Shown: positions 1-64,000 of the stretch, one piece after another
How the letters are laid out: each line of letters begins with the position of its first letter
Position numbering within the stretch: position 1 is the first letter of the stretch
DNA from: Halorubrum depositum
Lineage (GTDB): Archaea > Halobacteriota > Halobacteria > Halobacteriales > Haloferacaceae
Direction: 5' to 3'
Length of the DNA stretch: 64,000 nucleotides
Assembly: GCF_007671725.1 (NCBI RefSeq)
Contig: NZ_VCNM01000001.1
Location: 868,001-932,000 of the forward strand
The notes under the pieces: model-generated
What the model saw: the letters and a program-made list of their open reading frames with translations, nothing else
Database searches by the model: none
Told to the model about the DNA's origin: nothing
Made by a program: the position numbers and the translations under genes

Positions 1-333
1 GTGTACGGCGGCGTCACTCCCTCCGTGATCGAGCGGCAGGCCACCTCGTGGACGTCCGGCAACCACCCGATCGGGGTGCTCCTCGTCCACGGCGCCGACG
101 TGACCGCCGGAGAACTTCAGACGCGGTCGATACTCGATATCGCGCCGACGGTGCTCCGATACCTCGACGCGCCGGTCCCGACCGACATGAACGGCGAATC
201 GTTCGGCGAACCCTTCCGCGACGGGCTCCCGGAACGCCGGACGAGGGAGCCGATCGCGGGGGGAGCGGGGCGGGACGCCGTGCAGGACGAGGAGCTCGAA
301 AGCCGCCTCGAAGACCTCGGTTACCTCGAATGA
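1..333 (+). CDS. Alkaline-phosphatase-superfamily (sulfatase-like) protein, C-terminal part
   Basis: The 5' end lies outside the window, so only the last 110 residues are visible. The segment reads like the end of a sulfatase/phosphodiesterase: SILDIAPTVLRYLDAPVPTDMNG is the usual passage before the C-terminus, where a target is checked as a membrane- or glycan-directed hydrolase or transferase. The catalytic core (nucleophile and metal ligands) is not visible, so the activity cannot be assigned. The protein ends LEDLGYLE, the tail shared with several other proteins in this window. Its stop codon overlaps the start of the next gene (ATGA), which indicates translational coupling. The family call is fairly safe and the substrate is unknown. 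Confidence 0.7.
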   Translation: MYGGVTPSVIERQATSWTSGNHPIGVLLVHGADVTAGELQTRSILDIAPTVLRYLDAPVPTDMNGESFGEPFRDGLPERRTREPIAGGAGRDAVQDEELESRLEDLGYLE

Positions 334-1538
334 GCCGCAACGTTCCCGCCCTCCCGAAAGCCGGCGGCGACCGGTCGAAGACCGACGCCGACCCGTGGGC
401 GAGACATCATCTCGTCGCGGCGCTCGATTACGCCCGCGAGCGGGAGTACCGCGGCTGGGACCTCTACGACGGCGAGAGCAGCCGCGTTCTCAGGGCCATG
501 CCGATGAACAACAAGTGGGTGAACCTCGTCTTCCAACAGACCGTCCGCCGGTCACCGGTGAACATTCGCCCGCTCCTCCTCGTCGAACAGCGCCGGAACT
601 TCATGGGGATCGCGCTGTTCGCCGTCGCGAACCTTCGGGCGTACGAGCTGACCGGTCAAGAGCGGTTCCGCGAGGACGCCCGCGAGCTCGTCGACTGGCT
701 CATCGAGAACCAGAGCGAGGGGTATCACGGCTTCTGCGGCGGGCACAAACACCCGCTACAGAGGCTCTCGAAGCGGAAGTACCCGAACGATCCGGGGATC
801 GTCGGAACGACGTACGCGGTGAAGGCGCTGCTGGCCGCCGGGGAGTACATCGACCCGTCGTACCGCGACGTGGCGCTCACCGCCGCCGACTTCGTCTTCG
901 AGGACCTCGAATACTCGAGCCACCCCGCCGGCGCGCGGATCAAGTACAACCCCGTCGACAACGGCGATCACTACACGCTGAACGCGAACGCGCTCGGGGC
1001 GCGGCTGCTGATGAATCTCTACGACGTGGCCGGCGAGCCGCGGTTCCGAGAGGGCGCCCGGAACATACTCGACTACGTGGCGGCCCAGCAGACGGAGGAG
1101 GGCGGCTGGATGTACCGCGATCCGCCGGAGAGCTCTCACCTCTCGCTCGACAACTTCCACAACGGGTTCGTCATCGAGTCGCTCCTCAGGTTCCAAGAGA
1201 TCAGCGGGACCACCCGGTACGCGGAGACGCTCTCCGACGCCGTGCGGTTCTACCGCGGGCTGTTCACAGACGACGGCGCGCCGTGGTTCGACGAGTCGAA
1301 CGAGTACCCGCGCGACGTCCACTCGTCGGCGCAGGGCGCCGTCGTGTTCACCATGCTCGGCGACAGGGAGTTCGCCCGGCGACTGATCGAGTGGGCCGTG
1401 AGGAACCTCTCGAACCAGAAGGGGGCGTTCTACCACGAACAGCACAGGCACTACACGAAACGAACCACGTTCATGCGGTGGTGCCAGGCGTGGATGGCGC
1501 ACGGCATCTCGCGCTACCTCACGTCCGCGCTGGAGTGA
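330..1538 (+). CDS. Alpha/alpha-toroid (six-hairpin glycosidase-like) protein
   Basis: A 402-residue soluble protein with no signal peptide. Its ATG overlaps the preceding stop codon. It has repeated helical-hairpin signatures typical of an (alpha/alpha)6 barrel: A-L-R-A-Y-E-L-T-G and G-A-R-L-L-M-N-L-Y-D-V-A-G-E-type helices alternate with Gly/Trp loops such as EEGGWMYR and DNFHNGFV. Proteins of this type occur near glycan genes in haloarchaea and resemble D-glucuronyl C5-epimerase or unsaturated-uronyl hydrolase folds; some carry an unsupported 'ABC transporter permease' label. No transmembrane segment is seen, so that label is wrong here. A role in processing uronic-acid-containing glycan would fit the neighbouring 2-epimerase and ManNAcA-type operon, but this is inference. 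Confidence 0.65.
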   Translation: MSRNVPALPKAGGDRSKTDADPWARHHLVAALDYAREREYRGWDLYDGESSRVLRAMPMNNKWVNLVFQQTVRRSPVNIRPLLLVEQRRNFMGIALFAVANLRAYELTGQERFREDARELVDWLIENQSEGYHGFCGGHKHPLQRLSKRKYPNDPGIVGTTYAVKALLAAGEYIDPSYRDVALTAADFVFEDLEYSSHPAGARIKYNPVDNGDHYTLNANALGARLLMNLYDVAGEPRFREGARNILDYVAAQQTEEGGWMYRDPPESSHLSLDNFHNGFVIESLLRFQEISGTTRYAETLSDAVRFYRGLFTDDGAPWFDESNEYPRDVHSSAQGAVVFTMLGDREFARRLIEWAVRNLSNQKGAFYHEQHRHYTKRTTFMRWCQAWMAHGISRYLTSALE

Positions 1539-1552
1539 CTCGTCGGAGCCGG

Positions 1553-1574
1553 AAAAAAAGACCGGCGACGCCGG
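1553..1574 (-). terminator. Hairpin plus T-run terminator
   Basis: On the minus strand, a short GC hairpin (CCGGC-GTC-GCCGG) is followed by seven T residues. It sits just past the stop codon of the minus-strand epimerase gene and between two convergent genes. Archaeal termination relies mainly on the T-run. Confidence 0.55.
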
Positions 1575-1582
1575 CGGACCGC

Positions 1583-2668
1583 CTAAGGGCGCGTCCGGAG
1601 ACGCCCGACGACCTCGTCGACGACCCGCTCCGCCGCTCGCCCGTCGCCGTACAGCGAGGGCTTCTCCGAGAGGTCGTCGGTCCGACGGAGCGCCGCCCGG
1701 ATCGCCTCCGCGTCCGCCCCGACGAGCTCGTTCCAACCGGCCTCGACGGTCTCGACCCACTCCGTCTCGTCGCGGAGCGTCACGCACCGGGTGTCGAGGT
1801 AGAACGCCTCCTTCTGCACGCCGCCGGAGTCGGTCGCCACGCGTTCCGCCCCGTCGAGGAGCCCGACGAACTCCAGGTAGCCGACCGGCTCGATCACGTC
1901 CAACTCCCCCGTCGCCCGCTCCCAGAGGTCGTGTCGCTTGAGCGCGTCCTCGGTCCGGGGATGGAGGGGAACGACGACCGGACGCGGCGACGACGCCAAC
2001 CCCTCCACGACCGACGCCAGCCGCGTCGGGTCGTCCGTGTTCGCCTGCCGGTGAACCGTCGCGAGGGCGTACTCGCCGTCGCCGTACCCGAGGTCGTCGA
2101 GGACCGAAGCTGCCGGCGGCGCGCGATCGCGGACCCGGGTGATCGCGTCGTACATCACGTCTCCGGTGACGGCGACGCCGTCGGTGATCCCCTCCGCTGC
2201 CAGCGTCTCGGCCGCCCGAGCGGACGGGACGAACAGCAGGTCGGAACACCGGTCGGTGAGGACGCGGTTCACCTCCTCGGGCATCGCCCAGTTGTCGCTC
2301 CGCAGGCCCGCCTCGACGTGGGCCACCGGAACGTTCCGCTTCGCCGCGACCAGGGCCCCGGCCAGCGTCGAGTTCGTGTCGCCGTAGACGAGGAGGAGGT
2401 CCGGCCGCTCCGTCTCGACCACCTCGTCGATCCGGCGGAGCATCTCGGCCGTCTGGGTCGCGTGGTTCGCGGAGCCGACGCCGAGGTTGTAGTCGGGTTC
2501 GGGGATGTCGAGCTCCTCGAAGAACACGTCTGACATGCCGAAGTCGTAGTGTTGACCCGTGTGAACGAGCACCTCGGAGAGACGCTCGCGGAGGAGCCTC
2601 GAGACCGGGAACGCCTTGATGAACTGCGGACGAGCGCCGACGACCGAGAGGACGGTCGCGCCGCTCAT
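1583..2668 (-). CDS. wecB: UDP-N-acetylglucosamine 2-epimerase (WecB/WbpI family)
   Basis: A 361-residue cytoplasmic enzyme that interconverts UDP-GlcNAc-type and UDP-ManNAc-type sugars. The N-terminal Rossmann start GARPQFIK (residues 11-18), the GDT motif with Asp97, the HVEAGLR motif with Glu119, the PEE motif (Glu131) and the VHRQAN motif with His206 match the catalytic positions known in bacterial WecB. The C-terminal ATDSGGVQKEA segment is the UDP-binding signature. Length is normal for the family. It may act on UDP-GlcNAc or, as WbpI does, on UDP-2,3-diacetamido-glucuronic acid made by the operon at 9843-13928; the sequence alone does not separate these. Confidence 0.9.
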   Translation of the reverse strand: MSGATVLSVVGARPQFIKAFPVSRLLRERLSEVLVHTGQHYDFGMSDVFFEELDIPEPDYNLGVGSANHATQTAEMLRRIDEVVETERPDLLLVYGDTNSTLAGALVAAKRNVPVAHVEAGLRSDNWAMPEEVNRVLTDRCSDLLFVPSARAAETLAAEGITDGVAVTGDVMYDAITRVRDRAPPAASVLDDLGYGDGEYALATVHRQANTDDPTRLASVVEGLASSPRPVVVPLHPRTEDALKRHDLWERATGELDVIEPVGYLEFVGLLDGAERVATDSGGVQKEAFYLDTRCVTLRDETEWVETVEAGWNELVGADAEAIRAALRRTDDLSEKPSLYGDGRAAERVVDEVVGRLRTRP

Positions 2669-3102
2669 CGCTCGATCCGCCTCGAAGCGCGCCGACCGAC
2701 GCCGGTGAGGGCCGCGTCGACACCGGAAGTCCCCGAACCGACGCGGACGGCGGCCGTTCGGCGCCGAATCGATCGAACGGTCGACGTGACGCCGCGTTCG
2801 TTTCGCATTACCCGAGCGGTCGGCTAGCGGGCGGATAGTTCATCGGCTCTTAACCGACGCCGGCGGGCTTCGGCCGGAGGCCGTGGAGAGTCCCGGCCGG
2901 CAGTCCGGACGGCCCAACGCTCGGTGTCGGGGGAAAGCGTCCGATCGAGGATCGGGGTTGAGGGATCCTTATCGCCGCATCGCCGTTAGGAAAGCCATTA
3001 CATTGTGCCGATGACCGTTCAATACGGTCCGATGAGACAGACGCGTCTATCAAATAATATACTATTATCGGCCGGGACGGCTCCTGTCTTCGAACGTCAC
3101 CG
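2669..3102. other. Intergenic region between divergent glycan genes
   Basis: No convincing gene is seen. It should contain the promoters of the minus-strand epimerase and the plus-strand flippase. It has a 10-bp palindrome AGACGCGTCT at 3039-3048 just ahead of an AT-rich TATA-like stretch. The palindrome could be an operator, but nothing else supports that. Confidence 0.5.
3051..3062 (+). promoter_or_regulatory. TATA-like box for the flippase gene
   Basis: CAAATAATATAC is the only strongly AT-rich run upstream of the ATG at 3103. Its spacing predicts a short leader of roughly 15-25 nt rather than a leaderless mRNA. Confidence 0.5.
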
Positions 3103-4614
3103 ATGAGTCCGCTCGACCGACTGCTCGCGCTGATCAGGCGGATGAAGCCGGGCGGCGGAACCGCCGAACGCACCGTTAAGAGCGCGGCCTGGCTGATGAG
3201 TCAGAACGTCGTCGGCCGAGCGCTCCAGCTGGGACTGCTCGCGGTTCTCGCTCGGCTCGTCGGCCCGGCCGAACTCGGGCTCGTGGGGATCGCGATGCTG
3301 ACGCTGAGCGCGACTCAGAACTTCACCACCATCGGACTGAACAAGGCGCTGATCCAGAAGGCGGAGGAGAACGTCGACAGCCACCTCAACACGACGTGGA
3401 TGCTGGAGATCGGGAGGGGGATCCTCATCGCCGCGATCCTCTTCGCGATCGCCCCCTTCGTCGGCGGGTGGTTCTTCGAAGAGCCGCGAGCGGTGCGGCT
3501 GATACAGGCCATCGGTCTCTCGCCGCTCCTCCTCGGGTTCCGGAACCCCGGTATCGTCTACTTCCAGAAGAACCTCGACTTCCACAAGCAGTTCGCCTAC
3601 AAGATCGGTGGAGACACCGCTCAGTTCGTCGCGGGCGTCGGGTACGCGTTGATCGAGCCGACCGCGTGGGCGTTCGTGGTCGGGTTCCTCGCGGCCGACG
3701 TCACCAAACTCGTCGTCTCGTACGCGATGCACGACTACCGTCCGTTCCCGTCGTTCGACCTCGACGTCGCCAAGGAACTCGTCGACTACGGGAAGTGGCT
3801 CACGGGATCGTCGATACTGTACTTTCTGTACAGCCAGGGCGACGACGCCTTCGTCGGCTGGCTCCTGACCCCCACGGCGCTGGCGTACTACCAGTACACC
3901 TACCGGTTCTCGAACGCCCCGGCGACGGAGCTGTCGCAGGTGCTCACGAGCGTGATGTTCCCCGCCTACTCGAAGCTGCAGTCGGACGCGGAGGAGCTTC
4001 GGAGCGCGTTCTCCAAGACGCTCCGGTTCACCGCGCTCGTCTCGTTCCCAGCGGCGATCGGTATCGCCGCGATAGCGCCCGATTTCGTCATGACGGTGTT
4101 CGGCGAGGACTGGATGCCCGCGGTTCCGGCCATGCAGGTCCTCGCGTTCTACGGGCTCATGCGCGCGCTCGCCAAGACGGTCGGACCGGTCTGGCACGCC
4201 CTCGGCCGTCCGGACCTCATCACGAAGCTGTCCGCGCTCCGCGTCGCGCTGATCGCCGTCTTCATCTACCCGATGACCAACGCGTTCGGCATCGTGGGAA
4301 CGGCCCTCACGGTCACGGGGATATTCGTCTTCCCGATGCTCCCGCTCGACATGTACATCATGTCAGACATGATTGACATGCCGATGCGCGAGATATACTA
4401 CGAGTTCGTCTACCCCCTGGTCGCGAGCGTTCCGATGGGAGTCGCCGTCTGGTATCTCGCAGGGGTCTCGCCGTTCGGCTCCCTCGTGAACCTCGTCCTC
4501 CTCATTCCCACCGGGGCCGTCATTTACGGCGCGCTGGTGCTGGCGCTCGAGTTCGCGACCAAGTGGACGGTCACCGACAACTTCGAGATGATCTTCCGCA
4601 AACTGGCGTCGTAG
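3103..4614 (+). CDS. Polysaccharide/oligosaccharide flippase (Wzx-like, MOP superfamily)
   Basis: A 503-residue polytopic membrane protein with about 12-14 hydrophobic helices. The N-terminus TVKSAAWLMSQNVVGRALQL and the following RLVGPAELGLVGIA match the start of MOP-family O-antigen and teichuronate exporters (RfbX/Wzx, Polysacc_synt). Such proteins move lipid-linked saccharides across the cytoplasmic membrane. Length is normal. It is flanked by nucleotide-sugar and glycosyltransferase genes, so it likely exports the glycan built by this locus. In haloarchaea, AglR has a similar proposed role in N-glycosylation, but orthology cannot be claimed from sequence inspection. Confidence 0.85.
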   Translation: MSPLDRLLALIRRMKPGGGTAERTVKSAAWLMSQNVVGRALQLGLLAVLARLVGPAELGLVGIAMLTLSATQNFTTIGLNKALIQKAEENVDSHLNTTWMLEIGRGILIAAILFAIAPFVGGWFFEEPRAVRLIQAIGLSPLLLGFRNPGIVYFQKNLDFHKQFAYKIGGDTAQFVAGVGYALIEPTAWAFVVGFLAADVTKLVVSYAMHDYRPFPSFDLDVAKELVDYGKWLTGSSILYFLYSQGDDAFVGWLLTPTALAYYQYTYRFSNAPATELSQVLTSVMFPAYSKLQSDAEELRSAFSKTLRFTALVSFPAAIGIAAIAPDFVMTVFGEDWMPAVPAMQVLAFYGLMRALAKTVGPVWHALGRPDLITKLSALRVALIAVFIYPMTNAFGIVGTALTVTGIFVFPMLPLDMYIMSDMIDMPMREIYYEFVYPLVASVPMGVAVWYLAGVSPFGSLVNLVLLIPTGAVIYGALVLALEFATKWTVTDNFEMIFRKLAS

Positions 4615-4684
4615 CCGCCCGCAAACGTCGGTAAGGTGGTGTGGAACGCACGCCGGAACCGACCGTGAACCATTAACAACTGCG

Positions 4685-4693
4685 TTACAATAC
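4685..4693 (+). promoter_or_regulatory. TATA box, leaderless promoter of the FG-GAP gene
   Basis: TTACAATAC is centred about 28 bp before the ATG at 4717, which is the spacing expected for a leaderless haloarchaeal transcript and supports that start codon. Confidence 0.5.
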
Positions 4694-4716
4694 CCGCACC
4701 GACGCACCGGTCGGGT

Positions 4717-5877
4717 ATGTCACTGCAGGACGAGCGACGGTTACGGCTCGAACACGAGTGTATCGACGACAGTCCGCCGACCGCTCGAATGAGTTTCTGT
4801 CTCACTTCCGACCTCACGGGAAACGGTCGCCCAGACGTCATCGTCGGTGCGGTCGGGAGGAAAGCCCCCGTCACCATTCCGATAATCGACAAACGAATCT
4901 TCCTCGGGAAGCTCGTCGGCACCCGCGAGATCATCAACCGACTCGAGTGGAACGTCTTCTGGTACGAGAACCCCGGCTGGGAGCGACACGAGGTCGCGAA
5001 GTCGCCGGAGCTGTCGGTCGGCGCCGCGCTCGGCGACGTCGACGGCGACGGCCGCGTCGAGCTCGTCACCGGGCAGAACCTCAACGAACACGAGCTCTAC
5101 TGGTTCGAACAGGGGGCGGACCCGCGCAGTCGGTGGACGCGCCGGCTCATCACCGACGACTTCGAGAAGTACCACGACGTGGCCGTCGCCGACGTGGACG
5201 ACGACGGAGAGCTCGAGGTGCTCGCGCTCTCACAGGAGAGCGAGACCGTCTTCTACTACGACGTTCCCGACGATCCGACCTTGGAGCCGTGGCCCGTCAC
5301 CAACCGCCACCTCGTCGCCGAGAACCTGGACGTCGAGGGCGTGCAGGTCCTCGACATCGACGGCGACGGACGCACGGAGATCGTCGCCGGTACGAACGTG
5401 TTCCACCGGCGCGACGACGGCACGTGGGACCGCGAGGTCGTCGCCGAGGGGTGGGAGTGGACCCGGATCGTCGCCGCCGACGTCGACGGCGACGGCGAGA
5501 AGGAGCTCGTCGTGACGGAGGGAGACCTCCCGTATCAGGGCGACCGCCGCGCGCGACTCGGGGTCTTCGACCCGCCGGACTGGGAGCTGACGGTACTGCA
5601 CGACGACATGTCGAACCCGCACTCGCTCCAAGTGGCGGACCTGAACGAAGACGGCGACCTCGACATCTTCGTCGCCGAAATGGGGTTAGAGGAGGGACAC
5701 GAGCCGAGGCAGTTCGTCTTCTGGAACCGAGGCGACGGAACGTTCGACTCGGAGGTGGTCGCGAGCGGCGTGCCGACGCACGAGGCGAAACTGGTCGACC
5801 TCGACGGCGACGGACGGCTCGACGTCGTCGGCAAGGGGTACGCGCACCGCACCGTCGACGTGTGGCACCAGGCCTGA
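4717..5877 (+). CDS. FG-GAP/VCBS seven-bladed beta-propeller protein
   Basis: A 386-residue protein with seven calcium-loop repeats of the D-x-(D/N)-x-(D/N)-G-x-x-(D/E) type: DLTGNGRPDV, DVDGDGRVEL, DVDDDGELEV, DIDGDGRTEI, DVDGDGEKEL, DLNEDGDLDI and DLDGDGRLDV. Seven repeats fit a closed integrin-like propeller. Such propellers usually bind ligands or carbohydrates outside the cell, but I see no Sec or Tat signal peptide and no membrane anchor here. It could be cytoplasmic, or exported by an unrecognised route. It lies downstream of the flippase on the same strand with its own promoter, so a glycan-related role is inferred from context only. Confidence 0.8.
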   Translation: MSLQDERRLRLEHECIDDSPPTARMSFCLTSDLTGNGRPDVIVGAVGRKAPVTIPIIDKRIFLGKLVGTREIINRLEWNVFWYENPGWERHEVAKSPELSVGAALGDVDGDGRVELVTGQNLNEHELYWFEQGADPRSRWTRRLITDDFEKYHDVAVADVDDDGELEVLALSQESETVFYYDVPDDPTLEPWPVTNRHLVAENLDVEGVQVLDIDGDGRTEIVAGTNVFHRRDDGTWDREVVAEGWEWTRIVAADVDGDGEKELVVTEGDLPYQGDRRARLGVFDPPDWELTVLHDDMSNPHSLQVADLNEDGDLDIFVAEMGLEEGHEPRQFVFWNRGDGTFDSEVVASGVPTHEAKLVDLDGDGRLDVVGKGYAHRTVDVWHQA

Positions 5878-5919
5878 GCACCGATCTCGTCGCGTTCTCT
5901 CCCCGCCTCGCCTCCGCCG

Positions 5920-6168
5920 CTACTCCTCGCCGCCGGGCGTCGACTCGGGATCGGCGAACTCCTCGGGATCCGGGATCGAGAGGACGTCCTCTCGCGTTCC
6001 CATGTATCGCCCGCGAGAGACGCTCTCCTCGAACGCGTCGACGCTCTCGTACTCGCGAACCGTGAGGACGTGGCCACCCTCGACGTGGAACACGATCTCC
6101 GTGGACCCGTTCGGGAGGGCGTACTCGTCTCCTTTCGCCGGGGCTTCGGACTCCGGATCGCTACTCAT
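5920..6168 (-). CDS. Small acidic protein of unknown function
   Basis: An 82-residue acidic protein. The ATG at 6166-6168 was chosen because upstream codons in the frame are Arg/Pro-rich and non-haloarchaeal in character. The central part (GSTEIVFHVEGGHVLTVREYESVDAFEESV) is a predicted beta-beta-alpha unit, flanked by disordered Pro/Glu-rich ends. I do not recognise a family. It is convergent with the FG-GAP gene. Confidence 0.55.
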   Translation of the reverse strand: MSSDPESEAPAKGDEYALPNGSTEIVFHVEGGHVLTVREYESVDAFEESVSRGRYMGTREDVLSIPDPEEFADPESTPGGEE

Positions 6169-6452
6169 ACGCGTCCATGGCGGGCCGGGCATTTGAGTAG
6201 TCGCCTCGGATTCGCCGGGAGCGGGGTGCGAAAGAGGTGGCCGTCTGCGCGGTTCGACACTCTCCGAGGCGACGGTGCTGCCGTGCACCCTCACCCGAGC
6301 AATCGGGCTGCATAGTTATATCGGCGTTATCACATAAATATCGGAGCGATCTCGTTTTCGAACCGTTCGAATCAGTTATACGGTGTTTAACCACCCTCAT
6401 CACCAGTTTCAAAACCGACAAATAAATACGACGGAGGGTCCGATAAGGAGTC

Positions 6453-7007
6453 GTGTGGCCCTGGGGACACCTCGCGTTCGCGTACCTGCTTCACTCGTCG
6501 GTCGTGCACCTCTGGTATCGCCGACGTCCGGCGTGGCCCGGCGTCGCACTCGTGGCGCTCGGCTCGCAGGTGCCGGACCTCATCGACAAGCCGCTCGCGT
6601 GGACGCTTAACATCCTCCCGAGCGGTCGATCGCTCGGCCACTCGGTCCTCGTCGGCACGCTCATCGTCGTCGCCGCGGTCGCGCTCTGCAGGCGATACGA
6701 TCTGCGGGGGTGGCCGTTCGCCCTCGGCTACTACTCGCATCTCCTCGGCGATTCGATCCGGCCTCTGATCGACGGCCGGTTCCACGACCTCGCGTTCCTC
6801 CTGTGGCCGTTCTTCGAGGTGGAGACTGGGTCCGGGCCGTCGATCGGGATCGTTCAGTACCTGCTGAACGCGCAGCTCGAGGGGACGGTGTTGGTCGACC
6901 TCGGCCTGGCGAGCGCCGTCTTCGTCTGGTGGCTCGTCGACGGCGCGCCCGGCGTCAGACCCGTGTGGCAGGTGCTTCGCCGGCGATCCGTCACCGCGGG
7001 GAAGTAG
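6453..7007 (+). CDS. YdjM-like membrane-bound metal-dependent hydrolase
   Basis: A 184-residue integral membrane protein starting at GTG, preceded closely by AAGGAG. It shows the sequence pattern of the YdjM/LexA-regulated hydrolase family (PF04307): an N-terminal His in WGHLAFAYLLH, VPDLIDKP, GHSVLVGT and YYSHLLGDSI, which would supply the His/Asp metal ligands. Four to five hydrophobic helices are visible. The family is proposed to hydrolyse phospholipid-like or phosphate ester substrates at the membrane, but the physiological substrate is not known. It sits between a small unknown gene and a sulfatase-like gene, all of which could concern surface lipids or glycans. Confidence 0.75.
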   Translation: MWPWGHLAFAYLLHSSVVHLWYRRRPAWPGVALVALGSQVPDLIDKPLAWTLNILPSGRSLGHSVLVGTLIVVAAVALCRRYDLRGWPFALGYYSHLLGDSIRPLIDGRFHDLAFLLWPFFEVETGSGPSIGIVQYLLNAQLEGTVLVDLGLASAVFVWWLVDGAPGVRPVWQVLRRRSVTAGK

Positions 7008-7238
7008 CCCCGACCCGTTCGCCGCGCACGGGCCGCCGACGGTCGAGAACGAGCGGCGCTGCGGACACGCACCAGTCGGGGCCGATCTGAGATCCCGCGA
7101 GTCCGTTCGAATCGCGGGACGGCCGCGGATTTCGTCCAACGAACGAGCGGACATCGACCGGTTCGGTGAAGGAGGCGCTGCGGGGTATCCAGCGTTATTC
7201 TGTGGATAGTTATGCCGCTGTTCGAGCGAGTACACCTC

Positions 7239-8654
7239 ATGAGTGCAGATCGGGTTAACGTCGTCTGGATAACCCTCGAGAGCGTCAGAGCGGCGAACTC
7301 GTCGGTATGTGGGTACGACCGCGAGACGACCCCGAACCTTGAGCGGATCGCGTCAGAGCCCGATGGGACAGCGTTTCAGCACTGCTTCTCGCAGTCGATG
7401 TGGACACCGGCGTCGAGCGCCTCCATCCTCACGGGGACGTATCTGTTCGAACACCGAGTCGGGTACGACGGGAAGGCGAAGGAGCCGCTCCCGCCGGAGA
7501 TAGCCACCCTTCCCGAACTGCTACGAGATCGGGGGTACCAGACCGCGTGTTTCACGCCGAACGCCTATCTCAGCGAGGCGACGGGGCTCGATCGGGGGTT
7601 TGAGAGATATCACCACGCCTTGCTCCGTCGCGCGTTTCACGAACCGGAAACGCGGACGGCGGCGTTAAAGTACCTCTTGCGCGCCTGGGAGTACGGCCCC
7701 GGATTCTCGCTCAACGTGCGGCGGCACAACCAGACGTACATCATGCGCGAGGTCCTGAAGGGATGGCTCGACGAGTTCGCGGCCGACGACGACCCCTTCT
7801 TCCTCTACACGCACTGTCCGAACCCGCACCTCCCGTACGCGCCGCCGCGGAAGTGGATCGATCGGTTCACCGACGAGATCGATTTCTCGACGAGCGAGGC
7901 GCTGGAGCTGTCGCTGGAGACGTACGCGAGCCGGGACCGGATGATCCAGCGCATCGTCGACGGGTGCCCCTTCTCCGAGGACGAGTGGGAGGCGCTCGAA
8001 GCGATGTACGACGCCGAGATAGCGTACGCGGACGAGTTCGTCGGGGCGCTGTACGATCACGTACAAGAGCTGACCGACGGTGAGACCGTCTTCGTCGTCA
8101 CCGGCGACCACGGCGACCTGTTCGGCGAGCAGGGCGTGCTCGGCCACAACCTCGTCCTCGACGACCATTTGACGAACGTGCCGATGGTCGTCTCCGGGAT
8201 CGGGGGACTGGAGCACGCGCGAGACAAGGTCGTCCAGCACATCGACGTCACGCGGACCCTCGCGGAGCGGCTCGGGGTCTCTCACGACCAGTTCAGCGGT
8301 GTCGATCTACGAGACGCCACCCCCGACGGCGCGATCAGCCAGCGGGGGATCCCGCACTTCGACGAGTACCTGGAGGCAGACCCGGAGTTCGACACCTCCC
8401 GGTACCACGAGACGCCGATGACGGCGTTCCGCACGGACGAGTTCAAATACGTGAAGGGGTCCGAGAAGGCGGAGCTGTTCAGACTTCCGGACGAGGAGAC
8501 GGAGGTGGGCGACGAGTATCCGGCGGTCCGCGACGAGCTCGACGAGCGCCTAGAGGCACGGCTTCTGGACATGACCACGCCGGAAGCGGGGGAAGCCGAG
8601 GCGACGTACTCCGCCGCGATGGAACAGCAGCTCACCGACCTCGGCTATCTCTGA
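7239..8654 (+). CDS. Sulfatase-like AP-superfamily protein with Thr nucleophile
   Basis: A 471-residue protein from the ATG at 7239; another in-frame ATG at 7212 would add nine residues. It has the sulfatase fold pattern: N-terminal NVVWITLESVR, GYDRETTPNLERIA, WTPASSASILTG, and VTGDHGDLFGEQG with metal-binding Asp-His. The position that is Cys or Ser (formylglycine precursor) in true sulfatases is Thr, in W-T-P-A-S-S. The first metal ligand, normally Asp in VDxLR, is Glu in TLESVR. No signal peptide or membrane segment is present. Thr is the nucleophile in LtaS/phosphoethanolamine-transferase and NPP relatives, so phosphotransfer or phosphodiester cleavage is as likely as sulfate ester cleavage. 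It ends LTDLGYL. Confidence 0.8.
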   Translation: MSADRVNVVWITLESVRAANSSVCGYDRETTPNLERIASEPDGTAFQHCFSQSMWTPASSASILTGTYLFEHRVGYDGKAKEPLPPEIATLPELLRDRGYQTACFTPNAYLSEATGLDRGFERYHHALLRRAFHEPETRTAALKYLLRAWEYGPGFSLNVRRHNQTYIMREVLKGWLDEFAADDDPFFLYTHCPNPHLPYAPPRKWIDRFTDEIDFSTSEALELSLETYASRDRMIQRIVDGCPFSEDEWEALEAMYDAEIAYADEFVGALYDHVQELTDGETVFVVTGDHGDLFGEQGVLGHNLVLDDHLTNVPMVVSGIGGLEHARDKVVQHIDVTRTLAERLGVSHDQFSGVDLRDATPDGAISQRGIPHFDEYLEADPEFDTSRYHETPMTAFRTDEFKYVKGSEKAELFRLPDEETEVGDEYPAVRDELDERLEARLLDMTTPEAGEAEATYSAAMEQQLTDLGYL

Positions 8655-8718
8655 GAGCGGCGAGCCGCCCTTCGACCGAAGTGCGTGGAGCGAGACGGTG
8701 CCGTCGAGGAATCTCGCC

Positions 8719-9699
8719 CTACGGAAGCAGCTTCGAGACCAAGTGGTAGCCGCGATAGTAGAGGAACTTACCGGCACTCACCGGGAACGCCACCGGGTCC
8801 TCTTTGAACTTCGAAACGGCTCTCTCGGCCGTTCGGTACGTGCGTTTCGCGTGACCGGGTCGGACCATCTCCTGAGTCTCGTAACAGAACACCGGCTTGC
8901 CGGTCCGCCGGCTGATCGCAGCGGCCTGCCGGGGGTCGCTCTCGATGAAGAGCGGCGCGTCGGTCGAGTCGTACGCGTCCGCCTTGTGCCGCGCGTGGTT
9001 TCCCCGCTCCTGCCTGGCTCGTTTGCTCGGCAGGTCCATCATCACGAGCGAGTCGTACCGGATCCCGTGTTCGTCCAACCAGCGCTCGGTTTCGGGCCGG
9101 TACTGTTCCAGTCTGCTCGTGACGAGGTGTCCGATCCGTTGGTTCGGGACGACGTTCGGCTCGACGTCGGCGAGGAACTCGCGATACCGTTCCCCGTCGT
9201 CGTTCTCCTCGGGAGTCGGGTCTCGACAGAGCACGCCGTCGATATCCACGCACGAGTACTGCAACATCGGATGATGCATCACGTTCCACTCGAAGACGCG
9301 AGGGGTGGGAACGACCTCGACCCAGTGATCGACGTACTCGTGTCCCCACGGAGAGACGTAGATGGCGCCGTACGAGACGTCGAACGGGAAATCGTGCGCT
9401 TCGAGTCGCTCCCGCGTTTCCGTCATCTGTCCGCCCGATCTCACGGAGTCGTCCACGACGAGCACGGAGTCGACGTCGCGGATCGTACGGTCCCCATCGT
9501 ACCGGTCTCCCGTGTCAATGAGATCGCCCTCACAGAGCCCGTCGACGTCCGTCATCGGAACGTCGAGGTAGAGACACAACAGGTTCGCAACCAGCAGACC
9601 GCTTCTCGGGATTCCGACGATCAGGTCGGCGTCGGTCGCGCTCGCGCGCGCGAGCCGACGCGTGTCGGCATTGAGGTCCGCGACGCTCCTGTAGTTCAT
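8719..9699 (-). CDS. Phosphoribosyltransferase-HAD fusion protein
   Basis: A 326-residue protein with two domains. Residues about 1-140 form a type I phosphoribosyltransferase: DLIVGIPRSGLLVA near the start, then the PRPP-binding loop VLVVDDSVRSGG. The second half begins with YSCVDIDGVLCRD, a HAD-type DxDG motif, followed by HLVTSR and a cap-like region. A TATA box at 9725-9732 is centred 29 bp upstream of the ATG, so this is probably a leaderless start. The pairing suggests an enzyme that makes or removes a phosphoribosyl phosphate group, for example on a sugar or nucleotide used by the glycan locus. That function is inference; no pathway is recognised. Confidence 0.75.
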   Translation of the reverse strand: MNYRSVADLNADTRRLARASATDADLIVGIPRSGLLVANLLCLYLDVPMTDVDGLCEGDLIDTGDRYDGDRTIRDVDSVLVVDDSVRSGGQMTETRERLEAHDFPFDVSYGAIYVSPWGHEYVDHWVEVVPTPRVFEWNVMHHPMLQYSCVDIDGVLCRDPTPEENDDGERYREFLADVEPNVVPNQRIGHLVTSRLEQYRPETERWLDEHGIRYDSLVMMDLPSKRARQERGNHARHKADAYDSTDAPLFIESDPRQAAAISRRTGKPVFCYETQEMVRPGHAKRTYRTAERAVSKFKEDPVAFPVSAGKFLYYRGYHLVSKLLP

Positions 9700-9842
9700 A
9701 TCGCTCCAACGACGTGCAGACGGCAAAGTTATGGAAGGCCTACGGAAACGCGGCACGCCCTCTCGTTCGGTGACGAGGTCGGTCCGCGGCGTTAGACGCG
9801 ACGCGGCTCCGTCGACACCGCGATCGTTTCGGCGCTCACAGA

Positions 9843-11210
9843 TCAGGTCCGCCCGGATCCGATGGTGTACGTCGGGTGGCCGACGTCGCCGAGCGCATCC
9901 CGGCCGTCGACCACGACGACGTCCTCGAAGCCGTCCCACTCGACCGCGTCGAAGGCCTCGTGGGGGGTGACGACGACGACGGCGTCCGGGTCGGAGCGGC
10001 CGACCTCGGCCAGCGCGACCGGTTCCGCGCCGAACGAGGCGATCGTCTCGTCGTCGAGCATGGGATCCGTCGCGAACGTGTCCGCGCCGCGCCGCTTCAG
10101 GTCGGCGACGAGCGGTCCGGCGGGCGTCGCGCGCGTCTCCTTGACGCCCGGACGGTACGTGACGCCGAGGACCAGCACCCGCGATCCGTCGATCGGTTTC
10201 CCTCGCTCGGCGAGCTCGCGCTCAACGATCCCCGCGGTGAACGCCGGCATCGAGTCGTTCACTTCCCTCGCGGTCCGGAGCAGTGGCGTCGGCGTGTCCA
10301 CCCGGCTCATCACGAAGTACGGGTACCACGGGATGCAGTGGCCGCCGACGCCGGGGCCGGGGCTGTGGATGTGACAGAACGGCTGCGTGTTGGCCGCGTC
10401 AGCCGACTCCCGCACGTCGACCCCGAGGTCGTCCGCCAGGGTCCCGAGCTCGTTCGCGAGGGCGATGTTGACGTCGCGGTAGAGCCCCTCGAACAGCTTG
10501 ACCGCCTCGGCCGTCGTCGCGTCGGAGACGCGGATGACGTCGTTGTCGGTGACGCGCTCGTAGACGGCCTCGGCCACGCGGGCGCTCTCCGCGTCGACGC
10601 CGCCGACGATCTTCGGGTACGCGCCGGTGATGTCCTCGAGCGCCCGGCCGCTCGACGTGCGCTCCGGGCAGAACGCGGCGCCGAACTCGTCGGGGGCGAG
10701 CCCGCTCCGCTCGACGAGCGTCGGGACGAGCCGGTCGCGGCACGTCCCCGGGGGAACGGTGCACTCGACGAACACCGCGTCGCCGGGCGAGAGCCCGGAG
10801 GCAACCGAGTCGACGACCGTATCGAAGATGGAGAGGTCCGGTTCGTTCGCCTCAGTGATGGGCGTCGGAACGATGACGACGTGGGCGGTCGCCCGTTCCG
10901 CCGCCGCCCGGGCGTCGGTCGTCGCGCGGAGCGCGCCGTCCCCGACGGTTTCGGCCACCAGGTCGGGTAGCTCCGGCTCCCCGTCGATGTGACAGTCGCC
11001 GCGGTTGACCGACTCGACGACCGACTCGTCGACGTCGACGCCGACCACGTCGCCGACCCGATCGGCGAACGCGGTCGCCAGCGGGAGCCCCATCTTTCCG
11101 AGCCCGTACACCGCGACTGACGCGCCCCGCCCGTCGACGAGCGCGCGCAGTTCCTCGTCGCTGCGGGCGGCGTCGTACAGCGGCTCCGGCTTCGTCGGCG
11201 GCCGGGTCAT
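9843..11210 (-). CDS. UDP-N-acetyl-glucosamine/mannosamine 6-dehydrogenase (WbpA/WecC family)
   Basis: A 455-residue NAD-dependent UDP-sugar 6-dehydrogenase. It has VYGLGKMGLP (residues 34-43, dinucleotide binding), VPTP, the EAVKLFEGLYRDVNIAL helix with Lys238, and the catalytic Cys292 in GVGGHCIPWYPYF. The His-Cys-Ile-Pro context is typical of the UDP-N-acetylhexosamine branch rather than UDP-glucose dehydrogenase. It is the last gene of a four-gene minus-strand operon and its ATG overlaps the stop of the oxidoreductase gene. In the WbpA scheme it makes UDP-GlcNAc uronate, the first step toward 2,3-diacetamido uronic acids. A WecC role (UDP-ManNAcA) is the main alternative. Confidence 0.88.
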   Translation of the reverse strand: MTRPPTKPEPLYDAARSDEELRALVDGRGASVAVYGLGKMGLPLATAFADRVGDVVGVDVDESVVESVNRGDCHIDGEPELPDLVAETVGDGALRATTDARAAAERATAHVVIVPTPITEANEPDLSIFDTVVDSVASGLSPGDAVFVECTVPPGTCRDRLVPTLVERSGLAPDEFGAAFCPERTSSGRALEDITGAYPKIVGGVDAESARVAEAVYERVTDNDVIRVSDATTAEAVKLFEGLYRDVNIALANELGTLADDLGVDVRESADAANTQPFCHIHSPGPGVGGHCIPWYPYFVMSRVDTPTPLLRTAREVNDSMPAFTAGIVERELAERGKPIDGSRVLVLGVTYRPGVKETRATPAGPLVADLKRRGADTFATDPMLDDETIASFGAEPVALAEVGRSDPDAVVVVTPHEAFDAVEWDGFEDVVVVDGRDALGDVGHPTYTIGSGRT

Positions 11211-12220
11211 CGGTCCGACGGAACCGCGTGTCTGGCGTCGGTTCGAGGCCCCTCGGTCGCGTCCGCGCGCTCGAGGACGGCGTCGGCGAGCTCCACCGCG
11301 CGGAGCCCGTCCTCGGCCGTGATCCGCGGCGTCGCGTGCTCCGCGACCGACTCGACGAACGACTCGAGTTCGTATCGCAGCGGCTCGCCCGACTGGACCA
11401 TCGGGCGCTCCGTGATCCCCTCATGGTGGTAGCGGATGTTCCCCCCGATCTCCATGTACTCCGGGCGGGACTGGCGGTGGATCTCGATCGTCTGCGTGAG
11501 GTAGTCGAGCTCGATGTAACACTCCTCGGCCGTGATCGTGATGTCGCGGACCTTCTGCTGGGTCACGCGGCTGGCGGTGAGCGTGGCGATGGTGCCGTCG
11601 CCGAACCGGAGCTGCGCGGTCGCGTGCTGCCCGTCGTCGGTCCGGAGGGCGTTTATCCGGGCGACGTCCCCGGAGACGAGCGACCGGACGATGTCGAGGT
11701 CGTGTATCATCAGGTCGTGGACGACGTTCTCGTCCAGCGACCGCCCGTCGTCGCTCGGCGGCCCGAGGCGGCGGGCGTCGACGGCGATCGGCGACACGCC
11801 GTCGACGATCCGAGTCAGCTCCGCCACCGCCGGGTTGAACCGCTCGATGTGGCCGGCCTGGACGAGCACGTCCGCCGCCTCCGCCCGCTCGATCAGGTCC
11901 CGTCCCTCCGCGACCGAGGTCACGAACGGCTTCTCGACGAGCGCGTGGACCCCCGCGTCGATGCAGTCGCGGGCGAGGTCCGCGTGATACTCCGTCGGGA
12001 CGGCGATCGACACCGCGTCGACCCGGTCGAGCAGCGCGCCTGTCGCGTGCGACGTCGTGCCGATCTCGGCCGCGACGTCGGCGGCGCGGTCGGCGTCCGC
12101 GTCGGCGATCCCGACGAGGTGCGCGCCGGGGAGCTCAGCGTACACTCGCGCGTGGTTCCGGCCCATCGCGCCGACGCCGATGACGCCGACATCGACGTCG
12201 CCACCGTCGTCGGCCGTCAT
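11207..12220 (-). CDS. Gfo/Idh/MocA oxidoreductase (WbpB/WlbA-like)
   Basis: A 337-residue NAD(H)-dependent oxidoreductase with GVGAMGRNHARVY at the N-terminus (Rossmann GxGxxG) and the family hallmark VEKPF near residue 95-100. In the UDP-2,3-diacetamido uronate pathway this family oxidises C3 of UDP-GlcNAcA to the 3-keto sugar for transamination. ATGA overlaps link it to both the aminotransferase upstream and the dehydrogenase downstream, and this context is what supports the specific role. Substrate specificity cannot be read from the sequence alone. Confidence 0.85.
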   Translation of the reverse strand: MTADDGGDVDVGVIGVGAMGRNHARVYAELPGAHLVGIADADADRAADVAAEIGTTSHATGALLDRVDAVSIAVPTEYHADLARDCIDAGVHALVEKPFVTSVAEGRDLIERAEAADVLVQAGHIERFNPAVAELTRIVDGVSPIAVDARRLGPPSDDGRSLDENVVHDLMIHDLDIVRSLVSGDVARINALRTDDGQHATAQLRFGDGTIATLTASRVTQQKVRDITITAEECYIELDYLTQTIEIHRQSRPEYMEIGGNIRYHHEGITERPMVQSGEPLRYELESFVESVAEHATPRITAEDGLRAVELADAVLERADATEGPRTDARHAVPSDR

Positions 12221-13296
12221 ACGATCGCCCCCGCGGTCGCCTCGGCGATCCTGTCGAGGTCCGCCTCGTCGAGCTCGGGGTGAACGGGGAGCGACAGCAC
12301 CTCCTCCGCACAGCTCTCCGCGACCGGATACGACCCCGAGACGCCCTCGTACGCCGGCTGTTCGTGGATCGGGATCGGGTAGTACACACCCGACCCGACG
12401 TCGCGGCTCTCGAGGTGATCCCGGAGCGCGTCGCGGTCCGGAACCCGAACCGTGTACTGGTGGTACACGTGCTCGTACCCGTCCGGTTCGAGCGGCGTGA
12501 CGACGCCGGGGACGTCGGCGAGCCGGTCGGTCAGTCCGGCCGCGTTCTCCCGCCTCGCCCGAGTGAACTCCGGCAGGCGGTCGAGCTGGGCGCGGCCGAT
12601 CGCCGCCGCGAGGTTCGTCATCCGGAAGTTGTGACCGACCGACGCGTGTTCGTATCCGGTCGTTCGACCGTGGTCGACGAACCGGCGCGCCCGCTCGGCG
12701 ACCGCCTCATCGTCGGTGAGGATCATCCCGCCCTCCCCGGTCGTCATGTTCTTCGTCGGGTAAAACGAGAAGCAGGCCGCGTCCCCGAAGCTCCCGACGC
12801 GCTCGCCCTCGTAGCGCGCGCCGTGCGCCTGCGCCGCGTCCTCGAGGAGCCGGAAGTCGTACTCGTCGGCGAGCTCGCCGAGCCTACCGACGTCCGCGGG
12901 GAGCCCGTACAGGTGGACCGCGATGACGGCGTCGACCGGCTCGCCGTCCCGGAGCCGCGCTTCGAGCGCGTCCGGATCGATGTTGTACGTCCGCGGGTCG
13001 ACGTCGACGAAGTCCACCTCGGCCCCGGCCAGCCGCGCCGCGTTGGCCGTCGCGACGAAGCTGAACGGCGTCGTGAGCACCCGGTCCCCCTCCCCGACGC
13101 CGAGGCCAACGAGCCCGGCGTGGAGGGCCGCGGTCCCGTTCGCGGTCGCGATTCCGCGGTCGGCGCCGCAGTAGTCGGCGAACTCCGACTGGAACTCCTC
13201 GACGACCTCGCCCTCCGCCAACATCCCGGAGTCGATCACCGCCTCGACGCGGCGTTTCTCCTCGGCGCCGAGCGACGGATTCGCGCTGGGTATCAT
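12217..13296 (-). CDS. DegT/DnrJ/EryC1 sugar aminotransferase (WbpE-like)
   Basis: A 359-residue PLP enzyme of the sugar aminotransferase family. It shows NGTAALHAGL (cofactor phosphate site), EDAAQAHGA with the PLP-stacking Asp, and FSFYPTKNMTTGEGG with the Schiff-base Lys182. The N-terminal IPSANPSLGAEEKRRV is the standard start. In the WbpE role it aminates the 3-keto sugar made by the adjacent oxidoreductase, using glutamate. It is second in the operon and coupled at both ends by ATGA overlaps. Length and all core motifs are intact. Confidence 0.9.
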   Translation of the reverse strand: MIPSANPSLGAEEKRRVEAVIDSGMLAEGEVVEEFQSEFADYCGADRGIATANGTAALHAGLVGLGVGEGDRVLTTPFSFVATANAARLAGAEVDFVDVDPRTYNIDPDALEARLRDGEPVDAVIAVHLYGLPADVGRLGELADEYDFRLLEDAAQAHGARYEGERVGSFGDAACFSFYPTKNMTTGEGGMILTDDEAVAERARRFVDHGRTTGYEHASVGHNFRMTNLAAAIGRAQLDRLPEFTRARRENAAGLTDRLADVPGVVTPLEPDGYEHVYHQYTVRVPDRDALRDHLESRDVGSGVYYPIPIHEQPAYEGVSGSYPVAESCAEEVLSLPVHPELDEADLDRIAEATAGAIV

Positions 13297-13928
13297 CGGC
13301 TATCGGACCCCGGTTCGTCCCGGATCCGGTTGTCCCCGCTCAGTTCGTCGGGGAGGGGCTCGATCGTCGCAGGACAGCCGACGGCGAGCGTCTCCGGCGG
13401 GACGTCCTTCGTGACGACCGCGCCCGCGGCGACGAACGCGCCGCGGCCGACGGTGACCCCGGGAAGCACGGTCGCGTTCGCGCCGATAGAGGCGTGGTCC
13501 TCGATCGTCGGCCCGGTCAGCTCCACGTCCTGACGGACCGGAAACGGATCGTTCGTCAACACGGCGCCCGGACCGACGAAGACGTCGTCGCCGATCGTCG
13601 TGTTCGACGGCACGTACACCTGGCTCTGGAGGCTGACGCCGGATCCGACGGTGGAGTACCCGTCGATGACCGTCTGCGTCCCGACGAGCACGTCGTCGCC
13701 GATCTCGGTCTCCTCGCGGACGAGCACGCCGTGTCCGGTTTGGAACCCGTCGCCGACGACCACGTCGTCGTAGATCACCGAGTCCGAACGAATCGTCGCG
13801 TCGGTCCCGATGACCGGCTCGGCTCCGTCCCCGGTTCCGAGCGTCGCGTTCGACGCGACGTCCCCGTTGCCGCCCGACCCGACGTCGCCGTCCGCCGTAC
13901 CGTTCCCGTCGTCGTCCGACGAGCTCAT
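13293..13928 (-). CDS. Left-handed beta-helix acyltransferase (WbpD-like)
   Basis: A 211-residue hexapeptide-repeat protein, first gene of the four-gene operon. Repeats of the (I/V)GxxxxI type run through IGDDVLVGTQTVI, VGSGVSLQSQVYV, IGDDVFVGPGAVLTND and IGANATVLPGVTVGRGAFVAAGAVV, a trimeric acetyl-CoA transferase pattern with the terminal V(T/V)KDVPP turn. In the proposed pathway it acetylates the new 3-amino group of the UDP-uronate. The first ~35 residues are low-complexity Asp/Gly-rich, so the start codon may be further in; the ATG at 13926-13928 is used here because of its position after a clear gap. Confidence 0.85.
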   Translation of the reverse strand: MSSSDDDGNGTADGDVGSGGNGDVASNATLGTGDGAEPVIGTDATIRSDSVIYDDVVVGDGFQTGHGVLVREETEIGDDVLVGTQTVIDGYSTVGSGVSLQSQVYVPSNTTIGDDVFVGPGAVLTNDPFPVRQDVELTGPTIEDHASIGANATVLPGVTVGRGAFVAAGAVVTKDVPPETLAVGCPATIEPLPDELSGDNRIRDEPGSDSR

Positions 13929-14068
13929 GTCGTGACCCCGATCTCGTCGCCTGCGTGGCTGTACATCTCGTTGGAACGTTAGGACAGTGACGTTTTGTTA
14001 TGCTGCGTAAAAACGGAGCGGTAGCAGCGAGCTAACGGACGGAGCGGGTCGGGGCCGATCCGACGACC

Positions 14069-15277
14069 TCACTCGTTCGCCGACGTCGCGGTCTGGTCGT
14101 CGGTTTCCGCCCCGGTGGTCTCGCCGCCGTCACCCTCGCCGTCTCGTTCCTGAGATTCGACGAGCGCCTCGAGGGGGTTGCCGTCGATCTCCAGCGGGAG
14201 CGCCACGCGACCGCGCCGCCTGACCGACTCCCAGGACGCGAACGGCAGCTCCGCCGCGTACAGCGACCGATCGCCGCTAGTCGCCGGTTCCCGGTCCTCT
14301 CGGAGCGCGTCGACGACGTCCTCGATGGCCCGTTCGACGAACGAGGTGGGGAGGAACGCACGCTTGTCACCGAACGGGCTCCGTTCGGCGACTTTCCCGA
14401 GCCCCACGCGGAGTTTCCCGGGCTGCGGGCGGTGAATGCTCTCATCGGTGTCGACCGCGTTCCACCCGCCGTCTGTTCGGTATCTGAGCGGGGGCCCGCC
14501 CTCGACGCCGAGCTCGATCGCGCCGTCCTCGCCGATCAGTCGCATGTAACACCCGGTGAACTCGGGACCCATGCCCGGTCCCTCGCCCGTCGAGGCGATG
14601 CCGCGGACGCCGCTTTCGGTGTACCACTGCGCGAGCCCCTGGCTCTCGTTCCGCGTTCCGAACCACTCGTTCTCCTCGCTGAAGTCGGCGCCAGCCAACA
14701 CCCACTCGACGGGCGACCAGTCGGCGAAGTAGCCGGCGAGATCGAACTGGTGGGTGCCGGCGTCGAAGAGATTCACCTCGCCGAACTCGATCCGCTCGAG
14801 GTCGCCGACGGTCCCGTCGTCGAGCAGCGACTTCGCCCGCGTGAACGGGGCCCCGAAGCGACGCTGGTGGTTGATCGAGAGCTGCACGCCCTCGCGGTCG
14901 CACACCTCCACCATCCGGCGGCAGTCCCCCCACGTCGTCGCCATCGGCTTCTCGCAGTGGATCGCGAGCGGGACGCCGCTCTCGGCGCAGTCGACGACGA
15001 TCTGCGCGTGGAGCGCGGGAGGGACGCAGACGCTCACGAGGTCGGGCTCCGCGCCGGCGAGCATCGCCTCGTAGTCCTCGTACACATGCTCGGGCCGGAT
15101 GCCGAACGACTGGGCGAACGACTCGGCGTTCTCTCGGACGATGTCCGCGCACGCCACCAGCTCGACCCCGTCGAGTCGCTGGTACCCCGGCGCGTGCCGA
15201 TACGCCATCGCGTAGCCGGTGCGGTCGGGTTCGTCGGTGTCCGCGCCGGTACCGATGACCGCGGCTCTCATTGCCAT
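14069..15277 (-). CDS. Gfo/Idh/MocA oxidoreductase (second copy)
   Basis: A 402-residue NAD(P)-dependent oxidoreductase; ATG at 15275-15277 or 15269-15271 are both possible. The N-terminus MRAAVIGTGADTDEPDRTGYA has an unusual insertion within the nucleotide-binding loop, and IHCEKPMATTWGDCRRM carries the family EKP motif. INHQRRFGAPFTRA supplies the usual catalytic-domain entry. It is more divergent from the WbpB-like copy and longer at the C-terminus, where a ~25-residue Glu/Thr/Asp-rich tail is likely disordered. It is separated by 140 bp from the four-gene operon on the same strand and probably has its own promoter. It likely acts on another sugar or inositol derivative. Confidence 0.8.
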   Translation of the reverse strand: MAMRAAVIGTGADTDEPDRTGYAMAYRHAPGYQRLDGVELVACADIVRENAESFAQSFGIRPEHVYEDYEAMLAGAEPDLVSVCVPPALHAQIVVDCAESGVPLAIHCEKPMATTWGDCRRMVEVCDREGVQLSINHQRRFGAPFTRAKSLLDDGTVGDLERIEFGEVNLFDAGTHQFDLAGYFADWSPVEWVLAGADFSEENEWFGTRNESQGLAQWYTESGVRGIASTGEGPGMGPEFTGCYMRLIGEDGAIELGVEGGPPLRYRTDGGWNAVDTDESIHRPQPGKLRVGLGKVAERSPFGDKRAFLPTSFVERAIEDVVDALREDREPATSGDRSLYAAELPFASWESVRRRGRVALPLEIDGNPLEALVESQERDGEGDGGETTGAETDDQTATSANE

Positions 15278-15458
15278 TGGAACGTCGTACTGAGGAACCA
15301 GCCAATAGTATGTGGCTGTTAACGAGGTGGACGTGCCGATCTCGGCGACGGGGACGAGATGAGACCTGGCGTCGCTCGGAGGAGACGGACCCGCTGCCAA
15401 CCGACGACGGGACTCGCGGTCGGAGGGGCGGTGCTAACATCGTAATAATCTCGCATAT

Positions 15459-15480
15459 ACATATAAATCGGTCTATAATT
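15459..15480 (+). promoter_or_regulatory. Tandem TATA-like boxes before the dockerin gene
   Basis: ACATATAAAT (15459-15468) and CTATAATTTTAC (15473 onward) lie 40-60 bp upstream of the ATG at 15521. Either would give a short leader. This is the only promoter-like region for the two-gene dockerin/cohesin unit. Confidence 0.45.
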
Positions 15481-15520
15481 TTACAAGCGAACCGCGTTCC
15501 TCCTCCAAGGTTTCAGTTCA

Positions 15521-17476
15521 ATGTCTTCCGATCACGACCCAGAGCCGGTCGAGGCGGCTCCCACGGGTCCCACGGAGTTCGCGAGCGTGTCCAGGCGCTC
15601 GGTTCTCAGGGCCGTCGGTGCGGGGGCGGCAGCACCGCTCCTCGCAGGCGCGTCGAGCAGAGCGTCGAGCGCCGCGTCCGATTCGTGGACGATAGTCGCG
15701 CTCCCGGACACGCAGTACTACGCGAACAACGAGCGCCGGTACCGGTTCGCCGTCGACCAGACCGACTGGATCGCCGAGAACGCCGACGCCGAGAACATCG
15801 CCTTCGTCAGCCACGAGGGCGACGTCGTCCACGAGGGCGACCAGACGGAGCAGTGGGACCGAATGGACGACGCGATGGCGACGCTGGACGGCGTGGTCCC
15901 GTACAGCACGCTGCCGGGCAACCACGACTACGCCGACACGCGGAATCGAAGCTCCGGGCTCGACAACTACGTCGACTACTTCGGCGCGTCGCGGTTCGAT
16001 GGGTATGACTGGTTCGGCGGGACCGGCCCCAGTGACGAGGAGGCGAACTCCTACCAGCTGTTCTCGGCGGGCGGGTACGACTTCCTCCACCTCGCGTTAG
16101 AGTGGGAGCCGCGCGACGAGACGCTCGAGTGGGCACGAGACGTGCTCGACCGGTTCCCCGAGCGACCGGCCGTTCTCACGACTCACGCGTACCTGACCGA
16201 CGGCGACAGGGAGGGCGGCGACGAGTCGAATCCGGGACGAGCGCGGTTCATCGAGGAGGAGAACGGGGACGGGAACTCGGGCGAACAGGTGTGGCGGAGG
16301 CTCGTCGCCCCGAACTCCCAGGTGTTCATGGTTCTCAGCGGCCACTTCCACGAGAACTTGAATCAGGACGCGGATCCGCAGACGAGCGGCGAGTACCACC
16401 AGGTGTCCGAGAACGACGCCGGAGAGGACGTCTACGAGATGCTCGCGAACTACCAAAAGAGGGACGGATCGGGGTTCAGTTTACTCAGGCGGATCTCGTT
16501 CGAGCCGGGGAGCGGTGACCCGGATCGGATCAGCGTCAGCACGTACAATACGTATAAAGACGAGTACGAGACCGACGACAACAGCGAGTTCGCCTTCGAT
16601 CTCGACTTCGACGAGCGGTTCGCACAGGAGTCGTCGACGGATCCCACCGAGCGCTTCTCCTTCGAGCAGGGCGCCGACGGCTACGAAGGGACGAGCGACA
16701 CTAACCTCCGCGAAGCGAACCCCCAGACCGGATACGGCGACGCCTCGACCGTGACGGTCGACACCAAGGAACCGCAGGACTCGGATAATCGCGCGCAGGC
16801 GCTCGTCCGGTTCGACGGCGTGATCGGCGATGGGGACGGACAGGTCCCGCCGAACGCGACCGTGAACTCGGCCACGCTGACCGTCGAGACCGTAGACGAG
16901 GGGAGCGGCGGTGCGGTACACCGACTGCTCAGAGAGTGGAGCGAGAGCGACACCTGGGAATCGTTCGGCGGCGGCGTCAGCGCCGACGGCTCCGACGCGA
17001 CCGCGGACCCCGAAGCGAAGGCGGAGGCCGTCTCGGAGGGGCCGACAGAAATCGACGTCACGGCCAGCGTCCGGGAGTGGGTCGGCGGCGAGCCCAACCA
17101 CGGGTGGGCGATCCTTCCCCTCGGCGACGATGGGTGGGACTTCTCGACCGCCGAGGGCGACGCGCCGCCGCAGCTAACCGTGACGTTTGAACCCGGCGAC
17201 GGCGGCGATGACGATAGCGAGGACGGCACCGGCGACGGCAGCGATGGCGGTGACGGCACCGGCGACGGCGGAGACGGCGGGGACGAACCGAACGAACCAC
17301 TCCCCGGCGACGCGGACGGCGACGGCGACGTAGACGATGCCGATGTCGATCTCGCCCAGCGACACGTCGCAAACGAGGACGTCGACATCGACCGCGAGGC
17401 CGCGGACATGGACGACGACGGTGAGATCGACATCACGGACGTCGTCGAGATAGTCGACGAGACGGGAGGACGATGA
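15521..17476 (+). CDS. Tat-exported metallophosphoesterase with DNRLRE module and dockerin
   Basis: A 651-residue secreted protein. A Tat signal is at the N-terminus (SRRSVLR, residues 24-30, then a hydrophobic AVGAGAAAPLLAGA stretch). Residues ~55-370 are a calcineurin-like phosphoesterase: PDTQYY, GDVVHEGD, LPGNHDY, TTHAY and SGHFHEN give the metal ligands. Residues ~380-560 match a DNRLRE/CBM96-type beta module (ALVRFDG, VTASVREWV, NHGWAILP). An Asp/Gly linker follows. Residues ~596-651 are a type I dockerin with two calcium loops, GDADGDGDVDDADV and ADMDDDGEIDITDV. The stop overlaps the ATG of the cohesin gene, so the two products are made together and are expected to bind each other. Confidence 0.9.
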   Translation: MSSDHDPEPVEAAPTGPTEFASVSRRSVLRAVGAGAAAPLLAGASSRASSAASDSWTIVALPDTQYYANNERRYRFAVDQTDWIAENADAENIAFVSHEGDVVHEGDQTEQWDRMDDAMATLDGVVPYSTLPGNHDYADTRNRSSGLDNYVDYFGASRFDGYDWFGGTGPSDEEANSYQLFSAGGYDFLHLALEWEPRDETLEWARDVLDRFPERPAVLTTHAYLTDGDREGGDESNPGRARFIEEENGDGNSGEQVWRRLVAPNSQVFMVLSGHFHENLNQDADPQTSGEYHQVSENDAGEDVYEMLANYQKRDGSGFSLLRRISFEPGSGDPDRISVSTYNTYKDEYETDDNSEFAFDLDFDERFAQESSTDPTERFSFEQGADGYEGTSDTNLREANPQTGYGDASTVTVDTKEPQDSDNRAQALVRFDGVIGDGDGQVPPNATVNSATLTVETVDEGSGGAVHRLLREWSESDTWESFGGGVSADGSDATADPEAKAEAVSEGPTEIDVTASVREWVGGEPNHGWAILPLGDDGWDFSTAEGDAPPQLTVTFEPGDGGDDDSEDGTGDGSDGGDGTGDGGDGGDEPNEPLPGDADGDGDVDDADVDLAQRHVANEDVDIDREAADMDDDGEIDITDVVEIVDETGGR

Positions 17477-19149
17477 CCCGACGAATCGGCGTCGGCGGTC
17501 TGCGCCACGCGACCGTCGTCGTCGTGACGACGGCGCTGCTCCTCGGAGCGGCCCTCTCGGGCGCCACCGTCGGCGTCGTCGACGCGGACGGGTCGTCGGT
17601 CGCGGTCACCGACGGATCGGGCGGGAGCGCGGTCGAAGCCGCCCCCGGCGAGACGGTCGCGGTGACGGTCGGCGCGAACGCGTCGAACGTGAGCGCCTAC
17701 CAGGCCAATCTCACCTTCGACCCCGACGTCGTGCGGATCGTGTCGGTGTCGGGGACCGACGACTTCGACGACCCCGTCGCCAACGTCGACAACGAGAGCG
17801 GCTGGGTCGCGTTCAACCAGTACCGGTCCTCGAACGCCACCGATCCGCGGCTCGCGACGGTGACGCTAGAACTCGTCGGCGGCGCCGGGAACGAGACGAC
17901 GCTCGCGTTCGCGGAGTCCGATACGAAACTCGCAGACGACGCGGCCCGGGAGCTGGGCATCGACGGGTACGGCGATCTGACCGTCATCGTCGAATCCGAT
18001 TCGAGCGGTGACGGCGGAGAGGGGAGCGACGGTGGCGACGGTAGTGACGGCGGCGATGGTGGTGACGGCGGTGACGATGGTAGCGGCGGCAGCGATGGTG
18101 GTGACGGCGGTGACGATGGTAGTGACGGTAGCGACGGTGGCGACGGCGGTGACGGCGGTGACGATGGTAGTGACGGTAGCGACGGTGGCGACGGCAGCGA
18201 CGGTGGCGACGGCAGCGACGGTGGCGACGGCGGCGACGGCGGGTCAGGAAACGATGGCGATAACGACGGCGGCGATGACGACGGAGGCAACGGCGGCGGG
18301 AGTCCGGGCGGCGGAGCGAGCGGTGGGGGGACGAGCGGGGGAAGCGCCGGTGCCGATGAGAACGACGAGGCGCCCGAAGGTCCCCCGCGCGTCGCCGCTC
18401 ACACCGCATCGATGAACGGCGAGGCGTCTATCGTGACGACGTTCGACGGGATCAGCCCGACGATCGAGCGCGTCGAACTCCTGTTCGAGGCGGCCGTCTC
18501 CGGCGAGTACGTCACGACGGAGTTCGAACGGCTTCCGACCGACCTCGCAGACTCCAGGGGCGACGCCGACGACGTCCTCACCGTGATCGAGTTCGGCGCG
18601 CCGGACGGGTCCGAGGACGCGCCGGCGGAGCTGGTCCTCGCGCTCAATCGGAGCGCGGTCGACGCGTCCGATCAGAGCGTCGACGGCCTGCGGATCGAGC
18701 GCTACGACGAGGCGACCGGACAGTGGGTAGGGGTCGACGCGGCGGTCGACGGTTCGGACGAGGCGACCGTGACGCTCACCGCCGCTCCGTCACGCCTCGG
18801 CTGGGTCGTCGTTTCGGCGGGGAATTCGTCCCGGACGGACGCCGCGGCCGACCCCGCGAACGGTACCTCGGCCGGATCGGACGGAGATGCGGACGGCACG
18901 GCCGAGGGCTCCGACGCGACGAACGGGACGGTTGGCGACGCCGACGGAAAGAACGGGGCGGCGGACAGCTCCGACGGAACGACGGGCGACTCTGGCACGA
19001 CAGCGGGCGACTCCGGAGCGACGAGCGACTCGTCTACCGAGGGTCCCGGCGTCACCCAGTCGGAGGTGCCGGGATTCGGCGTGACGAGCGTCCTCGCCGC
19101 CGGCGCGCTGCTGTACGGGTTCCTCCGTTTCGGACGCCGGACGCGATAG
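17473..19149 (+). CDS. Cohesin-domain surface protein with PGF-CTERM-like anchor
   Basis: A 558-residue exported protein starting within the stop codon of the dockerin gene. A hydrophobic Sec-type signal covers residues ~10-35. Residues ~37-177 are a cohesin-like beta-sandwich (GETVAVTVGANASNVSAYQ, LTFDPDVVRIVSVSG, LATVTLELVG). A ~110-residue linker of Asp-Gly-Gly and Ser-Asp repeats follows. Residues ~305-455 match the PGF-pre-PGF domain found before archaeal C-terminal anchors (ASIVTTFDG, RIERYDEATGQWVGVDA). A Thr/Asp/Gly-rich stretch leads to VPGFGVTSVLAAGALLYGF plus basic residues, a PGF-CTERM-like sorting and lipid-attachment signal processed by archaeosortase. It would hold dockerin-bearing proteins at the cell surface. 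Confidence 0.88.
   Translation: MTRRIGVGGLRHATVVVVTTALLLGAALSGATVGVVDADGSSVAVTDGSGGSAVEAAPGETVAVTVGANASNVSAYQANLTFDPDVVRIVSVSGTDDFDDPVANVDNESGWVAFNQYRSSNATDPRLATVTLELVGGAGNETTLAFAESDTKLADDAARELGIDGYGDLTVIVESDSSGDGGEGSDGGDGSDGGDGGDGGDDGSGGSDGGDGGDDGSDGSDGGDGGDGGDDGSDGSDGGDGSDGGDGSDGGDGGDGGSGNDGDNDGGDDDGGNGGGSPGGGASGGGTSGGSAGADENDEAPEGPPRVAAHTASMNGEASIVTTFDGISPTIERVELLFEAAVSGEYVTTEFERLPTDLADSRGDADDVLTVIEFGAPDGSEDAPAELVLALNRSAVDASDQSVDGLRIERYDEATGQWVGVDAAVDGSDEATVTLTAAPSRLGWVVVSAGNSSRTDAAADPANGTSAGSDGDADGTAEGSDATNGTVGDADGKNGAADSSDGTTGDSGTTAGDSGATSDSSTEGPGVTQSEVPGFGVTSVLAAGALLYGFLRFGRRTR
18004..18246 (+). repeat. Degenerate tandem repeats coding for the Gly/Asp linker
   Basis: Units built from GGTGACGGC, GATGGTAGTGAC and GGTAGCGAC hexamers to dodecamers are repeated many times within the cohesin gene, in frame, and encode D-G-G/S-D-G. 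Longer blocks of about 50 bp recur, so replication slippage can change the linker length without breaking the frame. Confidence 0.8.
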
Positions 19150-19229
19150 CCGCGGCTCGGGAGGCGTTCGGTCGTCCGAGACGACGGCCGCGGCGAGACG
19201 AGATCCCTCGTCAGTTCCGTTCGAGTCCG

Positions 19230-20453
19230 TCAGTCGGCGGTGTGGGCCTGCTTCCGATCGGGGAGGGATTCGATACGCTCGACGATCTCGCGGTCGATCC
19301 CCTCCGCGTTCCAGTCCGCGGTGCGCGGAATCCACGCCTGATAGGTGTCGACCTCCTCGAACAGCTGCCGGAACGCGTCCTCCTCGGCCTCGACCACCTC
19401 CTCCAGCTGGTCGGCGAAGGAGGGTCCGGGACAGAGCGCGTCGTACGCCAGGAAGTACTCCTCGAGGAGCTCGTTCCACTCGTAGTAGCTGATCGCGTTG
19501 ACCTCCGTCACCATCCGCTCGGCCGACAGTTCCTCGACCGAGACGTGGTCCTCGTTCGGCGCCGCCCTGAGAGCGACGACGTTGTCCACCGTCGACTCCG
19601 GGACGTGTTCCGAGCGCGGAAATATCTCCGAGACGTCCGTGAACTCCCGGCCCTGCTCTGCGAGGAACCTCTCGCTGAGGAAGCTGATACCCTTATGAAC
19701 GACGCTGTCGCCCGCGTTCACGTTCACCTCGATGAACTGGCTCACCTCGTCGCGGATCTTGTCCTGGACGTCGTCGTGTTCGACCTCGATCTCGGGGAAC
19801 GATCGGATGTTGTACGGCTGGAGATTCACCGACAGCGGGTAGCCGAGAGCGGTTCCGTCCGTGCCGACCCACAGGCGATCGTCGGAGAGGTACCCCGCTC
19901 CCTCCCGCAACAGCGAGAGGAGGGTGTTCGTCTTCCCGCCGCCGCGCCAGGCGGGGAACAGCGTCGTCTCCCCGTTCAGCTCGATTCCGGACGCGTGAAC
20001 GAGCGCCCGCCCCTCCTTCGCGAGCTCCTGTCTGATCCGGAACTCGACGGGATACGTCGCCTTGAACGGCTCCCAGTTCGGCGACACGTAGATGTGGTCC
20101 CACCCCGGTTCGACCGCCATGAAGTTCGAGCCGCTCCGAACGACGAACCGATCGCCGGTCCAGCCGTAGTGGTCGGAGGGGTCGCCGAGGACCGCGTCGA
20201 GCTCCGGCTCCTCCGTCGTCCGCTCGACCACGACGTCCGGCTCGCGTCCCGGGTCTTCGACCTCGAAGTGGTCGAACATCGTGTAGAACTGCTGAGTGGA
20301 GCGCCCGCCATCTCCGCGAACCTCTAGCAGCACCGATCCGAAGAAGTCGTAGTAGTGTCGTCTCATCACTACGGCGCTCCGATCAGGTAGCTGGGTCGAG
20401 GCAACGTCACGTGCGACTGTTCGCCGAATCGTATTCTTCGAAACATCTGACAC
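19230..20453 (-). CDS. HprK-like P-loop protein of unknown function
   Basis: A 407-residue cytoplasmic protein. Residues 166-176 (FPAWRGGGKTN) form a Walker A-like loop and LSDD at 189-192 a Walker B-like site, in the order and spacing seen in HPr kinase/phosphorylase-type proteins and in related PqqD- or lasso-peptide-associated kinases. The N-terminal half (residues ~31-150) is alpha/beta with no assigned family. The GTG at 20451-20453 is favoured because a TATA box at 20481-20488 lies ~30 bp upstream; the ATG at 20366 is the alternative. No HPr or other PTS protein is visible here, so the phosphate acceptor may be a glycan precursor or a protein. Function is unknown. Confidence 0.65.
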   Translation of the reverse strand: MSDVSKNTIRRTVARDVASTQLPDRSAVVMRRHYYDFFGSVLLEVRGDGGRSTQQFYTMFDHFEVEDPGREPDVVVERTTEEPELDAVLGDPSDHYGWTGDRFVVRSGSNFMAVEPGWDHIYVSPNWEPFKATYPVEFRIRQELAKEGRALVHASGIELNGETTLFPAWRGGGKTNTLLSLLREGAGYLSDDRLWVGTDGTALGYPLSVNLQPYNIRSFPEIEVEHDDVQDKIRDEVSQFIEVNVNAGDSVVHKGISFLSERFLAEQGREFTDVSEIFPRSEHVPESTVDNVVALRAAPNEDHVSVEELSAERMVTEVNAISYYEWNELLEEYFLAYDALCPGPSFADQLEEVVEAEEDAFRQLFEEVDTYQAWIPRTADWNAEGIDREIVERIESLPDRKQAHTAD

Positions 20454-20480
20454 GAACCAGACCGTATTCTACCGAGTTTG

Positions 20481-20488
20481 TTATATAG
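20481..20488 (-). promoter_or_regulatory. TATA box, leaderless promoter of the HprK-like gene
   Basis: On the minus strand, CTATATAAC lies about 30 bp before the GTG at 20453, a typical spacing for a leaderless transcript. Confidence 0.5.
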
Positions 20489-20743
20489 CGTCTATACCGC
20501 TCGGGTGGAATCGGATCAAGCCATAGCAGCGTATTAAGCCGTGATCGTCGAAAACGCGGCCGTGGCCGTCAGTCATCCGTTCGAGATCGGTACTGAGGGA
20601 GAGCGTCGCGTTCCCGCACGCTCGCCCGCGCGCTCCGCTCGCGCTCGTCGGCCGGATAGGTACGGAATAACAATCACCCCGTCAGTCGTGGTCACCACCA
20701 TCCACTCGAGAGACAGATCGACCGATCGCGGGAAATTGGACCC

Positions 20744-21490
20744 ATGCCTGAACTCAGCGTAATCGTCCCCACCCTCAAGCCGAGAGACGAGATCGAGTCC
20801 GTCGCGAGGCTCGAACGACACGAGTTCACCGACTACGAGGTGCTCGTCCAGGACGAGAATTCGGCGACGAAGGCCAGAAACGAGGGGATCCGGCGGGCGA
20901 GCGCGGAGAAGCTCGTGTTCCTCGACGACGACTCGCTGCCAGTCGAGGGGTACCTCGAACGGGTCTCCGACCTGTTAGAGCGCGAAGCCGTCGTGACGGG
21001 GAAGATAATTCACCCGCACAACGACGTCATCGAGCGGTTCACGAGCCACTACGACATGGGATCGAAGCCCCGCTACGTCACTCGGTTTTGGGGCTGCAAC
21101 GCGGCCTGCAGAAAGGAGGTGTTCGACGACGCCGGGATGTGGAACGAGGCGATTACGTGGGGCCACGAGGAGAAAGAACTCGCCGAGCGGATACTGAACC
21201 ACTACCCGATCTACTACGACCCCGAACTGCTCGTGTATCACGTCTACGCCGACTCAGTGGTCGACTACTGGCGCAAGCAGTACAAGCTGGAGCTACAGAC
21301 GCCGTACCTCTGGGAGCAGGACGGCGTCCCCTCGTCTCGTCAGTACTTCCGGACGCTGCAAACGGTGGTGAACCCGATGAACTACGTGGGGTTCTCGCCG
21401 AAGCACACGCTCGTTCGGTCGGGCGGGAACCTGATGCGGTTCGCGGGCCGCGCGGTCGGGATAGCCCGGCGGTCGGGCGCCGAGGAGTAA
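20744..21490 (+). CDS. Family 2 glycosyltransferase
   Basis: A 248-residue GT-A fold enzyme. LSVIVPTLKPRDEI starts the nucleotide-sugar binding domain, KARNEGIRRAS follows, and LVFLDDDSLPVEG carries the DDD metal-binding motif. RFWGCNAACRKEVFDDAG and GHEEKELAERI are the usual acceptor-domain signatures. No membrane segment is obvious, so it likely works at the inner face of the membrane on a lipid-linked acceptor. The sugar donor cannot be predicted. It stands alone on the plus strand between minus-strand genes. Confidence 0.88.
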   Translation: MPELSVIVPTLKPRDEIESVARLERHEFTDYEVLVQDENSATKARNEGIRRASAEKLVFLDDDSLPVEGYLERVSDLLEREAVVTGKIIHPHNDVIERFTSHYDMGSKPRYVTRFWGCNAACRKEVFDDAGMWNEAITWGHEEKELAERILNHYPIYYDPELLVYHVYADSVVDYWRKQYKLELQTPYLWEQDGVPSSRQYFRTLQTVVNPMNYVGFSPKHTLVRSGGNLMRFAGRAVGIARRSGAEE

Positions 21491-21559
21491 CGCCATCGCG
21501 TCCCGAGAGGCGACCGCCTACCGGCGCGCCGCGGCGAGAACGTCCTCATTCCGGTCGGG

Positions 21560-23206
21560 CTACTCCATGTACCCCAATCCCCGCAGCCGGTCCTCGACCT
21601 CGTCGAAGTCGCCGTCGACCTCCCCTTGCGGCTCTCCGGCGTCGTACTCCGCGGTCCGGACGGGCCTCTCCGCGGCGGGCGATCCGGCCGCGAGTATCTC
21701 CTCGATCACGCCGCCGTCGGCGTGCGACGGCACCGGGCGATCGAGCAGGTGCAGGAGAGTCGGGACGAGGTCGACGGCCGAGGCGTCCGCCGGCCGCGAC
21801 TCCGCCTCGATACCGGGGCCGTGCGCGAAGAAGATCCCCTCCGATTCGTGGTCCGCGGCCTTCTGCGGGACGGTGAACGGCTCGTCGGCGAACTGCCAGT
21901 TGACCGTGTAGCCCTCGATCGACTCGATCAGGAGGTCCGGTTCGAGCGTGTCGCCGTCGGCGGACGCTTCGTGACCGGGACCGTCCGCGTCGGGCTTTTC
22001 GTCGCCGGTTCCGTCTGCACCGGCCCTCCCGCGGTCGGGGTCAACCACGACGAGCGGCCGGTCGCCCGTCTCCGGGTCCCGGACGTTCTCGAGGAGTTCC
22101 GTCACCCGGCGTTTGACCGCCGGGACCTCCGAGGGGGGAACGGTCCCCGACGCGAACCGTTCGGTGTCGTTGACGTAGACGCTCCCGAGCCCGTGGAGGA
22201 ACGCCTCGGTGTGCGAGAAGTCGGCGTCGTACAGCGCGTGGTCGCCGGGAATACGGGTCGCCGCCTGGCTGATCAGTCCCTCGGGGAGGTATCGAACCAG
22301 CGTCCCCTCGTCGACGCCGACCCGCTTCAACGCCGCGAGCACGTCGTCTTTATCGAAGCCGACGGTAGACATGACGCCCCGCACTCCCCCCTGCTCCTGC
22401 CGCGCGATGAGCCCCTCTCGACGGAGGATCTCGTTGACGTTCACCTGGCGGGAGACGGGGCCGAAACCGTGGTCCGAGACGACGAAGAGGACGGCGCCGG
22501 CCTCCTCGCACCGCTCGACGACTTCGGCCAGCAGGTCGTCGAGCTCCTCGTAGTGCGCCTTGAGCACCGCCTCGTCCCAGATGAGATGTTGGAGTCGATC
22601 GGGCGCGGTGTACACGAAAAAGGAGAGCGTCCAGTCGGTCCGTTCGAGGAGGACCCGCATGAGCTCTCGACGGTCCGACAGCATACCGTCGAGCGCGTCG
22701 AGGAACGCCTCCCGCCGGCCGAAGTACTCCTTCCAGTCCAGCCCGATCTCGTAGTCGGGGATCCGACGGTCGATCGCCGCCCCGAGCTCCGGGGGGTACG
22801 TGAACGCCGAGGCGTCCTCCGGCGTCATCATCCCGGTGGCCATCTCGCCGTCGAACTCCCGAGCGGGGAACGTCATCGGGACGTTGCCGACGACGGCCGG
22901 CGAGACGATGTCCCAGATCGCCGGTCGGCTCCGGTCCGCGCCCGTGTTCGGGCGCTGCCCGTACCGGCGGTTCAGCTTCATGAACTCGAACAGCCCGTGG
23001 CCGGCGGGGTCACAGCCGGTCGCTATCGACGGCCACGCGACCGGCGTGTTGGCCGGAACCGTACTCGCGAACGGTCCCGCGGCGCCCTCCCGCCGGAGCC
23101 GCTCGAACGTCGGGAGGTCCCCCTCGTCCATCCACTTCTCGACCAGCGACCACGGGACGCCGTCCAGTCCGAGGACGAACGCCCGTTCCGGCTCGGACGC
23201 GGTCAT
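21560..23206 (-). CDS. Type I phosphodiesterase/nucleotide pyrophosphatase-like protein
   Basis: A 548-residue AP-superfamily protein of the NPP branch. AFVLGLDGVPWSLVEKW holds the first metal Asp, ANTPVAWPSIATGCDPAGHG contains the Thr nucleophile (N-T-P), and LFVVSDHGFGPVSRQVNVN supplies the Asp-His metal ligands. A long Asp/Gly/Glu-rich insert sits near residues 390-420 and is probably a disordered haloarchaeal loop. It ends LRGLGYME, the tail shared with other proteins in the window. No signal peptide is seen. The substrate may be a phosphodiester in a glycan, lipid or nucleotide-sugar. Confidence 0.85.
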   Translation of the reverse strand: MTASEPERAFVLGLDGVPWSLVEKWMDEGDLPTFERLRREGAAGPFASTVPANTPVAWPSIATGCDPAGHGLFEFMKLNRRYGQRPNTGADRSRPAIWDIVSPAVVGNVPMTFPAREFDGEMATGMMTPEDASAFTYPPELGAAIDRRIPDYEIGLDWKEYFGRREAFLDALDGMLSDRRELMRVLLERTDWTLSFFVYTAPDRLQHLIWDEAVLKAHYEELDDLLAEVVERCEEAGAVLFVVSDHGFGPVSRQVNVNEILRREGLIARQEQGGVRGVMSTVGFDKDDVLAALKRVGVDEGTLVRYLPEGLISQAATRIPGDHALYDADFSHTEAFLHGLGSVYVNDTERFASGTVPPSEVPAVKRRVTELLENVRDPETGDRPLVVVDPDRGRAGADGTGDEKPDADGPGHEASADGDTLEPDLLIESIEGYTVNWQFADEPFTVPQKAADHESEGIFFAHGPGIEAESRPADASAVDLVPTLLHLLDRPVPSHADGGVIEEILAAGSPAAERPVRTAEYDAGEPQGEVDGDFDEVEDRLRGLGYME

Positions 23207-23493
23207 CGCTGCACCGCTCCGGGGGAACGCGTCGCCGTCGTGCGGCGTCGATCGGCGGGCGTCGAACGGGGACTCCGATAGTCGGGCGTCGGTCGCGGGG
23301 GCCGATAGCCGTCACGTCTCTCGCGGGCGCGCTCGCTCCGCCCTGCGCCGAGTGGGTCCATAGCTGTCACGTCCCTACCGCCTTCGACCACATTGTTACT
23401 CCCGACCTATCGGACGGAACCGGGCGCGCGGCCGACGGAGCAAGAGGGCCAGCGGCCGGCGGAGAGAGCGGCCGGCCGCAGACGGGGAGAGAC

Positions 23494-24894
23494 TCAGAGG
23501 TACCCCAAGTCCTCCAGCTGTTTCGCCATCTCCGGGCTGAAATCGGCGGTCCGTTCCCGGGAGTCGCCCGGCGCGCCGTGCGTCGCGAGCCACGAGTCGG
23601 TCTCGCCGGCCAGGCGCTCGGCGACGTCGGGCGCCGACTCGGAGACGTCGGCGGACTCGTCGGGCAGCCGAAAGAGGTCCGCGCGATCGTCGCCGCGCTG
23701 GTACCGGTGCTCCGTCGTCCGGGCGCTGGTGACGACTCCGGTGAGGAACCGACTCGCGTCGAACGACGGGTTATGCCGGCGGAGCTCCTCGATCTTCGTC
23801 GCGCTTCGCGGTTCGCCGCGCTGGGTGAACGCGACCGCTCTGGGGTCGGTCCGGATGTCCCGTCCGATCGGGACCGGCACGTCCAGTCCGAGCTCCGCGA
23901 CGATCGTCCGCATCACGTCGGCGTGTTGGACGACGCCCGAATGATCGCCGGAGAGGCCGTCCAGCCCCGCGACGACGAGCGGGACGTTCGTGACCGCCGT
24001 ATGCGTCGACAGCATGTGCGCGAGCAGCCCCTCCTCGCCGAAGAACTCGCCGTGGTCGGCGGTGACGACGATTATCGGGTCGTCGAGCTCGGTCCGGGCC
24101 GTCTCGACGATGGACTCGGCGACGGCGTCGACGTACGCCAGCGACGTGTCGTACATCACGTCGATCGCGTTCCACGTCTCCGCGTCGAACGGGAGCCCGT
24201 TAGCGATGTGTTCGTGGATCCGATCGGACATGTCGAGCGACGCGGCGAGGGCCCGATCCATCGACGCGTCGAGGTCGTCCTCGAACCGGTCGCGCCAGCC
24301 CTTCGGCGGGTAGTACGGGTGGTGGCTGTCGCCGAGGTGCGCGTAGAGGAAGAGCGGGTCGTCGCCGCCGGACGCCCGGCGGACGTGGCGGCTCGCCAGC
24401 GCGTCGATCATGTAGCCCGTGCTGTGTTTCCTCGTGTCGGTCGTCCAGCCGGCCGAGTGGCGCCGGAGGTTCAGGAAGTACTTCGCGAGGATACGCGGAC
24501 CGACCTGTTCGAGGAGCTGGTCTTTGCCGAGGTAGTGGAAGCGCTCGAACCCGCGGTCGAGACCGGTCGCGGCGCTCACCTGTGCGATCGGGGAGACGCC
24601 GACCGTCCGGTAGCCCGCGTCGCGAAGCCCCTCCGGGATCGTCGGGATGTCGTCCGAGAGCGCGAGCTCAGTCGACCACGTCCGGTGATTCGAGGGGGCG
24701 CGGCCGGTCAGGATCGACGTCGACGACGGCCGGGTCCAGACGGCGTGAGTGGTGCAGTTCTCGAACGCAGCGCTGTCGTCCTCGCTCGCGAGCCGGTCGA
24801 GGAACGGCGTCGTGTCGCGCTCGTGGCCGCCGACGGACGTCCGGTCGTACCGGACGCTCTCGAGCGTGAGCCACACGATGTCCCGGTCGGGCAT
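23494..24894 (-). CDS. Sulfatase-like AP-superfamily protein with Thr nucleophile
   Basis: A 466-residue relative of the protein at 7239. It begins DIVWLTLESVRYDRTSVGG, where Glu replaces the usual metal-binding Asp, continues with RDTTPFLDRLA, and has HAVWTRPSSTSILTG, where Thr replaces the formylglycine Cys/Ser. VTADHGEFFGEEG holds the second metal site. The start at 24892-24894 is backed by a TATA box centred 28 bp upstream. The tail is QLEDLGYL. The conserved Glu and Thr changes in two paralogs suggest a distinct subfamily, perhaps a phosphotransferase or phosphodiesterase acting on the surface glycan. Confidence 0.82.
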   Translation of the reverse strand: MPDRDIVWLTLESVRYDRTSVGGHERDTTPFLDRLASEDDSAAFENCTTHAVWTRPSSTSILTGRAPSNHRTWSTELALSDDIPTIPEGLRDAGYRTVGVSPIAQVSAATGLDRGFERFHYLGKDQLLEQVGPRILAKYFLNLRRHSAGWTTDTRKHSTGYMIDALASRHVRRASGGDDPLFLYAHLGDSHHPYYPPKGWRDRFEDDLDASMDRALAASLDMSDRIHEHIANGLPFDAETWNAIDVMYDTSLAYVDAVAESIVETARTELDDPIIVVTADHGEFFGEEGLLAHMLSTHTAVTNVPLVVAGLDGLSGDHSGVVQHADVMRTIVAELGLDVPVPIGRDIRTDPRAVAFTQRGEPRSATKIEELRRHNPSFDASRFLTGVVTSARTTEHRYQRGDDRADLFRLPDESADVSESAPDVAERLAGETDSWLATHGAPGDSRERTADFSPEMAKQLEDLGYL

Positions 24895-24918
24895 TGGGAC
24901 ACACCAGGTCGCAGGCGC

Positions 24919-24926
24919 GTTTAATT
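24919..24926 (-). promoter_or_regulatory. TATA box, leaderless promoter
   Basis: The minus-strand sequence AATTAAAC is centred about 28 bp from the ATG at 24894, consistent with leaderless initiation of the sulfatase-like gene. Confidence 0.5.
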
Positions 24927-25235
24927 CATGACTCGCTAACCGGCCCGTTCCCGAGCGAACCGGCCGGGAACGCCGTCGTCGAGACGTCGATTTCGATCGG
25001 GTATCGCAGCGATCGAGGGGGCCAGAACGCCAGCAAACCGGAGCGACTACGGACCGGCTTACGACCGGATTAACCGCTCGAGGCGCTCCGCGAGCGCTTC
25101 GTCGCACTCCGCGAGCGCGTCGTTTCCGACCCCGACCCCGAGGCGAACGCCGCGGTCCGGCTGGGGGACACCGATCCGATGCCGGCGGCGGTATCGAGTC
25201 GATAACGAAGTACCGAGTCGGTTTACCGAGACGGA

Positions 25236-26165
25236 ATGAGCGACGAGCGCACGGTGAGCGTCGTGCTTCCGACGTACGGCCGCCCGGAGTACTTCGAGGA
25301 GGCGGTCGACAGCGTCGCGAGTCAGACGTACCCAGCGGTGGAGCTGGTCGTCGTCGACGACTGCTCCCCCGAGCCGGTGGCGCCCCTGCTCGACGGAGTC
25401 GACACCGCGGGTATCGACGTCACGCTCGTCCGGCACGCGGAGAACCGCGGGGCCTGTGCCGCCCGGAACACGGGCATCGACGAGGCCGGCGGGGAGTTCG
25501 TCGCGTTCATCGACGACGACGACGTCTGGCTGGAGACGAAACTCGAACGCCAGGTCGAGGTCATGGAGTCGTTCGGTCCCGACGTCGGCGCCGTGTACAC
25601 CGGCCAGCGCTTCGTCACTGACGGCGAGACGACCAACGTGAGGGCGCCGACCACCAGCGGCGACGTCACCGCGGCGATCCTGAAGGGCGCGTCGCTCAAC
25701 CCGTTCTCCTGTATGCTGGTGGACGCGGCCGTCGTCGAGGCGGCCGGGCCGCTCGACGTGCGGTTCCCCAGCTGGCAGGACCGCGAGTGGTACTTCCGGC
25801 TGTCGACGCACTGCGAGTTCGCCGCGGTCCCGGAGCCCCTCGTCGTCAGGCGGATGGGACACGAGCAGATCAGCGGCGACTACGAGACGAAACGCGACGT
25901 GTCGTACCCGCTGATGCTGGAGAAACACCGCGGGCTTGCCAGGGAGTACGGCTGTGAGGACGAGTTTCTGGCCTACCTGACTCGGTCGCTCGCCGGCTCC
26001 GCCCTGCAGAGCGGCCGCTACGCCGACGCGGTGCGCCACGCGCTCGTCTCGCTCCGGCACCGACCGACGTACGGGCCCGCCTGGACGACGATCGCGGTCG
26101 CGGTCGGGGGACCGGTAACTTATCGGCTCGCCCGGAGGGTGAAGCGGTTCGGCGCCGCCCGGTGA
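25236..26165 (+). CDS. Family 2 glycosyltransferase
   Basis: A 309-residue GT2 enzyme. VSVVLPTYGRPEYFEEAVDS and VELVVVDDCSPEPV form the donor site, RGACAARNTGIDEAGGEFVAFIDDDDVW has the DxD-type metal motif, and SWQDREWYFRLS is the acceptor ED/RW-like motif. The protein continues with a helical C-terminus rich in Arg and no clear membrane helix. It most resembles the WcaA/SpsA type that adds hexoses to growing cell-surface chains. It is flanked on both sides by sulfatase-like genes on the other strand, suggesting a shared glycan target. Confidence 0.9.
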   Translation: MSDERTVSVVLPTYGRPEYFEEAVDSVASQTYPAVELVVVDDCSPEPVAPLLDGVDTAGIDVTLVRHAENRGACAARNTGIDEAGGEFVAFIDDDDVWLETKLERQVEVMESFGPDVGAVYTGQRFVTDGETTNVRAPTTSGDVTAAILKGASLNPFSCMLVDAAVVEAAGPLDVRFPSWQDREWYFRLSTHCEFAAVPEPLVVRRMGHEQISGDYETKRDVSYPLMLEKHRGLAREYGCEDEFLAYLTRSLAGSALQSGRYADAVRHALVSLRHRPTYGPAWTTIAVAVGGPVTYRLARRVKRFGAAR

Positions 26166-26225
26166 CGGCGTCTCGGCGGGGAGCGATCCCGGTACGAGGC
26201 GCTCACGGAAGCCGGCCACGATCGG

Positions 26226-27434
26226 CTAGGCTTCGATGTCTCCTACTTTCGACACCACGTGCCGCCGCTCCGTCTCCGTCGCCTGTTCCCGTTCGACGAC
26301 CGAGCGCCCGACGTCGTAGAGCGAGTGGTCGTCGTCCTGTCGCTCCCACGAGCCGTCGGTCCGAACGGCGACGGTCTCCCCGTCCGTCGTCCGTTGATAC
26401 CGCCAGTCGCGGCCGCGGACGACGCGCATCCCGTCGTTGTTCCGAGTGGTCACGTACGGGCGTTCGACCGTCGGCCGGTCTCCGGTCGCGAGGCCGGTGA
26501 GCAGCTCCGGAATCGATTCGAGCGAGACCGGGTCTTCGACGCGCTCGGTGGGGACGTTTCCGACGACGAGGGGAACGTTGATGACCGACTCGTGGAGGTA
26601 GCCGTGGCCGTACCGATCCTCCTCACCGAACAGCTCCCCGTGGTCCGCGTGGACGCAGACGATAGAGTCGTCGCCGACGTCGTCGAGGAGAGTAGCGACG
26701 AACTCGTCGGTGTACTCGACCGTCCTGTCGTACGCCGCGAGGAGTCGGTCGCGGAACAGCGGGCTCAGTCGCTCGTCCGCGCCGCCGAAGAGCCAGGCGT
26801 TCGCCGCGTAGGTCAGCGGCCAGAAGGAGAGGTACTCCCTCGGCGGAATGTACGGCATGTGGACGTCGACGAGGAACACCCAGAGGAAGTACGGCTCGTC
26901 GGCGGACCGTCGCCACCGCTCGATGTCGCCGTAGAACGACTCCCACGACATGAACATCTCCTGTCCCGCCCACCAGTCCGCGAGCCGCGTCGCCGTCTCC
27001 CTGAGAGGGCCCGCGTCGTCGCCGTCGCCGTCGCGGAACCGGTTCGACGTCGTCTCCTCCATGAAGTCCTCGAAGCGGTCGAACCCCTTGTCGAAGCCGA
27101 ACGACCGGGACGTCCACGGGTTCGCGGTGAACGCGGCCGTCTCGTACCCCTTCCGTTTGAACCGTTCGGCGAGGGTGTCGCGGGCGCGGACCTGACCGCG
27201 GATCGAGTCCCGACGGTCGGCCTCCGGACGCGAGAAGGGATAGCCGCCGGTGATAAAGGAAGTCGAGGAGCCGCGAGTCGAGCCGGCAGGGGCGATCGCG
27301 TTGTCGAACTGGAGCCCCCCCTCCGCGAGTTCGTCGATGGTCGGCATGAGGGTACTGTCGTACCCGAGGTGACCGCAACGGTCGGCGCGGAGACTGTCGA
27401 CCGTGACGAGCACGACGTTCCGTGGATCAGCCAT
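26226..27434 (-). CDS. Sulfatase-like AP-superfamily protein
   Basis: A 402-residue protein with NVVLVTVDSLRADRCGHLGYD (canonical metal Asp retained), AGSTRGSSTSFITGGYPF (Thr where sulfatases have Cys/Ser), and VHADHGELFGEEDRYGHG. It differs from the 7239 and 23494 paralogs in keeping the Asp and in lacking the LGY tail: it ends VGDIEA. A TATA box at 27461-27469 is ~31 bp upstream of the ATG. No signal peptide is present. It may be a cytoplasmic phosphoesterase or a glycan-modifying transferase; a true sulfatase activity would be surprising. Confidence 0.82.
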   Translation of the reverse strand: MADPRNVVLVTVDSLRADRCGHLGYDSTLMPTIDELAEGGLQFDNAIAPAGSTRGSSTSFITGGYPFSRPEADRRDSIRGQVRARDTLAERFKRKGYETAAFTANPWTSRSFGFDKGFDRFEDFMEETTSNRFRDGDGDDAGPLRETATRLADWWAGQEMFMSWESFYGDIERWRRSADEPYFLWVFLVDVHMPYIPPREYLSFWPLTYAANAWLFGGADERLSPLFRDRLLAAYDRTVEYTDEFVATLLDDVGDDSIVCVHADHGELFGEEDRYGHGYLHESVINVPLVVGNVPTERVEDPVSLESIPELLTGLATGDRPTVERPYVTTRNNDGMRVVRGRDWRYQRTTDGETVAVRTDGSWERQDDDHSLYDVGRSVVEREQATETERRHVVSKVGDIEA

Positions 27435-27679
27435 TACCGGGGGATTCCGCGGTGCGAGTATTGTTATAGGCGACTTACTGCGACGGCCCGTTCGATCGCC
27501 GAGACGGCGAGGTCACAGCCCGAAAACGGCGGGAGTACGACCTCCGGGACGGCGAGTTCGAGAAGTCGCACGCGTGCATCGGCAGCGACGACACCCGCGG
27601 CCTGACCCGGCCGATACCTCGGTTAGCAGGGAGTTACTGAAGTCCGTCTTCCCGGTAGCAACGGTGAGGGAGATTCAGA

Positions 27680-27901
27680 ATGAGCACCGAGGCCGACAGC
27701 CGGACCGTGACGATAGAGGGTCACCTCTACGAGCGCGTCGAACGGCGTATCGCGAATACGAACTTCGAGTCGGTGGACGAGTACGTGACGTTCGTCCTCG
27801 AGGAGGTCTTGGCCAGCGACGAGGCCGACGCGGCGTACGAGGACGTCGACGACGACGACGTCCAGGCGCGGCTGCGCTCGCTGGGCTACTTGGACGCGTA
27901 G
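27680..27901 (+). CDS. Small ribbon-helix-helix-like protein with an LGY tail
   Basis: A 73-residue acidic protein. The first 45 residues (TVTIEGHLYERVERRIANTNFESVDEYV and FVLEEVL) read as one beta strand and two helices, the pattern of CopG/RHH dimeric domains. The remaining part is Asp-rich and ends ARLRSLGYLDA, the same tail found on the AP-superfamily proteins and the CysD-like enzyme. It overlaps the end of the convergent GT4 gene by 16 bp. A DNA-binding regulator is one option, a protein-protein adaptor that gathers tail-bearing enzymes is another. Neither has direct support. Confidence 0.65.
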   Translation: MSTEADSRTVTIEGHLYERVERRIANTNFESVDEYVTFVLEEVLASDEADAAYEDVDDDDVQARLRSLGYLDA

Positions 27902-29007
27902 GACTCCTCGGGAGGAGCGTCTGCGGTTTCCCGCGACGACGGCGCGAGCGAGTCGTACAGCTCCACCAGATCGGCGGTCACCGTCTCCCACGAGTGCGCC
28001 GCTTCGACGCGGCGTCGGCTCGCTCTGGCCATCGCCCGGATCCGGTCCGGGTCCGCGAGGAGCGTCCGGAGAGCGTCCGCGAGCTCGTCCGCGTCGCCGG
28101 GCTCGACGAGCACACCGTTGTCTTCGTCGACGACGCTCGGAATCCCGCCCACGCCGGTCGAGACGATGGCGTTGCCGCCGGCCATCGCCTCAAGGATCGC
28201 GATCGGCACTCCCTCGGCGTACGTGGGAAGGACGTACACCATCGACTCGTCGAGTATCTTGCGTTTCCGCTCTTCGGAGACGTACCCGACATACTCTACC
28301 CCCGAGCGGGAGTCCGCGAGGTCCTCGACGAGGTGCGACAGCGGACCCTGGCTCGCGATTGTGATATCGATCGGCACCTCTTCGGCGAGCTGATCGATGG
28401 CTTCGACGAGCTCTCTGGTCCCCTTGCGCTCGATGTGTCTCGACACGTACGACATCCGTACCGGCGAGGTCGAGAACGACGGGTCGTACTCGGAGACGTC
28501 GACCGCGTTGTGGAGGACGACCACCTTCCGAGGGTCTACGTGGCTCTCGAGCACCTCGGCCCAGCTGTCCGAGAGCGCCACCACGACGTCGCTCGCGTCG
28601 AACACGACGGACTGTAACGACCGAACGGGCAGCGAGTCAACCTCCAAGAATTCATCGAACGACGACCCGTGAACGTGGAGGACGACCGGGCAGCGCCACA
28701 CGAGCGCCACGAAGAGCACGTACCACGACGACTGGTAAAACGAATTCCACTGGGCCGAGTGGATGTGAACGACGTCCGGAGGGCGGCGGAACGGGAACAG
28801 AAGCATCTGTTTGAGGGCGATGAGAACCGCGAGAGCGAATCGTGCGAGTCCGGTCCCCGGCGGGACAGCGACGCTGTACACGCGCGTTCGAATGCGTTCC
28901 GGCAGATACCGGCACTGTCCAGTGATATATCGGTTCACCCCGCCTGCGCCCGAACGGGACGGCCCGATGATGAGCACCTCGACCTCGTCGTCGGCCGGTG
29001 TGTTCAC
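27886..29007 (-). CDS. Family 4 glycosyltransferase
   Basis: A 373-residue GT-B enzyme starting at GTG (29005-29007), whose start overlaps the stop of the upstream gene (GTGA). The N-terminal domain has GPSRSGAGGVNRYI and the acceptor region DVVHIHSAQWNSFYQ. The C-terminal domain has SYVSRHIERKGTREL and the donor E-x7-E motif in AEGVPIAILEAMAGG. A short hydrophobic stretch (LARFALAVLIALKQMLLFPF) may bind the membrane. The usual donor is a UDP- or GDP-hexose. It is the third gene of the DUF1616/GT-C-like/GT4 operon. Confidence 0.9.
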   Translation of the reverse strand: MNTPADDEVEVLIIGPSRSGAGGVNRYITGQCRYLPERIRTRVYSVAVPPGTGLARFALAVLIALKQMLLFPFRRPPDVVHIHSAQWNSFYQSSWYVLFVALVWRCPVVLHVHGSSFDEFLEVDSLPVRSLQSVVFDASDVVVALSDSWAEVLESHVDPRKVVVLHNAVDVSEYDPSFSTSPVRMSYVSRHIERKGTRELVEAIDQLAEEVPIDITIASQGPLSHLVEDLADSRSGVEYVGYVSEERKRKILDESMVYVLPTYAEGVPIAILEAMAGGNAIVSTGVGGIPSVVDEDNGVLVEPGDADELADALRTLLADPDRIRAMARASRRRVEAAHSWETVTADLVELYDSLAPSSRETADAPPEESYASK

Positions 29008-30917
29008 GTCACCACCTCCCCTTGCGGGGCGCCCGCCGGCCGGTCAAGCGGCGGTTCAGGGCCCGCGACGCGCGGTTCCCCAATGACCGGTCCATCGCCG
29101 TACTTGACGTGGTAGACGTCGACCCGGCCGTTCGTCATGACGCGACTCACGCCGACCGTCTCGCCGACTCCCGTGAAGTCCGACTCGTCGTACCGAAGCT
29201 CCCCGTACGCGATCACCTCTTGTTCCTCGTCTTGGTCGACCTGGAGGTAGTAGTAGAACTCCTGCGTCGGGAAATCGTCGCCTCGGAATCGTCGAAGATC
29301 CGAAGGGAGCGCCTCGGGCGGAACGCCCCAGGCGAGCCTCGGGTCGAGATACAGCCCCATCGCCTTCGAATACTGACGCGGGGCGCTCCGAGTCGACGCC
29401 AGCGCCGCGCCCTCCGCCCGGTACTCCATCGCGGTCTCGTGACCCGTGTACATCTGTTCGGAGACGTGCTGTGTGGGCTGGCTCAGGTACGGCGACGGGA
29501 ACACGACGAGTATCGACAGCACCAACGCGATCGCGAGCCCGGCGACGGCGACCATTCTCACCAGCCTCGAAGGAGAGGGGCGCAGCTCGTCGACGCGGTC
29601 GCCGACCATCGTCAGACCGATCACGGCGAGAATCGTGACGAGGACCATCCCGAACCCGATGTGCCGGAAGAAGTAGCCGGACATCTCGCCCACGAAGTGC
29701 GCCACCGAGTAGACGCCGAGCGCGATGCCCGCGAACGAGAACGTCGTCGTTACCGTTCGACTTCCCCCGTCGAGCGCTTCGGAGAACAGGTTCGTCACCA
29801 CGACCGCCCCCGCGACGAGAACGTAGAACGCCGGTACGATGAACAGCTTGACGAACAGCTCGCCGACGCTGAGCCCGACCGACTGCGCGGAGTCGACCCG
29901 CTCGGTCACGATCTGTCCGCCCTGCTCGGTGCCGAGTATCCACCCGTTCAGCGAGGCGAGGAGGTTCGCGGACATGTTGAATACCGCGTCGTGCTGGAAG
30001 TTCCACAGCACGAAAACGGCCGCCAGAAACAGTAACTGCCCGTAAGCCGGCGGTGATCTTGCCAGCACGGTGTCCGAGAGGTACCGGCCGCTGAGCCGCT
30101 GTATCGCCACTACCGCACCCAGAACGATGATGACGTTCAGCGCGGTCTGCGGGTGGTAGAAGACGACCGCGACCGCGGCCACGGCGAATCCGAGGTCTGT
30201 CGACGAGAGACGGCCGGGGATCGTCTCGTCCGTACCGCGGTCCGTGATGTGTTTGATCACGACGTAGAGGAGGATAGGCGTCAGGAACGTCGTCATCGAG
30301 AACGTGTGGAAGTGCGGATGGAAGCTGATGTGGTTCAGCGGTAGGAGCATGAGCGCCGAGACGGCCGCGATGGCGACCGCCCGTCTGCGCGGCAGTATCG
30401 TCCGCACGCAGAGAACGATGAAGACGGCGTAGAGGACCAACGCGGTGAAGGCGACGAACAACATCGACTGCTCCAGCGGAACTCCCGAGAAGGCGCTCAG
30501 GAACCCACTGAAGCTGTACGCTCCCGGATACACCTCCGCAAAGAAGCTCATATCACCGGTGAAGAGCTGCCGAGCCAGTCCCAAGTGCCGGAGCCCGTCG
30601 CCGAGGCCGTAAAAGAAGTATCCTCGGATGAGCGGCAGCGCGGGGACCGACAGCAATGAGAGACCGGTCAAGGCGAGTCCGCCAGCCCACTGTATCCACG
30701 ACGTACCAAGTATTAGCCCGGCGACGCCCGCCGACAGCGCCACACCGATCCCGGCCCAGAAGAGGAGCGGCGTGCTGGCGTATATCGACACCTCGTAGCC
30801 GGCCGCGGGGTTCGCCTCCGCGACGGAGACGGCCGCGAAGAGCGAGATAGACCCGACCAACAGCGCTATCGACACGGCGCTTCGGTCCTCGTCGGTCGCC
30901 GAGAGCCCGCGAGACAT
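29004..30917 (-). CDS. Polytopic GT-C-like membrane protein
   Basis: A 637-residue protein with ~12 hydrophobic helices and a soluble C-terminal domain of ~140 residues after the last helix. The first long loop reads FFYGLGDGLRHLGLARQL, where the Asp could play the role of the acidic residue found in the first external loop of GT-C glycosyltransferases. His-rich HISFHPHFHTFS follows in a later loop. ATGA and GTGA overlaps join it to both neighbours. A lipid-phosphate-sugar-dependent glycosyltransferase acting outside the membrane is the most likely role, by analogy with other haloarchaeal glycan loci. A ligase or polymerase is possible. Confidence 0.6.
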   Translation of the reverse strand: MSRGLSATDEDRSAVSIALLVGSISLFAAVSVAEANPAAGYEVSIYASTPLLFWAGIGVALSAGVAGLILGTSWIQWAGGLALTGLSLLSVPALPLIRGYFFYGLGDGLRHLGLARQLFTGDMSFFAEVYPGAYSFSGFLSAFSGVPLEQSMLFVAFTALVLYAVFIVLCVRTILPRRRAVAIAAVSALMLLPLNHISFHPHFHTFSMTTFLTPILLYVVIKHITDRGTDETIPGRLSSTDLGFAVAAVAVVFYHPQTALNVIIVLGAVVAIQRLSGRYLSDTVLARSPPAYGQLLFLAAVFVLWNFQHDAVFNMSANLLASLNGWILGTEQGGQIVTERVDSAQSVGLSVGELFVKLFIVPAFYVLVAGAVVVTNLFSEALDGGSRTVTTTFSFAGIALGVYSVAHFVGEMSGYFFRHIGFGMVLVTILAVIGLTMVGDRVDELRPSPSRLVRMVAVAGLAIALVLSILVVFPSPYLSQPTQHVSEQMYTGHETAMEYRAEGAALASTRSAPRQYSKAMGLYLDPRLAWGVPPEALPSDLRRFRGDDFPTQEFYYYLQVDQDEEQEVIAYGELRYDESDFTGVGETVGVSRVMTNGRVDVYHVKYGDGPVIGEPRVAGPEPPLDRPAGAPQGEVVT

Positions 30918-32050
30918 CAGGGCGCCTCCGCGACCGTTCCCGCCCGAGTTACGTCGATCGCTCGGCGGTCACCGGAGAGCGGTTCGGGACCGGGACGGTC
31001 CGCACTCGCCGCCGAAAGCGACGGAGTCGCTGGTTCGCCCACCACCCCCTCCTCGACGTCCGACCCCTCCGACCCGACCCAGAGGGTGAGGTTCCGATAC
31101 GAGTTTTCGAGGGTCGGCTCCGCGGGGGCCTCGCCTTTATAGATGAGATACGCGATTCTGATCCGCTCTCCCGACATGTCGGAGGCGACACGATGGTCTC
31201 GCTCCCACGCCGAGCCGGCGTCGACGGTCTGCTCGAACCGGTCTCGGACGGAGGCCTCGGTGACGGTGCCGTCGGCGCTCACGCGCTGGAGCTGGACGAC
31301 GACCTCGTAGTCTACCGCCTGCGACTCGCGGTTCTCGACGCGCAAGACGAGGTCCGCGGTCTCACCGGCCCGGAGCTGGTCCGGGTATCCGTCGGCGACG
31401 AGCTCGCCCTCCTCGTTTTCGGTCAGCAGCACGGCAGTGGTGTACTCGGGGCTCTGGGCCGGGGACGCCATCGCGGCCGTCAGGTTCGCAGCGGCGAGGA
31501 CGAGCATCACGACCACCGCGACGTTCAGCGCCCGCTTCCCCGACGTGGGGGCGGAGACCCCGTCGGTGACGGTTCCAGCCAGAGAGACGAACGGCGACGG
31601 GGCGTCGAGGTCGGTCGAAGATATCCGGTATCTGATGGCCGCGAGAGCCGTAAACAGCGTCGTCGCGGCCGACACGAGAACGATCACGGTTTGCGGTTCG
31701 TATCCGGCCCCCGCCACGCCGACGGCGTAGCCGTACACCGGCATCAGACAGACGCCGAATCCGAACGCCAGCGCGAGCCGCTCGAACGGATCGAGCGCCG
31801 ACATCGTCGACTCGGAGTAGCCGCGGTTCAGCGGCGTCTGAGCCTCGTTCCCTTCGGTTCGGCTCTCCGGGAAGACCGCGAGCGTGAGCGCGTATCCGGG
31901 GAGGAACAGCAACGCGACGCCGGCCGTCACCAGCCGGAGCGCGGACCCCTCGGGCAGTCCGATCACGAGGAGGCAGCTCAGGAGAACGGCCGGCACCGGC
32001 CATAAAAATCCGAGGTTGAGCGCGGATCGAGAGGCTTGACGAGCCGTCAT
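30917..32050 (-). CDS. DUF1616 membrane protein
   Basis: A 377-residue protein that opens the operon. The N-terminal part has four to six hydrophobic helices, with FLPGYALTLAVFPES and LDPFERLALAFGFGVCLMPVYGY, which are typical of DUF1616. The C-terminal ~190 residues form an extracytoplasmic beta-rich domain (LRAGETADLVLRVENRESQAVDYEVVV) ending in a disordered acidic/Pro-rich tail. DUF1616 proteins occur next to surface-glycan and S-layer genes in archaea but have no defined biochemistry. Coupling to the GT-C-like gene suggests they form a complex. Confidence 0.75.
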   Translation of the reverse strand: MTARQASRSALNLGFLWPVPAVLLSCLLVIGLPEGSALRLVTAGVALLFLPGYALTLAVFPESRTEGNEAQTPLNRGYSESTMSALDPFERLALAFGFGVCLMPVYGYAVGVAGAGYEPQTVIVLVSAATTLFTALAAIRYRISSTDLDAPSPFVSLAGTVTDGVSAPTSGKRALNVAVVVMLVLAAANLTAAMASPAQSPEYTTAVLLTENEEGELVADGYPDQLRAGETADLVLRVENRESQAVDYEVVVQLQRVSADGTVTEASVRDRFEQTVDAGSAWERDHRVASDMSGERIRIAYLIYKGEAPAEPTLENSYRNLTLWVGSEGSDVEEGVVGEPATPSLSAASADRPGPEPLSGDRRAIDVTRAGTVAEAP

Positions 32051-32225
32051 TAATTGTCCACACCTCCGCGTCAGCGTGGCATAGTTATACCTCGTCTAAT
32101 GGCCCGTTGACGGCGTGTACTCTCGATTATCGGTTTTCCCGTGCGAGCTCCGAGATCGGGAGCGTCACGCTTGTCGCCGCATAACTATGCCGTCCGAACC
32201 GGATCCTCTCCGGTAGAAACGTCCG

Positions 32226-33086
32226 ATGAACGTGTTACAGGTCGACGTCGAACCGTGGTACTGCGACCTCCCGAGAGAGCGGTGGGACGCGCGTACCGAC
32301 CGGGTGGTCGAGAACGTCGACAGGATCCTGGCGATGCTCGCGCGGACGGACAACGAGGCGACGTTCTTCGTGCTCGAGGACGTCGCGAGGAACCACCCAG
32401 ACCTGATCGGACGCATCCGCGACGCCGGCCACGAGATCGGCTCGCATGGGGTCTCGCATCGGCTTCTCTCCGAGCTGTCCCCGGCGGAACTCGACTCCGA
32501 GATCGAGCGCTCCGTGGACGCGCTCCGCGACGCCGGCGTCGACGGTGTCGAGGGGTTCCGAGCGCCGAAATTCTCCCTCAACGAGTCCACGGCGTGGGCG
32601 ATCGACGTCCTCGAAGACCGGGGATTCCGGTACGACTCGAGTATCTTCCCCGTGAAGACCCCGCTGTACGGCGTGCCTGACGCGCCGAGAGAGCCGTACA
32701 AGATCGGCGCCGACGACCTGACGCGCCACCGCGGAGACGGGCTGTGGGAGGTGCCGCTCAGCGCGTATCGGGTCCCCGGTCTCGACGTCAACGTGCCCGT
32801 CGCCGGCGGGTTCTACCTCCGAGCGCTCCCGTATCGCTTCCTCAGGCACGCGCTCGAACGCCGGGTCGCGGCCGGACACCCGGCGGTCTGTTACATCCAC
32901 CCGTGGGAGCTCGATCCGACGATCCCGCGCGTCGACGAGTACGCCTGGTTTTACTACCACCGCCTCGGCGGAGCGGCGCGGAAGTTCCAGCGGCTGCTGA
33001 ACGACTTCGAGTTCACGACGACCGAGCGGTACCTCGACTCGATAGAGGGCCGCTCCGAGCGCGCGGCCGCGGACCTCGAAGCGTAG
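32226..33086 (+). CDS. Polysaccharide deacetylase (NodB homology, DUF3473-like C-terminus)
   Basis: A 286-residue cytoplasmic-looking enzyme. LQVDVEPWYCDLPRER holds the first catalytic/metal Asp, EATFFVLEDVARNHPDLI and HEIGSHGVSHRLLSEL the SHxxSH zinc ligands, and FRAPKFSLNEST the R-A-P motif. The end (CYIHPWELDPTIPRV) has the catalytic His region of the XrtA/exopolysaccharide-associated deacetylases. It removes N-acetyl groups from a hexosamine unit, so it may tailor the diacetamido sugar or GlcNAc made nearby. It is divergently transcribed from the DUF1616 operon. Confidence 0.88.
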   Translation: MNVLQVDVEPWYCDLPRERWDARTDRVVENVDRILAMLARTDNEATFFVLEDVARNHPDLIGRIRDAGHEIGSHGVSHRLLSELSPAELDSEIERSVDALRDAGVDGVEGFRAPKFSLNESTAWAIDVLEDRGFRYDSSIFPVKTPLYGVPDAPREPYKIGADDLTRHRGDGLWEVPLSAYRVPGLDVNVPVAGGFYLRALPYRFLRHALERRVAAGHPAVCYIHPWELDPTIPRVDEYAWFYYHRLGGAARKFQRLLNDFEFTTTERYLDSIEGRSERAAADLEA

Positions 33087-33165
33087 CGACGAACGCGGAG
33101 AGGTCAGCTTCGCCCGGGTTCAACGGAAGGGGGAACTCGGGAGGGGGCCGTCGCGGCGACCGGCC

Positions 33166-34149
33166 TCACATGTAGCCGAGGTCGCGGAGCCGCTCCATGA
33201 GGTCCTCTTTGTCCTGGGCGCGGCCGGCGCGCTCCGTCGTCCCTTCGAGGTCCTGGAGCCACGCGGGTTCCTCGGTCGTCTTGTCCGTGCTGACTTCGCT
33301 GCCGAGCGAGCGGAACCCCGCGAAGTACTTCGGCGAGATGGGGACGTCTTCCTGGCTCACGCCCTCGGGGAGGTCCTCGGCCGAGTCGGGGACGTACCCC
33401 TCGTCGGGGAAGGCGTCGACCGTGTCGGGGACGACGTAGTTCCAGAACGCCTCCCACACGTCGGCTTCGGCGAACTGGAGGATGGGCTGGATGCGGTCGT
33501 GCGGCGGGAACAGATCCGGGTCGTGCCGCGGCGAGAAGAACGTCTCGTCCGCGCGCGCCTCCTGTTCGTCCCACCGCACGCCCGAGATCACCCCGTCGAT
33601 GTCATACTTCTCGAGGGCGTCGTTGAGCGCGACCGTCTTCAGCAGGTGGTTGCCCACGTACGTGTCCAAGAGGAACGGGAACGTGTCCTCCTCGTATTCG
33701 AGGATGTTCCGCACGTGGTGTTGGTTGTGCTCGGAGAGCGCGTCGACGGAGATGTCGTCGCCCGGTTCGAGCCCGTGTTCCTCGACGTACGCGCCCACGT
33801 CCTCGTTGCGGGCGTACACGACGTCGATCTCCCACTCGGCAGCCCAGTGCTCCACGAACTCCATGATCGACTCGAAATGCTGGAAGTGGTCGATGAACAC
33901 CGCGGTGGGCTTCTCGTACCCGTACTGCTCGGCCACCTGATTGATGAAGTACAGCGTCAGCGTCGAGTCCTTCCCCCCAGTCCACATCACCGCCGGGTTC
34001 TCGTACTCTTCGAGCCCCGTCTTGGTGACCTCGATCGCCTTCTCGAGCTTGTGCTGTAACGACGGGTAGTCCGCCGGATCCTCGCCCTCGCCGTCGGTGT
34101 AATCGACCGCCACGGAGTCCGGAAAGCTTGCGTCCATGTACGGCGGCAT
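33166..34149 (-). CDS. CysD/PAPS-reductase-family PP-loop enzyme
   Basis: A 327-residue protein. VMWTGGKDSTLTLYF (residues 55-69) is the PP-loop that binds ATP, and IDGVISGVRWDEQEARADETFFS with DRIQPILQFAEADVW resembles bacterial CysD (sulfate adenylyltransferase small subunit) and PAPS reductase. It ends ERLRDLGYM, matching the conserved CysD ending. The ATG at 34147-34149 has a TATA-like AAGTTAATCC ~23 bp upstream. No CysN GTPase partner is encoded nearby. It may activate sulfate for sulfation of the surface glycan, as known for haloarchaeal sulfated N-glycans, or it may be a sulfur-transfer enzyme. Confidence 0.8.
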   Translation of the reverse strand: MPPYMDASFPDSVAVDYTDGEGEDPADYPSLQHKLEKAIEVTKTGLEEYENPAVMWTGGKDSTLTLYFINQVAEQYGYEKPTAVFIDHFQHFESIMEFVEHWAAEWEIDVVYARNEDVGAYVEEHGLEPGDDISVDALSEHNQHHVRNILEYEEDTFPFLLDTYVGNHLLKTVALNDALEKYDIDGVISGVRWDEQEARADETFFSPRHDPDLFPPHDRIQPILQFAEADVWEAFWNYVVPDTVDAFPDEGYVPDSAEDLPEGVSQEDVPISPKYFAGFRSLGSEVSTDKTTEEPAWLQDLEGTTERAGRAQDKEDLMERLRDLGYM

Positions 34150-34388
34150 CTCTCGACCGACCGGGCAAAGTTAATCCCACGATATTCGCCCTGGAGACCG
34201 TCACCGCGCTCGACGCGCGCCGCGACGATCATCCCGTCGGGGCGTCAGTGTTCGTCGTTTCAGCGGTCCGATATCGGTACATAAATGTATCGCCGTGAAT
34301 AAGACGAGGCCACGGAGAAATCAACAGTGACAGGTGCGTCTCTCACCTCAATTCGCGGAGTGTCGCCCGGAGAGGATCCGCTCGTAGG

Positions 34389-34649
34389 ATGTCGGATCGC
34401 TCGATGACAAGACAGTACGACTGGTCGGAGTTGCCGCCGAGCGTCGCGGTCGTGGAAACGGTCGCCGACGTCGACGACGCCGCGGTCGAATCCCTACCCC
34501 CGTTGGGCTACGCCGTGGACGTCGACGCGCTCGACGAGCTGCTTCGCGGAACCGCGACGGCGGACCCGGAGGGAGTCGTCATCTCCCTCCGGTACCACGG
34601 GTACGACGTGTCGATCTCGTCGTCCGGATGGCTCGAAGTCGAACTGTAG
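34389..34649 (+). CDS. HalOD1 domain protein
   Basis: An 86-residue single-domain halobacterial output protein (HalOD1). PPSVAVVETVADVDDAAVESLPPLGYAVDVDALDELL and the end VISLRYHGYDVSISSSG are the standard family pattern. HalOD1 domains are found alone or at the end of response regulators in haloarchaea, and their molecular role is unknown. This is one of three copies in the window (see 45204 and 53129). Confidence 0.85.
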   Translation: MSDRSMTRQYDWSELPPSVAVVETVADVDDAAVESLPPLGYAVDVDALDELLRGTATADPEGVVISLRYHGYDVSISSSGWLEVEL

Positions 34650-34799
34650 CCGAGTATTCACACGGCCCCGAACCCGCCCGGCGCCGATCGACTGCGCCCG
34701 AACGCGGAGCCGCGGTGACCGGCGCCGGCCTCCCTAGCCGTAATGTCAGCTTTAAATGATCCCCGAATGACTATTATGCTGGAGTATCATTGGGGTACA

Positions 34800-35354
34800 A
34801 TGATGATCACGGGGGTCGAGAGAGGACGGCTCGGGGAGCGGGCCGCCACCGGAGACGACGGTCGGTTGACGACGACCGACGTGTTCGACGTTCTCAAGAA
34901 CGAACGGCGACGGGCGGTCATCCGGTACCTCCACGAGCACGGCGGCTCCGCGGAGCTCTCCGACCTCGCCGAACACGTCGCCGCGCGCGAGAACGAAACC
35001 TCCGTTCGACGGCTCACCTCGCAGGAGCGGAAGCGCGTTCGCATCGCCCTCTATCAGTGTCACCTCCCGCGGATGGACGCGATCGGGGTGATCGAGTTCG
35101 ACAGGAACCGCGGGACCGTCTCCCTTCGAGACGCCGCGTCGCAGGTGCGGGTGTACCTGGAGTTGGACCCCGAAACCGGCCGGAGAGACGCCGCCTCGGA
35201 GCGGACCACGTTCGTGATCGCCGTCGGCATCGCGGCGCTCGTCACGGCGGGGACGCTCGGCCTCGGAGCGCTCTCCGCGATCCCGCCTGCCGGATGGACG
35301 GCGGTGAGCGTCCTCACTCTCGTCGGGATCGCCGGGCGACAGTGGCGGGGCTAA
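34800..35354 (+). CDS. DUF7344-like HTH membrane protein
   Basis: A 184-residue protein from the ATG at 34800; in-frame ATGs at 34776 and 34743 are alternatives and a TATA-like TTTAAAT lies at about 34751. Residues ~20-115 form a winged helix (TDVFDVLKNERRRAVIRYLHEHGG, LYQCHLPRMDAIGVI) of the halobacterial DUF7344 type. Two hydrophobic helices end the protein. It is closely similar to the gene at 49140, sharing AALVTAGTLGLGALSAIPPAGWT-like C-terminal helices. A membrane-tethered transcription regulator is likely. Confidence 0.8.
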   Translation: MMITGVERGRLGERAATGDDGRLTTTDVFDVLKNERRRAVIRYLHEHGGSAELSDLAEHVAARENETSVRRLTSQERKRVRIALYQCHLPRMDAIGVIEFDRNRGTVSLRDAASQVRVYLELDPETGRRDAASERTTFVIAVGIAALVTAGTLGLGALSAIPPAGWTAVSVLTLVGIAGRQWRG

Positions 35355-35497
35355 ACGAGCACGCCGGATCGGCGACCGCCTCGACCGAGGCGACGGACGC
35401 GTGGTGGGTGAGCGGCGGCGCCACTCGGGTGCGCGCGCAGCGGTGAAACCGGGTTTGAATCTTCATAACAAAGCGACGAACCGCCGAACCCCCGGCC

Positions 35498-35794
35498 ATG
35501 CCCGATCCCCTTTTCGAGCTCACGAGCTTCCAACGGGATCTCCTCTACGTGATCGCGGGCGCCGAGAGGCCGTCGGGACAGGAGATCAAAACGGAGCTAC
35601 AGGCGTCGATGGAGAAAATCACTCACGGCCGGCTGTATCCGAACCTCGATACGTTGGTCGAGCGGGAGTACGTCGACAAGGGCGAGAGCGACCGCCGAAC
35701 CAACTTCTACGAGCTGACGGAGAAGGGACTGAGGGGGCTCCGCGATCGGCGCGAGTGGGAGGACAGGTACGTCGACCTGTCGACGAACGGCTGA
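35498..35794 (+). CDS. PadR-family transcriptional regulator
   Basis: A 98-residue winged-helix protein. LTSFQRDLLYVIAGAERPSGQEIKTEL, then ITHGRLYPNLDTLVEREYVDKG and TNFYELTEKGLRGL are PadR/HTH signatures (recognition helix followed by the wing). A TATA box at 35465-35472 is centred ~29 bp upstream of the ATG, so it is probably leaderless. The target is not known; the divergent or neighbouring genes are candidates. Confidence 0.9.
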   Translation: MPDPLFELTSFQRDLLYVIAGAERPSGQEIKTELQASMEKITHGRLYPNLDTLVEREYVDKGESDRRTNFYELTEKGLRGLRDRREWEDRYVDLSTNG

Positions 35795-35890
35795 CGCCGT
35801 CGACGCCGCCGTGGGCCGATCGACCGTCCCGCCGGCGGAGCAGGCTCTCGTTCGCGGCGCGGCGCAGCGGTCGAACGGGGGCCAAAGCGA

Positions 35891-38341
35891 TCAGCCGTCG
35901 GCGTCGATGTCGCCGAGCACGCCTCCGAGGAGCTTCCGCTCGGCCGTCCGGAGGTGCCGATTGAACGTCGGTTGGGTGATGTCCATCGCCGTCGCGATCT
36001 CCTCGCCGGTGCTCGCTCGCGGCCACTCGAAGTAGCCGCCGAGATACGCCGTCTCGACCGCTTCCCGCTGTCTGTCGGTGAGTTCGTCCGAGAAGCCGGG
36101 GCGAGTACCGGAACCGCCGCCTCCCGATCGGTCCCGACGAGAGCGGAGGTCGACGCGGTCGTACCGCTCCTCGAGGTGTTCGACGATCCGCCGCACGTCC
36201 ACGGGTCGCGGGAAGGTGATCGTCAGGTCCGCGCCGTCGGCGTCGGCGACCATCCGCTCGATGCTTCCCCCGTGTGCGCTCACCCTGTCGGCCACGGTCT
36301 CGTCGGTCACCGACGCCTCGAATCGCCCGGTCCGTCCGCCGCCCGTCTCGCGGAGCGACTCCAGGGCGGCCACCGACTCCGTCAAGCCGGACCCGTCCCC
36401 GTCGGTGGTGAAGTACACCAGCGACCGACCGGCTCCCTGCGGGACGGTCCCCTCGACGTGGAGCGGGGCCCCGAAGGCGGACGCGGTCCGCGACAGGAGC
36501 GCGTCGGGGTCGTCGAGACGCAGCTCCAGCTCCACGAGGGAGCCGGTCCGGAGCGACCGCCTGGTTTCCAGGTTGCTGATCGCGTTCGCGACGTTGTCCC
36601 CGAGCTCGACGAGCAGGTCGCCGAACTCGCCGTCGAACACCGACCGCTGGTCGGCGTACACCGACAGGACGCCGTAACACAGGTCGCCGTACGAGAGCGG
36701 GACGCTGACGACCGATCGGTACCCGCGCGCGAGGGCGCGCTCCCGCCACCGCTCCTCCCGCAGCCCGTCCGACACGTCGGAAACGCGGACGGGATCGCGC
36801 GCCTCGACGGCGCGGACGCCGGGGAGTCGGGCGGTATCGGCCGTGCTGGCGGCCCCCTCGCCCGCCGGAGACGGGGCGCCCTCCCGCCGAAGGGAGTCGA
36901 GGAACCCGTCCGACTCCCCCGCCTGCGCGATCGGGGTCGGATCGCCGCCGGTTCGGTACGTCTCCCCGACCCAGACGAACTCGACGGAGTCGGCCTCGAC
37001 GAGCGTATCGCAGACGGCCGCCGCGATCTCGTCGAGCGTGTCCGCGTCGACGAGCTCGCCGTTGATCCGTCTGAGGAGGTCGTTGAGCCCGTGGAGGCGC
37101 TCCAGTCGCTCTCGATTCCGGGAGAGTTCGGTCTCGCGTTCGACGCTGTCGAGAGCCGCGACGGCGTTCGCGGCCAGCAGCCCGACCGGCTCCTCGAGGT
37201 TCCCCGCCGGCTCCGCCGAGTCGAACTCGACGCGGAACAGACCGTGGCCGTCGAGCGTCGCGTACAGAGTGCGACCGGACGAGTCGTCCGGATCGTCCGA
37301 GTCGTCCGAGTCGCCCGACCGCTCGACCACGCGCCCAGTCGGCGGGACCGCGTCCGCGTCGTCCGGCGGCTCCGTCCCCGCGGAACCGGGGACTCGCCGG
37401 AGCGGCGGGGAACCGTCTCCGTCCGTTTCGATCGAGCGCGCCGGGTCGACCGTCGTCTCGGCGGCGTCGGAGCCGGCGGTGAACACCTCCCAGAGCAGGC
37501 TTCCCGGTCCGCGTTCGTCGTGGTCGCCGTCGGACGCGGCCGCCGGAACCAGCCTCGCTTCGGTCCGGTCGAACGAGTACGCCACGACGGTGGCCTCGGG
37601 CCAGACCGAGGCGGTCACGTCGACGACGGTTTCGAAGACCGACGCCGCGTCGTCGGCGCGGAGGAGCCGCCGAGCGGAGCGGCTCAGCTCGCGGAGGGCG
37701 CTCTCGTTGCGGCGTCTGTCGGTCACGTCCCTGACGACGCCGACGCGCCCGTGACGGCCGTCGTCGAACTCGACCGAGGAGAACTGCGTCTCGATCGGCA
37801 GCGACTCCCCGGACGCCGTCCTGATCGACGACTCGATCATGCCGATGTCGGAGCCGTCGCCGCGGAGCATGGCGAGGATCTCCTCGGCTTTCTCGAGCGT
37901 CTCGCTCCCCGCGAGCATCGACGCGTGCGACCCGACGAGCTCCGCGCGGTCGTAGCCGGTCATCTCCGTGACCGCCTCGTTGACCGACGTGATGACGAAC
38001 GCCTCGTTCAGCGTGTACACGCCGTCCTCCAGCGTCTCGAGGACGCGGTTCGACCGGCGGAGGTCGCGTCGCATCTCGGAGTTCCGGGTGACGTCGCGGA
38101 CGAGCACGCCGACGCCGCCGCGGCTCGGGACCGCTCGGAAGCGGAGCGTCGTCCCGTCGTCGAGCGCGACCTCCGCCTCGGCGGTCCGGCCGCTCCGGTC
38201 GGCCGACTCGACGGCGTCCCGCAGCTCCGGACCGAAGCTCGGGTCCGCCTCACGCAGGTCGATACCGACCGGCGAACCGTCGACGCCGAGCAGGTCGTCG
38301 ACCGTCGCGTTCGTGTCGGCAACCGCGTGGGAACCGTTCAC
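35891..38341 (-). CDS. PAS/GAF sensor with bacterio-opsin-activator HTH (Bat-like)
   Basis: An 816-residue regulator from the first acceptable in-frame start, a GTG at 38339-38341. Two PAS domains (second around LETLEDGVYTLNEAFVITSV), two GAF domains, a bacterioopsin activator GAF/HTH-associated domain and a C-terminal HTH_10 (LTDRQREAVETAYLGGYFEWPR, ITQPTFNRHLRTAERKLL) are visible. In haloarchaea such proteins sense light, redox or small molecules and regulate transcription. The reading frame stays open upstream to about 38450 and encodes PAS-like sequence (VGQFLASAGVGFLYV), so the true N-terminus is probably at 38444 with a one-base frameshift near 38429 (see findings). Confidence 0.85.
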   Translation of the reverse strand: MNGSHAVADTNATVDDLLGVDGSPVGIDLREADPSFGPELRDAVESADRSGRTAEAEVALDDGTTLRFRAVPSRGGVGVLVRDVTRNSEMRRDLRRSNRVLETLEDGVYTLNEAFVITSVNEAVTEMTGYDRAELVGSHASMLAGSETLEKAEEILAMLRGDGSDIGMIESSIRTASGESLPIETQFSSVEFDDGRHGRVGVVRDVTDRRRNESALRELSRSARRLLRADDAASVFETVVDVTASVWPEATVVAYSFDRTEARLVPAAASDGDHDERGPGSLLWEVFTAGSDAAETTVDPARSIETDGDGSPPLRRVPGSAGTEPPDDADAVPPTGRVVERSGDSDDSDDPDDSSGRTLYATLDGHGLFRVEFDSAEPAGNLEEPVGLLAANAVAALDSVERETELSRNRERLERLHGLNDLLRRINGELVDADTLDEIAAAVCDTLVEADSVEFVWVGETYRTGGDPTPIAQAGESDGFLDSLRREGAPSPAGEGAASTADTARLPGVRAVEARDPVRVSDVSDGLREERWRERALARGYRSVVSVPLSYGDLCYGVLSVYADQRSVFDGEFGDLLVELGDNVANAISNLETRRSLRTGSLVELELRLDDPDALLSRTASAFGAPLHVEGTVPQGAGRSLVYFTTDGDGSGLTESVAALESLRETGGGRTGRFEASVTDETVADRVSAHGGSIERMVADADGADLTITFPRPVDVRRIVEHLEERYDRVDLRSRRDRSGGGGSGTRPGFSDELTDRQREAVETAYLGGYFEWPRASTGEEIATAMDITQPTFNRHLRTAERKLLGGVLGDIDADG

Positions 38342-38484
38342 GTACAGAAAGCCGACCCCCGCCGAGGCGAGGAACTGCCCGACTGCCGCCCGGTGGTCGG
38401 CGTCCGTCAGATCCGTCGTCTCGCTGTTACGAATCGGTCTTCACCTCGGCGCGGTCTGAACACAGCGACACGAGCCTCCAGACA

Positions 38485-38493
38485 CATATAAAT
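38485..38493 (-). promoter_or_regulatory. TATA box upstream of the Bat-like gene
   Basis: TTTATATG on the minus strand, inside an AT-rich intergenic stretch (38445-38715) that separates two divergent genes. It predicts a transcript start near 38460, upstream of the presumed GTG at 38444, which supports an N-terminus beyond the annotated start. Confidence 0.5.
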
Positions 38494-38715
38494 CTCCCGT
38501 CACTTTCACGGAACACTATATTTCCCAGTGACACAAGTTCGAGATACATCCTGAGACAAAAAATGAAGTAAAATAGGTGTGAATAAAGAGTCCGAGTCGT
38601 GAGTATGTTCTCAGATATTCATACAAAATATTGTGATTTTCACGAGTACACGGTTATTATCATGATATAGAAAAGGAACAAAAGCCTTAACTTGGTTATG
38701 ATAATGTTTACGTGT

Positions 38716-39726
38716 ATGGCAAATAAGGCTCGCAGCACGATGGCGAACGACGGATGGGGGAGACAGGAACCGGGAGAGTACACGCGACGTGTAAACGAGG
38801 TTACGCTACCCCCAACGGCACGGGAATTCGCGGATCGCTACGCTCGCGTCGTCGGAGACCGGGATCGGTTCCTCTGGAAATGGATACACAACCTCTTTGA
38901 TAAGTTTACCTTAACGTCGGTCCCGAGCCGGGAACGCTCCGCCGTCTACGAACACAAGACGCTGTTGACGATGTTCGTGACGGTGCTCGACGACTTGGCG
39001 GAAAGCGAGGGCGATCAGGGGACGTTCACCGCCGGCCGCCGCGTCCCGTTCGGCGCCGACGCGACCAGGAACGTGGACGCGACGGCCGACGGGATCGACT
39101 ACGACGTCCTCGAATACCTCGCGGATCTGTGGAACGAGATCGACGCGGCGGTCAGGGACGCGCCGCGACACGGGGAGTTCGTCGACGTCTTCGAGTACGA
39201 CCTCCGACAGACGTTCAACGCGATGGAGTACTCCGGGCTCGTGAACGACAACCCGACGATGGCGAACCGCGCCGAGACCGAGCGCCACGACGCGTACAAC
39301 ATGACGATGTTCCCGTACGCCTGCATCGATCTCATGCACTCGCCCTCGTTCGACCGGGCCGAACTCGGAGCGCTTCGAAGCATCCTCTGTGACCTCCAAC
39401 AGATGGCGCGGATCGGGAACTGGGTCACCACCTGGGAGCGCGAGCTCGGCGAGGGGGACATCAGCTCCGGCGTCGTCGTCTGCGCGCTCCGGCGCGGCGT
39501 GGTCGACTACGAGGAGATCGTCGAGGCCGACGAGTGCGACGTCGAACGACTGGTCGACCGGATTCGGTCTAACGGTATCGAATCGGAGTTCACCCGCGAG
39601 TGGGACCTCCGCGACCGGACGGTCCGCAAGCGGACCGCCGAGGTGGAGAGCGTCGACGCGGAGAAGATCGTCGACGGCATCGAGGCGGTGATGAACCATC
39701 ACCTCGCCAGCGAGGGGTACAAGTAA
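38716..39726 (+). CDS. Class I terpene synthase-like protein
   Basis: A 336-residue soluble all-alpha protein. LDDLAE (Asp92, Asp93, Glu96) matches the DDxx(D/E) metal motif and NWVTTWERE (Asn235, Thr239, Glu243) the NSE/DTE motif (N,D)xxx(S,T)xxxE. The 142-residue gap between them, and Arg190 about 45 residues before Asn235 at the place of the pyrophosphate-sensing Arg, match bacterial sesquiterpene synthases. Such enzymes cyclise prenyl diphosphates using three Mg ions. The ATG at 38716 was chosen because a TATA-like CTTAACTT is centred 27 bp upstream; the first ATG at 38692 is alternative. No prenyl-transferase neighbour is seen. No biosynthetic function is proven. Confidence 0.65.
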   Translation: MANKARSTMANDGWGRQEPGEYTRRVNEVTLPPTAREFADRYARVVGDRDRFLWKWIHNLFDKFTLTSVPSRERSAVYEHKTLLTMFVTVLDDLAESEGDQGTFTAGRRVPFGADATRNVDATADGIDYDVLEYLADLWNEIDAAVRDAPRHGEFVDVFEYDLRQTFNAMEYSGLVNDNPTMANRAETERHDAYNMTMFPYACIDLMHSPSFDRAELGALRSILCDLQQMARIGNWVTTWERELGEGDISSGVVVCALRRGVVDYEEIVEADECDVERLVDRIRSNGIESEFTREWDLRDRTVRKRTAEVESVDAEKIVDGIEAVMNHHLASEGYK

Positions 39727-39750
39727 CCGCGACGGTCGGCTCGGCCGGGA

Positions 39751-39826
39751 GACCCGTTCAATTCTCTGCGACCCGTTCAGTTCTCCGCGACCCGTTCAGT
39801 TCTCCGCGACCCGTTCGGCGTCCGCG
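39751..39826. repeat. 19-bp tandem repeat at the 3' end of the AglF-like gene
   Basis: GACCCGTTCAGTTCTCCGC is repeated at 39770-39788 and 39789-39807, with a variant at 39751-39769 and a partial copy at 39808. The third unit contains the stop codon of the minus-strand nucleotidyltransferase gene, so the repeats duplicate the 3' end of the coding region into the trailer. Confidence 0.85.
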
Positions 39827-40560
39827 TCCGCCGCGGCGTCGGCGTCCGTCGACTCCGAGAGCCGTTCGGCGGCCCGGTCGCGGTCCTCGGGGTAGCCCAC
39901 GTCGATGCGCCACCCGTCGAGTCGGATCGCGTCGATGGTGCGGCCCGACTGGATGAGGAGGTCGATCGCGTCGGGGAGCTCGTACTCGCCGCGGTCGGAG
40001 GGCTGGACGAGGTGACAGGCGTGGAAGATCGCGTCGGTGAACGTGTAGAAGCCGGTCATGACGAGGTTGCTTGGCGGGTCGTCGGGCTTCTCGACCACCT
40101 CGACGACCTCGCCGTACTCGTTGGTGTCCAAAACGCCGTAGCGGGACGCCTCCTCGTACGGGACCTCCTCGACGAGGAAGGCGGCGTCCGCGCGCTCCTC
40201 CCGCTGTCTGTTGACCACGTCGGCGAGGTTGCCCCGGAAGACGTTGTCGCCGAGCATCAGCATGAAGTCGTCGTCGACGTGGGGCTCCGCCTGGAGGATG
40301 GCGTGCGCGAGGCCCAGCTGCTCGCGCTGGTGAGCGTACGTGATCGGGACGCCCTCGTACGCGTCGCCGTAGCGGTCGATGATCTGCTCTTTCTTGTAGC
40401 CGACGACGACGACGAACTCGGTCGCGCCGCAGGCGATGAGGTTGTCGAAGACGTCCTCGACGAGCGGCGTCCCGTCGACCTCCACGAGCACCTTCGGCTT
40501 GTCCTCCGTGAGCGGGCGGAGACGCGTCCCCTTGCCGGCGGCGAGCACGACTGCTTGCAT
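39796..40560 (-). CDS. Sugar-1-phosphate nucleotidyltransferase (AglF/GalU-like)
   Basis: A 254-residue enzyme that makes an NDP-sugar from a sugar 1-phosphate. MQAVVLAAGKGTRLRPLTEDKPKVLVEV is the Rossmann and G-x-G-T-R-L-R-P-L-T substrate motif, GDNVFRG binds metal, and GWRIDVGYPEDR ends the domain. The ATG at 40558-40560 follows a GGGGGAGGT Shine-Dalgarno-like stretch and a TATA box at about 40588-40597. It is closest in character to AglF of Haloferax, which activates glucose 1-phosphate for N-glycosylation. The end of the gene contains the 19-bp tandem repeats noted separately. Confidence 0.85.
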   Translation of the reverse strand: MQAVVLAAGKGTRLRPLTEDKPKVLVEVDGTPLVEDVFDNLIACGATEFVVVVGYKKEQIIDRYGDAYEGVPITYAHQREQLGLAHAILQAEPHVDDDFMLMLGDNVFRGNLADVVNRQREERADAAFLVEEVPYEEASRYGVLDTNEYGEVVEVVEKPDDPPSNLVMTGFYTFTDAIFHACHLVQPSDRGEYELPDAIDLLIQSGRTIDAIRLDGWRIDVGYPEDRDRAAERLSESTDADAAADADAERVAEN

Positions 40561-40841
40561 ACCTCCCCCGTCTGATCGTTCGGCCAAGAGTATACGCCGG
40601 ATAACCGGCGAACGGCCTGCGCGGGTCCCGAGCGATCCGGCGGATCCTCGCCCGGCGCGACCGCGACGGCCGGAGTCGGGAAAGGGGCCGGCGGAATCCG
40701 GCCGGAGTGGGGGGGGAGGCCGGCCGCATCCGGCCGGAGACGTGGAGCGCCGAACCTTCGACGCGGTAATCCGCCGTTGGCGTCGGTGAAAGGGCGAGTA
40801 TGAGACGAATAACGATGAGGGATATCAGCGTAGTTATCAGT

Positions 40842-41066
40842 ATGAGCGGAGGAGCGAACGACGACCGGCGAACCGACGGAGGGGTGGCGCGACCGGGCGC
40901 GGATGTTCCCGACCGGCGCCCGATGCTCGAGGGGACCGTCGTGAGGTACGAGGACAAGCCGGACGAGTGCACCCTCCACCCGTCGGAGCCGACGGAGCGG
41001 GAGTGCACGACCGCGTGGATCACCGCCAAAGAGGGGAGTTACGTCTCCGCGGTCGCGTGGCGGTGA
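40842..41066 (+). CDS. DUF7511-like small haloarchaeal protein
   Basis: A 74-residue protein from the ATG at 40842. The second half has PDECTLHPSEPTERECTTAWITAKEGSYVSAVA, a pattern I recall from the DUF7511 family, which is restricted to haloarchaea. It contains two Cys residues spaced within an acidic stretch; zinc binding is possible but not shown. The first 25 residues are likely disordered. Function is unknown. Confidence 0.6.
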   Translation: MSGGANDDRRTDGGVARPGADVPDRRPMLEGTVVRYEDKPDECTLHPSEPTERECTTAWITAKEGSYVSAVAWR

Positions 41067-41107
41067 GCGGTCGGGGCCGCTGAGTCGGTCCGACCGTCCG
41101 AGGGCGC

Positions 41108-41458
41108 TCAGCGTTCGGAACCGGAACGCCAGTCGTCCGGGAGCCGCGCGCGGTCGTCGTCGAGCAGGTCGACGAACGGCTCGATCCCGCCGAACGCCGG
41201 CCCCTCGGCGACGGTTTCGGCCTCGCGGTCCCACCGGATGACGCCGTGCTCCTGAAGCTTCGGCAGGTGGTTGTGGTTCAGCGTCACCGCCACGGGCTCG
41301 GCGGTCGAACAGGGGACCGCCTCCTCGACGGGGATCGGTCCCCCGTCGGCCGGGCGGTCGTAAATCGACAGCAGCGCCGCCCGTCGGTGCGCGTTCGAGA
41401 GGAGCGTCAGGCAGACGTCGGCCGACAGCCCCTCGCCGGCGTCTCGCGCGTCGGTCAC
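41108..41458 (-). CDS. Winged-helix DUF7344-like regulator
   Basis: A 116-residue protein with VCLTLLSNAHRRAALLSIYDR and VTLNHNHLPKLQEHGVIRWD, which together form the two helices and wing of a DUF7344/ArsR-like HTH domain. Acidic tail of ~30 residues. It is a single-domain cytoplasmic relative of the membrane-anchored proteins at 34800 and 49140. It is divergently arranged with the PhnM gene and its leader. Confidence 0.72.
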   Translation of the reverse strand: MTDARDAGEGLSADVCLTLLSNAHRRAALLSIYDRPADGGPIPVEEAVPCSTAEPVAVTLNHNHLPKLQEHGVIRWDREAETVAEGPAFGGIEPFVDLLDDDRARLPDDWRSGSER

Positions 41459-41632
41459 CGGCGTTCACCCCCTCCGCGGGCTCGGCCCGCCGAGAGGGGC
41501 GCTCCGACGGCACGGACGCCCGTTATTCTCCGCGAAATGCGAGTGTTCATGTTCGACGGGACGGGATCTGCGCTCATTAGTAACCGCCGCGTATCGCGTC
41601 GGAACGGGACCGGCGAGCGGCGGTTGTGACTG

Positions 41633-41642
41633 CTTAACAATA
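41633..41642 (+). promoter_or_regulatory. TATA box before the PhnM leader ORF
   Basis: CTTAACAATA is centred about 31 bp before the ATG at 41669. It predicts a transcript that begins at the small leader ORF rather than at PhnM. Confidence 0.5.
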
Positions 41643-41668
41643 TCGCTACTCCCCCTACCTGAGAGATC

Positions 41669-41758
41669 ATGAGCGCGAGGTTCCCCGCGATCGAACGGAG
41701 AGACGGGCCGGCGACTGCACCGCCGGAACGGGATCGTTCGAGGAGGTGGCCGTCGTGA
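41669..41758 (+). CDS. 29-residue leader ORF upstream of PhnM
   Basis: A short ORF (Met-Ser-Ala-Arg-Phe-Pro start, Arg/Pro-rich end) whose stop codon overlaps the GTG of PhnM as GTGA. A TATA box at 41633-41642 has the spacing for a leaderless start here. No homology is recognised; the peptide could couple or regulate PhnM translation. It is too short to be sure it is translated. Confidence 0.35.
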   Translation: MSARFPAIERRDGPATAPPERDRSRRWPS

Positions 41759-42933
41759 CGGAGTTCACCGAGATCAGGAACGGGCGGGTCGTCACGCCGT
41801 CGGGCGTCGTCGAGAACGGTCGCGTCGTCGTGGCCGGCGAGCGCATCGTCCGGATCGATCGGGCCGACGGCGTCGCGGCGGGCGGAGGCACCGTCATCGA
41901 CGCCGACGGCCGCGTCGTCATGCCGGGGCTGATCGACCTCCACGGGGACGACATCGAGGGGCAGTTCGCGCCGCGGTCCGGCGCCGAGACCGACCCGACG
42001 ACCGCGCTCGCCACGACCGATCGGATGAACGTCCTCCACGGCGTGACGACGAAGTTCCACGCCCTCGCGTTCGAGGAGGCGCCCGACGACGGTCGGTGCC
42101 TCGAGAACGCGGCCCGCCTCGCCCGGGCCGTCGAGCGCGGGGCGGACACGCTCGGAGACAACCGCGTGCACGCGCGCTGCGAGCTCGCGGACGCGAGCGC
42201 CGCCGCGGTCGAGGAGCTGACGGCGGAGGTCGACGTCGACCTCGTGTCGGTGATGCACCACACCCCGGGCGACGGCCAGTACGACGCCGAGTCGTTCGAG
42301 CGGCACTACGTCGAGGACCGGAACTGGCCGGTCGACGCCGCCGAGGCCGCCGCGGAAGAGCGGGGCGGGATGGACGACGCGAGCCGGAATCGGCGGATCG
42401 ACCGGGTCGCCGAGCTCGCTCGGCGCGTCGACGCCCCGCTCGCGTCCCACGACGACGAGTGCCGAGCGGACGTCGAGACGATGGCGGACCACGGGGCGGC
42501 GATCAGCGAGTACCCGATCACGCTCGACGCGGCCCGGCGCGCGAAGGCCCTCGGCCTCGCGACCGTGATGGGCGCGCCGAACCTCGTGCGCGGCGGGAGC
42601 CTCTGGGACAACCTGAGCGCCGCCGAGGCGATCGAGGCGGGCGTTCTCGACGTCCTCTGTTCGGACTATCACCCGGCGTCGCTGCTCGCGGCGCCGTTCG
42701 TCGACACCGGGGAGCCGCTGTCCACTCGCGTCAATCGGGTCACGCGGAACCCGGCCGACGTCGCCGGCCTCCCGGACAGGGGACGGATCGAGGTGGGCGC
42801 CCGCGCGGACCTCGTCGTCGTCGACCCGTCGCCGACCCCGACCGTCGAGCGGGCGCTCGTCGCGGGGGCGGAGGCGATTCGAACCGGCGACGCGACGGCC
42901 ACCAGATCCGCTCCCCGGCCGGTCGGGCGCTGA
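41755..42933 (+). CDS. phnM: PhnM: ribose 1-methylphosphonate 5-triphosphate diphosphatase
   Basis: A 392-residue amidohydrolase. MPGLIDLHGDDIEGQFAPRSG is the PhnM version of the metal-binding HxD/N motif, followed by RMNVLHGVTTKFHALAFE, VMHHTPGDGQYD and the APLASHDDE Asp. PhnM removes diphosphate from the phosphonate intermediate in the C-P lyase pathway. The GTG at 41755 is preferred because of GGAGGTG six bases upstream and the GTGA overlap with the leader ORF; the GTG at 41746 is alternative. No other C-P lyase gene (phnG-L) is in the window, so it may serve a different phosphoester role or the partner genes lie elsewhere. Confidence 0.88.
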   Translation: MTEFTEIRNGRVVTPSGVVENGRVVVAGERIVRIDRADGVAAGGGTVIDADGRVVMPGLIDLHGDDIEGQFAPRSGAETDPTTALATTDRMNVLHGVTTKFHALAFEEAPDDGRCLENAARLARAVERGADTLGDNRVHARCELADASAAAVEELTAEVDVDLVSVMHHTPGDGQYDAESFERHYVEDRNWPVDAAEAAAEERGGMDDASRNRRIDRVAELARRVDAPLASHDDECRADVETMADHGAAISEYPITLDAARRAKALGLATVMGAPNLVRGGSLWDNLSAAEAIEAGVLDVLCSDYHPASLLAAPFVDTGEPLSTRVNRVTRNPADVAGLPDRGRIEVGARADLVVVDPSPTPTVERALVAGAEAIRTGDATATRSAPRPVGR

Positions 42934-43062
42934 CCGCCTCGGCCGGGGGCAGACGCCGACCGGACCCCGCTGGGAGAGAGCGCGTGCCGGTCGGCGGGCG
43001 AACGTGTCGAGTTAACGAGGGACAAATCCGCGTTCGGGTTCGACCGGTCCCGCTATCCGGCG

Positions 43063-43074
43063 TATAGTAAAATA
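43063..43074 (+). promoter_or_regulatory. TATA box, leaderless promoter of the zinc-finger gene
   Basis: TATAGTAAAATA is centred ~28 bp upstream of the ATG at 43097, a strong AT-rich signal in a GC-rich context. Confidence 0.55.
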
Positions 43075-43096
43075 ATCTCCTTTCCCTCCGAGAGGT

Positions 43097-43300
43097 ATGA
43101 CAGAGCCCGAGACCGCGACGGACGTCAACCGTCGCTGTGGTCGATGCGGGTCGGCCGTGAGTCGGAGATTCGTTCGCGTGTTCGGGATGGGAGACACGGT
43201 TCACGGCTGCCTCGACTGTCTCCCGCGGAACCGGCTCTCGAACGGCGAAGCGGCGCGGCGAGACGACGCGGACCGAGAGCGATCCCTCCGAGCTCCGTAA
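43097..43300 (+). CDS. DUF7563-like small zinc-finger protein
   Basis: A 67-residue protein. CGRCGSAVSRRF and HGCLDCLPRNR supply two CxxC pairs that would bind zinc, with RVFGMGDTV between them. This arrangement is seen in the small haloarchaeal DUF7563 proteins. They are proposed nucleic-acid or protein-binding zinc ribbons, with no known function. Confidence 0.75.
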   Translation: MTEPETATDVNRRCGRCGSAVSRRFVRVFGMGDTVHGCLDCLPRNRLSNGEAARRDDADRERSLRAP

Positions 43301-43354
43301 CGGCCCAACCGAGCGCCGTCGGCGTCCCGGACGCCCCCGGACGACCTCGCCGGG

Positions 43355-44581
43355 TCACCGGTCGCGGCGGACGATCTCGCCGGGCTCCGTCCGCGCGCCA
43401 GCGGAGAGCGTCACCCCGGCGTTGATCCCCGACTGAATGCCGGTCTTCACGCCGGGGCCGAGCACCGCGCCGAACTTCCTGCGCCCGGTCGAGACGCGCT
43501 CTCCCTTCACGGTCGCGGCGACCGGCTCCCCGTCGTGCCGCAGGTTCGCGACGTTCGTCCCGGCGCCGAGGTTCACCGACGGGCCGAGGAGGCTGTCCCC
43601 GACGTACGAGAGGTGTCCGACCGTCGCGTCCGCCATCAGGACGCTGTTTTTGATCTCCACCGCGTGGCCGACGCGCGCTCCCTCACCGATCAGCGTCGCG
43701 CCGCGGACGTACGCGTTCGGCCCGACGGAGCAGCCGGACCGGAGCAGGGCCGGCCCCTCGACGACGACGCCGGGACCGACCGTCGCGCCCTCCTCGACGA
43801 CCACGTCGCCGCGTATCGTCGCGTTCGAATGGACGTCACCGCGTATCGTCGGGTCCGGGCGGACGTGACCCCCGTCGTCGCCGCCGCGCGTCCCCGAGTC
43901 GCTCCCGGGAAGCCGCCGCTCGTTGGCCTCCAGCAGCTCCCATGGCCGGCCGACGTCCATCCACTCCTCTAAGACCGCGTAGCCGAGCTCCTCGCGGGCC
44001 ATCACTCGGGCCAGCACGTCGGTGAGCTCCCGCTCCCCCCGCTCGCTCTCCGACACGTCGAGCAGGTCGACCGTCTCGGCGGAGAAGGAGTACGCGCCGG
44101 CGTTGACGAGGTCCGTCGCCGGATCGGACGGCTTCTCGCGGACCTCGGTCACCGCGTCGCCGTCGACGGTCAACACGCCGTACTGGGAGGGGTCGTCGAC
44201 GCGGAACGCGCCGATCCGCGGCGGCGACTCGAACAGGCGGGCGAGGTCCGCGCCGCGGTACAGCGAGTCCCCGTTCAGCACGGCGAACGCGCCGTCGACG
44301 TGGTCGGCCGCCGCCGCCAGCGCGTCCGCGGTCCCGCGCTGTGACTCCTGTACCGCGTACCGAATCGGAACCCCACGATGGGCGTCACCGAGGTGCTCCC
44401 GGAGCCGGTCGGCCCCGTAGCCGACGGTCACCACGAGCTCGTCGGCGCCGGCCTCGACGGCCGCGTCGGCGACGTGTTCGACGAGCGGGGCGTCGGCCAC
44501 CGGTAGCATCGGCTTCGGCGTCGTCTCCGTCAACGGGCCCATCCGCGTTCCCCGTCCCGCGGCGAGAATGACTGCTTGCAT
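43355..44581 (-). CDS. GlmU-like bifunctional sugar nucleotidyltransferase
   Basis: A 408-residue protein. Residues 1-~235 form a nucleotidyltransferase (MQAVILAAGRGTRMGPLTETTPKPMLP, AVLNGDSLYRG, EEWMDVGRPWELLEAN). Residues ~245-400 form a left-handed beta helix of hexapeptide repeats (ATIRGDVVVEEGATVGPGVVV, VGPNAYVRGATLIGEGARVG) ending GPGVKTGIQSGINAGVTLSAGA. In archaea the beta-helix half may be an acetyltransferase or only a trimerisation domain. It likely makes UDP-GlcNAc or a related NDP-sugar. A TATA box at about 44607-44616 is ~30 bp upstream of the ATG. A close homolog is encoded on the other strand at 45836. Confidence 0.85.
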   Translation of the reverse strand: MQAVILAAGRGTRMGPLTETTPKPMLPVADAPLVEHVADAAVEAGADELVVTVGYGADRLREHLGDAHRGVPIRYAVQESQRGTADALAAAADHVDGAFAVLNGDSLYRGADLARLFESPPRIGAFRVDDPSQYGVLTVDGDAVTEVREKPSDPATDLVNAGAYSFSAETVDLLDVSESERGERELTDVLARVMAREELGYAVLEEWMDVGRPWELLEANERRLPGSDSGTRGGDDGGHVRPDPTIRGDVHSNATIRGDVVVEEGATVGPGVVVEGPALLRSGCSVGPNAYVRGATLIGEGARVGHAVEIKNSVLMADATVGHLSYVGDSLLGPSVNLGAGTNVANLRHDGEPVAATVKGERVSTGRRKFGAVLGPGVKTGIQSGINAGVTLSAGARTEPGEIVRRDR

Positions 44582-45155
44582 GGGCCGCCGATACCGCGGA
44601 ACGGGAGTTTAGTATGCGCCCGCTATCGGAGACCGCCGCGCTCGCCGTCGCTACGTCACGTCGCGTTCGACTCCCAGATGAGATTCTGGCTCAACGTCAA
44701 CGCGACTCGGCCCGCCGAGACGAACGACTCCGGCGACCGAGCTGCACGCGGTCGCGACGAGCGGCGACGAAGCCGTCTCCGAGGCGTCTGCCGGTGGAGT
44801 CGGCGTCACGAAGAAACGGAGGCGGGGGCCGTACCGCAACTGACGCGGGTGTCCGGGGTCATGGGACAGTCTACCTCAGCCACGGTACGGTCGAGACGTC
44901 TCCCCGCCGGATATTTACTATACGCGCCATACTCGGAGTACGCTCTAATTATCAAAAACGACCGTGACGTACACCGCGAAAATGTCAGCGTTTAACACGA
45001 ACAAAACGACCGCTCGGACGGGGTTGTGCGCACGAAGCGACGATCGATCGGGGGTGACGCGAACCGACGGCCGAACTATCGAGAGCGACGCGAACCGACG
45101 GGCGAGCGATCACGCAGATCCGGCGCTGTCGGGGCGTCCGATACGGGATCGACAC
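44582..45155. other. 574-bp region without a recognised gene
   Basis: No ORF here has the codon use of a haloarchaeal protein; those present are Arg/Ser/Pro-rich. AT-rich segments at 44910-44960 look like promoter material. Two copies of GACGCGAACCGACGG (near 45056 and 45093) form a short direct repeat. It probably contains the minus-strand promoter of the GlmU-like gene and regulatory sequence for the HalOD1 gene. Confidence 0.45.
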
Positions 45156-45163
45156 TATTTATA
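45156..45163 (+). promoter_or_regulatory. TATA box of the HalOD1 gene at 45204
   Basis: TATTTATA, ~44 bp before the ATG, would give a leader of about 15-20 nt. Confidence 0.5.
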
Positions 45164-45203
45164 GAATCGACGACGTGTCACGTTCAAGGGCTCAAAGCAC
45201 ACG

Positions 45204-45497
45204 ATGTCCCACGCCAATAACCACCGTACACTCGCCGGAACCGACACGACCATCGTCGAGCGCGCCCCGACCGAGGCCGACACGTCGACGACGGTTACGA
45301 TAGTCCGGGCGGTAGCCGAAGCCGAGTCCGTCAACCCGGGCGAGCTGCCGGTTCTGGCCGACGTCATCGACCCCGAAGCGATCGAGGGGATCTTCGACTC
45401 GGACCCCGCCGTCGGACGGTCCGGCGTGCGGCTCTCCTTCGATTACTGCGGCTACGTGGTCGAGATCACCGACGACCTGGTGACGCTCCGCCGGTAG
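45204..45497 (+). CDS. HalOD1 domain protein
   Basis: A 97-residue single HalOD1 domain. VTIVRAVAEAESVNPGELPVLADVIDPEAIEGIF and the ending VRLSFDYCGYVVEITDDLVTL are textbook for the family. The first ~30 residues (histidine/aspartate-rich) may be disordered. Unlike response regulators there is no receiver domain. Confidence 0.88.
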   Translation: MSHANNHRTLAGTDTTIVERAPTEADTSTTVTIVRAVAEAESVNPGELPVLADVIDPEAIEGIFDSDPAVGRSGVRLSFDYCGYVVEITDDLVTLRR

Positions 45498-45551
45498 CGA
45501 CGGGATCGCGGTCGCCGACGCCCTCTCAATTTTCGCCGCCGTCGATGCCGC

Positions 45552-45557
45552 TTTTTT
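45552..45557 (+). terminator. T-run terminator after the HalOD1 gene
   Basis: Six T residues follow a GC-rich stretch (GCCGTCGATGCCGC) about 55 bp past the stop codon, matching an archaeal oligo-T terminator. Confidence 0.4.
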
Positions 45558-45713
45558 GGCCGTCTCCCCTCCGTCCGTCGAAACTCGTGTCGGAACGACA
45601 GCCGCGGTAGGACGGACATAACGGACGTTCTGCGTTTCGGTCGTTCGACCTCCCGCTCGGCGGGTTCCGAAAGGTTCCGCATTACAATGCTCACCCGTAC
45701 GGCAAGAGATGGC

Positions 45714-45839
45714 ATGGATCGATACGTCCTCCACGGCAGGGAAACGCAGGCGAACGTGCGCGTTAGCGGTGCGAGCGTGCTCGTCAGCGGGGCGTCGGCG
45801 GGCGAGGTCGCGGCGCGCGACGCCGGGGTCGAGAGATGA
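45714..45839 (+). CDS. 41-residue ORF coupled to the GlmU-like gene
   Basis: Begins M-D-R-Y-V-L-H-G-R-E-T and continues with V-R-V-S-G-A-S-V-L-V-S-G-A-S-A-G-E, a plausible beta-strand-rich composition. Its stop overlaps the GlmU ATG (ATGA). A TATA box at 45681-45690 has leaderless spacing. It may be a leader peptide, or the remnant of a larger gene. No family is recognised. Confidence 0.4.
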   Translation: MDRYVLHGRETQANVRVSGASVLVSGASAGEVAARDAGVER

Positions 45840-47014
45840 GCGCCCTGGATCAGGCGGTCGTCCTCGCGGCCGGCGAGGGCCGGCGCGTCAGGCCGCTCAC
45901 TCGCTACCAGCCGAAGCCGATGCTCCGGGTCGCCGGACGACCGATACTGGAGTACCCGCTCGACGCGGTGGTCGAGACCGGCGTCGACCACGTCGTCCTC
46001 GTGGTCGGCCACGGGCGGAACCGGATCCAGAACCGGTTCGAGAACTCCTACCGCGGGGTCGACCTCACCTACGTCACGCAGTCGACGCAGCTGGGAAGCG
46101 GCCACGCGTTGCAGGCCGCGGCCGACCACGTCGACGGGGAGTTCCTCGTGGTGAACGGGGACAACGTCATCGACGAGACGATGGTGCGCGTCACCGCCGA
46201 GCGGTACGCCGAGTCGGACGCCGCCGCCTGTCTCGCGGTCGCCACGTCGGACCGGACCGACGAGTACGGCACGGTGGGCGTCAAAGACGGGCTCGTCGAC
46301 CGGATCGACGAGCACGGCGACGGCGTGTCGGCGCGGATCAACGCCGGCGTGTACGCGTTCGACGAGTCGGTGTTCGACGCGCTCAAGCGGACCGAGTTCG
46401 AGGACGGGGAACGACCCCTGACCGGAGCGATCGCCGGGCTGGACGGTCCCGTGATCGCCGCGACGCCGAACGGCGTCTGGTTCGATCCCTCCTACCCGTG
46501 GGACCTCCTCCGAACGAACGAGCGGATCCTCTACGCACACCCGACGCTCGCCGACGTTACCGAGCGGGTGAAGGCGTCGGCGCGGGTCCACGAGTCGGCC
46601 GTGATCGGCGAGAACGTGCTGATCGGCCCCGACTGCAAGGTGTCGGCCGGCGCCGTGGTAAAGGGGGGAACCTGTCTCCTCTCCAGTACCATCGTCGGCG
46701 AGAACGCGGTGATCGAGGGGTCGATCGTCGGGCCCGACTCGCGGATCGGCGCGAACGCGCTGCTCCGAGACACCATCGTCGGCGGCGGGGCGACGATCGG
46801 CGACGGGACGGTCTCGCCGGGCCGGTCGGCGACGCTCGTCGTCGACGGCGTCGAGTACGCGGACCGCCGGCTCGGGGGCGTCGTCGCCGACCGCGCCACC
46901 GTCGGCGCCAACGTCACGATCACGCCGGGCTGTCGGATCGGGCCGCGGGGGACGGTGGCGCCGGGGATCGCGCTCCGTCGCGACGTCCCCGAGAACGCGG
47001 AGGTGGTGGCGTAA
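45836..47014 (+). CDS. GlmU-like bifunctional sugar nucleotidyltransferase
   Basis: A 392-residue protein with the same architecture as the 43355 gene. The N-terminal nucleotidyltransferase has VVLAAGEGRRVRPLTRYQPKPML, VVNGDNVIDE and NAGVYAFDESV, and the C-terminal half is a hexapeptide-repeat beta helix (VIGENVLIGPDCKVSAGAVV, SIVGPDSRIGANALLRDTIVG). It sits between a coupled upstream ORF and glmS (TAATG overlap). That clustering suggests it is the functional UDP-GlcNAc pyrophosphorylase that uses GlmS/GlmM products. GlmM (phosphoglucosamine mutase) is not in the window. Confidence 0.88.
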   Translation: MSALDQAVVLAAGEGRRVRPLTRYQPKPMLRVAGRPILEYPLDAVVETGVDHVVLVVGHGRNRIQNRFENSYRGVDLTYVTQSTQLGSGHALQAAADHVDGEFLVVNGDNVIDETMVRVTAERYAESDAAACLAVATSDRTDEYGTVGVKDGLVDRIDEHGDGVSARINAGVYAFDESVFDALKRTEFEDGERPLTGAIAGLDGPVIAATPNGVWFDPSYPWDLLRTNERILYAHPTLADVTERVKASARVHESAVIGENVLIGPDCKVSAGAVVKGGTCLLSSTIVGENAVIEGSIVGPDSRIGANALLRDTIVGGGATIGDGTVSPGRSATLVVDGVEYADRRLGGVVADRATVGANVTITPGCRIGPRGTVAPGIALRRDVPENAEVVA

Positions 47015-48825
47015 TGTGCGGGATCACCGCCCGCGTCGGAAAGGGACCCGCGATCGCGGAGCTCCTCACCGGGCTCCGCAACCTGGAGTACCGCGGCTAC
47101 GACTCCGCGGGGGTCGCCACCGTGACGCCCGACGGGATCGAGGTCGTGAAACACGAGGGCGAGATCGACGTCCTCTGTGACGCCGTCGACCAGTCGTCCG
47201 TCCGCGGGGCGACCGGGATCGGACACACGAGGTGGTCCACGCACGGCCCGCCGACCGACGCGAACGCGCACCCGCACACCGACTGCCTCGGCCGGGTCGC
47301 GGTCGTCCACAACGGGATCATCGAGAACTACACCGATCTGAAGAAAGAGCTGACCGCACACGAGTTCACGAGCGACACGGACACCGAGGTCGTCCCGCAC
47401 CTCTTAGAGGAGTTCCTCTCGGCCGGCTACGGACCGGAGGCGGCGTTCAGGCGAACGGTCGATCGCCTCTCGGGGAGCTACGCCATCGCCGCGGTGTTCG
47501 AGGGCTCCGACACCGTCTTCGGCACCCGGAGCGGGTCGCCGCTCGTGCTCGGCCGCGCGGACGACGCGTACTACCTCGCGAGCGACGTGCCGGCGTTCCT
47601 GGAGTACACCAACGAGGTGGTCTACCTCCGCGACGGCGACGTGGTCGCGATGCGTCCGGACGGGTACTCGATCACCGACACGGACGGCGAGCCCGTGGAG
47701 CGCTCGTTCGAGACGGTCGACTGGGACCCGAACGACGCCGGGAAGGGGGGGTACGACCACTACATGCTCAAGGAGATCCACGAGCAGCCGGCCGCGCTGC
47801 GACAGACCATTCGGGGTCGCATGGACCCCCTCGAGGGCCGCGTCGAGTTCGAGGAGCTCCCCGAGGACGCGTTCGACGGGGTCGAGTCGGTACACCTCGT
47901 CGCCATGGGCACCTCCTACCACGCGGCGGTGTACGCGACGACCCTGCTCGCGGACCGCGGGATCCCGGCGCAGGCGTTCCTGTCGGGGGAGTACGGCTCG
48001 AACCCGCCACCCGTCGACGACGGCACGCTCGTCATCGCCGTCACCCAGAGCGGCGAGACCGCCGACACGCTCTCGGCGATACGGAGCGTCCAGGGGACGG
48101 GCGCCCGCACGCTCGCCCTGACGAACGTGGTCGGGTCCACGATCACGCGGGAGTGCGAGCACACCGTGTGCATCCGCGCGGGACCGGAGATCGGCGTCGC
48201 CGCGACGAAGTCGTTCTCCTCGCAGGTGGCGGCGCTGATCCTGCTCAGCGAGCGGCTGAGCTACGACACGAACGGCGCGAGCCCCCGCGAGTCGAGCGAG
48301 CTGCTCAGCTCGCTCGCGGCGCTGCCGGACGACGTCCAGCAGATCCTCGACGAGCCGGCCGCGGAGTCCGTCGCCGCCGCGTATCGGGACGCCGACTCGT
48401 ACTTCTTCATCGGCCGGGGCGTCGCCCATCCGGTGGCGCTCGAGGGGGCGCTGAAGTTCAAGGAGATCACGTACGACCACGCGGAGGGGTTCTCGGCCGC
48501 CGAGCTCAAACACGGCCCCCTCGCGCTCGTCACCGAGAACACGCCGGTGTTCGCCGTCTTCACCGGACGGAACGACACCAAGACGCTGCACAACGCCAAG
48601 GAGGTGAGCGCGCGCGACGCGCCCATCATCGCCGTGAGCGCCGACAACGACGCGAGGATCGACGACTACGCGGACCACGTGCTTCGGATCCCGGACACGC
48701 ACCAGGACGTCGCCGGCATCCTCGCGAACGTCCAGCTCCAGCTGGTGTCGTATATGGCCGCGGACGAGCTCTCGCGCGCGATCGACAAGCCGCGGAACCT
48801 CGCGAAGAGCGTCACCGTCGAGTGA
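47014..48825 (+). CDS. glmS: Glutamine:fructose-6-phosphate aminotransferase
   Basis: A 603-residue enzyme. MCGITARVG has the catalytic Cys2 of the glutaminase domain (residues 1-~220), with GIGHTRWSTHGPPTDANAHPHTD also present. Two SIS domains follow (MGTSYHAAVYATTLL, TQSGETADTLSAI, then FFIGRGVAHPVALEGALKFKEITYDHAEGFSAAELKHGPLAL). It converts fructose 6-phosphate and glutamine to glucosamine 6-phosphate, the first step to UDP-GlcNAc. The ATG overlaps the GlmU-like stop (TAATG). The same reading frame is open for 434 more codons upstream; that extension is chance, since the upstream codons are Arg-rich and antisense-like. Confidence 0.95.
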   Translation: MCGITARVGKGPAIAELLTGLRNLEYRGYDSAGVATVTPDGIEVVKHEGEIDVLCDAVDQSSVRGATGIGHTRWSTHGPPTDANAHPHTDCLGRVAVVHNGIIENYTDLKKELTAHEFTSDTDTEVVPHLLEEFLSAGYGPEAAFRRTVDRLSGSYAIAAVFEGSDTVFGTRSGSPLVLGRADDAYYLASDVPAFLEYTNEVVYLRDGDVVAMRPDGYSITDTDGEPVERSFETVDWDPNDAGKGGYDHYMLKEIHEQPAALRQTIRGRMDPLEGRVEFEELPEDAFDGVESVHLVAMGTSYHAAVYATTLLADRGIPAQAFLSGEYGSNPPPVDDGTLVIAVTQSGETADTLSAIRSVQGTGARTLALTNVVGSTITRECEHTVCIRAGPEIGVAATKSFSSQVAALILLSERLSYDTNGASPRESSELLSSLAALPDDVQQILDEPAAESVAAAYRDADSYFFIGRGVAHPVALEGALKFKEITYDHAEGFSAAELKHGPLALVTENTPVFAVFTGRNDTKTLHNAKEVSARDAPIIAVSADNDARIDDYADHVLRIPDTHQDVAGILANVQLQLVSYMAADELSRAIDKPRNLAKSVTVE

Positions 48826-49139
48826 GGCGGCGGCCGGGGACGAATCGCGGCCCCTCGGTGCCAACGCGCGGTCACGCCGTACGAACGCGCGATCCCGGCG
48901 GAGAACCGGAATCGGCCGGAACCGGGGGAACCGGACGGACGCCCCCGATGACCGAGAACGGGTCGGAGAAACGTCATATTAACAACGCATTATACGGTTT
49001 CAAGGCTCGGAGCGCCGGCAGCGGAGCGGCTCGGGTTCGGTCGCGATCGACGTTCTCACTGCGAGATAACGCCGACGAGTAAGGTCAACGAGAGTTAATT
49101 TCCGTATATCTAAGGTAGGAGTACGTGTAACGCAGGTCA
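48826..49139. other. Intergenic region before the HTH gene
   Basis: No gene seen. AT-rich stretches near 48975-49000 and 49095-49112 (GTTAATTTCCGTATATCTAA) are promoter-like for the gene at 49140. Confidence 0.4.
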
Positions 49140-49760
49140 ATGTCAGCGGGAAAATCGGGGTCACCTAGCGGGCAATCGACAGGGAGTACAGTCGCCGAAT
49201 CGTCGGGGACGGACGTCGCTAACTTGGAGGACATCGGTAAGACGTCACGCTCGGGCGGCGCGGAGTTAACCAAGGGGGAAATATTCGATCTGCTGAAGAA
49301 CAAGCGGCGGCGGACGGTTATTCGGTACTTACGGGAGAACGACGGAGAGGCGGTGCTGAACGACCTCGCGGAGCACATCGCCGCGAAGGAGAACGACACC
49401 ACCGTCCGACAGCTCTCCTCCGACCAGCGGAAACGCGTCTACATCGGGCTCTACCAGTGTCACCTCCCGAAGATGGACTCGCTCGGGGTGATCGATTACG
49501 ACAAGAACCGCGGGACGATCGAGCTGCAGGCGTCCGTCGCGCAGCTGCTGGAGTACATGGACCTCGACGAGGACGACGGGGAGACGGTGGAGGGGACCGA
49601 GAGGGCGTGGGCGATCCCCGCCGTCGCGGGCGGCGTCGTCGCCGTCGTCACGGCCGGCGCCCTCGGCCTCGGCCCGCTCGCCGCGGTGCCCGCGGTCACG
49701 TGGACGCTCCTCAGCGTCGTCGGCATCTTCGTGATCGTCGCCCTGCAGTCGGCGACCTGA
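49140..49760 (+). CDS. DUF7344-like HTH membrane protein
   Basis: A 206-residue protein: a disordered Ser/Gly-rich N-terminus, a winged helix (GEIFDLLKNKRRRTVIRYLRENDGEAVLNDLAEHI, LYQCHLPKMDSLGVIDYDKNRG) and two C-terminal hydrophobic helices. It is a paralog of the 34800 gene, with nearly the same spacing of motifs. Anchoring by the C-terminal helices with the HTH in the cytoplasm is expected. It is convergent with another HTH gene at 49773. Confidence 0.85.
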   Translation: MSAGKSGSPSGQSTGSTVAESSGTDVANLEDIGKTSRSGGAELTKGEIFDLLKNKRRRTVIRYLRENDGEAVLNDLAEHIAAKENDTTVRQLSSDQRKRVYIGLYQCHLPKMDSLGVIDYDKNRGTIELQASVAQLLEYMDLDEDDGETVEGTERAWAIPAVAGGVVAVVTAGALGLGPLAAVPAVTWTLLSVVGIFVIVALQSAT

Positions 49761-49772
49761 CCGCGAAGGGGC

Positions 49773-50285
49773 TCAGTCGCTGACGAGCTGCTCGAGGAAG
49801 TGGTACTCCCGCTGCTTGAGCTCCGTCTCGTAGTACTGAAACGCCGCGAGAGACAGCAGCGCGGCGGCGAACGCGACGCTCGTCACCGGCGGAGCGAGCC
49901 CGATAAGCTGGACGACGGCGAGCGCGCTGCCGACGACCGCGAGGGCTCCGTAGTACACCGGCCATCGGCGGCGCGGCTCCGATTCGGACTCCAAGATCGC
50001 TTCGACCTCCTCGATCCGGTCCGTCAGCGACACCGCCTTCGTGTCGCTGTCGTACCGGACCAGACCGACCTCCTCCAGCTTCGGAACGTGGGTCTGGTAC
50101 AGCGAGATGTAGAACCGCTTGACGATGTCGTCGTCGACCTCGCCGTCGCTCTCGGCCTTCGCCGTGTCCTTTGCGAGATCCCGTAACACCGCCCTGCCAC
50201 CGCGTCGGTGGAGATGGTACAGGATCAGCCGTCGCCGCGAACTACTCAGCACCTCGAACACCTCGTCTTTCGTGATTTCCTCCAT
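49773..50285 (-). CDS. DUF7344-like HTH membrane protein
   Basis: A 170-residue protein from the ATG at 50283-50285. It has ITKDEVFEVLSSSRRRLILYHLHRRGG, SLYQTHVPKLEEVGLVRYDSD and two C-terminal hydrophobic helices. It is the third membrane-anchored member of this family in the window and is the most divergent: the last ~15 residues (TELKQREYHFLEQLV) extend beyond the second helix. Confidence 0.82.
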   Translation of the reverse strand: MEEITKDEVFEVLSSSRRRLILYHLHRRGGRAVLRDLAKDTAKAESDGEVDDDIVKRFYISLYQTHVPKLEEVGLVRYDSDTKAVSLTDRIEEVEAILESESEPRRRWPVYYGALAVVGSALAVVQLIGLAPPVTSVAFAAALLSLAAFQYYETELKQREYHFLEQLVSD

Positions 50286-50724
50286 GGGTTCAGATCTCCG
50301 CTTCGCGCGCAGACGACGGCCACCGTTCCTGCGGTCGACTTGGGTGAACGGGTACCCGATCAACCCATACTCAGTTTGTTATCACCCCCATATCGGCGCT
50401 ATTCACTCCCTGATTGCCCGCGTCCGGACCGGGACGGCGATCGGTCGATGCGGGCGTCCCCGGCTCCGGAACGACGCGAGACGGTGACGGGCGAGCGACG
50501 GAGCGAGTCGAGCGCCCGCCCGGCGGACGCCGTGCGCGACGGGTCCGCTCGCGGCGCGGGTTCGCACGGATATTCGACGACCGCGACGGGAGCGAGGCGA
50601 ACGGTCGCCGACCGTCTGCAGGGGTCGCGAGGGCCGGTTTCGCCCCCGGGACGAAGCGGAGATCGAACGATGTCAACGGGTGAGGCAGTGTATAACAAAA
50701 GCCGTGTCAATGCGTTGTCGTAGT
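50286..50724. other. Intergenic region between divergent genes
   Basis: No convincing gene. The minus-strand promoter for the HTH gene and the plus-strand promoter of the DPM1-like gene must be here. GTGTATAACAAAAG at 50689-50700 is a TATA-like box with leaderless spacing to an ATG at 50725. Confidence 0.45.
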
Positions 50725-50886
50725 ATGCTCCGCCGGGCGGGTCCGAGCGCGGACTCGGCCCGGGGGGACCAACACGGAGCCTCCGACATGACCACTAGCA
50801 CGCGCCGAACGAAGCGGAACCGACGGCCCCTGCCTCCCCGACTCGAAACGGACGGACGCGGGGTCCGCGGCGGGGACCGGTACTGA
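50725..50886 (+). CDS. 53-residue basic ORF upstream of a glycosyltransferase
   Basis: An ORF with leaderless TATA spacing (50691-50698) that ends two bases before the ATG of the glycosyltransferase at 50889. It is Arg-rich (R-R-T-K-R-N-R-R), which is unusual for a haloarchaeal protein. It may be a leader that couples translation, or it may be untranslated. No family is recognised. Confidence 0.3.
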   Translation: MLRRAGPSADSARGDQHGASDMTTSTRRTKRNRRPLPPRLETDGRGVRGGDRY

Positions 50887-50888
50887 CG

Positions 50889-51998
50889 ATGTACGACGGC
50901 GAGACCGTCGGCGTCGTCGTCCCGGCGTACAACGAGGCCGGTCACGTCGGCGAGGTGATCGAGACGATTCCCTCCTACGTCGACCGGATATACGCGGTCG
51001 ACGACGCGTCGACCGACGAGACGTGGCCGGAGATACGCGAACACGCGCGGCGTCGGAACGAACGGACGACGGCTCGGAACGGAGCCGGCGGAACGGCGGG
51101 GGAGACGGCCAGCGTGGTGCCGATCAGACACGAGCGAAACCGCGGGGCGGGCGCGGCGGTGAAGACGGGCTACGCCCGCGCGCTCGACGACGGAATCGAC
51201 GTGGTCGCCGTCATGGACGGCGACGGCCAGATGGATCCCGCACACCTCGAACGGGTCATCGAGCCGGTCGCGGCCGGCGAGGTGACGTACGCGAAGGGGA
51301 ACCGGCTCCGGTCCAGTCGCGACTACGCCACGATGTCGCGCTGGCGCCTGTTCGGGAACCTCCTCCTCACCATGCTGACGCGCGTCTCGAGCGGTTACTG
51401 GGAGCTGTCCGACCCGCAGAACGGGTTCACGGCGATCTCCAACGAGGGGCTCCAGATCGTCCGCTTCGACCGGCTGTACGACCGGTACGGGTTCCTCAAC
51501 GACCTCCTGTTCGCGCTGAACGTGAACCGACAGCCGATCGCCGACGTCGCCCACCCGGCGCGGTACGGCGACGAGCGGAGCACCATCCGGTACTCGACGT
51601 TCGTGCCGCGGCTCTCGGCGCTGATCGCGCGGAACTTCCTCAAACGGATCGGCCGGTCGTACGTGCTCCGGCGGTTCCACCCGCTGGCGGCGTGTTACGC
51701 GCTCGGCGGCGTCGTCCTGCTCGCCGGCGTCGCCGCCGGCGGCTACTCGCTGTGGAGCGCCGGCGTCGACACGTTCCTCGGCGGCATGACGTCGTTCGTC
51801 GTCGCGACGCTCGGACTCCTGCTGATGCTGTTCGGGACGTGGCTCGACGTCGTGGAGAACGAGGGGCTGGTTCACGACATCGGCCCGCTCGGAATCGACG
51901 GGAGCGCTCGCGTCGGAGCCGTCTACGACGACTGGGGACTGGACATGGCTCACGACGGCGGAACGACCGGCGACGACCCGGAGGCGGACGGTCGATGA
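50889..51998 (+). CDS. DPM1-like family 2 glycosyltransferase
   Basis: A 369-residue GT2 enzyme of the dolichol-phosphate-mannose/glucose synthase type. VGVVVPAYNEAGHVGEVI, IYAVDDASTDETW, HERNRGAGAAVKTGYARAL and VVAVMDGDGQMDP give the full donor-binding set with the DGD metal motif. Two C-terminal hydrophobic helices would hold it in the membrane. Haloarchaeal relatives (AglJ/AglD-like) charge dolichol phosphate with sugars for surface glycosylation. The stop overlaps the ATG of the WecB-like gene. Confidence 0.9.
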   Translation: MYDGETVGVVVPAYNEAGHVGEVIETIPSYVDRIYAVDDASTDETWPEIREHARRRNERTTARNGAGGTAGETASVVPIRHERNRGAGAAVKTGYARALDDGIDVVAVMDGDGQMDPAHLERVIEPVAAGEVTYAKGNRLRSSRDYATMSRWRLFGNLLLTMLTRVSSGYWELSDPQNGFTAISNEGLQIVRFDRLYDRYGFLNDLLFALNVNRQPIADVAHPARYGDERSTIRYSTFVPRLSALIARNFLKRIGRSYVLRRFHPLAACYALGGVVLLAGVAAGGYSLWSAGVDTFLGGMTSFVVATLGLLLMLFGTWLDVVENEGLVHDIGPLGIDGSARVGAVYDDWGLDMAHDGGTTGDDPEADGR

Positions 51999-53098
51999 CG
52001 GAGGTCGCGTTCGTGCTCGGCACCGAGGCCGAGGCGGTCAGGCTCGCGCCCGTGATCCGGGCGTGCGAGCGGCGCGGCGTGGGCCACGCGGTGATACACA
52101 CGGGAGAACACCGCGCGGAAACGCTCGAGCGGGCGGCGTTCGACCGGTTCGACCTGTCGGCCCCCGACATCACCCTCGACGTCGGCCCGGGGTCCCACGG
52201 GAAGCAGACGGGGATGATGTTGGCCGGGGTCGAGCGGGCGCTCGCGGAGACCGACCCGGCGGTCGCGGTCGTACACGGAGGGACGAACAGCGCCCTCGCC
52301 GGCGCGGTCGCGGCGAGCAAGATGCGCCCGGAGGTCGTTCACCTCGAGGCCGGGATCAGGAGCTTCGACCGGTCGGCGCCGGAAGAGACGAACAGAGTGG
52401 TCGTTGATCACGTCGTCGATCACCTGTTCGCCACGACGGAGAAGGCCCGGTGGTATCTCGTCCGCGAGGGGATCACGGAGCTGCGGATCACCGTCACCGG
52501 GAGCACGGCGGTCGACGCCCTCGAGAGCGTCCGTGACCGTTCGCCCCCGGAGAGCGAGGTGCTCGGCGAGTTCGGCCTCCGAGCGGGCGGATTCCTCCTC
52601 GTGGACGTCCACCGACGGGAGAGCGTCGACGACCCGGAGCGCTTCCGCTCGCTTCTGGAGGGCGCCGCCCGCGCCGGGAGCGCACGCGGCCTGGAGGTCG
52701 TCCGTCCGGTCGGTCCGGGCGCTCGCGACCGCTCGGAGGGGCCGGGTCCCGACGGACCGGTTCCGGTTCGGACCGTCGACTCGCGGGAGTACGCGACGTT
52801 CGTGCGGCTCCTGTCGGCTTCGGCAGCCGTCGTCACCGACTCGAGCCGCGTGCAGGAGGAGGCGTGCATCCTCGGGACCCCCTGCGTGACCGTGCGGAGC
52901 GAAACCGAGCGGTCGGAGACGACCGAGGTCGGCGCGAACCGACTCAGTCCGTGCGATCCCGACGGCGTCTGCCGTTCGGTGACCGAGGCGCTCGACGCGG
53001 ACGGGGAGTGGCGGAACCCCTACGGGACCGGCGGGGCCGCGGATCGGATCCTCGACGCGCTCCCGGTGAGCGCGGAGCGCGAGGAGGTGGTGCGGTGA
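51995..53098 (+). CDS. WecB-like 2-epimerase family protein with altered catalytic Asp
   Basis: A 367-residue relative of the epimerase at 1583. HLEAGIRSFDRSAPEETNR and VDVHRRESVDDP retain Glu118, Glu131 and the catalytic His, and VTDSSRVQEEA the UDP motif (with SS in place of SGG). But the GDT motif is GGT (VHGGTNSA, Gly96), so the catalytic Asp of WecB is missing. It is coupled by ATGA to the DPM1-like glycosyltransferase. It may have lost epimerisation and act as a hydrolysing epimerase or as a binding protein. Confidence 0.85.
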   Translation: MTEVAFVLGTEAEAVRLAPVIRACERRGVGHAVIHTGEHRAETLERAAFDRFDLSAPDITLDVGPGSHGKQTGMMLAGVERALAETDPAVAVVHGGTNSALAGAVAASKMRPEVVHLEAGIRSFDRSAPEETNRVVVDHVVDHLFATTEKARWYLVREGITELRITVTGSTAVDALESVRDRSPPESEVLGEFGLRAGGFLLVDVHRRESVDDPERFRSLLEGAARAGSARGLEVVRPVGPGARDRSEGPGPDGPVPVRTVDSREYATFVRLLSASAAVVTDSSRVQEEACILGTPCVTVRSETERSETTEVGANRLSPCDPDGVCRSVTEALDADGEWRNPYGTGGAADRILDALPVSAEREEVVR

Positions 53099-53128
53099 GG
53101 ACGGTCCGCGTTCGGTTCCGGTCGGGGG

Positions 53129-53374
53129 CTAGTTCGGAGCGCTCGCTCGGACGGTCCGGTCCCCGGTCACGGTGACGAAGCAGCCGGCCATCCGAAACGA
53201 GACAGAGAGCTCCATCGAGTCGGCGCGTTGGGCCTGTTCGACGAGGCGCGCCAGCGATTCGACGTCGACCACGTCGTAGAGTCGGTCGTCGATCCGGTCG
53301 GGTTCGATCCCGCGTTCGTCCGCGACGGCCGTGACGACGTCCCAGCAGAGAGTGTCGGCGAGGTCCGGTGTCAT
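53129..53374 (-). CDS. HalOD1 domain protein
   Basis: An 81-residue HalOD1 protein. The ATG at 53372-53374 is chosen over a TTG at 53392. CWDVVTAVADERGIEPDRIDDRLYDVVDVESLARLV and SVSFRMAGCFVTVTGDRTV match the domain, though it is more divergent than the other two copies. It is convergent with the WecB-like gene. Confidence 0.75.
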   Translation of the reverse strand: MTPDLADTLCWDVVTAVADERGIEPDRIDDRLYDVVDVESLARLVEQAQRADSMELSVSFRMAGCFVTVTGDRTVRASAPN

Positions 53375-53510
53375 GTGCGTGGATGTATCCAACGGCTACG
53401 GGGGCATCTCGGTTGTGACGACGTGTATGGCATGTCAATCGAGCGGGCACTACACACGTAGTATCACGTCAGGCGGTTGCGCGGCGTCGGAGAGACGACC
53501 GTCGGTCACG

Positions 53511-53570
53511 GCGTACCTTCCGTCGGCCTGGCGTACCCCCAGTCGGCCCCGCGTACCGTCCGCCCCGCTC
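53511..53570. repeat. Imperfect 20-bp triplicate
   Basis: Three units starting GCGTACC (53511, 53531, 53551) share most positions in the first 14 bases. They lie just past the stop codon of the gene at 53574 and have no obvious function. Confidence 0.5.
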
Positions 53571-53573
53571 GGA

Positions 53574-54527
53574 CTACTGACCGCCCGCCAACCGGCTCGC
53601 GACGCCGTCACGGTCCGTGCGTATCCGCTCCGCGAGTTCGGAGACCTGCGCCAACACGGGGTAGAGGGGCCCGTCGGTCGGCCCGTACAGGTACTCGTAG
53701 AAGGCGTGGTCCCCGTCGACGTCGACCGCGGAGTCCGGCGTCATCGGCGGGTCGGTGATCGCCTCCTGTCGCTCGGCGGCGATCCCGTCGCACTCGCGTT
53801 CGAGGTCCTCGAGCCGCTCCCAGACGTCGATCGCCGCGTCGGTCCCGGCCCCGGAGACGCCGTCGAGGTGTTCGAGGAGCCGACGACGACGACGGTCGAC
53901 GCAGGAGAGGTCGTCCTCGAACGCTCGCAGCGCGTCGATCTCCTCGCCGATCGCCTCGGCGAGCGAGGAGCGCGCCTCGGCCGCCCGTCGGCTCCGACCG
54001 ACGAGCGCCGACTGCGCCGCGTCGGACAGGGTGCCGTTCGACGCCAGCGCGGTCGCCGTGTCGGGACCCAGCTCCGCGGCGAGGCTCTCCGGGACCGTCT
54101 CGTCGTACTCCTCCCTGTAGTGCGGCACCGACATCACCGTGTCGCGGTACGCCGCCAACACGCGCCTGAGCCTGACGTCGCCGCCGGTGCGGTCGACCGT
54201 GCGGACCGTCGCCATCGGCCCGTCGAACCTCGACGCCGTCGACTCGGCCGGCGCCGGATCGAGCGCGTCGATGCGGTCCGCGAACTCCTCGAACGCGTCG
54301 CGCTCGGCGAGGACGCGCCGCCGCTCGTGCTGGCCGGCGTCGACCGCCTCGCGGACGTACGCGAACGCGAGGAACGCCGCGAGCCCGACGACGACCGCCG
54401 CGACGACGACGGTCGGCTCGCTCGCCGCCGCGCCGACCTCACACGAGAAGCTCGTACACTCCTCCATCGCCGCCGGGTCCGAACCGGGGATCCGAAAGGC
54501 GTTGGCGGAGCCCGAATACACACTCAT
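53574..54527 (-). CDS. Membrane-anchored coiled-coil protein (DUF7260-like)
   Basis: A 317-residue protein from the ATG at 54525-54527. A single hydrophobic helix near residues 40-62 (VVVAAVVVGLAAFLAFAYV) is followed by long charged helices (REAVDAGQHERRRVLAERDAFEEFADRI, ARSSLAEAIGEEIDALRAFEDDL). This pattern matches the haloarchaeal DUF7260 proteins as I recall them. Function unknown. Confidence 0.65.
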   Translation of the reverse strand: MSVYSGSANAFRIPGSDPAAMEECTSFSCEVGAAASEPTVVVAAVVVGLAAFLAFAYVREAVDAGQHERRRVLAERDAFEEFADRIDALDPAPAESTASRFDGPMATVRTVDRTGGDVRLRRVLAAYRDTVMSVPHYREEYDETVPESLAAELGPDTATALASNGTLSDAAQSALVGRSRRAAEARSSLAEAIGEEIDALRAFEDDLSCVDRRRRRLLEHLDGVSGAGTDAAIDVWERLEDLERECDGIAAERQEAITDPPMTPDSAVDVDGDHAFYEYLYGPTDGPLYPVLAQVSELAERIRTDRDGVASRLAGGQ

Positions 54528-54729
54528 TGTATCCGTTAACACGGTGCACACACAAAGCATTTACGTCCGTTTTCCGGCGTAAAGAAAGATTCCTCGCACC
54601 GCGGTGAGAGCGGCTCCGCGACGGTCGGAGCGACGGCGGTCGGGACGGCGCAGTTCGCGCCGCTGCTGATCGGCCTCACGTAGCGGGTGAGATCGGCCGG
54701 CAGTCGGGTCGAAGAAGCGGACGGCCCGG

Positions 54730-55572
54730 CTACTCGACGACGCCGTCGTCGGTGATCACGGTGTCGACCATGCCGATCGGGGTGGCGTCGTAGCTCGGGT
54801 TCTCGATCTCGACGTCCTCGACCGGCTCGCGCATCACCTCGACGGCGTCGCGAAACTCGTTCTCGAAGCGGAACTCCTCGATCGTCTTCGCGCCCGAGCC
54901 GACCGCGGTCACCGGGACGCCGAGCTCGCGAGCGGTGACGACGACCGGGAAGGTCCCGACCCGGTTGTAGTAGGTGCCGCCGGTGATGCAGGTGATCCCG
55001 AGGAGGACGCGGTCGCAGTCGCGCAGGGCGTACCCCATCGCGCTGTCGACGACCATCCGAGTGTCGACGCGGGACATCCCGGCGAGCACGCGCGCCGTCT
55101 TCCGGCCCAGGGTGCGCGGGCGCGCCTCCGTGACGTAGACGGTCAGGTGCGCGCCGTCGCGGGCGGCGGTCTCAATGGACTCCAGCACCGTCGTGGAGTA
55201 GTCGTGGACCAGCAGCGTGTCGCCGTCTTCGATGCGCTCGGCCGCGTTGGCGGCGGCCTCCCCCTTCGCCGTCTCGATGTCGTCGGCGACGCGGTCGATG
55301 GTCTCCTGCAGCAGCTGTTTGGCGTCCTCGACGCTCGTCGGCTCGCCGATGATGGAGCGCTCGACGTCGCGCATCGCGTTGTGAAGCGCGGCGTGCGAGG
55401 GGTTCGACCGGCGCAGCACGCCCGCGTTGTGTTCGAGGTCGCGCTCGAACTCGTCGACCGCCACGTACTCGCGGTCGAGCAGCTCCGCGAGCGCGCGCGT
55501 CGCCTTCACGGCCACCGCCGACGTGCTGTGGGTCCGCATCGCCCGGATCTCGGCGACGGTCTCGTCGATCAT
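54730..55572 (-). CDS. eIF2B/ribose-1,5-bisphosphate isomerase family protein
   Basis: A 280-residue protein. MIDETVAEIRAMRTHSTSAVAVKATRAL at the N-terminus and DGDTLLVHDYSTTVLESI, VTEARPRTLGRKTARVLA and RVDTRMVVDSAMGYALRDCDRVLLGITCITGG in the C-terminal Rossmann-like half are typical of archaeal eIF2B-like and R15P isomerase proteins. In R15P isomerases the region GITCI is usually GADAI with a catalytic Asp; here Thr-Cys replaces it, so isomerase activity is doubtful. It lies downstream of the Rpb4/L21e pair, separated by the hairpin array. Confidence 0.78.
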   Translation of the reverse strand: MIDETVAEIRAMRTHSTSAVAVKATRALAELLDREYVAVDEFERDLEHNAGVLRRSNPSHAALHNAMRDVERSIIGEPTSVEDAKQLLQETIDRVADDIETAKGEAAANAAERIEDGDTLLVHDYSTTVLESIETAARDGAHLTVYVTEARPRTLGRKTARVLAGMSRVDTRMVVDSAMGYALRDCDRVLLGITCITGGTYYNRVGTFPVVVTARELGVPVTAVGSGAKTIEEFRFENEFRDAVEVMREPVEDVEIENPSYDATPIGMVDTVITDDGVVE

Positions 55573-56146
55573 ACCGATACCGTCGTCGCCGCCGTTCAAA
55601 GGGGTTCCGGGGTTTCGTCGGTCGATCCGAGCGAGCGGATCCGATCGACGGCGGGATCGGCGTGCTCCCTCGTGCGACGCGGTGGCGCGTGCCTGCGAGC
55701 GCCCGGAAGGGCGCCGAGTCAGCACGCGCGAGGTCGCCGGCGCGTAGCGCCGGCTGCCAGAGGGACCTCCGGTCCCTCGCTGGAGTCGGTCGCCCTCCGC
55801 TTCGCTCCGGGCGACCGACGAGGCTGGGGAGGAGTGAGGTGCGTGCGGAGCGGTCGGGGGGGACTCGAAGGGGCAGTCGCGAGGACGAAGCACGGCGTTC
55901 ACGAGAGCTTCGCTCTCGTGAGCCAATCAGAACGCTTCGCGTTCTGATGACGATGCAAGGACCACAGGGAACGAGCGGAGCGAGTGACTGAGGACCGCAG
56001 CGAGCCGCGCGAGTCGTCGCGACTGGGGCTTCGGAGGCGTTCAGAGTCGGAGTACCGACGGCCACTTATAAGCGAACGGCTGAAGCTTCGAAGAAGTTCC
56101 GACGATCGAAGAGAGTCGCAGCCGAAAAGACGCGCTCCGTGAGGTA
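55573..56146. repeat. Array of hairpin-forming palindromes
   Basis: No gene is seen. Perfect or nearly perfect stems with short loops are packed together: 55699-55714 (GCGCCC-GGAA-GGGCGC), 55736-55754 (8-bp stem, loop GTA), 55760-55778 (8-bp stem, loop TCC), 55786-55818 (10-bp stem), 55900-55920 (9-bp stem, loop TTC) and 55927-55947 (9-bp stem, loop TTC). They could be transcribed as structured RNA, act as terminators, or bind proteins. Confidence 0.75.
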
Positions 56147-56503
56147 TCAGGCGTACTTCGCGACGATGTCGAGCACGTCGTCGAGCTCGTCGCCGTCGAG
56201 CGAGTACCGCTCTTGGGCGAACACCGAGCGCAGCTCCGTGCGGTCCTCGGGGAGCAGGTCGGCGATCTTCACCGCGGTGGGGACGTCGATCTGCTCTAAC
56301 TCCGTCAGCTCCTCGACGAGCTCGCGGGACTCATCGGCGTCGAGTCGGGCGAACCGGTTGACGTGCTCGATCGCGCGGGCGAGCTCGTAGCGGAGGTCGC
56401 GGTCCTCGTCCTCGGCGCGCTCCGCCTCGATGTCCACGAGGATCTCCTTCGCCTCGGAGATGGTGACGTACTCCTCGTCGACCTTCTCTTTGAAGATCGT
56501 CAT
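56147..56503 (-). CDS. rpoF: DNA-directed RNA polymerase subunit Rpb4 (RpoF)
   Basis: A 118-residue protein. ITISEAKEILVDIEAERAED-type helix and ELEQIDVPTAVKIADLLPEDRTELRSVFAQERYSLDG are the Rpb4 HRDC-like region. Rpb4 pairs with Rpb7 to form the polymerase stalk. It starts one base after the stop of L21e, the usual archaeal arrangement, so both belong to one transcript. Confidence 0.93.
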   Translation of the reverse strand: MTIFKEKVDEEYVTISEAKEILVDIEAERAEDEDRDLRYELARAIEHVNRFARLDADESRELVEELTELEQIDVPTAVKIADLLPEDRTELRSVFAQERYSLDGDELDDVLDIVAKYA

Positions 56504-56504
56504 C

Positions 56505-56798
56505 TCAGTTCTGCTGGGCGCTCATGTGGGCGGCGCGGACGATGAGCGTCTTCGTCTTCCCGCCGTCCGGAATCTCGACTTTGAACGCGGCGCCCTGCTT
56601 GCCGACGACGGTGCCGGTCCGGCCGTCGAAGCGGGGGTGGAAGCGACCCTCCTGCACGCTGGGGTCGATCTTGAGGTGGACCTGCGAGCCCGCCTCGAAC
56701 TCCTGGATGGCTCGCTGCGGCGGCGACGTGCCGCGGTCGCGCGGTTTGTTCGAGAGCTTGTCGCGGGTCGCCTTCTGGGGCCCATTGGAACTCGGCAT
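56505..56798 (-). CDS. rpl21e: 50S ribosomal protein L21e
   Basis: A 97-residue ribosomal protein. [23 protein letters not shown], then [40 protein letters not shown], are diagnostic for L21e, with the KOW-like beta barrel. A TATA box at 56827-56835 is ~30 bp upstream of the ATG, so it is close to leaderless. Unlike most proteins in the window it is not strongly acidic. Confidence 0.96.
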
Positions 56799-56826
56799 GG
56801 TCTTGGGCTACGTTCCGCTGCCGCAG

Positions 56827-56835
56827 GTATAAATG
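56827..56835 (-). promoter_or_regulatory. TATA box of the L21e-Rpb4 operon
   Basis: CATTTATAC on the minus strand lies ~30 bp before the L21e ATG. Confidence 0.55.
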
Positions 56836-57042
56836 GTGCGTTACGGGCGTCGCCCGAGAGCGGGTACCACACCGCGGGACACCACCGTAGACGCGTCGCC
56901 GCGAGTCGGGGAGCGCGCGGCGGCGACCCTCGATCACGCGGCCAAGCACGGCTCGAAACCCCTCGCGACGGGCGCGAGAACTACCCTATGGGAGACCCCC
57001 TATCGAAAGTGCTAATCCCGGCAGTTCCCTACCGTGTTCGTA

Positions 57043-57972
57043 ATGAGCCATCAGCTGCCGGACGTACAGGCGTCGGCGCCCGACGTCACCGTCGGCCTCT
57101 CGCAGGTCGGCGTCACCGGCGTGGAGAAGCTCGTCAAGCTCGCCCGCGGGGACAAGCGCCCCATCGTCCTCATGGCCGAGTTCGAGGTGTTCGTCGACCT
57201 CCCGAGCGGTCGCAAGGGGATCGACATGTCGCGGAACCTCGCGACGATCGACGAGATCTTAGAGGAGATCACCCGCGAGGAGGCGTACCGCGTCGAGGAG
57301 GTCTGCGGGGACGCAGCCGAGCGGCTCTTAGAGAAGCACGACTACACCACCACCGCCGAGGTGTCGATGACCGCGGAGCTGGTCACCCGCGAGGACACGC
57401 CGGCGTCCGGGATCGAGACGCAGAGCACGTCGACGATCATCGCCAGCGCGACCGCGACCGAGGAGGGCACCCGCGAGGAGATCGGCGCGGAGGTCACCGG
57501 GATGACCGTCTGCCCCTGCTCGCAGGGGATGAGCGAGTCCCGCGCGCGCGAGAAGCTCGCCGACCTCGGCGTCGACGAGGAGACGACCGAGGAGTTCCTC
57601 GACGCCGTCCCGCAGCCGGGGCACTCCCAGCGCGGCCACGCGACGCTCACCGTCACCACCGACGGCCACCCCGACCTCGACCTGCGCGACCTCATCGACG
57701 TCGCCCGCGACTCGATGAGCGCCCGAATCTACAACATGGCGAAGCGACCGGACGAGGACCACATGACCTACGAGGCCCACGCCGACGCGAAGTTCGTCGA
57801 GGACTGCGTCCGCGCGCTCGCCGAGGGCACGGTCGAGGAGTTCGACCACCTGCCGGAAGACGCCGTGATCCACATGAAGCAGTCGAACGACGAGTCGATC
57901 CACCAGCACAACGCCCACGCCGAGCGGGAAGTCACGATGGGCGACCTGCGGGCGGAGCTGAACGCGCGGTAG
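57043..57972 (+). CDS. mptA: GTP cyclohydrolase IV (MptA/FolE2 family)
   Basis: A 309-residue enzyme that opens the purine ring of GTP to start tetrahydromethanopterin or folate-type pterin synthesis. [31 protein letters not shown] is the characteristic start, [11 protein letters not shown] is the metal-binding Cys region and [14 protein letters not shown] the FolE2 core. The ATG at 57043 follows an in-frame GTG at 57034 that is less likely. It is divergent from the L21e-Rpb4 operon. Confidence 0.93.
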
Positions 57973-58006
57973 ACCGGCCCCGCCGCCGGCCCTCCTTGCC
58001 GCGACC

Positions 58007-58813
58007 TCACCCGAACGACAGCGGCTCCGCCTCGTCCCACCGCGGCTCGAACTCCTCGCTCACGCTCGTCGCGAACTCCGCGTCCTTCACGTCGATCATC
58101 GCGAACGGCTCGTCGCCGGAGAGCGGGTGCGGCACCTCGATGCACACCTCGATCCCGTCGAACACGTTGAACGTCCCGTCGACGCCCGCGGTCGTTCGGA
58201 CCTCGAACCCCTCCATGTTCGACAGCTCCGCGGTGTAGCGCCGGCCGACGCTCCGCGGCAGCGCGTCGACCGTCTCCGGCGACAGCAACACCCGGATCTC
58301 GACGCCGCGCTCCAGCGCCGACTCCAGCTCGGCGGCCACCTGTTCGCCGATCGTGCCGAGGTCGAAGCCGGTGGCGGGCGCGCCGACGACGACGACCATC
58401 CGGCGCTCGGCGGCCGCGATCCGCTCCAAGAGGAGGTCCGTCGCCTCCTCCGCGCCGACCGCCGCGGTCCAGAACTGACCGTCCACCGGCTCCCCCGCGT
58501 CGAGCTCCGTCGAGAGGTCGGCGACCACCTCCTCGTACTGCTCCGCCTGCGTCTCCAGCTCCCGCTTCTTCTCGTCGAGCAGGCGGTCGAGCGCGGCGTC
58601 GGGCTCGACCGCCGCGTACTTCTTCGGCCGGCTGGCGGCCTGGCTCCGGACGAGGTTGTGCTGCTCCAAGCTGTTGAGCACGTCGTACACCCGTCCCATG
58701 GGGACCTCGCTGGCTCGCGAGAGGTCCTTCGCCGTCGTCGGCCCGGTGCGCAGCAGCGCGCGGTAGGCGCGCGCCTCGTACTCGGAGAGCCCCAGGTCCC
58801 GGAGAGATGCCAT
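58007..58813 (-). CDS. TrmB-family transcriptional regulator
   Basis: A 268-residue protein. LRDLGLSEYEARAYRALLRTGPTTAKDLSRASEVPMGRVYDVLNSL is the N-terminal HTH, followed by a coiled-coil (LLDEKKRELETQAEQYEEVV) and the TrmB sugar-binding C-terminal domain with GVEIRVLLSPETV and a His/Pro-rich end. A TATA box at 58837-58843 is ~27 bp upstream. TrmB proteins of haloarchaea control sugar metabolism, which suits the PfkB kinase nearby, though no operator is seen. Confidence 0.9.
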   Translation of the reverse strand: MASLRDLGLSEYEARAYRALLRTGPTTAKDLSRASEVPMGRVYDVLNSLEQHNLVRSQAASRPKKYAAVEPDAALDRLLDEKKRELETQAEQYEEVVADLSTELDAGEPVDGQFWTAAVGAEEATDLLLERIAAAERRMVVVVGAPATGFDLGTIGEQVAAELESALERGVEIRVLLSPETVDALPRSVGRRYTAELSNMEGFEVRTTAGVDGTFNVFDGIEVCIEVPHPLSGDEPFAMIDVKDAEFATSVSEEFEPRWDEAEPLSFG

Positions 58814-58956
58814 ACGCGTCGATCGCGCGGCATCGGCATAAACACGTCGCCCGTTTACACGCGGGTGCAGTGGTGAGAGGCGGATCCCCGCCGAAGGAGG
58901 ACCGACCGAACCGCCGCAGACGACCGGTGACGGACGACCGTGCCGGACGCGGCGCT

Positions 58957-60615
58957 CTACTCCGCGGTCTCGGCGACCCGCCGCATCAACTCGTCCGGCG
59001 TTTCCGCGGGCTCGGAGACCGCGTCGCCGGCGATCACGACCGCCGACCCGGCGGGGACCGACCGCGGCGCCGGCGACCCCTCCGCATGGGCGTTCGGGGC
59101 GACGACCTTTTCATGGTCCGCGACCCGCCACGCCGCGCGGTGGAGGTCGCTGCCCAGCTCGTCGCCGACCGCGACGACGGTGGTGCCGCGGAGGAGCCGC
59201 CCGACGAGGCTCCCGTAGCCGGCGACCTGCACGCCGAGCCGCTCCGTGGCGCCCGCGAACGACGCCGCGGTCTCGCGGGCGACCTCGCGGTAGCGGTCCT
59301 CGCCGGTCAGCGCCGCCAGGTCGAGCAGCGCCGTCGCCATCTCGACGTTGCCGTCGAGCGGGCGGAACGGGCGGTCGAGCAGTCCCGACCCCGATCGCGG
59401 CCCGTCCACGAAGGAGCCGTCGACGTGGAGCCGGTCGATCGCCCGGTCCGCGACCGCGCGGGCGATCTCGGCGCCCTCGCCGAGGACGCCGGCGGCCCGC
59501 ACGTACGCGCTCACGACGCGGGCGACGTCGTCGAGCAGGTCCGACTCGCCGACCTCGTCGCTGCCGCGGTAGCGAGTCACCTCGCCGGAGTCGGCGTCGA
59601 TCAGGTCGCGTTCGAGGCCGTCGAGGATCCGGTCGGCGTACTCGCGGGCGCGCTCGTCGTCGGTGTAGGCGGCGACCGCGAGCAGCGCGTCGGCCGCGAG
59701 CGCGTTCCCGCCCGCGAAGACGGTGAGGTCGCGGCGGGGCGGGTCGAGCTCCGCGCGGTCGTCGGCGGGCGCGGCGTAGTAGGCCCGTCCCAGTCCGGGG
59801 CCGAGGCTGCCGCCGACGCCGTATCCGGTCCAGAGGTCGTCGGTGAGGAACGCGACCGCGTCGGTCGCGGGCGTCAGGTACGCCTCGTCGCCGGTGTAGA
59901 GGTAGGCGTTCGCGAACGCGCGGGTGACCGCCGCGTTCGTGTCGATCGGCTTCTCGTAGGCGACGTCGCCCCAGTCGCGGGTCCCCGCGAACCGGAAGAA
60001 GCCGCCGGCGACGTCGTCGGCGAGGTGGTCGCGCACCGCGTCGAGCGTCCGGAGTGCGCGGTCGCGGTCGCGCTTCAGCGCGAACTCGACGGTGCGGGGG
60101 AGCGGGAACTTCGCGTCATTCCCCCAGCCGGCGTGCTCCTCGTCGTACTTGACCTCGATCTGCCCGGCGAGATGGCTCTCGATCGCGTCGGTCAGCTCCC
60201 CGCGCGGCGGGAGGTCCGCGTCGAGCGCGCGGGGGACCCGCCCGGCCGAGCGCCCCTTGTCGGCCCACATCTGGCGGACGGACTCGAGCACCTGTCGCAT
60301 CCCGTCGACGTCGAGGTAGCCCGCGCCGGTGAGCAGCTCGCCGTCGGGCGTGAGGAACGCCGTGGTCGGGAACCCGCCCATGTTGTACCGTTCCCGCACG
60401 CGCGGGCGGCGGTCGACGTCGACGCGGACCGGGACGAACCCCTCGTTGACGTTGGCGGCGATCCGGGGCTCGGCGTACGTGACGGCGTCCATCTCGTGAC
60501 AGCCCTCGCACCACGTGGCGGACAGAGAGAGGAGCACCGGGCACTCCCGCTCGTCGGCCTCGGCGAACGCCTCGGGCCCCCAGTCGCGCCACTCGACGTG
60601 CGTCTCGTCGGTCAT
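58957..60615 (-). CDS. Thioredoxin-domain protein (DUF255/YyaL family)
   Basis: A 552-residue protein. The first ~130 residues form a thioredoxin-like domain with CEGC (the CxxC motif), MDAVTYAEPRIAANVNEGFVPVRVDVDRRP and GGFPTTAFLTPDGE. The rest is an alpha/alpha-toroid glycan-epimerase-like fold found in YyaL/SSP411 proteins. The family's role is uncertain; redox or sugar-related functions are proposed. Length is shorter than the typical ~700 residues, so the C-terminal toroid may be truncated. Confidence 0.85.
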   Translation of the reverse strand: MTDETHVEWRDWGPEAFAEADERECPVLLSLSATWCEGCHEMDAVTYAEPRIAANVNEGFVPVRVDVDRRPRVRERYNMGGFPTTAFLTPDGELLTGAGYLDVDGMRQVLESVRQMWADKGRSAGRVPRALDADLPPRGELTDAIESHLAGQIEVKYDEEHAGWGNDAKFPLPRTVEFALKRDRDRALRTLDAVRDHLADDVAGGFFRFAGTRDWGDVAYEKPIDTNAAVTRAFANAYLYTGDEAYLTPATDAVAFLTDDLWTGYGVGGSLGPGLGRAYYAAPADDRAELDPPRRDLTVFAGGNALAADALLAVAAYTDDERAREYADRILDGLERDLIDADSGEVTRYRGSDEVGESDLLDDVARVVSAYVRAAGVLGEGAEIARAVADRAIDRLHVDGSFVDGPRSGSGLLDRPFRPLDGNVEMATALLDLAALTGEDRYREVARETAASFAGATERLGVQVAGYGSLVGRLLRGTTVVAVGDELGSDLHRAAWRVADHEKVVAPNAHAEGSPAPRSVPAGSAVVIAGDAVSEPAETPDELMRRVAETAE

Positions 60616-60751
60616 ACCGGAAGTCGGACCGGGCCGTGGGTAAGCGCTTCGAGACGGGGCGGGAAGGAGAGAAGACCGGAGGGCGAGAGGACCGGGAGGG
60701 TCGTGTTCGAACGGTGCGGTGCGTCCGGAGGGCGGCGCCTCGGGTCCGCGG

Positions 60752-60973
60752 TCAGCGCTTGTAGTCGTGGCCGAGCGCGAGCGCCAGCGCGTTCGCGAAC
60801 AGCAATGCGACGAACAGCTGCCCGGTGCCGCCGTCGAGGCCCATGTACAGCAGGACGGGGTACGTCGCCGGGATGGCGATCGCGGCCCAGAAGGCGGCCG
60901 CCTTCAGGGTCCCGGTCATCAGCCCGGCGACCTGTCGGCCGGAGGCGAGGCGCGTGGGAGCGGGGATTGACAT
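60752..60973 (-). CDS. Small membrane protein (73 aa) of unknown function
   Basis: Two hydrophobic helices (AAAFWAAIAIPATYPVLLYMGL and QLFVALLFANALALALG) ending in a basic HDYKR. A TATA box at 61002-61008 lies ~32 bp upstream of the ATG at 60971-60973, supporting it as a real gene. No family is recognised. Confidence 0.7.
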   Translation of the reverse strand: MSIPAPTRLASGRQVAGLMTGTLKAAAFWAAIAIPATYPVLLYMGLDGGTGQLFVALLFANALALALGHDYKR

Positions 60974-61055
60974 TGACAGTTTCGTGTATGTTCGGGGACC
61001 TCATATATCCAACAGAGGGTTCGGGGAATTTCACCACGTTTCTCGGGGGGTAGCG

Positions 61056-61087
61056 ACGTTTTAATACGCCCTCAGAAACGTTTTAAT
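61056..61087 (+). promoter_or_regulatory. Two ACGTTTTAAT boxes, 22 bp apart
   Basis: The 10-bp sequence ACGTTTTAAT occurs at 61056-61065 and 61078-61087. A spacing of two helical turns suggests a dimeric regulator site or paired promoters. They lie between the small membrane protein and L-asparaginase genes. Confidence 0.4.
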
Positions 61088-61151
61088 TGTTTATAGCCCG
61101 CTCTCATCCTTTTTCGGCCGTGATCGGCAGTCGACCCGGTCGCCGAGGCCA

Positions 61152-61203
61152 CCCCGCCGGTGCGGCGGGGACGCGGCTGCCGCGGGACCAACCGCTTTGG
61201 TCC
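61152..61203 (+). promoter_or_regulatory. Two hairpins before the L-asparaginase gene
   Basis: Stems CCCCGCC/GGCGGGG (61152-61170) and GGACCAA/TTGGTCC (61185-61203) have 5-nt loops and end 20 bp before the ATG at 61223. They could form an RNA structure in the leader or a terminator remnant from upstream. Confidence 0.4.
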
Positions 61204-61222
61204 TCCGGGAGTACCGAGGGGT

Positions 61223-62320
61223 ATGACGAACACCGAGCCGACGACGGAGCGCGGGGCGCGCGACGGGAAACGGACCGCGACCGACGGCGGGGCGAAACCG
61301 CGCGTCGCCGTCGTCGCCTGCGGCGGTACCATCGCGTCCGAGCCGGACGACGGCGGCGCGGCGCCGGCGAAGACCGGCGACGACCTCGTCGCGGCGGTCC
61401 CGGGCGTCGAGCGGTACGCGACCGTGAGCGCCCGCGAGGTCTGCTCGCAGCCCGGGTTCGACGTGCGGTGGCGCGACGTGCTCGCGACCGCCGCCGCGGC
61501 GCGCGACGCGGTCGCCGAGGGGGCCGACGGCGTCGTCGTCACCCACGGCACCGACACGCTGGCCGACACCGCGTTCGCACTCGATCTGCTCACCGATCTC
61601 GACGCGCCGGTCGTCGTCACGGGGGCCCAGCGCCGGCTCGACGAGGCCTCCAGCGACGCGCCGGCGAACCTGACGCTCGCGGTCCGGGCCGCCGCGGACG
61701 ACCGGTTCGCGCCGGGGGTCCACGTCGCGTTCGACGACGAGCTCCACGCCGCCCGCGACGCCGTCAAGGGCCACAGCAACGCGCTCTCGACGATGGCCTC
61801 GCCGGGGACCGGCCCGGTCGCGACGTTCACCCGCGCCGGGTCGCGGCTCGTCCGCGAGCCGCGGCGCGGGGTCGACGTCGACCCGCTCGCGGACGCGATC
61901 GAGGGCGCGGAGCGGGTCCCGGAGGTGCCCGTGGTCCACTCCGGGACCGGCGTCGGCGCGGGCGCGGTCGAGCGCGCCGTGGACGCCGGCGTCGGCGGAC
62001 TCGTGATCGAGGGGACCGGCCTCGGCAACGCGACCGCCGCGATCGGCGACGCGGTGGCCGACGCCCTCCCGGAAACGCCCGTCGTCGTCGCCGGACGGCC
62101 CCCGGCGGGCCCGACCGAGCCGGTGTACGGCACGCCCGGCGGCGCGGTCACGCTGGCGGAGCACGGGGCGACGTTCGCCGGCCCGCTCCCGGCGTCGAAG
62201 GCGCGGGTCGCGCTCGCGCTCGGGCTCGCTGCCGGCCTCGACCGCGACGAGGGAGACGCCGAGGGCGACGCCCTCGCCGCCCTGTTCCGGGCTCCGGGAG
62301 GGATTGAGAGCCCGAGATAA
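61223..62320 (+). CDS. ansA: L-asparaginase (type I/II family)
   Basis: A 365-residue amidohydrolase that converts asparagine to aspartate and ammonia. VAVVACGGTIASEPDDGG contains the first catalytic Thr (GGTIAS), and VVTHGTDTLADTAFAL holds the second Thr and Asp pair (HGTDT). The first ~25 residues are a disordered haloarchaeal extension. The ATG at 61223 is chosen because the in-frame codons before it are Arg/Gly-rich. It is cytoplasmic. Confidence 0.93.
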   Translation: MTNTEPTTERGARDGKRTATDGGAKPRVAVVACGGTIASEPDDGGAAPAKTGDDLVAAVPGVERYATVSAREVCSQPGFDVRWRDVLATAAAARDAVAEGADGVVVTHGTDTLADTAFALDLLTDLDAPVVVTGAQRRLDEASSDAPANLTLAVRAAADDRFAPGVHVAFDDELHAARDAVKGHSNALSTMASPGTGPVATFTRAGSRLVREPRRGVDVDPLADAIEGAERVPEVPVVHSGTGVGAGAVERAVDAGVGGLVIEGTGLGNATAAIGDAVADALPETPVVVAGRPPAGPTEPVYGTPGGAVTLAEHGATFAGPLPASKARVALALGLAAGLDRDEGDAEGDALAALFRAPGGIESPR

Positions 62321-62379
62321 CACAGGGAGCCGTTTGCGCCTACGGGAAGCCCTTATGCGCGCCCCGCGTAGCCGCGGCC

Positions 62380-63549
62380 ATGATCCGACGCACGCGGCGG
62401 GCGGTCCTGTGCGGCCTCGGTGCCGGGGGCGTCGCCGCGCTCGCCGGCTGCACGAGCGAGGGCGATCCCGGAACCGGCGGCGGGAGCGACGGTGGCGACG
62501 GCGACAACAGCGATCCCGACCCCGAGACCGCGGTCCATCAGGTCGGCGGACCGCTCTCCGGCCCGGCGTGGAGACGCGAGGAGCGCCGCGGCCTCTGCGC
62601 GCTGATCACCGAGGAGAGCGACGCGGCGTGGCTGCTCCGAGAGGCGCCCGCGGAGACGGTCGCGTTCGTCGAGGCGACCGACTTCGACGAGTCGGTGCTC
62701 GCGTACGTCGAGTCGGTCGGGCCGACGACCTGTCACGACGCCGTCTCGTTCGCCGACGTCGCGGTCGAGGACGGGACGCTCGTCGCGAGCGCAAAAGTCG
62801 AGGGGCCCGGCGACGAGACCGTCGCCTGCGGGCAGGCGATCACCTTCTCCGGCGCCTTCCTTCGGGTCACGACCGACTCCCGTCCCGAGTCGATCCGGGT
62901 GTCGGTCACGGACGGCTGGGGCGAGACGAGCGAGGTGACGGGCGAGGACGGGGTCCGCGACCCCGAGGCGCTGCCCGGCGGCGTGCGCCCCGACGGGGAC
63001 CCCGAGGCGCTCCCCGCGTCGTTCGAGTGCGAGCGCGAGGGGTTCGAGCGCCACCCGCAGGCGTACGACGGCGAGGTCGACTGGGGCGGCGGCGGTGGCG
63101 TCGGCGGGGACGACGGCGGAGATACCGGGACCGGTGACAGGGGGCCGCTCGCGCTCCGAGCCGTGATACCCGGCGACGACGACCCCGCCTCGGAGCCGCT
63201 GTCGGTCGGCCGCGGGACCGCCTTCCGGATCGAGCTGACGAACGTCTCGGGACGCGAGGTCCACGTCGGCAATCGGGGGAAGTACAACCTCGAAATACTG
63301 ACCGAGGCCGGGTGGACCGAGATCCGCGGCGGCGACGAGGACGCTACCTTCGAATACACCGACGAGGCGATCGCGGTCCGGCCGGGCGAGACGCTCGCGT
63401 GGGAGTTCGAGATGACCGAGGAGGGACTCGTCGAGGGTGGCCCCCACGCCGACGACCTCCACGTCTGTCCCGATCTGGTACCGGGTCGCTACCGGTTCGT
63501 CTTCTTCGGCGCCGACGACCTCGCGGTCGCGTTCGACTACGTGGGGTAG
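62380..63549 (+). CDS. Tat lipoprotein of unknown function
   Basis: A 389-residue protein with a Tat signal (TRRAVLCGLGAGG) ending in the lipobox LAGC, so it is expected to be lipid-modified and held on the outer face of the membrane. A Gly/Asp-rich linker follows (residues ~30-45). The rest includes two beta-rich modules; the last (~265-389) reads FRIELTNVSGREVHVGNRGKYNLEIL, an immunoglobulin-like pattern, with Cys pairs at C-D-A/C-G-Q positions. A TATA box at about 62351-62357 is ~26 bp upstream. Confidence 0.78.
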   Translation: MIRRTRRAVLCGLGAGGVAALAGCTSEGDPGTGGGSDGGDGDNSDPDPETAVHQVGGPLSGPAWRREERRGLCALITEESDAAWLLREAPAETVAFVEATDFDESVLAYVESVGPTTCHDAVSFADVAVEDGTLVASAKVEGPGDETVACGQAITFSGAFLRVTTDSRPESIRVSVTDGWGETSEVTGEDGVRDPEALPGGVRPDGDPEALPASFECEREGFERHPQAYDGEVDWGGGGGVGGDDGGDTGTGDRGPLALRAVIPGDDDPASEPLSVGRGTAFRIELTNVSGREVHVGNRGKYNLEILTEAGWTEIRGGDEDATFEYTDEAIAVRPGETLAWEFEMTEEGLVEGGPHADDLHVCPDLVPGRYRFVFFGADDLAVAFDYVG

Positions 63550-63585
63550 TTCGGCGTCGCCGCGCTCGCGAGCGCCCGCGACCGT

Positions 63586-64000
63586 CTAGACGCGCACTTC
63601 TATCAGGAGGTCCGACTCGGGCGACTCGCCCATCGCCTCGCGCACCCGGTCCCACGAGAGGTTCGCGCGGGCGGTCACCGTCTCGGCCGCGATGGCGCCG
63701 CAGGCGTTGCCGACGAGCAGCGGCACCTGGTAGTCGCGCGGGTCGTGCGAGAACCCGCCGTCGACGACCTCGGGCTCGCGGAGGGCCGCGCCGAGGAACC
63801 CGGCCGCGAAGGCGTCGCCCGCGCCGGCCGTGTCGACCGGGTCGACGTCGAAGCCGGGGTGAGAGACGTCACCGTGGGGAGTCCGAATCGTCGCGCCCTC
63901 GTCCCCGAGCTTGATCGCGACGACGCGGTCGTCCGGCTCCCACGGGTCGATGTCGGTCGAGTCGGCCAGCGCGTCGGCCTCGCGGGCGTTTAAGAAGAGC
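63586..64000 (-). CDS. PfkB-family carbohydrate kinase, C-terminal part
   Basis: The gene continues past the window end; only the last 137 codons are visible. FLNAREADALAD contains the NxxE motif for Mg/phosphate, and DTAGAGDAFAAGF is the PfkB signature with the catalytic Asp. It ends at a TAG at 63586-63588 after L-L-I-E-V-R-V. Members phosphorylate sugars such as fructose, ribose or 2-keto-3-deoxygluconate. The substrate cannot be told from this part. Confidence 0.9.
   Translation of the reverse strand, partial: LFLNAREADALADSTDIDPWEPDDRVVAIKLGDEGATIRTPHGDVSHPGFDVDPVDTAGAGDAFAAGFLGAALREPEVVDGGFSHDPRDYQVPLLVGNACGAIAAETVTARANLSWDRVREAMGESPESDLLIEVRV

Follow-up and report, generated by a model that had tools for sequence, protein, structure and literature searches.

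In Archaeoglobus fulgidus, the dockerin of ORF2375 (AF2375) and the cohesin of ORF2376 (AF2376) are reported, with reference to earlier work, to bind strongly and specifically (PMC9705933). The dockerin lies at the C-terminus of its protein (residues 432-506) and the cohesin at residues 29-162 (structure 2XDH). Archaeal cohesins and dockerins were already known; they have been described in ANME as well (PMC9012536, PMC5244752). What role these modules play when not in a cellulosome has been described as unknown (PMC5244752). Papers on a haloarchaeal mannanase and a GAG lyase treat dockerins as substrate-binding modules (PMC10963439, PMC13260240). We searched the literature, with the main 2009 survey of non-cellulosomal modules lying outside the search, and found no description of paired overlapping dockerin and cohesin genes in Halobacteria, of the class II cohesins defined below, or of the gene that we call K.

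Here we describe two overlapping genes, A and B, in a stretch of 64,000 nucleotides from Halorubrum depositum (the window). The closest precedent of the pair is AF2375/AF2376. The Archaeoglobus genes are numbered consecutively, and in both pairs one product carries a dockerin at its C-terminus and the other a cohesin close to its N-terminus. The fold matches of the B cohesin include 2XDH. Unlike the Archaeoglobus pair, A and B overlap by 4 nt, the cargo is a metallophosphoesterase with a CBM96 domain, the receptor has a PGF-type tail, and a kinase-like gene, K, is conserved beside them.

The locus shares with the clostridial cellulosome the cohesin fold, the calcium-loop dockerin and the principle of an anchored cohesin that would hold an enzyme at the surface. 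It differs in having one cohesin and one cargo, encoded in one overlapping gene pair, with no multi-cohesin scaffoldin and no cellulase. A scaffoldin combining several cohesins with a carbohydrate-binding module was not found, as B has a single cohesin, the only one in the genome of the window that is detectable with Pfam. The likeness to the ANME proteins is that of non-cellulosomal archaeal modules on exported proteins; ANME, however, have multi-cohesin proteins for which pairing was left unassigned, whereas here the pairing is suggested by gene adjacency.

Domain organization of gene A

An earlier sequence-only reading of the window had proposed a Tat-exported phosphoesterase that ends in a two-loop type I dockerin, followed by an exported cohesin protein whose gene starts inside the stop codon of the first. 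Both open reading frames and the overlap were recovered. The features of gene A are as follows.

15521..17476, + strand: gene A, 651 aa, Tat-type metallophosphoesterase, CBM96/DNRLRE domain, Gly/Asp linker and dockerin
15590..15610, + strand: twin-arginine motif SRRSVLR
15680..16660, + strand: metallophosphoesterase domain with motifs PDTQ, GD, GNHD, TTH and GHxH, assigned by PF00149 and motif invariance
16691..17185, + strand: CBM96/DNRLRE carbohydrate-binding-type domain, missing from 4 of 15 orthologs
17303..17464, + strand: class I dockerin with two calcium-loop repeats, assigned by PF00404 and conserved calcium ligands

In profile searches, residues 81-278 of A matched Metallophos (PF00149, E=4e-9) and residues 391-555 matched CBM96 (E=5e-8), along with a match to DNRLRE (NF033679, 1.2e-18). 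The dockerin (Dockerin_1, PF00404, residues 595-642) scored 19.2 bits in hmmscan (E=1.4e-3) and 24.8 bits in the profile scan of the genome, against a cut-off of 22.9. A profile built from the orthologs retrieved solved dockerin structures at 4.9e-6, and the calcium ligands of both loops are kept in the 15 orthologs. The match to the Tat profile is weak (PF10518, E=0.021), although the RR pair is invariant in 15/15 orthologs. The export signals that had been proposed for both proteins are supported.

More generally, the motifs RR, PDTQ, GD, GNHD, TTH and GHxH, as well as the calcium ligands, show little or no variation across all 15 orthologs. The first metal motif is PDTQ in every one of them, with Gln at the place where His is usual (D-x-H), so that catalysis by A can only be presumed.

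Gene B and the proposed anchor of the cohesin

The start codon of B (ATG, 17473) shares bases with the last codon and the TGA stop codon of A.

17473..19149, + strand: gene B, 558 aa, signal peptide, cohesin, Gly/Asp/Ser linker, middle domain and PGF tail
17473..17476, + strand: ATGA overlap of the A stop codon and the B start codon
17584..17985, + strand: cohesin domain (the segment folded), assigned by PF00963, an AF2 model and fold matches
18001..18372, + strand: variable Gly/Asp/Ser linker, missing in L109 and L073
18385..18822, + strand: middle domain, missing in two orthologs and exchanged for a CARDB-like domain in several
19069..19146, + strand: PGF-CTERM-like tail with PGFG motif, hydrophobic helix and RR end

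The cohesin assignment holds at the level of both sequence and predicted fold. Residues 53-156 of B match PF00963 with E=1.5e-9 (38.6 bits, over the cut-off of 24.1). The AF2 model of the cohesin segment has a pLDDT of 84.6 and the cohesin jelly-roll fold, and all 50 of the 50 PDB matches listed by Foldseek for this model are cohesins (best E 9.8e-6), the Archaeoglobus structure 2xdh being one of them. Each B ortholog has one cohesin, save for a possible second one in L060.

The C-terminal half is less readily assigned. We found no profile match for the middle domain, and the PGF-pre-PGF-like domain that had been proposed for B is not supported, as no NCBIfam profile for it matched B at E up to 10. 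The PGF-CTERM-like anchor fared better. The PGFG motif, the hydrophobic helix and the RR end are all present, and one ortholog matches the PGF-CTERM profile TIGR04126; on the other hand, the tail of B itself does not match it.

This bears on how B is held. It is possible, though not what we favor, that B is anchored by a plain C-terminal transmembrane helix with no cleavage or lipid transfer by an archaeosortase, an account that is compatible with docking and in keeping with the lack of a TIGR04126 match in B and most of its orthologs. Against it, all 15 B orthologs keep the G and F of the PGF motif, followed by a hydrophobic helix and a mostly basic end; the single TIGR04126 match (1/15 orthologs) has an E-value of 2.3e-5, two orthologs match the family of ArtA-dependent S-layer glycoproteins, and archaeosortase A (ArtA) is encoded in the genome (TIGR04125, E 1.7e-101). 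Processing of the tail by archaeosortase A thus appears the more probable course.

Conservation of the gene pair

In a search of 292 Halobacteria genomes we found 20 copies of the enzyme domain in 18 genomes. A C-terminal dockerin is carried by 15 of the 20 copies, and in all 15 cases the next gene codes for a B-type cohesin protein. The remaining five copies have neither a dockerin nor an adjoining cohesin gene. The co-occurrence of dockerin and cohesin (15/15 vs 0/5) corresponds to a Fisher p=6e-5 with relatedness ignored, a value in which shared ancestry of the 15 pairs overstates their independence. Such a pattern lends phylogenetic support to the surface-display role that had been suggested for the cohesin. 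Since the enzyme occurs with no dockerin in some genomes, docking would not be essential to the enzyme. One of the dockerin-less copies is preceded by a GH16-like part, as read from the sequence. A scan of contigs with the enzyme alignment gave a single close relative, Halobellus inordinatus, a culturable haloarchaeon that carries the pair.

The A-B arrangement is kept in 15 genomes of five genera (at least 15 haloarchaeal species), and this conservation is more than chance. The 4-nt overlap, as ATGA or GTGA, was seen in 12 of the 14 orthologous pairs and in the pair of the window, i.e., in 13/15, with the remaining two at +2 and +6. What varies across the 15 pairs is the CBM96 domain of A and the linker and middle domain of B. 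In the closest relatives, L109 and L073, the system is minimal, with an enzyme-dockerin protein followed by a protein of 205-206 aa made of signal peptide, cohesin and PGF tail. The CBM96 domain, linker and middle domain are lost there; selection has therefore kept the enzyme, the dockerin, the cohesin and the tail.

The mean pairwise identity among orthologs is the same for dockerin and enzyme (66% each). The correlations between the distance matrices of dockerin, cohesin and enzyme are near-equal, so that they carry no specific signal of co-evolution.

Dockerin and cohesin classes in Halobacteria

The pair had been taken for an unusual arrangement, with archaeal cohesins and dockerins known from single cases. 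Neither point survived the survey of the class. A cohesin match was found in 131 of the 292 Halobacteria genomes and a dockerin match in 137 of them, and a cohesin gene next to the dockerin gene turned out to be standard for this enzyme and frequent for dockerins of haloarchaea. For the survey, 80 dockerin sites were picked, blind to their neighbors, from the hits of the class as ranked by score. Among the sampled C-terminal dockerins (n=51), a cohesin on the same strand lay within 2 kb downstream in 31 cases and within 2 kb upstream in one.

We observed two classes of dockerins. Those of class I have loops of the form GDxDGDGD or GDVNxDG and stand before Pfam-type cohesins; A-B belongs here, and the other class I pairs are mostly S8 subtilases with a cohesin gene after them. 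Those of class II have the pattern YEDVNGDG...DFNGDG, stand before a divergent domain and come with diverse cargo (PKD, PQQ propeller, beta-helix and a 5'-nucleotidase domain). The Pfam cohesin model reported none of 21 of these partner domains. Still, hhalign places the domain with class I cohesins (88%, E 3e-6), and its model, with a pLDDT of 90, had only cohesins among the 50 best structure matches listed. The class II domain is thus predicted to have a cohesin fold. The cohesin profile that we built and iterated may have drifted, and was therefore checked by hhalign and by fold.

The pairings comprised 28 of class I with class I, 23 of class II with class II (a count that is partly by construction, as the class II profile was derived from the paired set), one ambiguous case, and eight class II dockerins with no partner. 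A class I cohesin after a class II dockerin was not seen among the surveyed pairings, a result that is not by construction. A private cohesin gene directly behind each dockerin gene is, by these counts, a common and wider habit in haloarchaea, of which A-B is one case.

The genome of the window has four dockerin proteins, A included. It could be argued from this number, and from the fact that one of the four has no intact cohesin adjoining, that B is a general receptor at which other proteins dock too, giving a small cellulosome-like assembly instead of a private pair. We consider this improbable given the single cohesin in B and, apart from L060, in its orthologs, and given the class of the other three dockerins. 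All three are of class II; one is followed by an ATGA-overlapping gene with two cohesins and one by a gene broken by a stop codon, so that two have a class II cohesin neighbor of their own, and the third has none. With B as the only Pfam-detectable cohesin, and with the other dockerins of another class next to other cohesins, the A-B pair is probably private.

That the dockerin of A is a calcium-stabilized tail or a substrate-binding module that does not bind B, with A and B merely co-transcribed, is in line with the mannanase and GAG lyase papers cited above and with surveyed dockerin proteins that have no cohesin neighbor, but is highly improbable in view of the dockerin-cohesin linkage for this enzyme, the downstream bias of 31 to 1, the matching of the classes, and the binding reported for the Archaeoglobus pair (PMC9705933).

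Gene K and the flanking genes

19230..20453, - strand: gene K, 407 aa, HprK-like P-loop protein (GGGKT, SDDR) adjoining the pair

The notion that the whole system consists of two genes needs to be extended, since a third gene, K, is conserved with the pair. K adjoins all 15 A-B pairs, intact at 14 and as a remnant in one genome (G171), and in G268 lies immediately upstream of an enzyme that has no dockerin. It was found in 18 genomes of the whole sample, just two of which do not have the enzyme. Mostly K is located directly upstream on the same strand, at a distance of 330-590 bases; in three genomes of the genus of the window it is convergent to the pair, and in one further genome (G081) it is downstream on the same strand.

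With HprK-related kinases (TIGR04352, TIGR04355) K shares the P-loop and the SDDR region. TIGR04355 (HprK-related kinase B) is matched by 15/15 K orthologs, the best at 2.5e-8, and all orthologs match HprK-related kinase A as well, but all of these matches are weak and far under the curated cut-off, with K at 24 bits against 200. Scores so low set K apart as a separate family, which we read as a new family of HprK-like kinases.

The phosphoesterase had also been linked to a glycan made by the locus. The greater part of the flanking sugar-biosynthesis genes is shared with a single same-genus genome and not with other genera, so the link to the local glycan cluster was rejected as a general feature.

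Discussion

We propose that A and B form a dedicated, private docking pair that would hold a phosphoesterase at the cell surface in a calcium-dependent manner, and assign to this reading a probability of about 0.8. Binding, anchoring chemistry, activity and substrate are what we infer, from directly established domains, fold, gene order, conservation and co-occurrence. A would be exported folded via the Tat route, and B through its N-terminal signal peptide. B would then be kept in the membrane by the PGF-type tail, with archaeosortase A as the probable processing enzyme, and the calcium-loaded C-terminal dockerin of A would bind the cohesin of B. By analogy, the binding reported for Archaeoglobus ORF2375/2376 (PMC9705933) makes binding between A and B likely, as the modules are placed in the same way. 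The phosphoesterase and its carbohydrate-binding domain would thereby be retained at the cell surface and not lost. Through the 4-nt overlap, the enzyme and its receptor are probably translated in a coupled manner. A likely substrate of A would be phosphate esters on an extracellular polymer.

That a kinase in the cytoplasm and a phosphoesterase at the surface are conserved together raises the idea of a common phosphorylated substrate. In a three-gene scheme of surface phosphate editing, K would phosphorylate a sugar or a protein in the cytoplasm, the product would be exported, and docked A would remove the phosphate at the cell surface, the phosphate thus serving as a temporary cap or a signal. 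We regard this scheme as speculative and unlikely as it stands.

For Halobacteria the survey yields a simple, testable rule: a C-terminal dockerin usually has its own cohesin encoded by the next gene downstream. With this rule of gene order, a candidate partner can be named for dozens of exported proteins, and the survey adds a cohesin class that is missed by Pfam. The pairs are also salt-tolerant candidate docking pairs for the display of proteins on archaeal cells. If the three-gene scheme is true, private cohesin/dockerin pairs of two classes that exclude each other would be the means by which haloarchaea in general retain single exported enzymes at the cell.

Further dockerin and cohesin loci

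Among class I pairs, another that is widely conserved joins an S8 subtilase gene to its cohesin gene, the cargo here being a protease; in alignment A8, 11/12 sequences were S8 subtilases.

Loci L044, L047, L048, L049, L052, L054, L055, L056, L067, L072 and L079: class I, cargo mostly S8 subtilases

These mostly S8 subtilase proteins end C-terminally in a cohesin plus a dockerin, and a cohesin gene comes after every one of them.

Two class II loci were found in the genome of the window itself, G000 (second coordinates are locus-internal).

L036, G000:C1:848500-856500, genes 3405-5828 and 1441-3408, - strand: second dockerin/cohesin pair
L037, G000:C1:103500-112000, 1291-6896, - strand: PKD-repeat dockerin protein, then class II cohesin

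The L036 genes overlap by 4 nt; the class II dockerin is carried by a beta-helix-like protein, and the other protein of the pair holds two cohesin domains of class II. Of these, the first had a predicted cohesin fold and no Pfam match. L037 is probably a broken pair; its cohesin is split by a stop codon, and the remnant runs into a restriction-endonuclease-like ORF.

L040, L050, L053, L059 and L102: class II dockerin proteins of the YEDVNGDGVVDM type

In this subgroup (five genomes) no adjoining cohesin gene was found.

G043:C1:470000-492000 and G208:C1:77000-110000: cohesin-dense loci

These two haloarchaeal genomes had 13-14 cohesin and 7-14 dockerin matches. The cohesins were crowded into one locus, some ORFs having several, and the loci would be scaffoldin-like arrays in Halobacteria.

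Gene neighborhood and possible substrate

Window 9843-15400, - strand: UDP-sugar dehydrogenase, two Gfo/Idh oxidoreductases, DegT aminotransferase, hexapeptide transferase
Window 21560-25107, - strand, near the pair: type I phosphodiesterase/nucleotide pyrophosphatase (2e-35), sulfatase (3e-31)
L144:3818-6746 (genome G100): polypeptide of the window enzyme's phosphoesterase family, with a GH16-like part ahead of it

The first set is a nucleotide-sugar pathway, most of which recurs in one same-genus genome (L149); its genes do not accompany the pair in other genera. In the L144 polypeptide, a GH16-like glycoside hydrolase part appears to precede the phosphoesterase, hinting at a substrate that may be linked to polysaccharide.

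Follow-up and report, generated by a model that had tools for sequence, protein, structure and literature searches.

The window, a 64,000-nucleotide stretch of the Halorubrum depositum genome, carries adjacent genes for a kinase-like protein of predicted HprK/PEPCK fold, a secreted metallophosphoesterase with a dockerin, and a cohesin protein, and very probably the kinase candidate and the phosphoesterase, which would be docked at the surface, form a real functional module. The new part is the pairing of the kinase-like gene with a cohesin-docked phosphoesterase; no description of the trio, or of such a module, was found in the open-access literature searched under the trio, HprK-related kinases and haloarchaeal cohesins. 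In Halobaculum halobium the trio is on a plasmid and its members are annotated as a hypothetical protein, a DNRLRE protein and a cohesin protein, so the link is easily overlooked.

The kinase-like gene lies on the minus strand at 19230–20366. Its reading frame is open over 407 codons, as far as a GTG at 20453, and includes FPAWRGGGKTN followed by LSDDR. The gene caller and the homologues agree on an ATG at 20366, which is the likelier start because the homologues begin at a conserved M-x(4)-YDFFG; the gene is real, with that ATG as its best start. The first-pass annotation had given a 407-residue protein, which is correct for the extent of the open frame, and the start supported by homologues shortens it to 378 amino acids. 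It had also noted RGGGKT and LSDD motifs with HprK-type spacing, and here it was right: a histidine at K-21, the P-loop lysine and two aspartates at K+17/+18 have the spacing of the HprK structure 1jb1 and are kept in every one of the 22 family members in the alignment, where identity to the window protein ranges over 31–72% for the remaining 21. The family also has an invariant FPAWR ahead of the P-loop and an invariant DDR, and in 22/22 members the first glycine of the Walker A motif is replaced by alanine (PAWRxxGKT). Another HprK-like protein of haloarchaea (L010) can be aligned to 1jb1 with no gap, and the corresponding spacings in 1jb1 are 21, 17 and 18. Within Halorubrum the family is patchy, with matches in 3 of the 34 other genomes of the genus (G014, G025 and a relic in G010).

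Pfam found no match in the window protein, any HprK domain included, and TIGR00679 likewise did not match it. The NCBIfam model HprK_rel_B does match its P-loop region (1.8e-5, 24 bits where the cut-off is 200), and it matches all 22 family members (best 2.7e-8); PF07475 matches one of the 22, at 0.024. The HprK signature motif, which is RGxGII-like, is missing from 22/22 members, and a search of PDB sequences with the window protein (P0001) and with a 22-row profile gave chance matches only. For three of the 22 there is a weak match (0.0036) to the model of the phosphonate-monophosphate kinase FomB. The structure model, built from nine sequences, has a mean pLDDT of 63; its N-terminal part is poorly modelled, worst at residues 49–104, which fall below 50. 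All 13 Foldseek matches to this model at E<=0.001 are PEPCK, with HprK/P next. VIA-align gave Z up to 10.8 against PEPCK (193 residues, 4.2 A) and 9.6–9.8 against HprK (130–139 residues, 3.5–4.3 A), and over 997 chains 132 reached Z>=8 while a single one fell between 5 and 8, leaving a clear gap. The comparison with HprK and PckA that the first-pass annotation had proposed thus has PEPCK and HprK as the best fold matches, and these matches rule out a fold that lacks the P-loop. Profile kinship, residue spacing and the predicted fold together make membership in the PEPCK/HprK superfamily well supported for the modelled protein, and within this known fold it represents a distant branch.

The metallophosphoesterase gene (15521–17476, plus strand) encodes a 651 amino acid calcineurin-like protein (PF00149, 4e-9) with a CBM96/DNRLRE domain (PF24517, 5.2e-8; NF033679, 1.2e-18) and a C-terminal dockerin (PF00404, 0.0014) that scores over the profile cut-off. 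Its N-terminus is, by eye, of the twin-arginine type, as are those of its homologues wherever the start is complete, and CBM96/DNRLRE is present in many of the latter. The metal-ligand positions are kept in 19/19 homologues except for one His-to-Thr change. The nearest predicted folds (pLDDT 57) are purple acid phosphatase and Mre11/SbcD, bar a first match to the integrative model 9a6c; this fold would suit a monoesterase. Overlapping the end of this gene is that of the cohesin protein (17473–19149, plus strand, 558 amino acids; PF00963, 1.5e-9), whose place beside the kinase-like gene had been correctly recognized before; by eye it has a signal-like N-terminus, a low-complexity linker and a hydrophobic, PGF-like C-terminal tail, and at E<=1e-4 the source genome has no other cohesin match. 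The dockerin has duplicated calcium-binding loops, and the dockerin profile of the metallophosphoesterases matches solved dockerins. Eighteen of the 19 linked metallophosphoesterases end in a dockerin, and the same 18 have a cohesin gene directly behind them on the same strand with the frames overlapping or abutting; the one without a dockerin, at L068, is also without a cohesin gene. Of all the hints from the loci themselves, this joint presence (18) or absence (1) speaks most strongly for docking of the pair. We note that the source genome has three further dockerin-type domains (L072, L073 and L074; G000:C1 at about 334700, 851900 and 105960), visibly of a different type and carried by proteins of secreted type in which repeat or CARDB-like stretches can be made out by eye.

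Gene calls were made in 25 loci, comprising the window, nine named loci and fifteen of twenty others (the five excluded duplicate named loci), with our own codon-bias script; some cohesins that it missed were recovered from the reading frames. The kinase-like cluster was found in 23 of these loci, seven of them from the Haloarcula lineage (three of the seven placed by likeness), and the other two hold a fragment and a broken copy. The secreted metallophosphoesterase adjoins the kinase-like gene in 19 of the 25. Thirteen loci have kinase-like, metallophosphoesterase and cohesin genes in tandem (fourteen with L068); the kinase-like gene is convergent with the cohesin gene in the window, L013 and L057, divergent from the metallophosphoesterase gene in L067, and last, behind both partners, in L064. 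Linkage that persists through four arrangements is not frozen synteny. A gap of about 150–410 bases with TATA-like stretches (by eye) follows the kinase-like gene, and the metallophosphoesterase–cohesin pair looks like a transcription unit of its own, which counts against joint action with the kinase candidate. The trio adjoins a GTP-binding protein gene and other unrelated genes in Haloarcula and sits within a glycan island in three Halorubrum loci; no gene cluster besides the metallophosphoesterase and the cohesin recurs across lineages in the 25-locus survey. The neighbourhood survey suggested by the first-pass annotation therefore names as steady partners a dockerin-bearing metallophosphoesterase, which that annotation had missed, and a cohesin; the glycan genes are not among them.

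Across 391 genomes of the haloarchaeal class, 21 have both the kinase-like and the metallophosphoesterase gene, four only the former, six only the latter and 360 neither (Fisher p 1e-25, which ignores phylogeny). Kinase genomes are here those with a match at E<=1e-30 (25 of 39 listed at 1e-4, counting the relics in G010 and G350; the 14 excluded have short matches to paralogues or fragments), and metallophosphoesterase genomes those at E<=1e-20 (27). The two genes are neighbours in 20 of the 21 shared genomes and about 30 kb apart in G364. Their protein distances are correlated (r 0.91 over 19 loci, 0.76 over 12 thinned loci; Mantel, which ignores phylogeny), and species history alone could explain part of this. 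Both proteins of Halorubrum sp. CSM-61 (L020) are nearest to those of a Halobaculum locus (L058) and not to those of its genus mates, which speaks for joint transfer. Against tight coupling speak the four kinase-only genomes, G318, which has the metallophosphoesterase and cohesin and no kinase-like match, and G010 (L083 9527–11886, G010:C25), where the kinase-like gene is a relic and the cohesin and dockerin-metallophosphoesterase frames are open, in the order seen in the window.

The surroundings in the window are those of a glycan island. Divergent from the kinase-like gene is a small GT2 glycosyltransferase gene (20744–21490, plus strand; PF00535, 3.1e-8; cluster c12, 6 loci), followed by a type I phosphodiesterase/AlkP-superfamily gene of the glycan locus (21560–23206, minus strand; PF01663, 2e-35). 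The latter is one of four AlkP-superfamily (sulfatase/phosphodiesterase) genes within about 20 kb of the island (with 7212–8654, 23494–24894 and 26226–27413), none with a signal peptide evident by eye. A 73-residue protein (27680–27901) has no NCBIfam match and is found beside sulfatase genes in related islands; in its L081 and L083 relatives the C-terminus reads RLxSLGYL, an ending known from sulfatases. When a glycan context is defined as two or more glycosyltransferase or flippase genes at a locus, 8 of the 23 kinase-like loci pass, two are partial and 13 are outside such a context, a figure that is partly self-matching since the marker profiles were derived from module loci. Divergent and arbitrary sets are the fairer comparison, and here 9 of the 16 divergent-relative loci pass (a set to which G037 and G238 each contribute two loci and in which two contigs are short) against 1 of 20 arbitrary 20-kb stretches. 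Two HprK-like relatives from outside the class lie in glycosyltransferase clusters with GT4-type genes adjoining, and one of them, in L100, abuts an AlkP-superfamily phosphodiesterase gene. The wider HprK-like clade thus leans to glycan clusters, and many lineages of the window's family lie outside them; the earlier suggestion that the protein may belong to an HprK-like group associated with peptide and glycan clusters is supported as kinship, with the context of the relatives in its favour.

Two other observations concern HprK-like genes elsewhere. In L081 (9247–14363; G037:C1, about 2193200–2198400) another HprK-like gene precedes one for an asparagine synthetase resembling lasso cyclases (NF033535, 418.7 bits, cut-off 525), and next come a beta-helix protein that bears both cohesin and dockerin and then a second cohesin. 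This is a second case of an HprK-like gene near cohesins, and the synthetase is a possible lasso-type enzyme in a haloarchaeon. In L089 and L090, from two genomes, a further HprK-like paralogue is a few genes from a sugar-nucleotidyltransferase-like gene (by eye), a pairing reminiscent of the kinase–nucleotidyltransferase pairs in RiPP clusters.

How might the module work? Kinase activity of the HprK-like protein is predicted and seems fairly probable, and the protein could act in the cytosol as an ATP-dependent kinase of PEPCK/HprK fold, in partnership with a phosphoesterase on the outer surface. The cohesin protein would be anchored in the envelope and hold the metallophosphoesterase through its dockerin; the kinase would phosphorylate a hydroxyl of a molecule on its way to the surface, where a glycan precursor is a likelier target than a serine in a protein; and the docked phosphoesterase would later remove or process that phosphoester outside. 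We put the probability that envelope docking, phosphorylation inside and processing outside all hold at roughly one in three. A tentative possibility is that these parts amount to a cross-envelope phosphate writer and eraser in haloarchaea, a transferable three-gene module in which an HprK-fold kinase inside the cell phosphorylates a polymer or protein destined for the surface and a phosphatase, moored outside by a private cohesin–dockerin pair, takes that phosphate off or processes it. We lean slightly towards a glycan precursor, in view of the context of the clade and of the domain of carbohydrate-binding type that many of the phosphoesterases carry; given the 8 passing loci, a glycan substrate is not implied at every module locus. 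The idea in the first-pass annotation that the protein acts on a carbohydrate or protein of the surface locus may be right.

Protein serine stays a strong rival because characterized HprK-like enzymes act on proteins or peptides; in PMC13381572 and PMC7533575, such kinases modify a serine of precursor peptides. By this account a serine or threonine of the phosphoesterase or of another exported protein is phosphorylated before export, much as HPr is by HprK and lasso precursors are by HprK-like kinases, the phosphoesterase being the natural candidate if it is exported folded by Tat. That the kinase-like gene is repeatedly linked to a gene for one exported protein agrees with this account, which we nevertheless consider unlikely: no conserved precursor peptide gene was found near the kinase-like gene across lineages among 328 short frames flanking the kinase-like and phosphoesterase genes, the comparison of which linked different lineages through just two isolated pairs (the first within the cohesin region, the second antisense in the gap that precedes the phosphoesterase), and neither RRE/PqqD-like nor cyclase genes were found among the scanned window neighbours. 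A salvage pair, in which an external phosphoester is cleaved by the surface phosphoesterase and the small molecule so released is taken up and phosphorylated again by the kinase, would follow a common logic of kinase with external phosphatase; PEPCK-fold enzymes can act on small molecules, and the weak FomB matches point the same way. It is improbable, however, because only the phosphoesterase and the cohesin recur across lineages, hence no transporter, and because the CBM96/DNRLRE domain in many of the metallophosphoesterases points to a polymer.

The alanine in Walker A and the relic, broken or fragmentary copies in G010, G350 and G363 would suit an ATP-binding protein that has degenerated or serves regulation, its tie to the module being one of sensing and not of catalysis; retention of the histidine, the lysine and both aspartates in every member at 31–72% identity to the window protein is unusual for a dead enzyme, and we rate this account as quite improbable. 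Least likely is a true HPr kinase that phosphorylates the HPr of the genome at the serine matching Ser46 and so controls sugar uptake. The first-pass annotation called the protein one without HPr, which is true locally; elsewhere, on another contig, the source genome does encode an HPr (PF00381, 1.1e-23), followed by an enzyme I-like frame (by eye). HPr was detected in 184 of the 391 genomes and is somewhat commoner in those with the kinase (18/25 against 166/366; p 0.008, which ignores phylogeny), but the same excess is seen for metallophosphoesterase genomes (22/27) and probably reflects taxonomy. Seven of the 25 kinase genomes have no HPr match, G141, G237 and G356 among them with the complete module, so HPr is unlikely to be the general substrate; with HprK profiles below cut-off and the signature missing as well, an HPr kinase in the strict sense was rejected. 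A phage or defence gene was also rejected, since viral contigs hold no relative and PADLOC gave no match.

Cohesins are common in haloarchaea (141 of the 391 genomes), and to our knowledge the cargo that they assemble is mostly unknown. Here both the cargo of one cohesin pair and an intracellular enzyme linked to it are defined, and three cloned genes suffice for a test; if true, the proposed scheme would be the first pathway for archaeal HprK-like kinases.

Among known systems, the bacterial HPr kinase/phosphorylase (1jb1, from Lactobacillus casei, and 1ko7) shares with the window family the predicted fold and the gapless H-21-K-17/18-DD spacing, and differs in that the Walker A of the window family reads AWRxxGKT, the HprK signature is missing, the partners are a phosphoesterase and a cohesin, and HPr is not always present. 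The HprK-related kinases B and A (TIGR04355 and TIGR04352) share profile matches, B with all and A with 21 of the 22 family members; the window protein, however, reaches 24 and 15 bits where 200 are required, over about 60 residues. Kinase B is partnered by GAK-system genes such as an ATP-grasp enzyme, none of which is present among the ten window neighbours scanned. The lasso and RiPP kinases of the PadeK/LppK type, as described in PMC13381572 and PMC7533575, resemble the haloarchaeal protein as stand-alone HprK-like kinases in clusters for an exported product; the haloarchaeal module, by contrast, shows no precursor peptide, RRE or nucleotidyltransferase in our scans, and a lasso-type cluster in the window was rejected. 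A further paper, PMC13260240, concerns glycosaminoglycan breakdown and has no bearing on the kinase. Our last comparison is with the non-cellulosomal cohesin–dockerin pairs that archaea possess. The likeness lies in a dockerin borne by an enzyme, a cohesin on a surface-type protein and genes that lie side by side; what sets the module apart is that the docked enzyme is a phosphoesterase and that a kinase-like gene travels along with the pair.

Follow-up and report, generated by a model that had tools for sequence, protein, structure and literature searches.

Light and low oxygen are the conditions under which the regulator Bat activates the bop gene of Halobacterium (PMC3184054). Apart from lipids and carotenoids, terpenes have seldom been reported from archaea (PMC8600319). 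A preprint by Samusevich et al. (bioRxiv 10.1101/2024.01.29.577750, cited in PMC12797696) claims terpenoid biosynthesis in archaea in its title, and archaeal terpene synthases from that work are mentioned in PMC13235557. Going by this title, the preprint is prior art for archaeal terpenoid biosynthesis, and its enzymes may or may not belong to the present family.

We analysed a gene in a 64,000-nucleotide stretch of Halorubrum depositum DNA (the window) that lies next to a Bat-like regulator and encodes a protein, P0001, resembling the class I terpene synthases of bacteria. Sequence comparison and a predicted structure indicate that P0001 is a member of the class I terpene-synthase superfamily and represents a separate, divergent family outside the canonical PF19086 type. 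The protein is likely a Mg2+-dependent class I terpene synthase; its divergent family is widespread in haloarchaea.

Motifs, conservation and predicted fold of P0001

The gene and its motifs are placed as follows.

38716..39726, + strand: coding sequence of P0001, terpene synthase-like, 336 amino acids plus stop; an open frame, with homologues aligning from the same start region
38989..39003, + strand: motif 1, DDLAE (residues 92-96), predicted Mg ligands, at the C-terminal end of long helix 71-96
39283..39285, + strand: Arg190, earlier proposed as pyrophosphate sensor, not conserved
39418..39444, + strand: motif 2, NSE-type NWVTTWERE (residues 235-243), with predicted Mg ligands N235, T239 and E243

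The reading frame is real, open and 336 amino acids long, and both motifs lie where the initial annotation had placed them. That annotation had also pointed to Arg190, which indeed precedes N235 by 45 residues; canonical bacterial enzymes have their sensor Arg at such a distance (45-46 residues). Its argument that three such matches by themselves make chance unlikely did not hold. In a sample of about 4,280 non-family ORFs of at least 150 amino acids, taken from the homologue loci and searched with relaxed spacing, six unrelated ORFs carry DDxx[DE] followed at 125-165 residues by Nxxx[ST]xxxE. Several matches per genome are thus expected by chance, and we do not accept the motif pair as proof on its own. 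Rather, the two metal motifs are taken as real because they are almost perfectly conserved over 88 sequences and because of the fold.

In the alignment of 88 homologues of P0001, residues R49, D93, N235, E243 and D248 occur in every sequence, as does Glu or Asp at position 96. D92 is present in 84, and position 239 is Thr in 87 and Ser in one. R242 and W236 are each found in 86 of the 88, and W240 in 87. The predicted ligands of the Mg-diphosphate complex are among the most constant residues of the family. Both the Asp-rich motif (DDxxD/E) and the NSE motif (N-x3-S/T-x3-E) expected of class I enzymes are present; the latter has the signature RIGNWxTTWERE, in which the Asp that usually follows the Asn is replaced by Trp (86/88). 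Four related homologues have an unusual NDxxD variant, with Asn for the first Asp of the metal motif (L119:7434-8411, L123:7801-8766, L124:7488-8459 and L125:7630-8634).

We rejected the pyrophosphate-sensor role proposed for Arg190 on grounds of conservation, as only 28 of the 88 homologues have Arg at this position and one that is 68% identical to P0001 has Gln. Nor did we find an Arg majority at any position from 178 to 206 in the 88 sequences. The family therefore has no conserved counterpart of the canonical sensor Arg, which stands about 46 residues ahead of the NSE Asn. It also lacks a general C-terminal Arg-Tyr pair: P0001 has N327-H328, and 28 of 88 homologues have RY among their last 40 residues, whereas RY or RF occurs in 15 of 16 enzymes of the canonical set. 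Four PF19086-positive bacterial enzymes of the canonical set also have no Arg 45-46 residues before the NSE motif, so absence of the sensor Arg does not exclude membership in the terpene synthase class.

The AlphaFold2 model of P0001, built on the 88-homologue alignment, is all helical (pLDDT 92.1, pTM 0.91). The DDxxE motif is at the end of helix 71-96 and the NSE motif within helix 214-245, with a break in the helical structure at 197. The ten best Foldseek matches to the model are terpene synthases. When PDB entries were re-aligned with VIA-align, every one of the top 50 was a terpene synthase, with Z from 20.7 to 22.5 and 261-293 residues aligned, the best being taxadiene synthase (Z 22.5, 263 residues, 2.9 A). 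A different predicted fold, which the initial annotation had named as a refutation, did not result: the model is a class I terpenoid-synthase alpha bundle.

Profile comparisons also connect the family to known enzymes. Aligned by hhalign to 16 canonical bacterial enzymes, the P0001 family gives a probability of 96.5% (E 9e-10). The PF19086 profile, suggested earlier as a check, gave a divided answer: P0001 itself scores 18.3 bits, below the curated cut-off of 23.7, but relatives exceed the cut-off, and the 33.7 bits of relative L061 are the best single check. At E up to 0.01, PF19086 matches 20 of 32 family members. Among 391 Halobacteria genomes, 50 have matches above the cut-off, and these matches fall mostly on loci of this family. 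Searches with P0001 of NCBIfam, and of the PDB by sequence and by profile, gave no match. Taken together, the fold, the motif conservation, the hhalign result and the PF19086 matches of relatives back the class I terpene synthase-like identity first suggested for this protein.

Divergent regulator and gene neighbourhoods

We identified a regulator gene and promoter elements upstream of the P0001 gene.

35891..38341, - strand: divergent Bat-like regulator (PAS, GAF, BAT and HTH_10 domains by Pfam), with the same arrangement in sister loci
38632..38645, + strand: candidate operator TGTGATTTTCACGA, core TGA-N3-TCAC, in the shared promoter region; putative function
38654..38690, + strand: TATA-like AT-rich element (TTATTAT) and conserved GAACAAAAG..TTAA block, just 5' of the coding sequence; putative promoter

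The gene of the Bat-like regulator is among 21 HTH_10 loci of the genome and shares a divergent promoter region, 38342-38715, with the P0001 gene. The TGA-N3-TCAC core is invariant in nine of nine aligned promoters of the window's clade, where mean column identity overall is 40%, and the exact 14-base form of the operator occurs twice in the whole 3.18 Mb genome. The Bat-like protein may bind this candidate site. Matches in the window to a bop-type activator sequence were no more frequent than chance and were set aside.

We surveyed the immediate neighbours of 78 homologues (156 genes) against 76 control genes at least 3 kb away. PAS domains were found in 12 upstream and five downstream neighbours, compared with at most one of the 76 controls (Fisher's exact p 0.001-0.008, to be read as a guide rather than a test because the loci are related by descent). 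BAT/HTH_10 proteins are encoded by eight upstream neighbours and FilR1-type regulators by seven downstream neighbours; among the controls, the PAS, BAT/HTH_10 and FilR1-type families never reached two members. The position and strand of the regulator vary between clades, with several different gene orders, which argues for a link between regulator and synthase that has been kept. Several loci have a small gene with a HalOD1 domain directly upstream of the synthase gene (e.g., L055:6887-7180). A metallo-beta-lactamase gene adjoins the homologue at 16 loci, which we do not read as a functional link, as it looks like the shared chromosomal synteny of one family. No tailoring gene adjoins the P0001 gene in the window. 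In haloarchaea, a P450 gene lies within about 2-4 kb at four of 78 loci, and we set this linkage aside as weak.

The bacterial relatives have different partners. The Chloroflexaceae homologue is followed directly, on the same strand, by a P450 gene (PF00067, 312 bits). One bacterial protein (L135:1081-2976, G749) carries a methyltransferase fused to its terpene-synthase-like domain, while a paralogue of this protein (L165:8999-10813) has a related methyltransferase as a separate adjoining gene. We considered whether the fused methyltransferase is a prenyl-diphosphate C-methyltransferase and found no support for this, as the PDB entries that it matches best are methyltransferases of other kinds (MitM, 84 bits; geranyl diphosphate 2-C-methyltransferase, 37). 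Large proteins with GAF and histidine-kinase domains are encoded downstream of three bacterial homologues on the same strand (L166:11116-16506, L167:10197-15275 and L168:11342-16003), and two of the three also have protein-kinase and AAA domains.

The neighbourhoods raise the question of a signalling role, which is an alternative to the proposed role rather than to the chemistry. P0001 would make, or merely sense, a terpenoid or prenyl diphosphate, and the linked sensor or regulator would read the level of this compound. The readers would be of the Bat type in haloarchaea and large kinase-ATPase-GAF-histidine kinases in bacteria. This is consistent with sensor and regulator genes adjoining homologues more often than genes at least 3 kb away, with the recurrence of the linkage in several different gene orders, and with the large sensor-kinase proteins beside the three bacterial homologues. 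Common descent of the loci means that the counts overstate independence, however, many loci have no sensor or regulator neighbour, and an ordinary regulated biosynthetic gene would also have an adjoining regulator. We consider a signalling role rather unlikely.

With regard to the chemistry, a protein of terpene-synthase fold could act as a prenyltransferase, passing the cation to an acceptor (an amine, lipid headgroup or nucleoside) instead of cyclising it, as does the N-prenyltransferase DabA. DabA (6vkz) appears at rank 42 among the Foldseek matches, the NSE motif of the family is unlike that of canonical cyclases, and prenyl chains in archaea are generally known to go mainly into lipids. 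Such an activity nevertheless seems improbable, given that the best 50 VIA-align entries are all terpene synthases and that the bacterial P450 and methyltransferase partners fit the tailoring of a terpene scaffold. A relative of isoprenyl diphosphate or squalene/phytoene synthases is highly improbable: the class I fold is held in common and isoprenyl diphosphate synthases occur among the Foldseek matches, but all 88 sequences have Nxxx[T/S]xxxE as their second motif rather than DDxxD or DxxxD (trans-isoprenyl diphosphate synthases, PF00348, have two DDxxD motifs), PF00348 does not match P0001 even at E up to 10, and none of the 50 best VIA-align entries is other than a terpene synthase.

Distribution and annotation of the family

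Members of the P0001 family were identified in 120 of 391 sampled Halobacteria genomes (about a third) and in 39 of 86 genera, at odds with the view in the initial annotation that class I cyclases are rare in archaea. Within Halorubrum, the genus of the window, the distribution is patchy, with the family in nine genomes and missing from at least twenty. The clade of P0001 mixes genera and families, and P0001 is 71% identical to a copy on a Halobellus limi plasmid. Both observations fit transfer between haloarchaea, with paralogy as another possibility. All six plasmid-borne copies checked are annotated as 'hypothetical protein', and one match also overlaps a helix-turn-helix gene. The family is largely missed by profile-based annotation, and terpenoid chemistry in archaea may far exceed what annotation suggests.

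Remote bacterial homologues come from Candidatus Anammoxibacter, a Chloroflexaceae bacterium and two more genomes of the Anammoxibacter phylum. We rejected a wide presence in the two phyla concerned, as homologues were limited to 1 of 251 sampled genomes in one phylum and 3 of 199 in the other. The viral contigs searched contain no relative of P0001. Tandem pairs of homologues were observed in a haloarchaeon (L109:6826-9208, G263) and in a bacterium (L164:9347-11456, G749). At another locus (L131:397-2439, G706), the homologue forms the C-terminal part of a 681-amino-acid frame whose N-terminal part matches the C-terminal domain of transketolase; this is either a true fusion or an assembly error.

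Proposed function and comparison with known systems

The P0001 family is probably enzymatically active. A shared fold alone does not show cyclisation, and both ionisation and cyclisation of a prenyl diphosphate are predicted steps. Six motif residues would hold the Mg2+ ions that bind the substrate diphosphate. The substrate would be a C15 or C20 (possibly C25) prenyl diphosphate, supplied by one of the two polyprenyl synthases encoded in the genome. On ionisation, this substrate would yield an allylic cation, which would then be cyclised or quenched in the pocket. Because there is no conserved sensor Arg or RY pair, the diphosphate is probably gripped by basic residues specific to the family, for which R49, R232 and R242 are candidates.

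The family is also probably under environmental control. In the P0001 clade, the neighbouring Bat-like regulator probably switches expression on or off, perhaps via TGA-N3-TCAC, and the product is thus likely made under a particular condition of light, oxygen or stress. More tentatively, haloarchaea may possess a common, unannotated terpenoid system in which a dedicated synthase clade is wired to Bat-type and other sensor regulators (its bacterial counterparts to large sensor-kinase proteins) and produces signalling or protective terpenoids in response to an environmental cue; we regard this wider proposal as possible but doubtful. Because of the Bat-type link, what triggers terpenoid synthesis in archaea can be tested directly in haloarchaea grown in the laboratory. 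If the enzymes are active, haloarchaea would become a new and broad terpenoid source, and the family would offer a test of how a class I cyclase functions when the usual sensor Arg and RY pair are missing.

As in the Bat/bop system of Halobacterium salinarum (PMC3184054), a Bat-type regulator with PAS, GAF and HTH domains adjoins a gene whose function involves isoprenoids, there through the synthesis of retinal; unlike in that system, the neighbour here is a terpene synthase-like gene. P0001 resembles the bacterial class I synthases of PF19086 (Terpene_syn_C_2; e.g., pentalenene, selinadiene and T-muurolol synthases) in its predicted alpha-bundle fold, in having DDxxD/E near the end of one helix and N-x3-S/T-x3-E on another, in the K/R before the last Glu, and in similar spacing. 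It differs from them in the Trp that stands for Asp after the NSE Asn, in the lack of a conserved sensor Arg and in an RY pair confined to some members, and its identity to PDB entries is about 10-16%. Canonical terpene synthases were also identified in two haloarchaeal genomes (L127:7503-11048, G183, and L128:1959-3389, G231; PF19086 136-170 bits). The two synthases at the first of these loci are divergently placed and have an SRPBCC-like N-terminal domain (PF10604). These enzymes are of the same fold superfamily as P0001 and come from the same class of organism, but they occur in 2 of 391 genomes, compared with 120 of 391 for the P0001 family.
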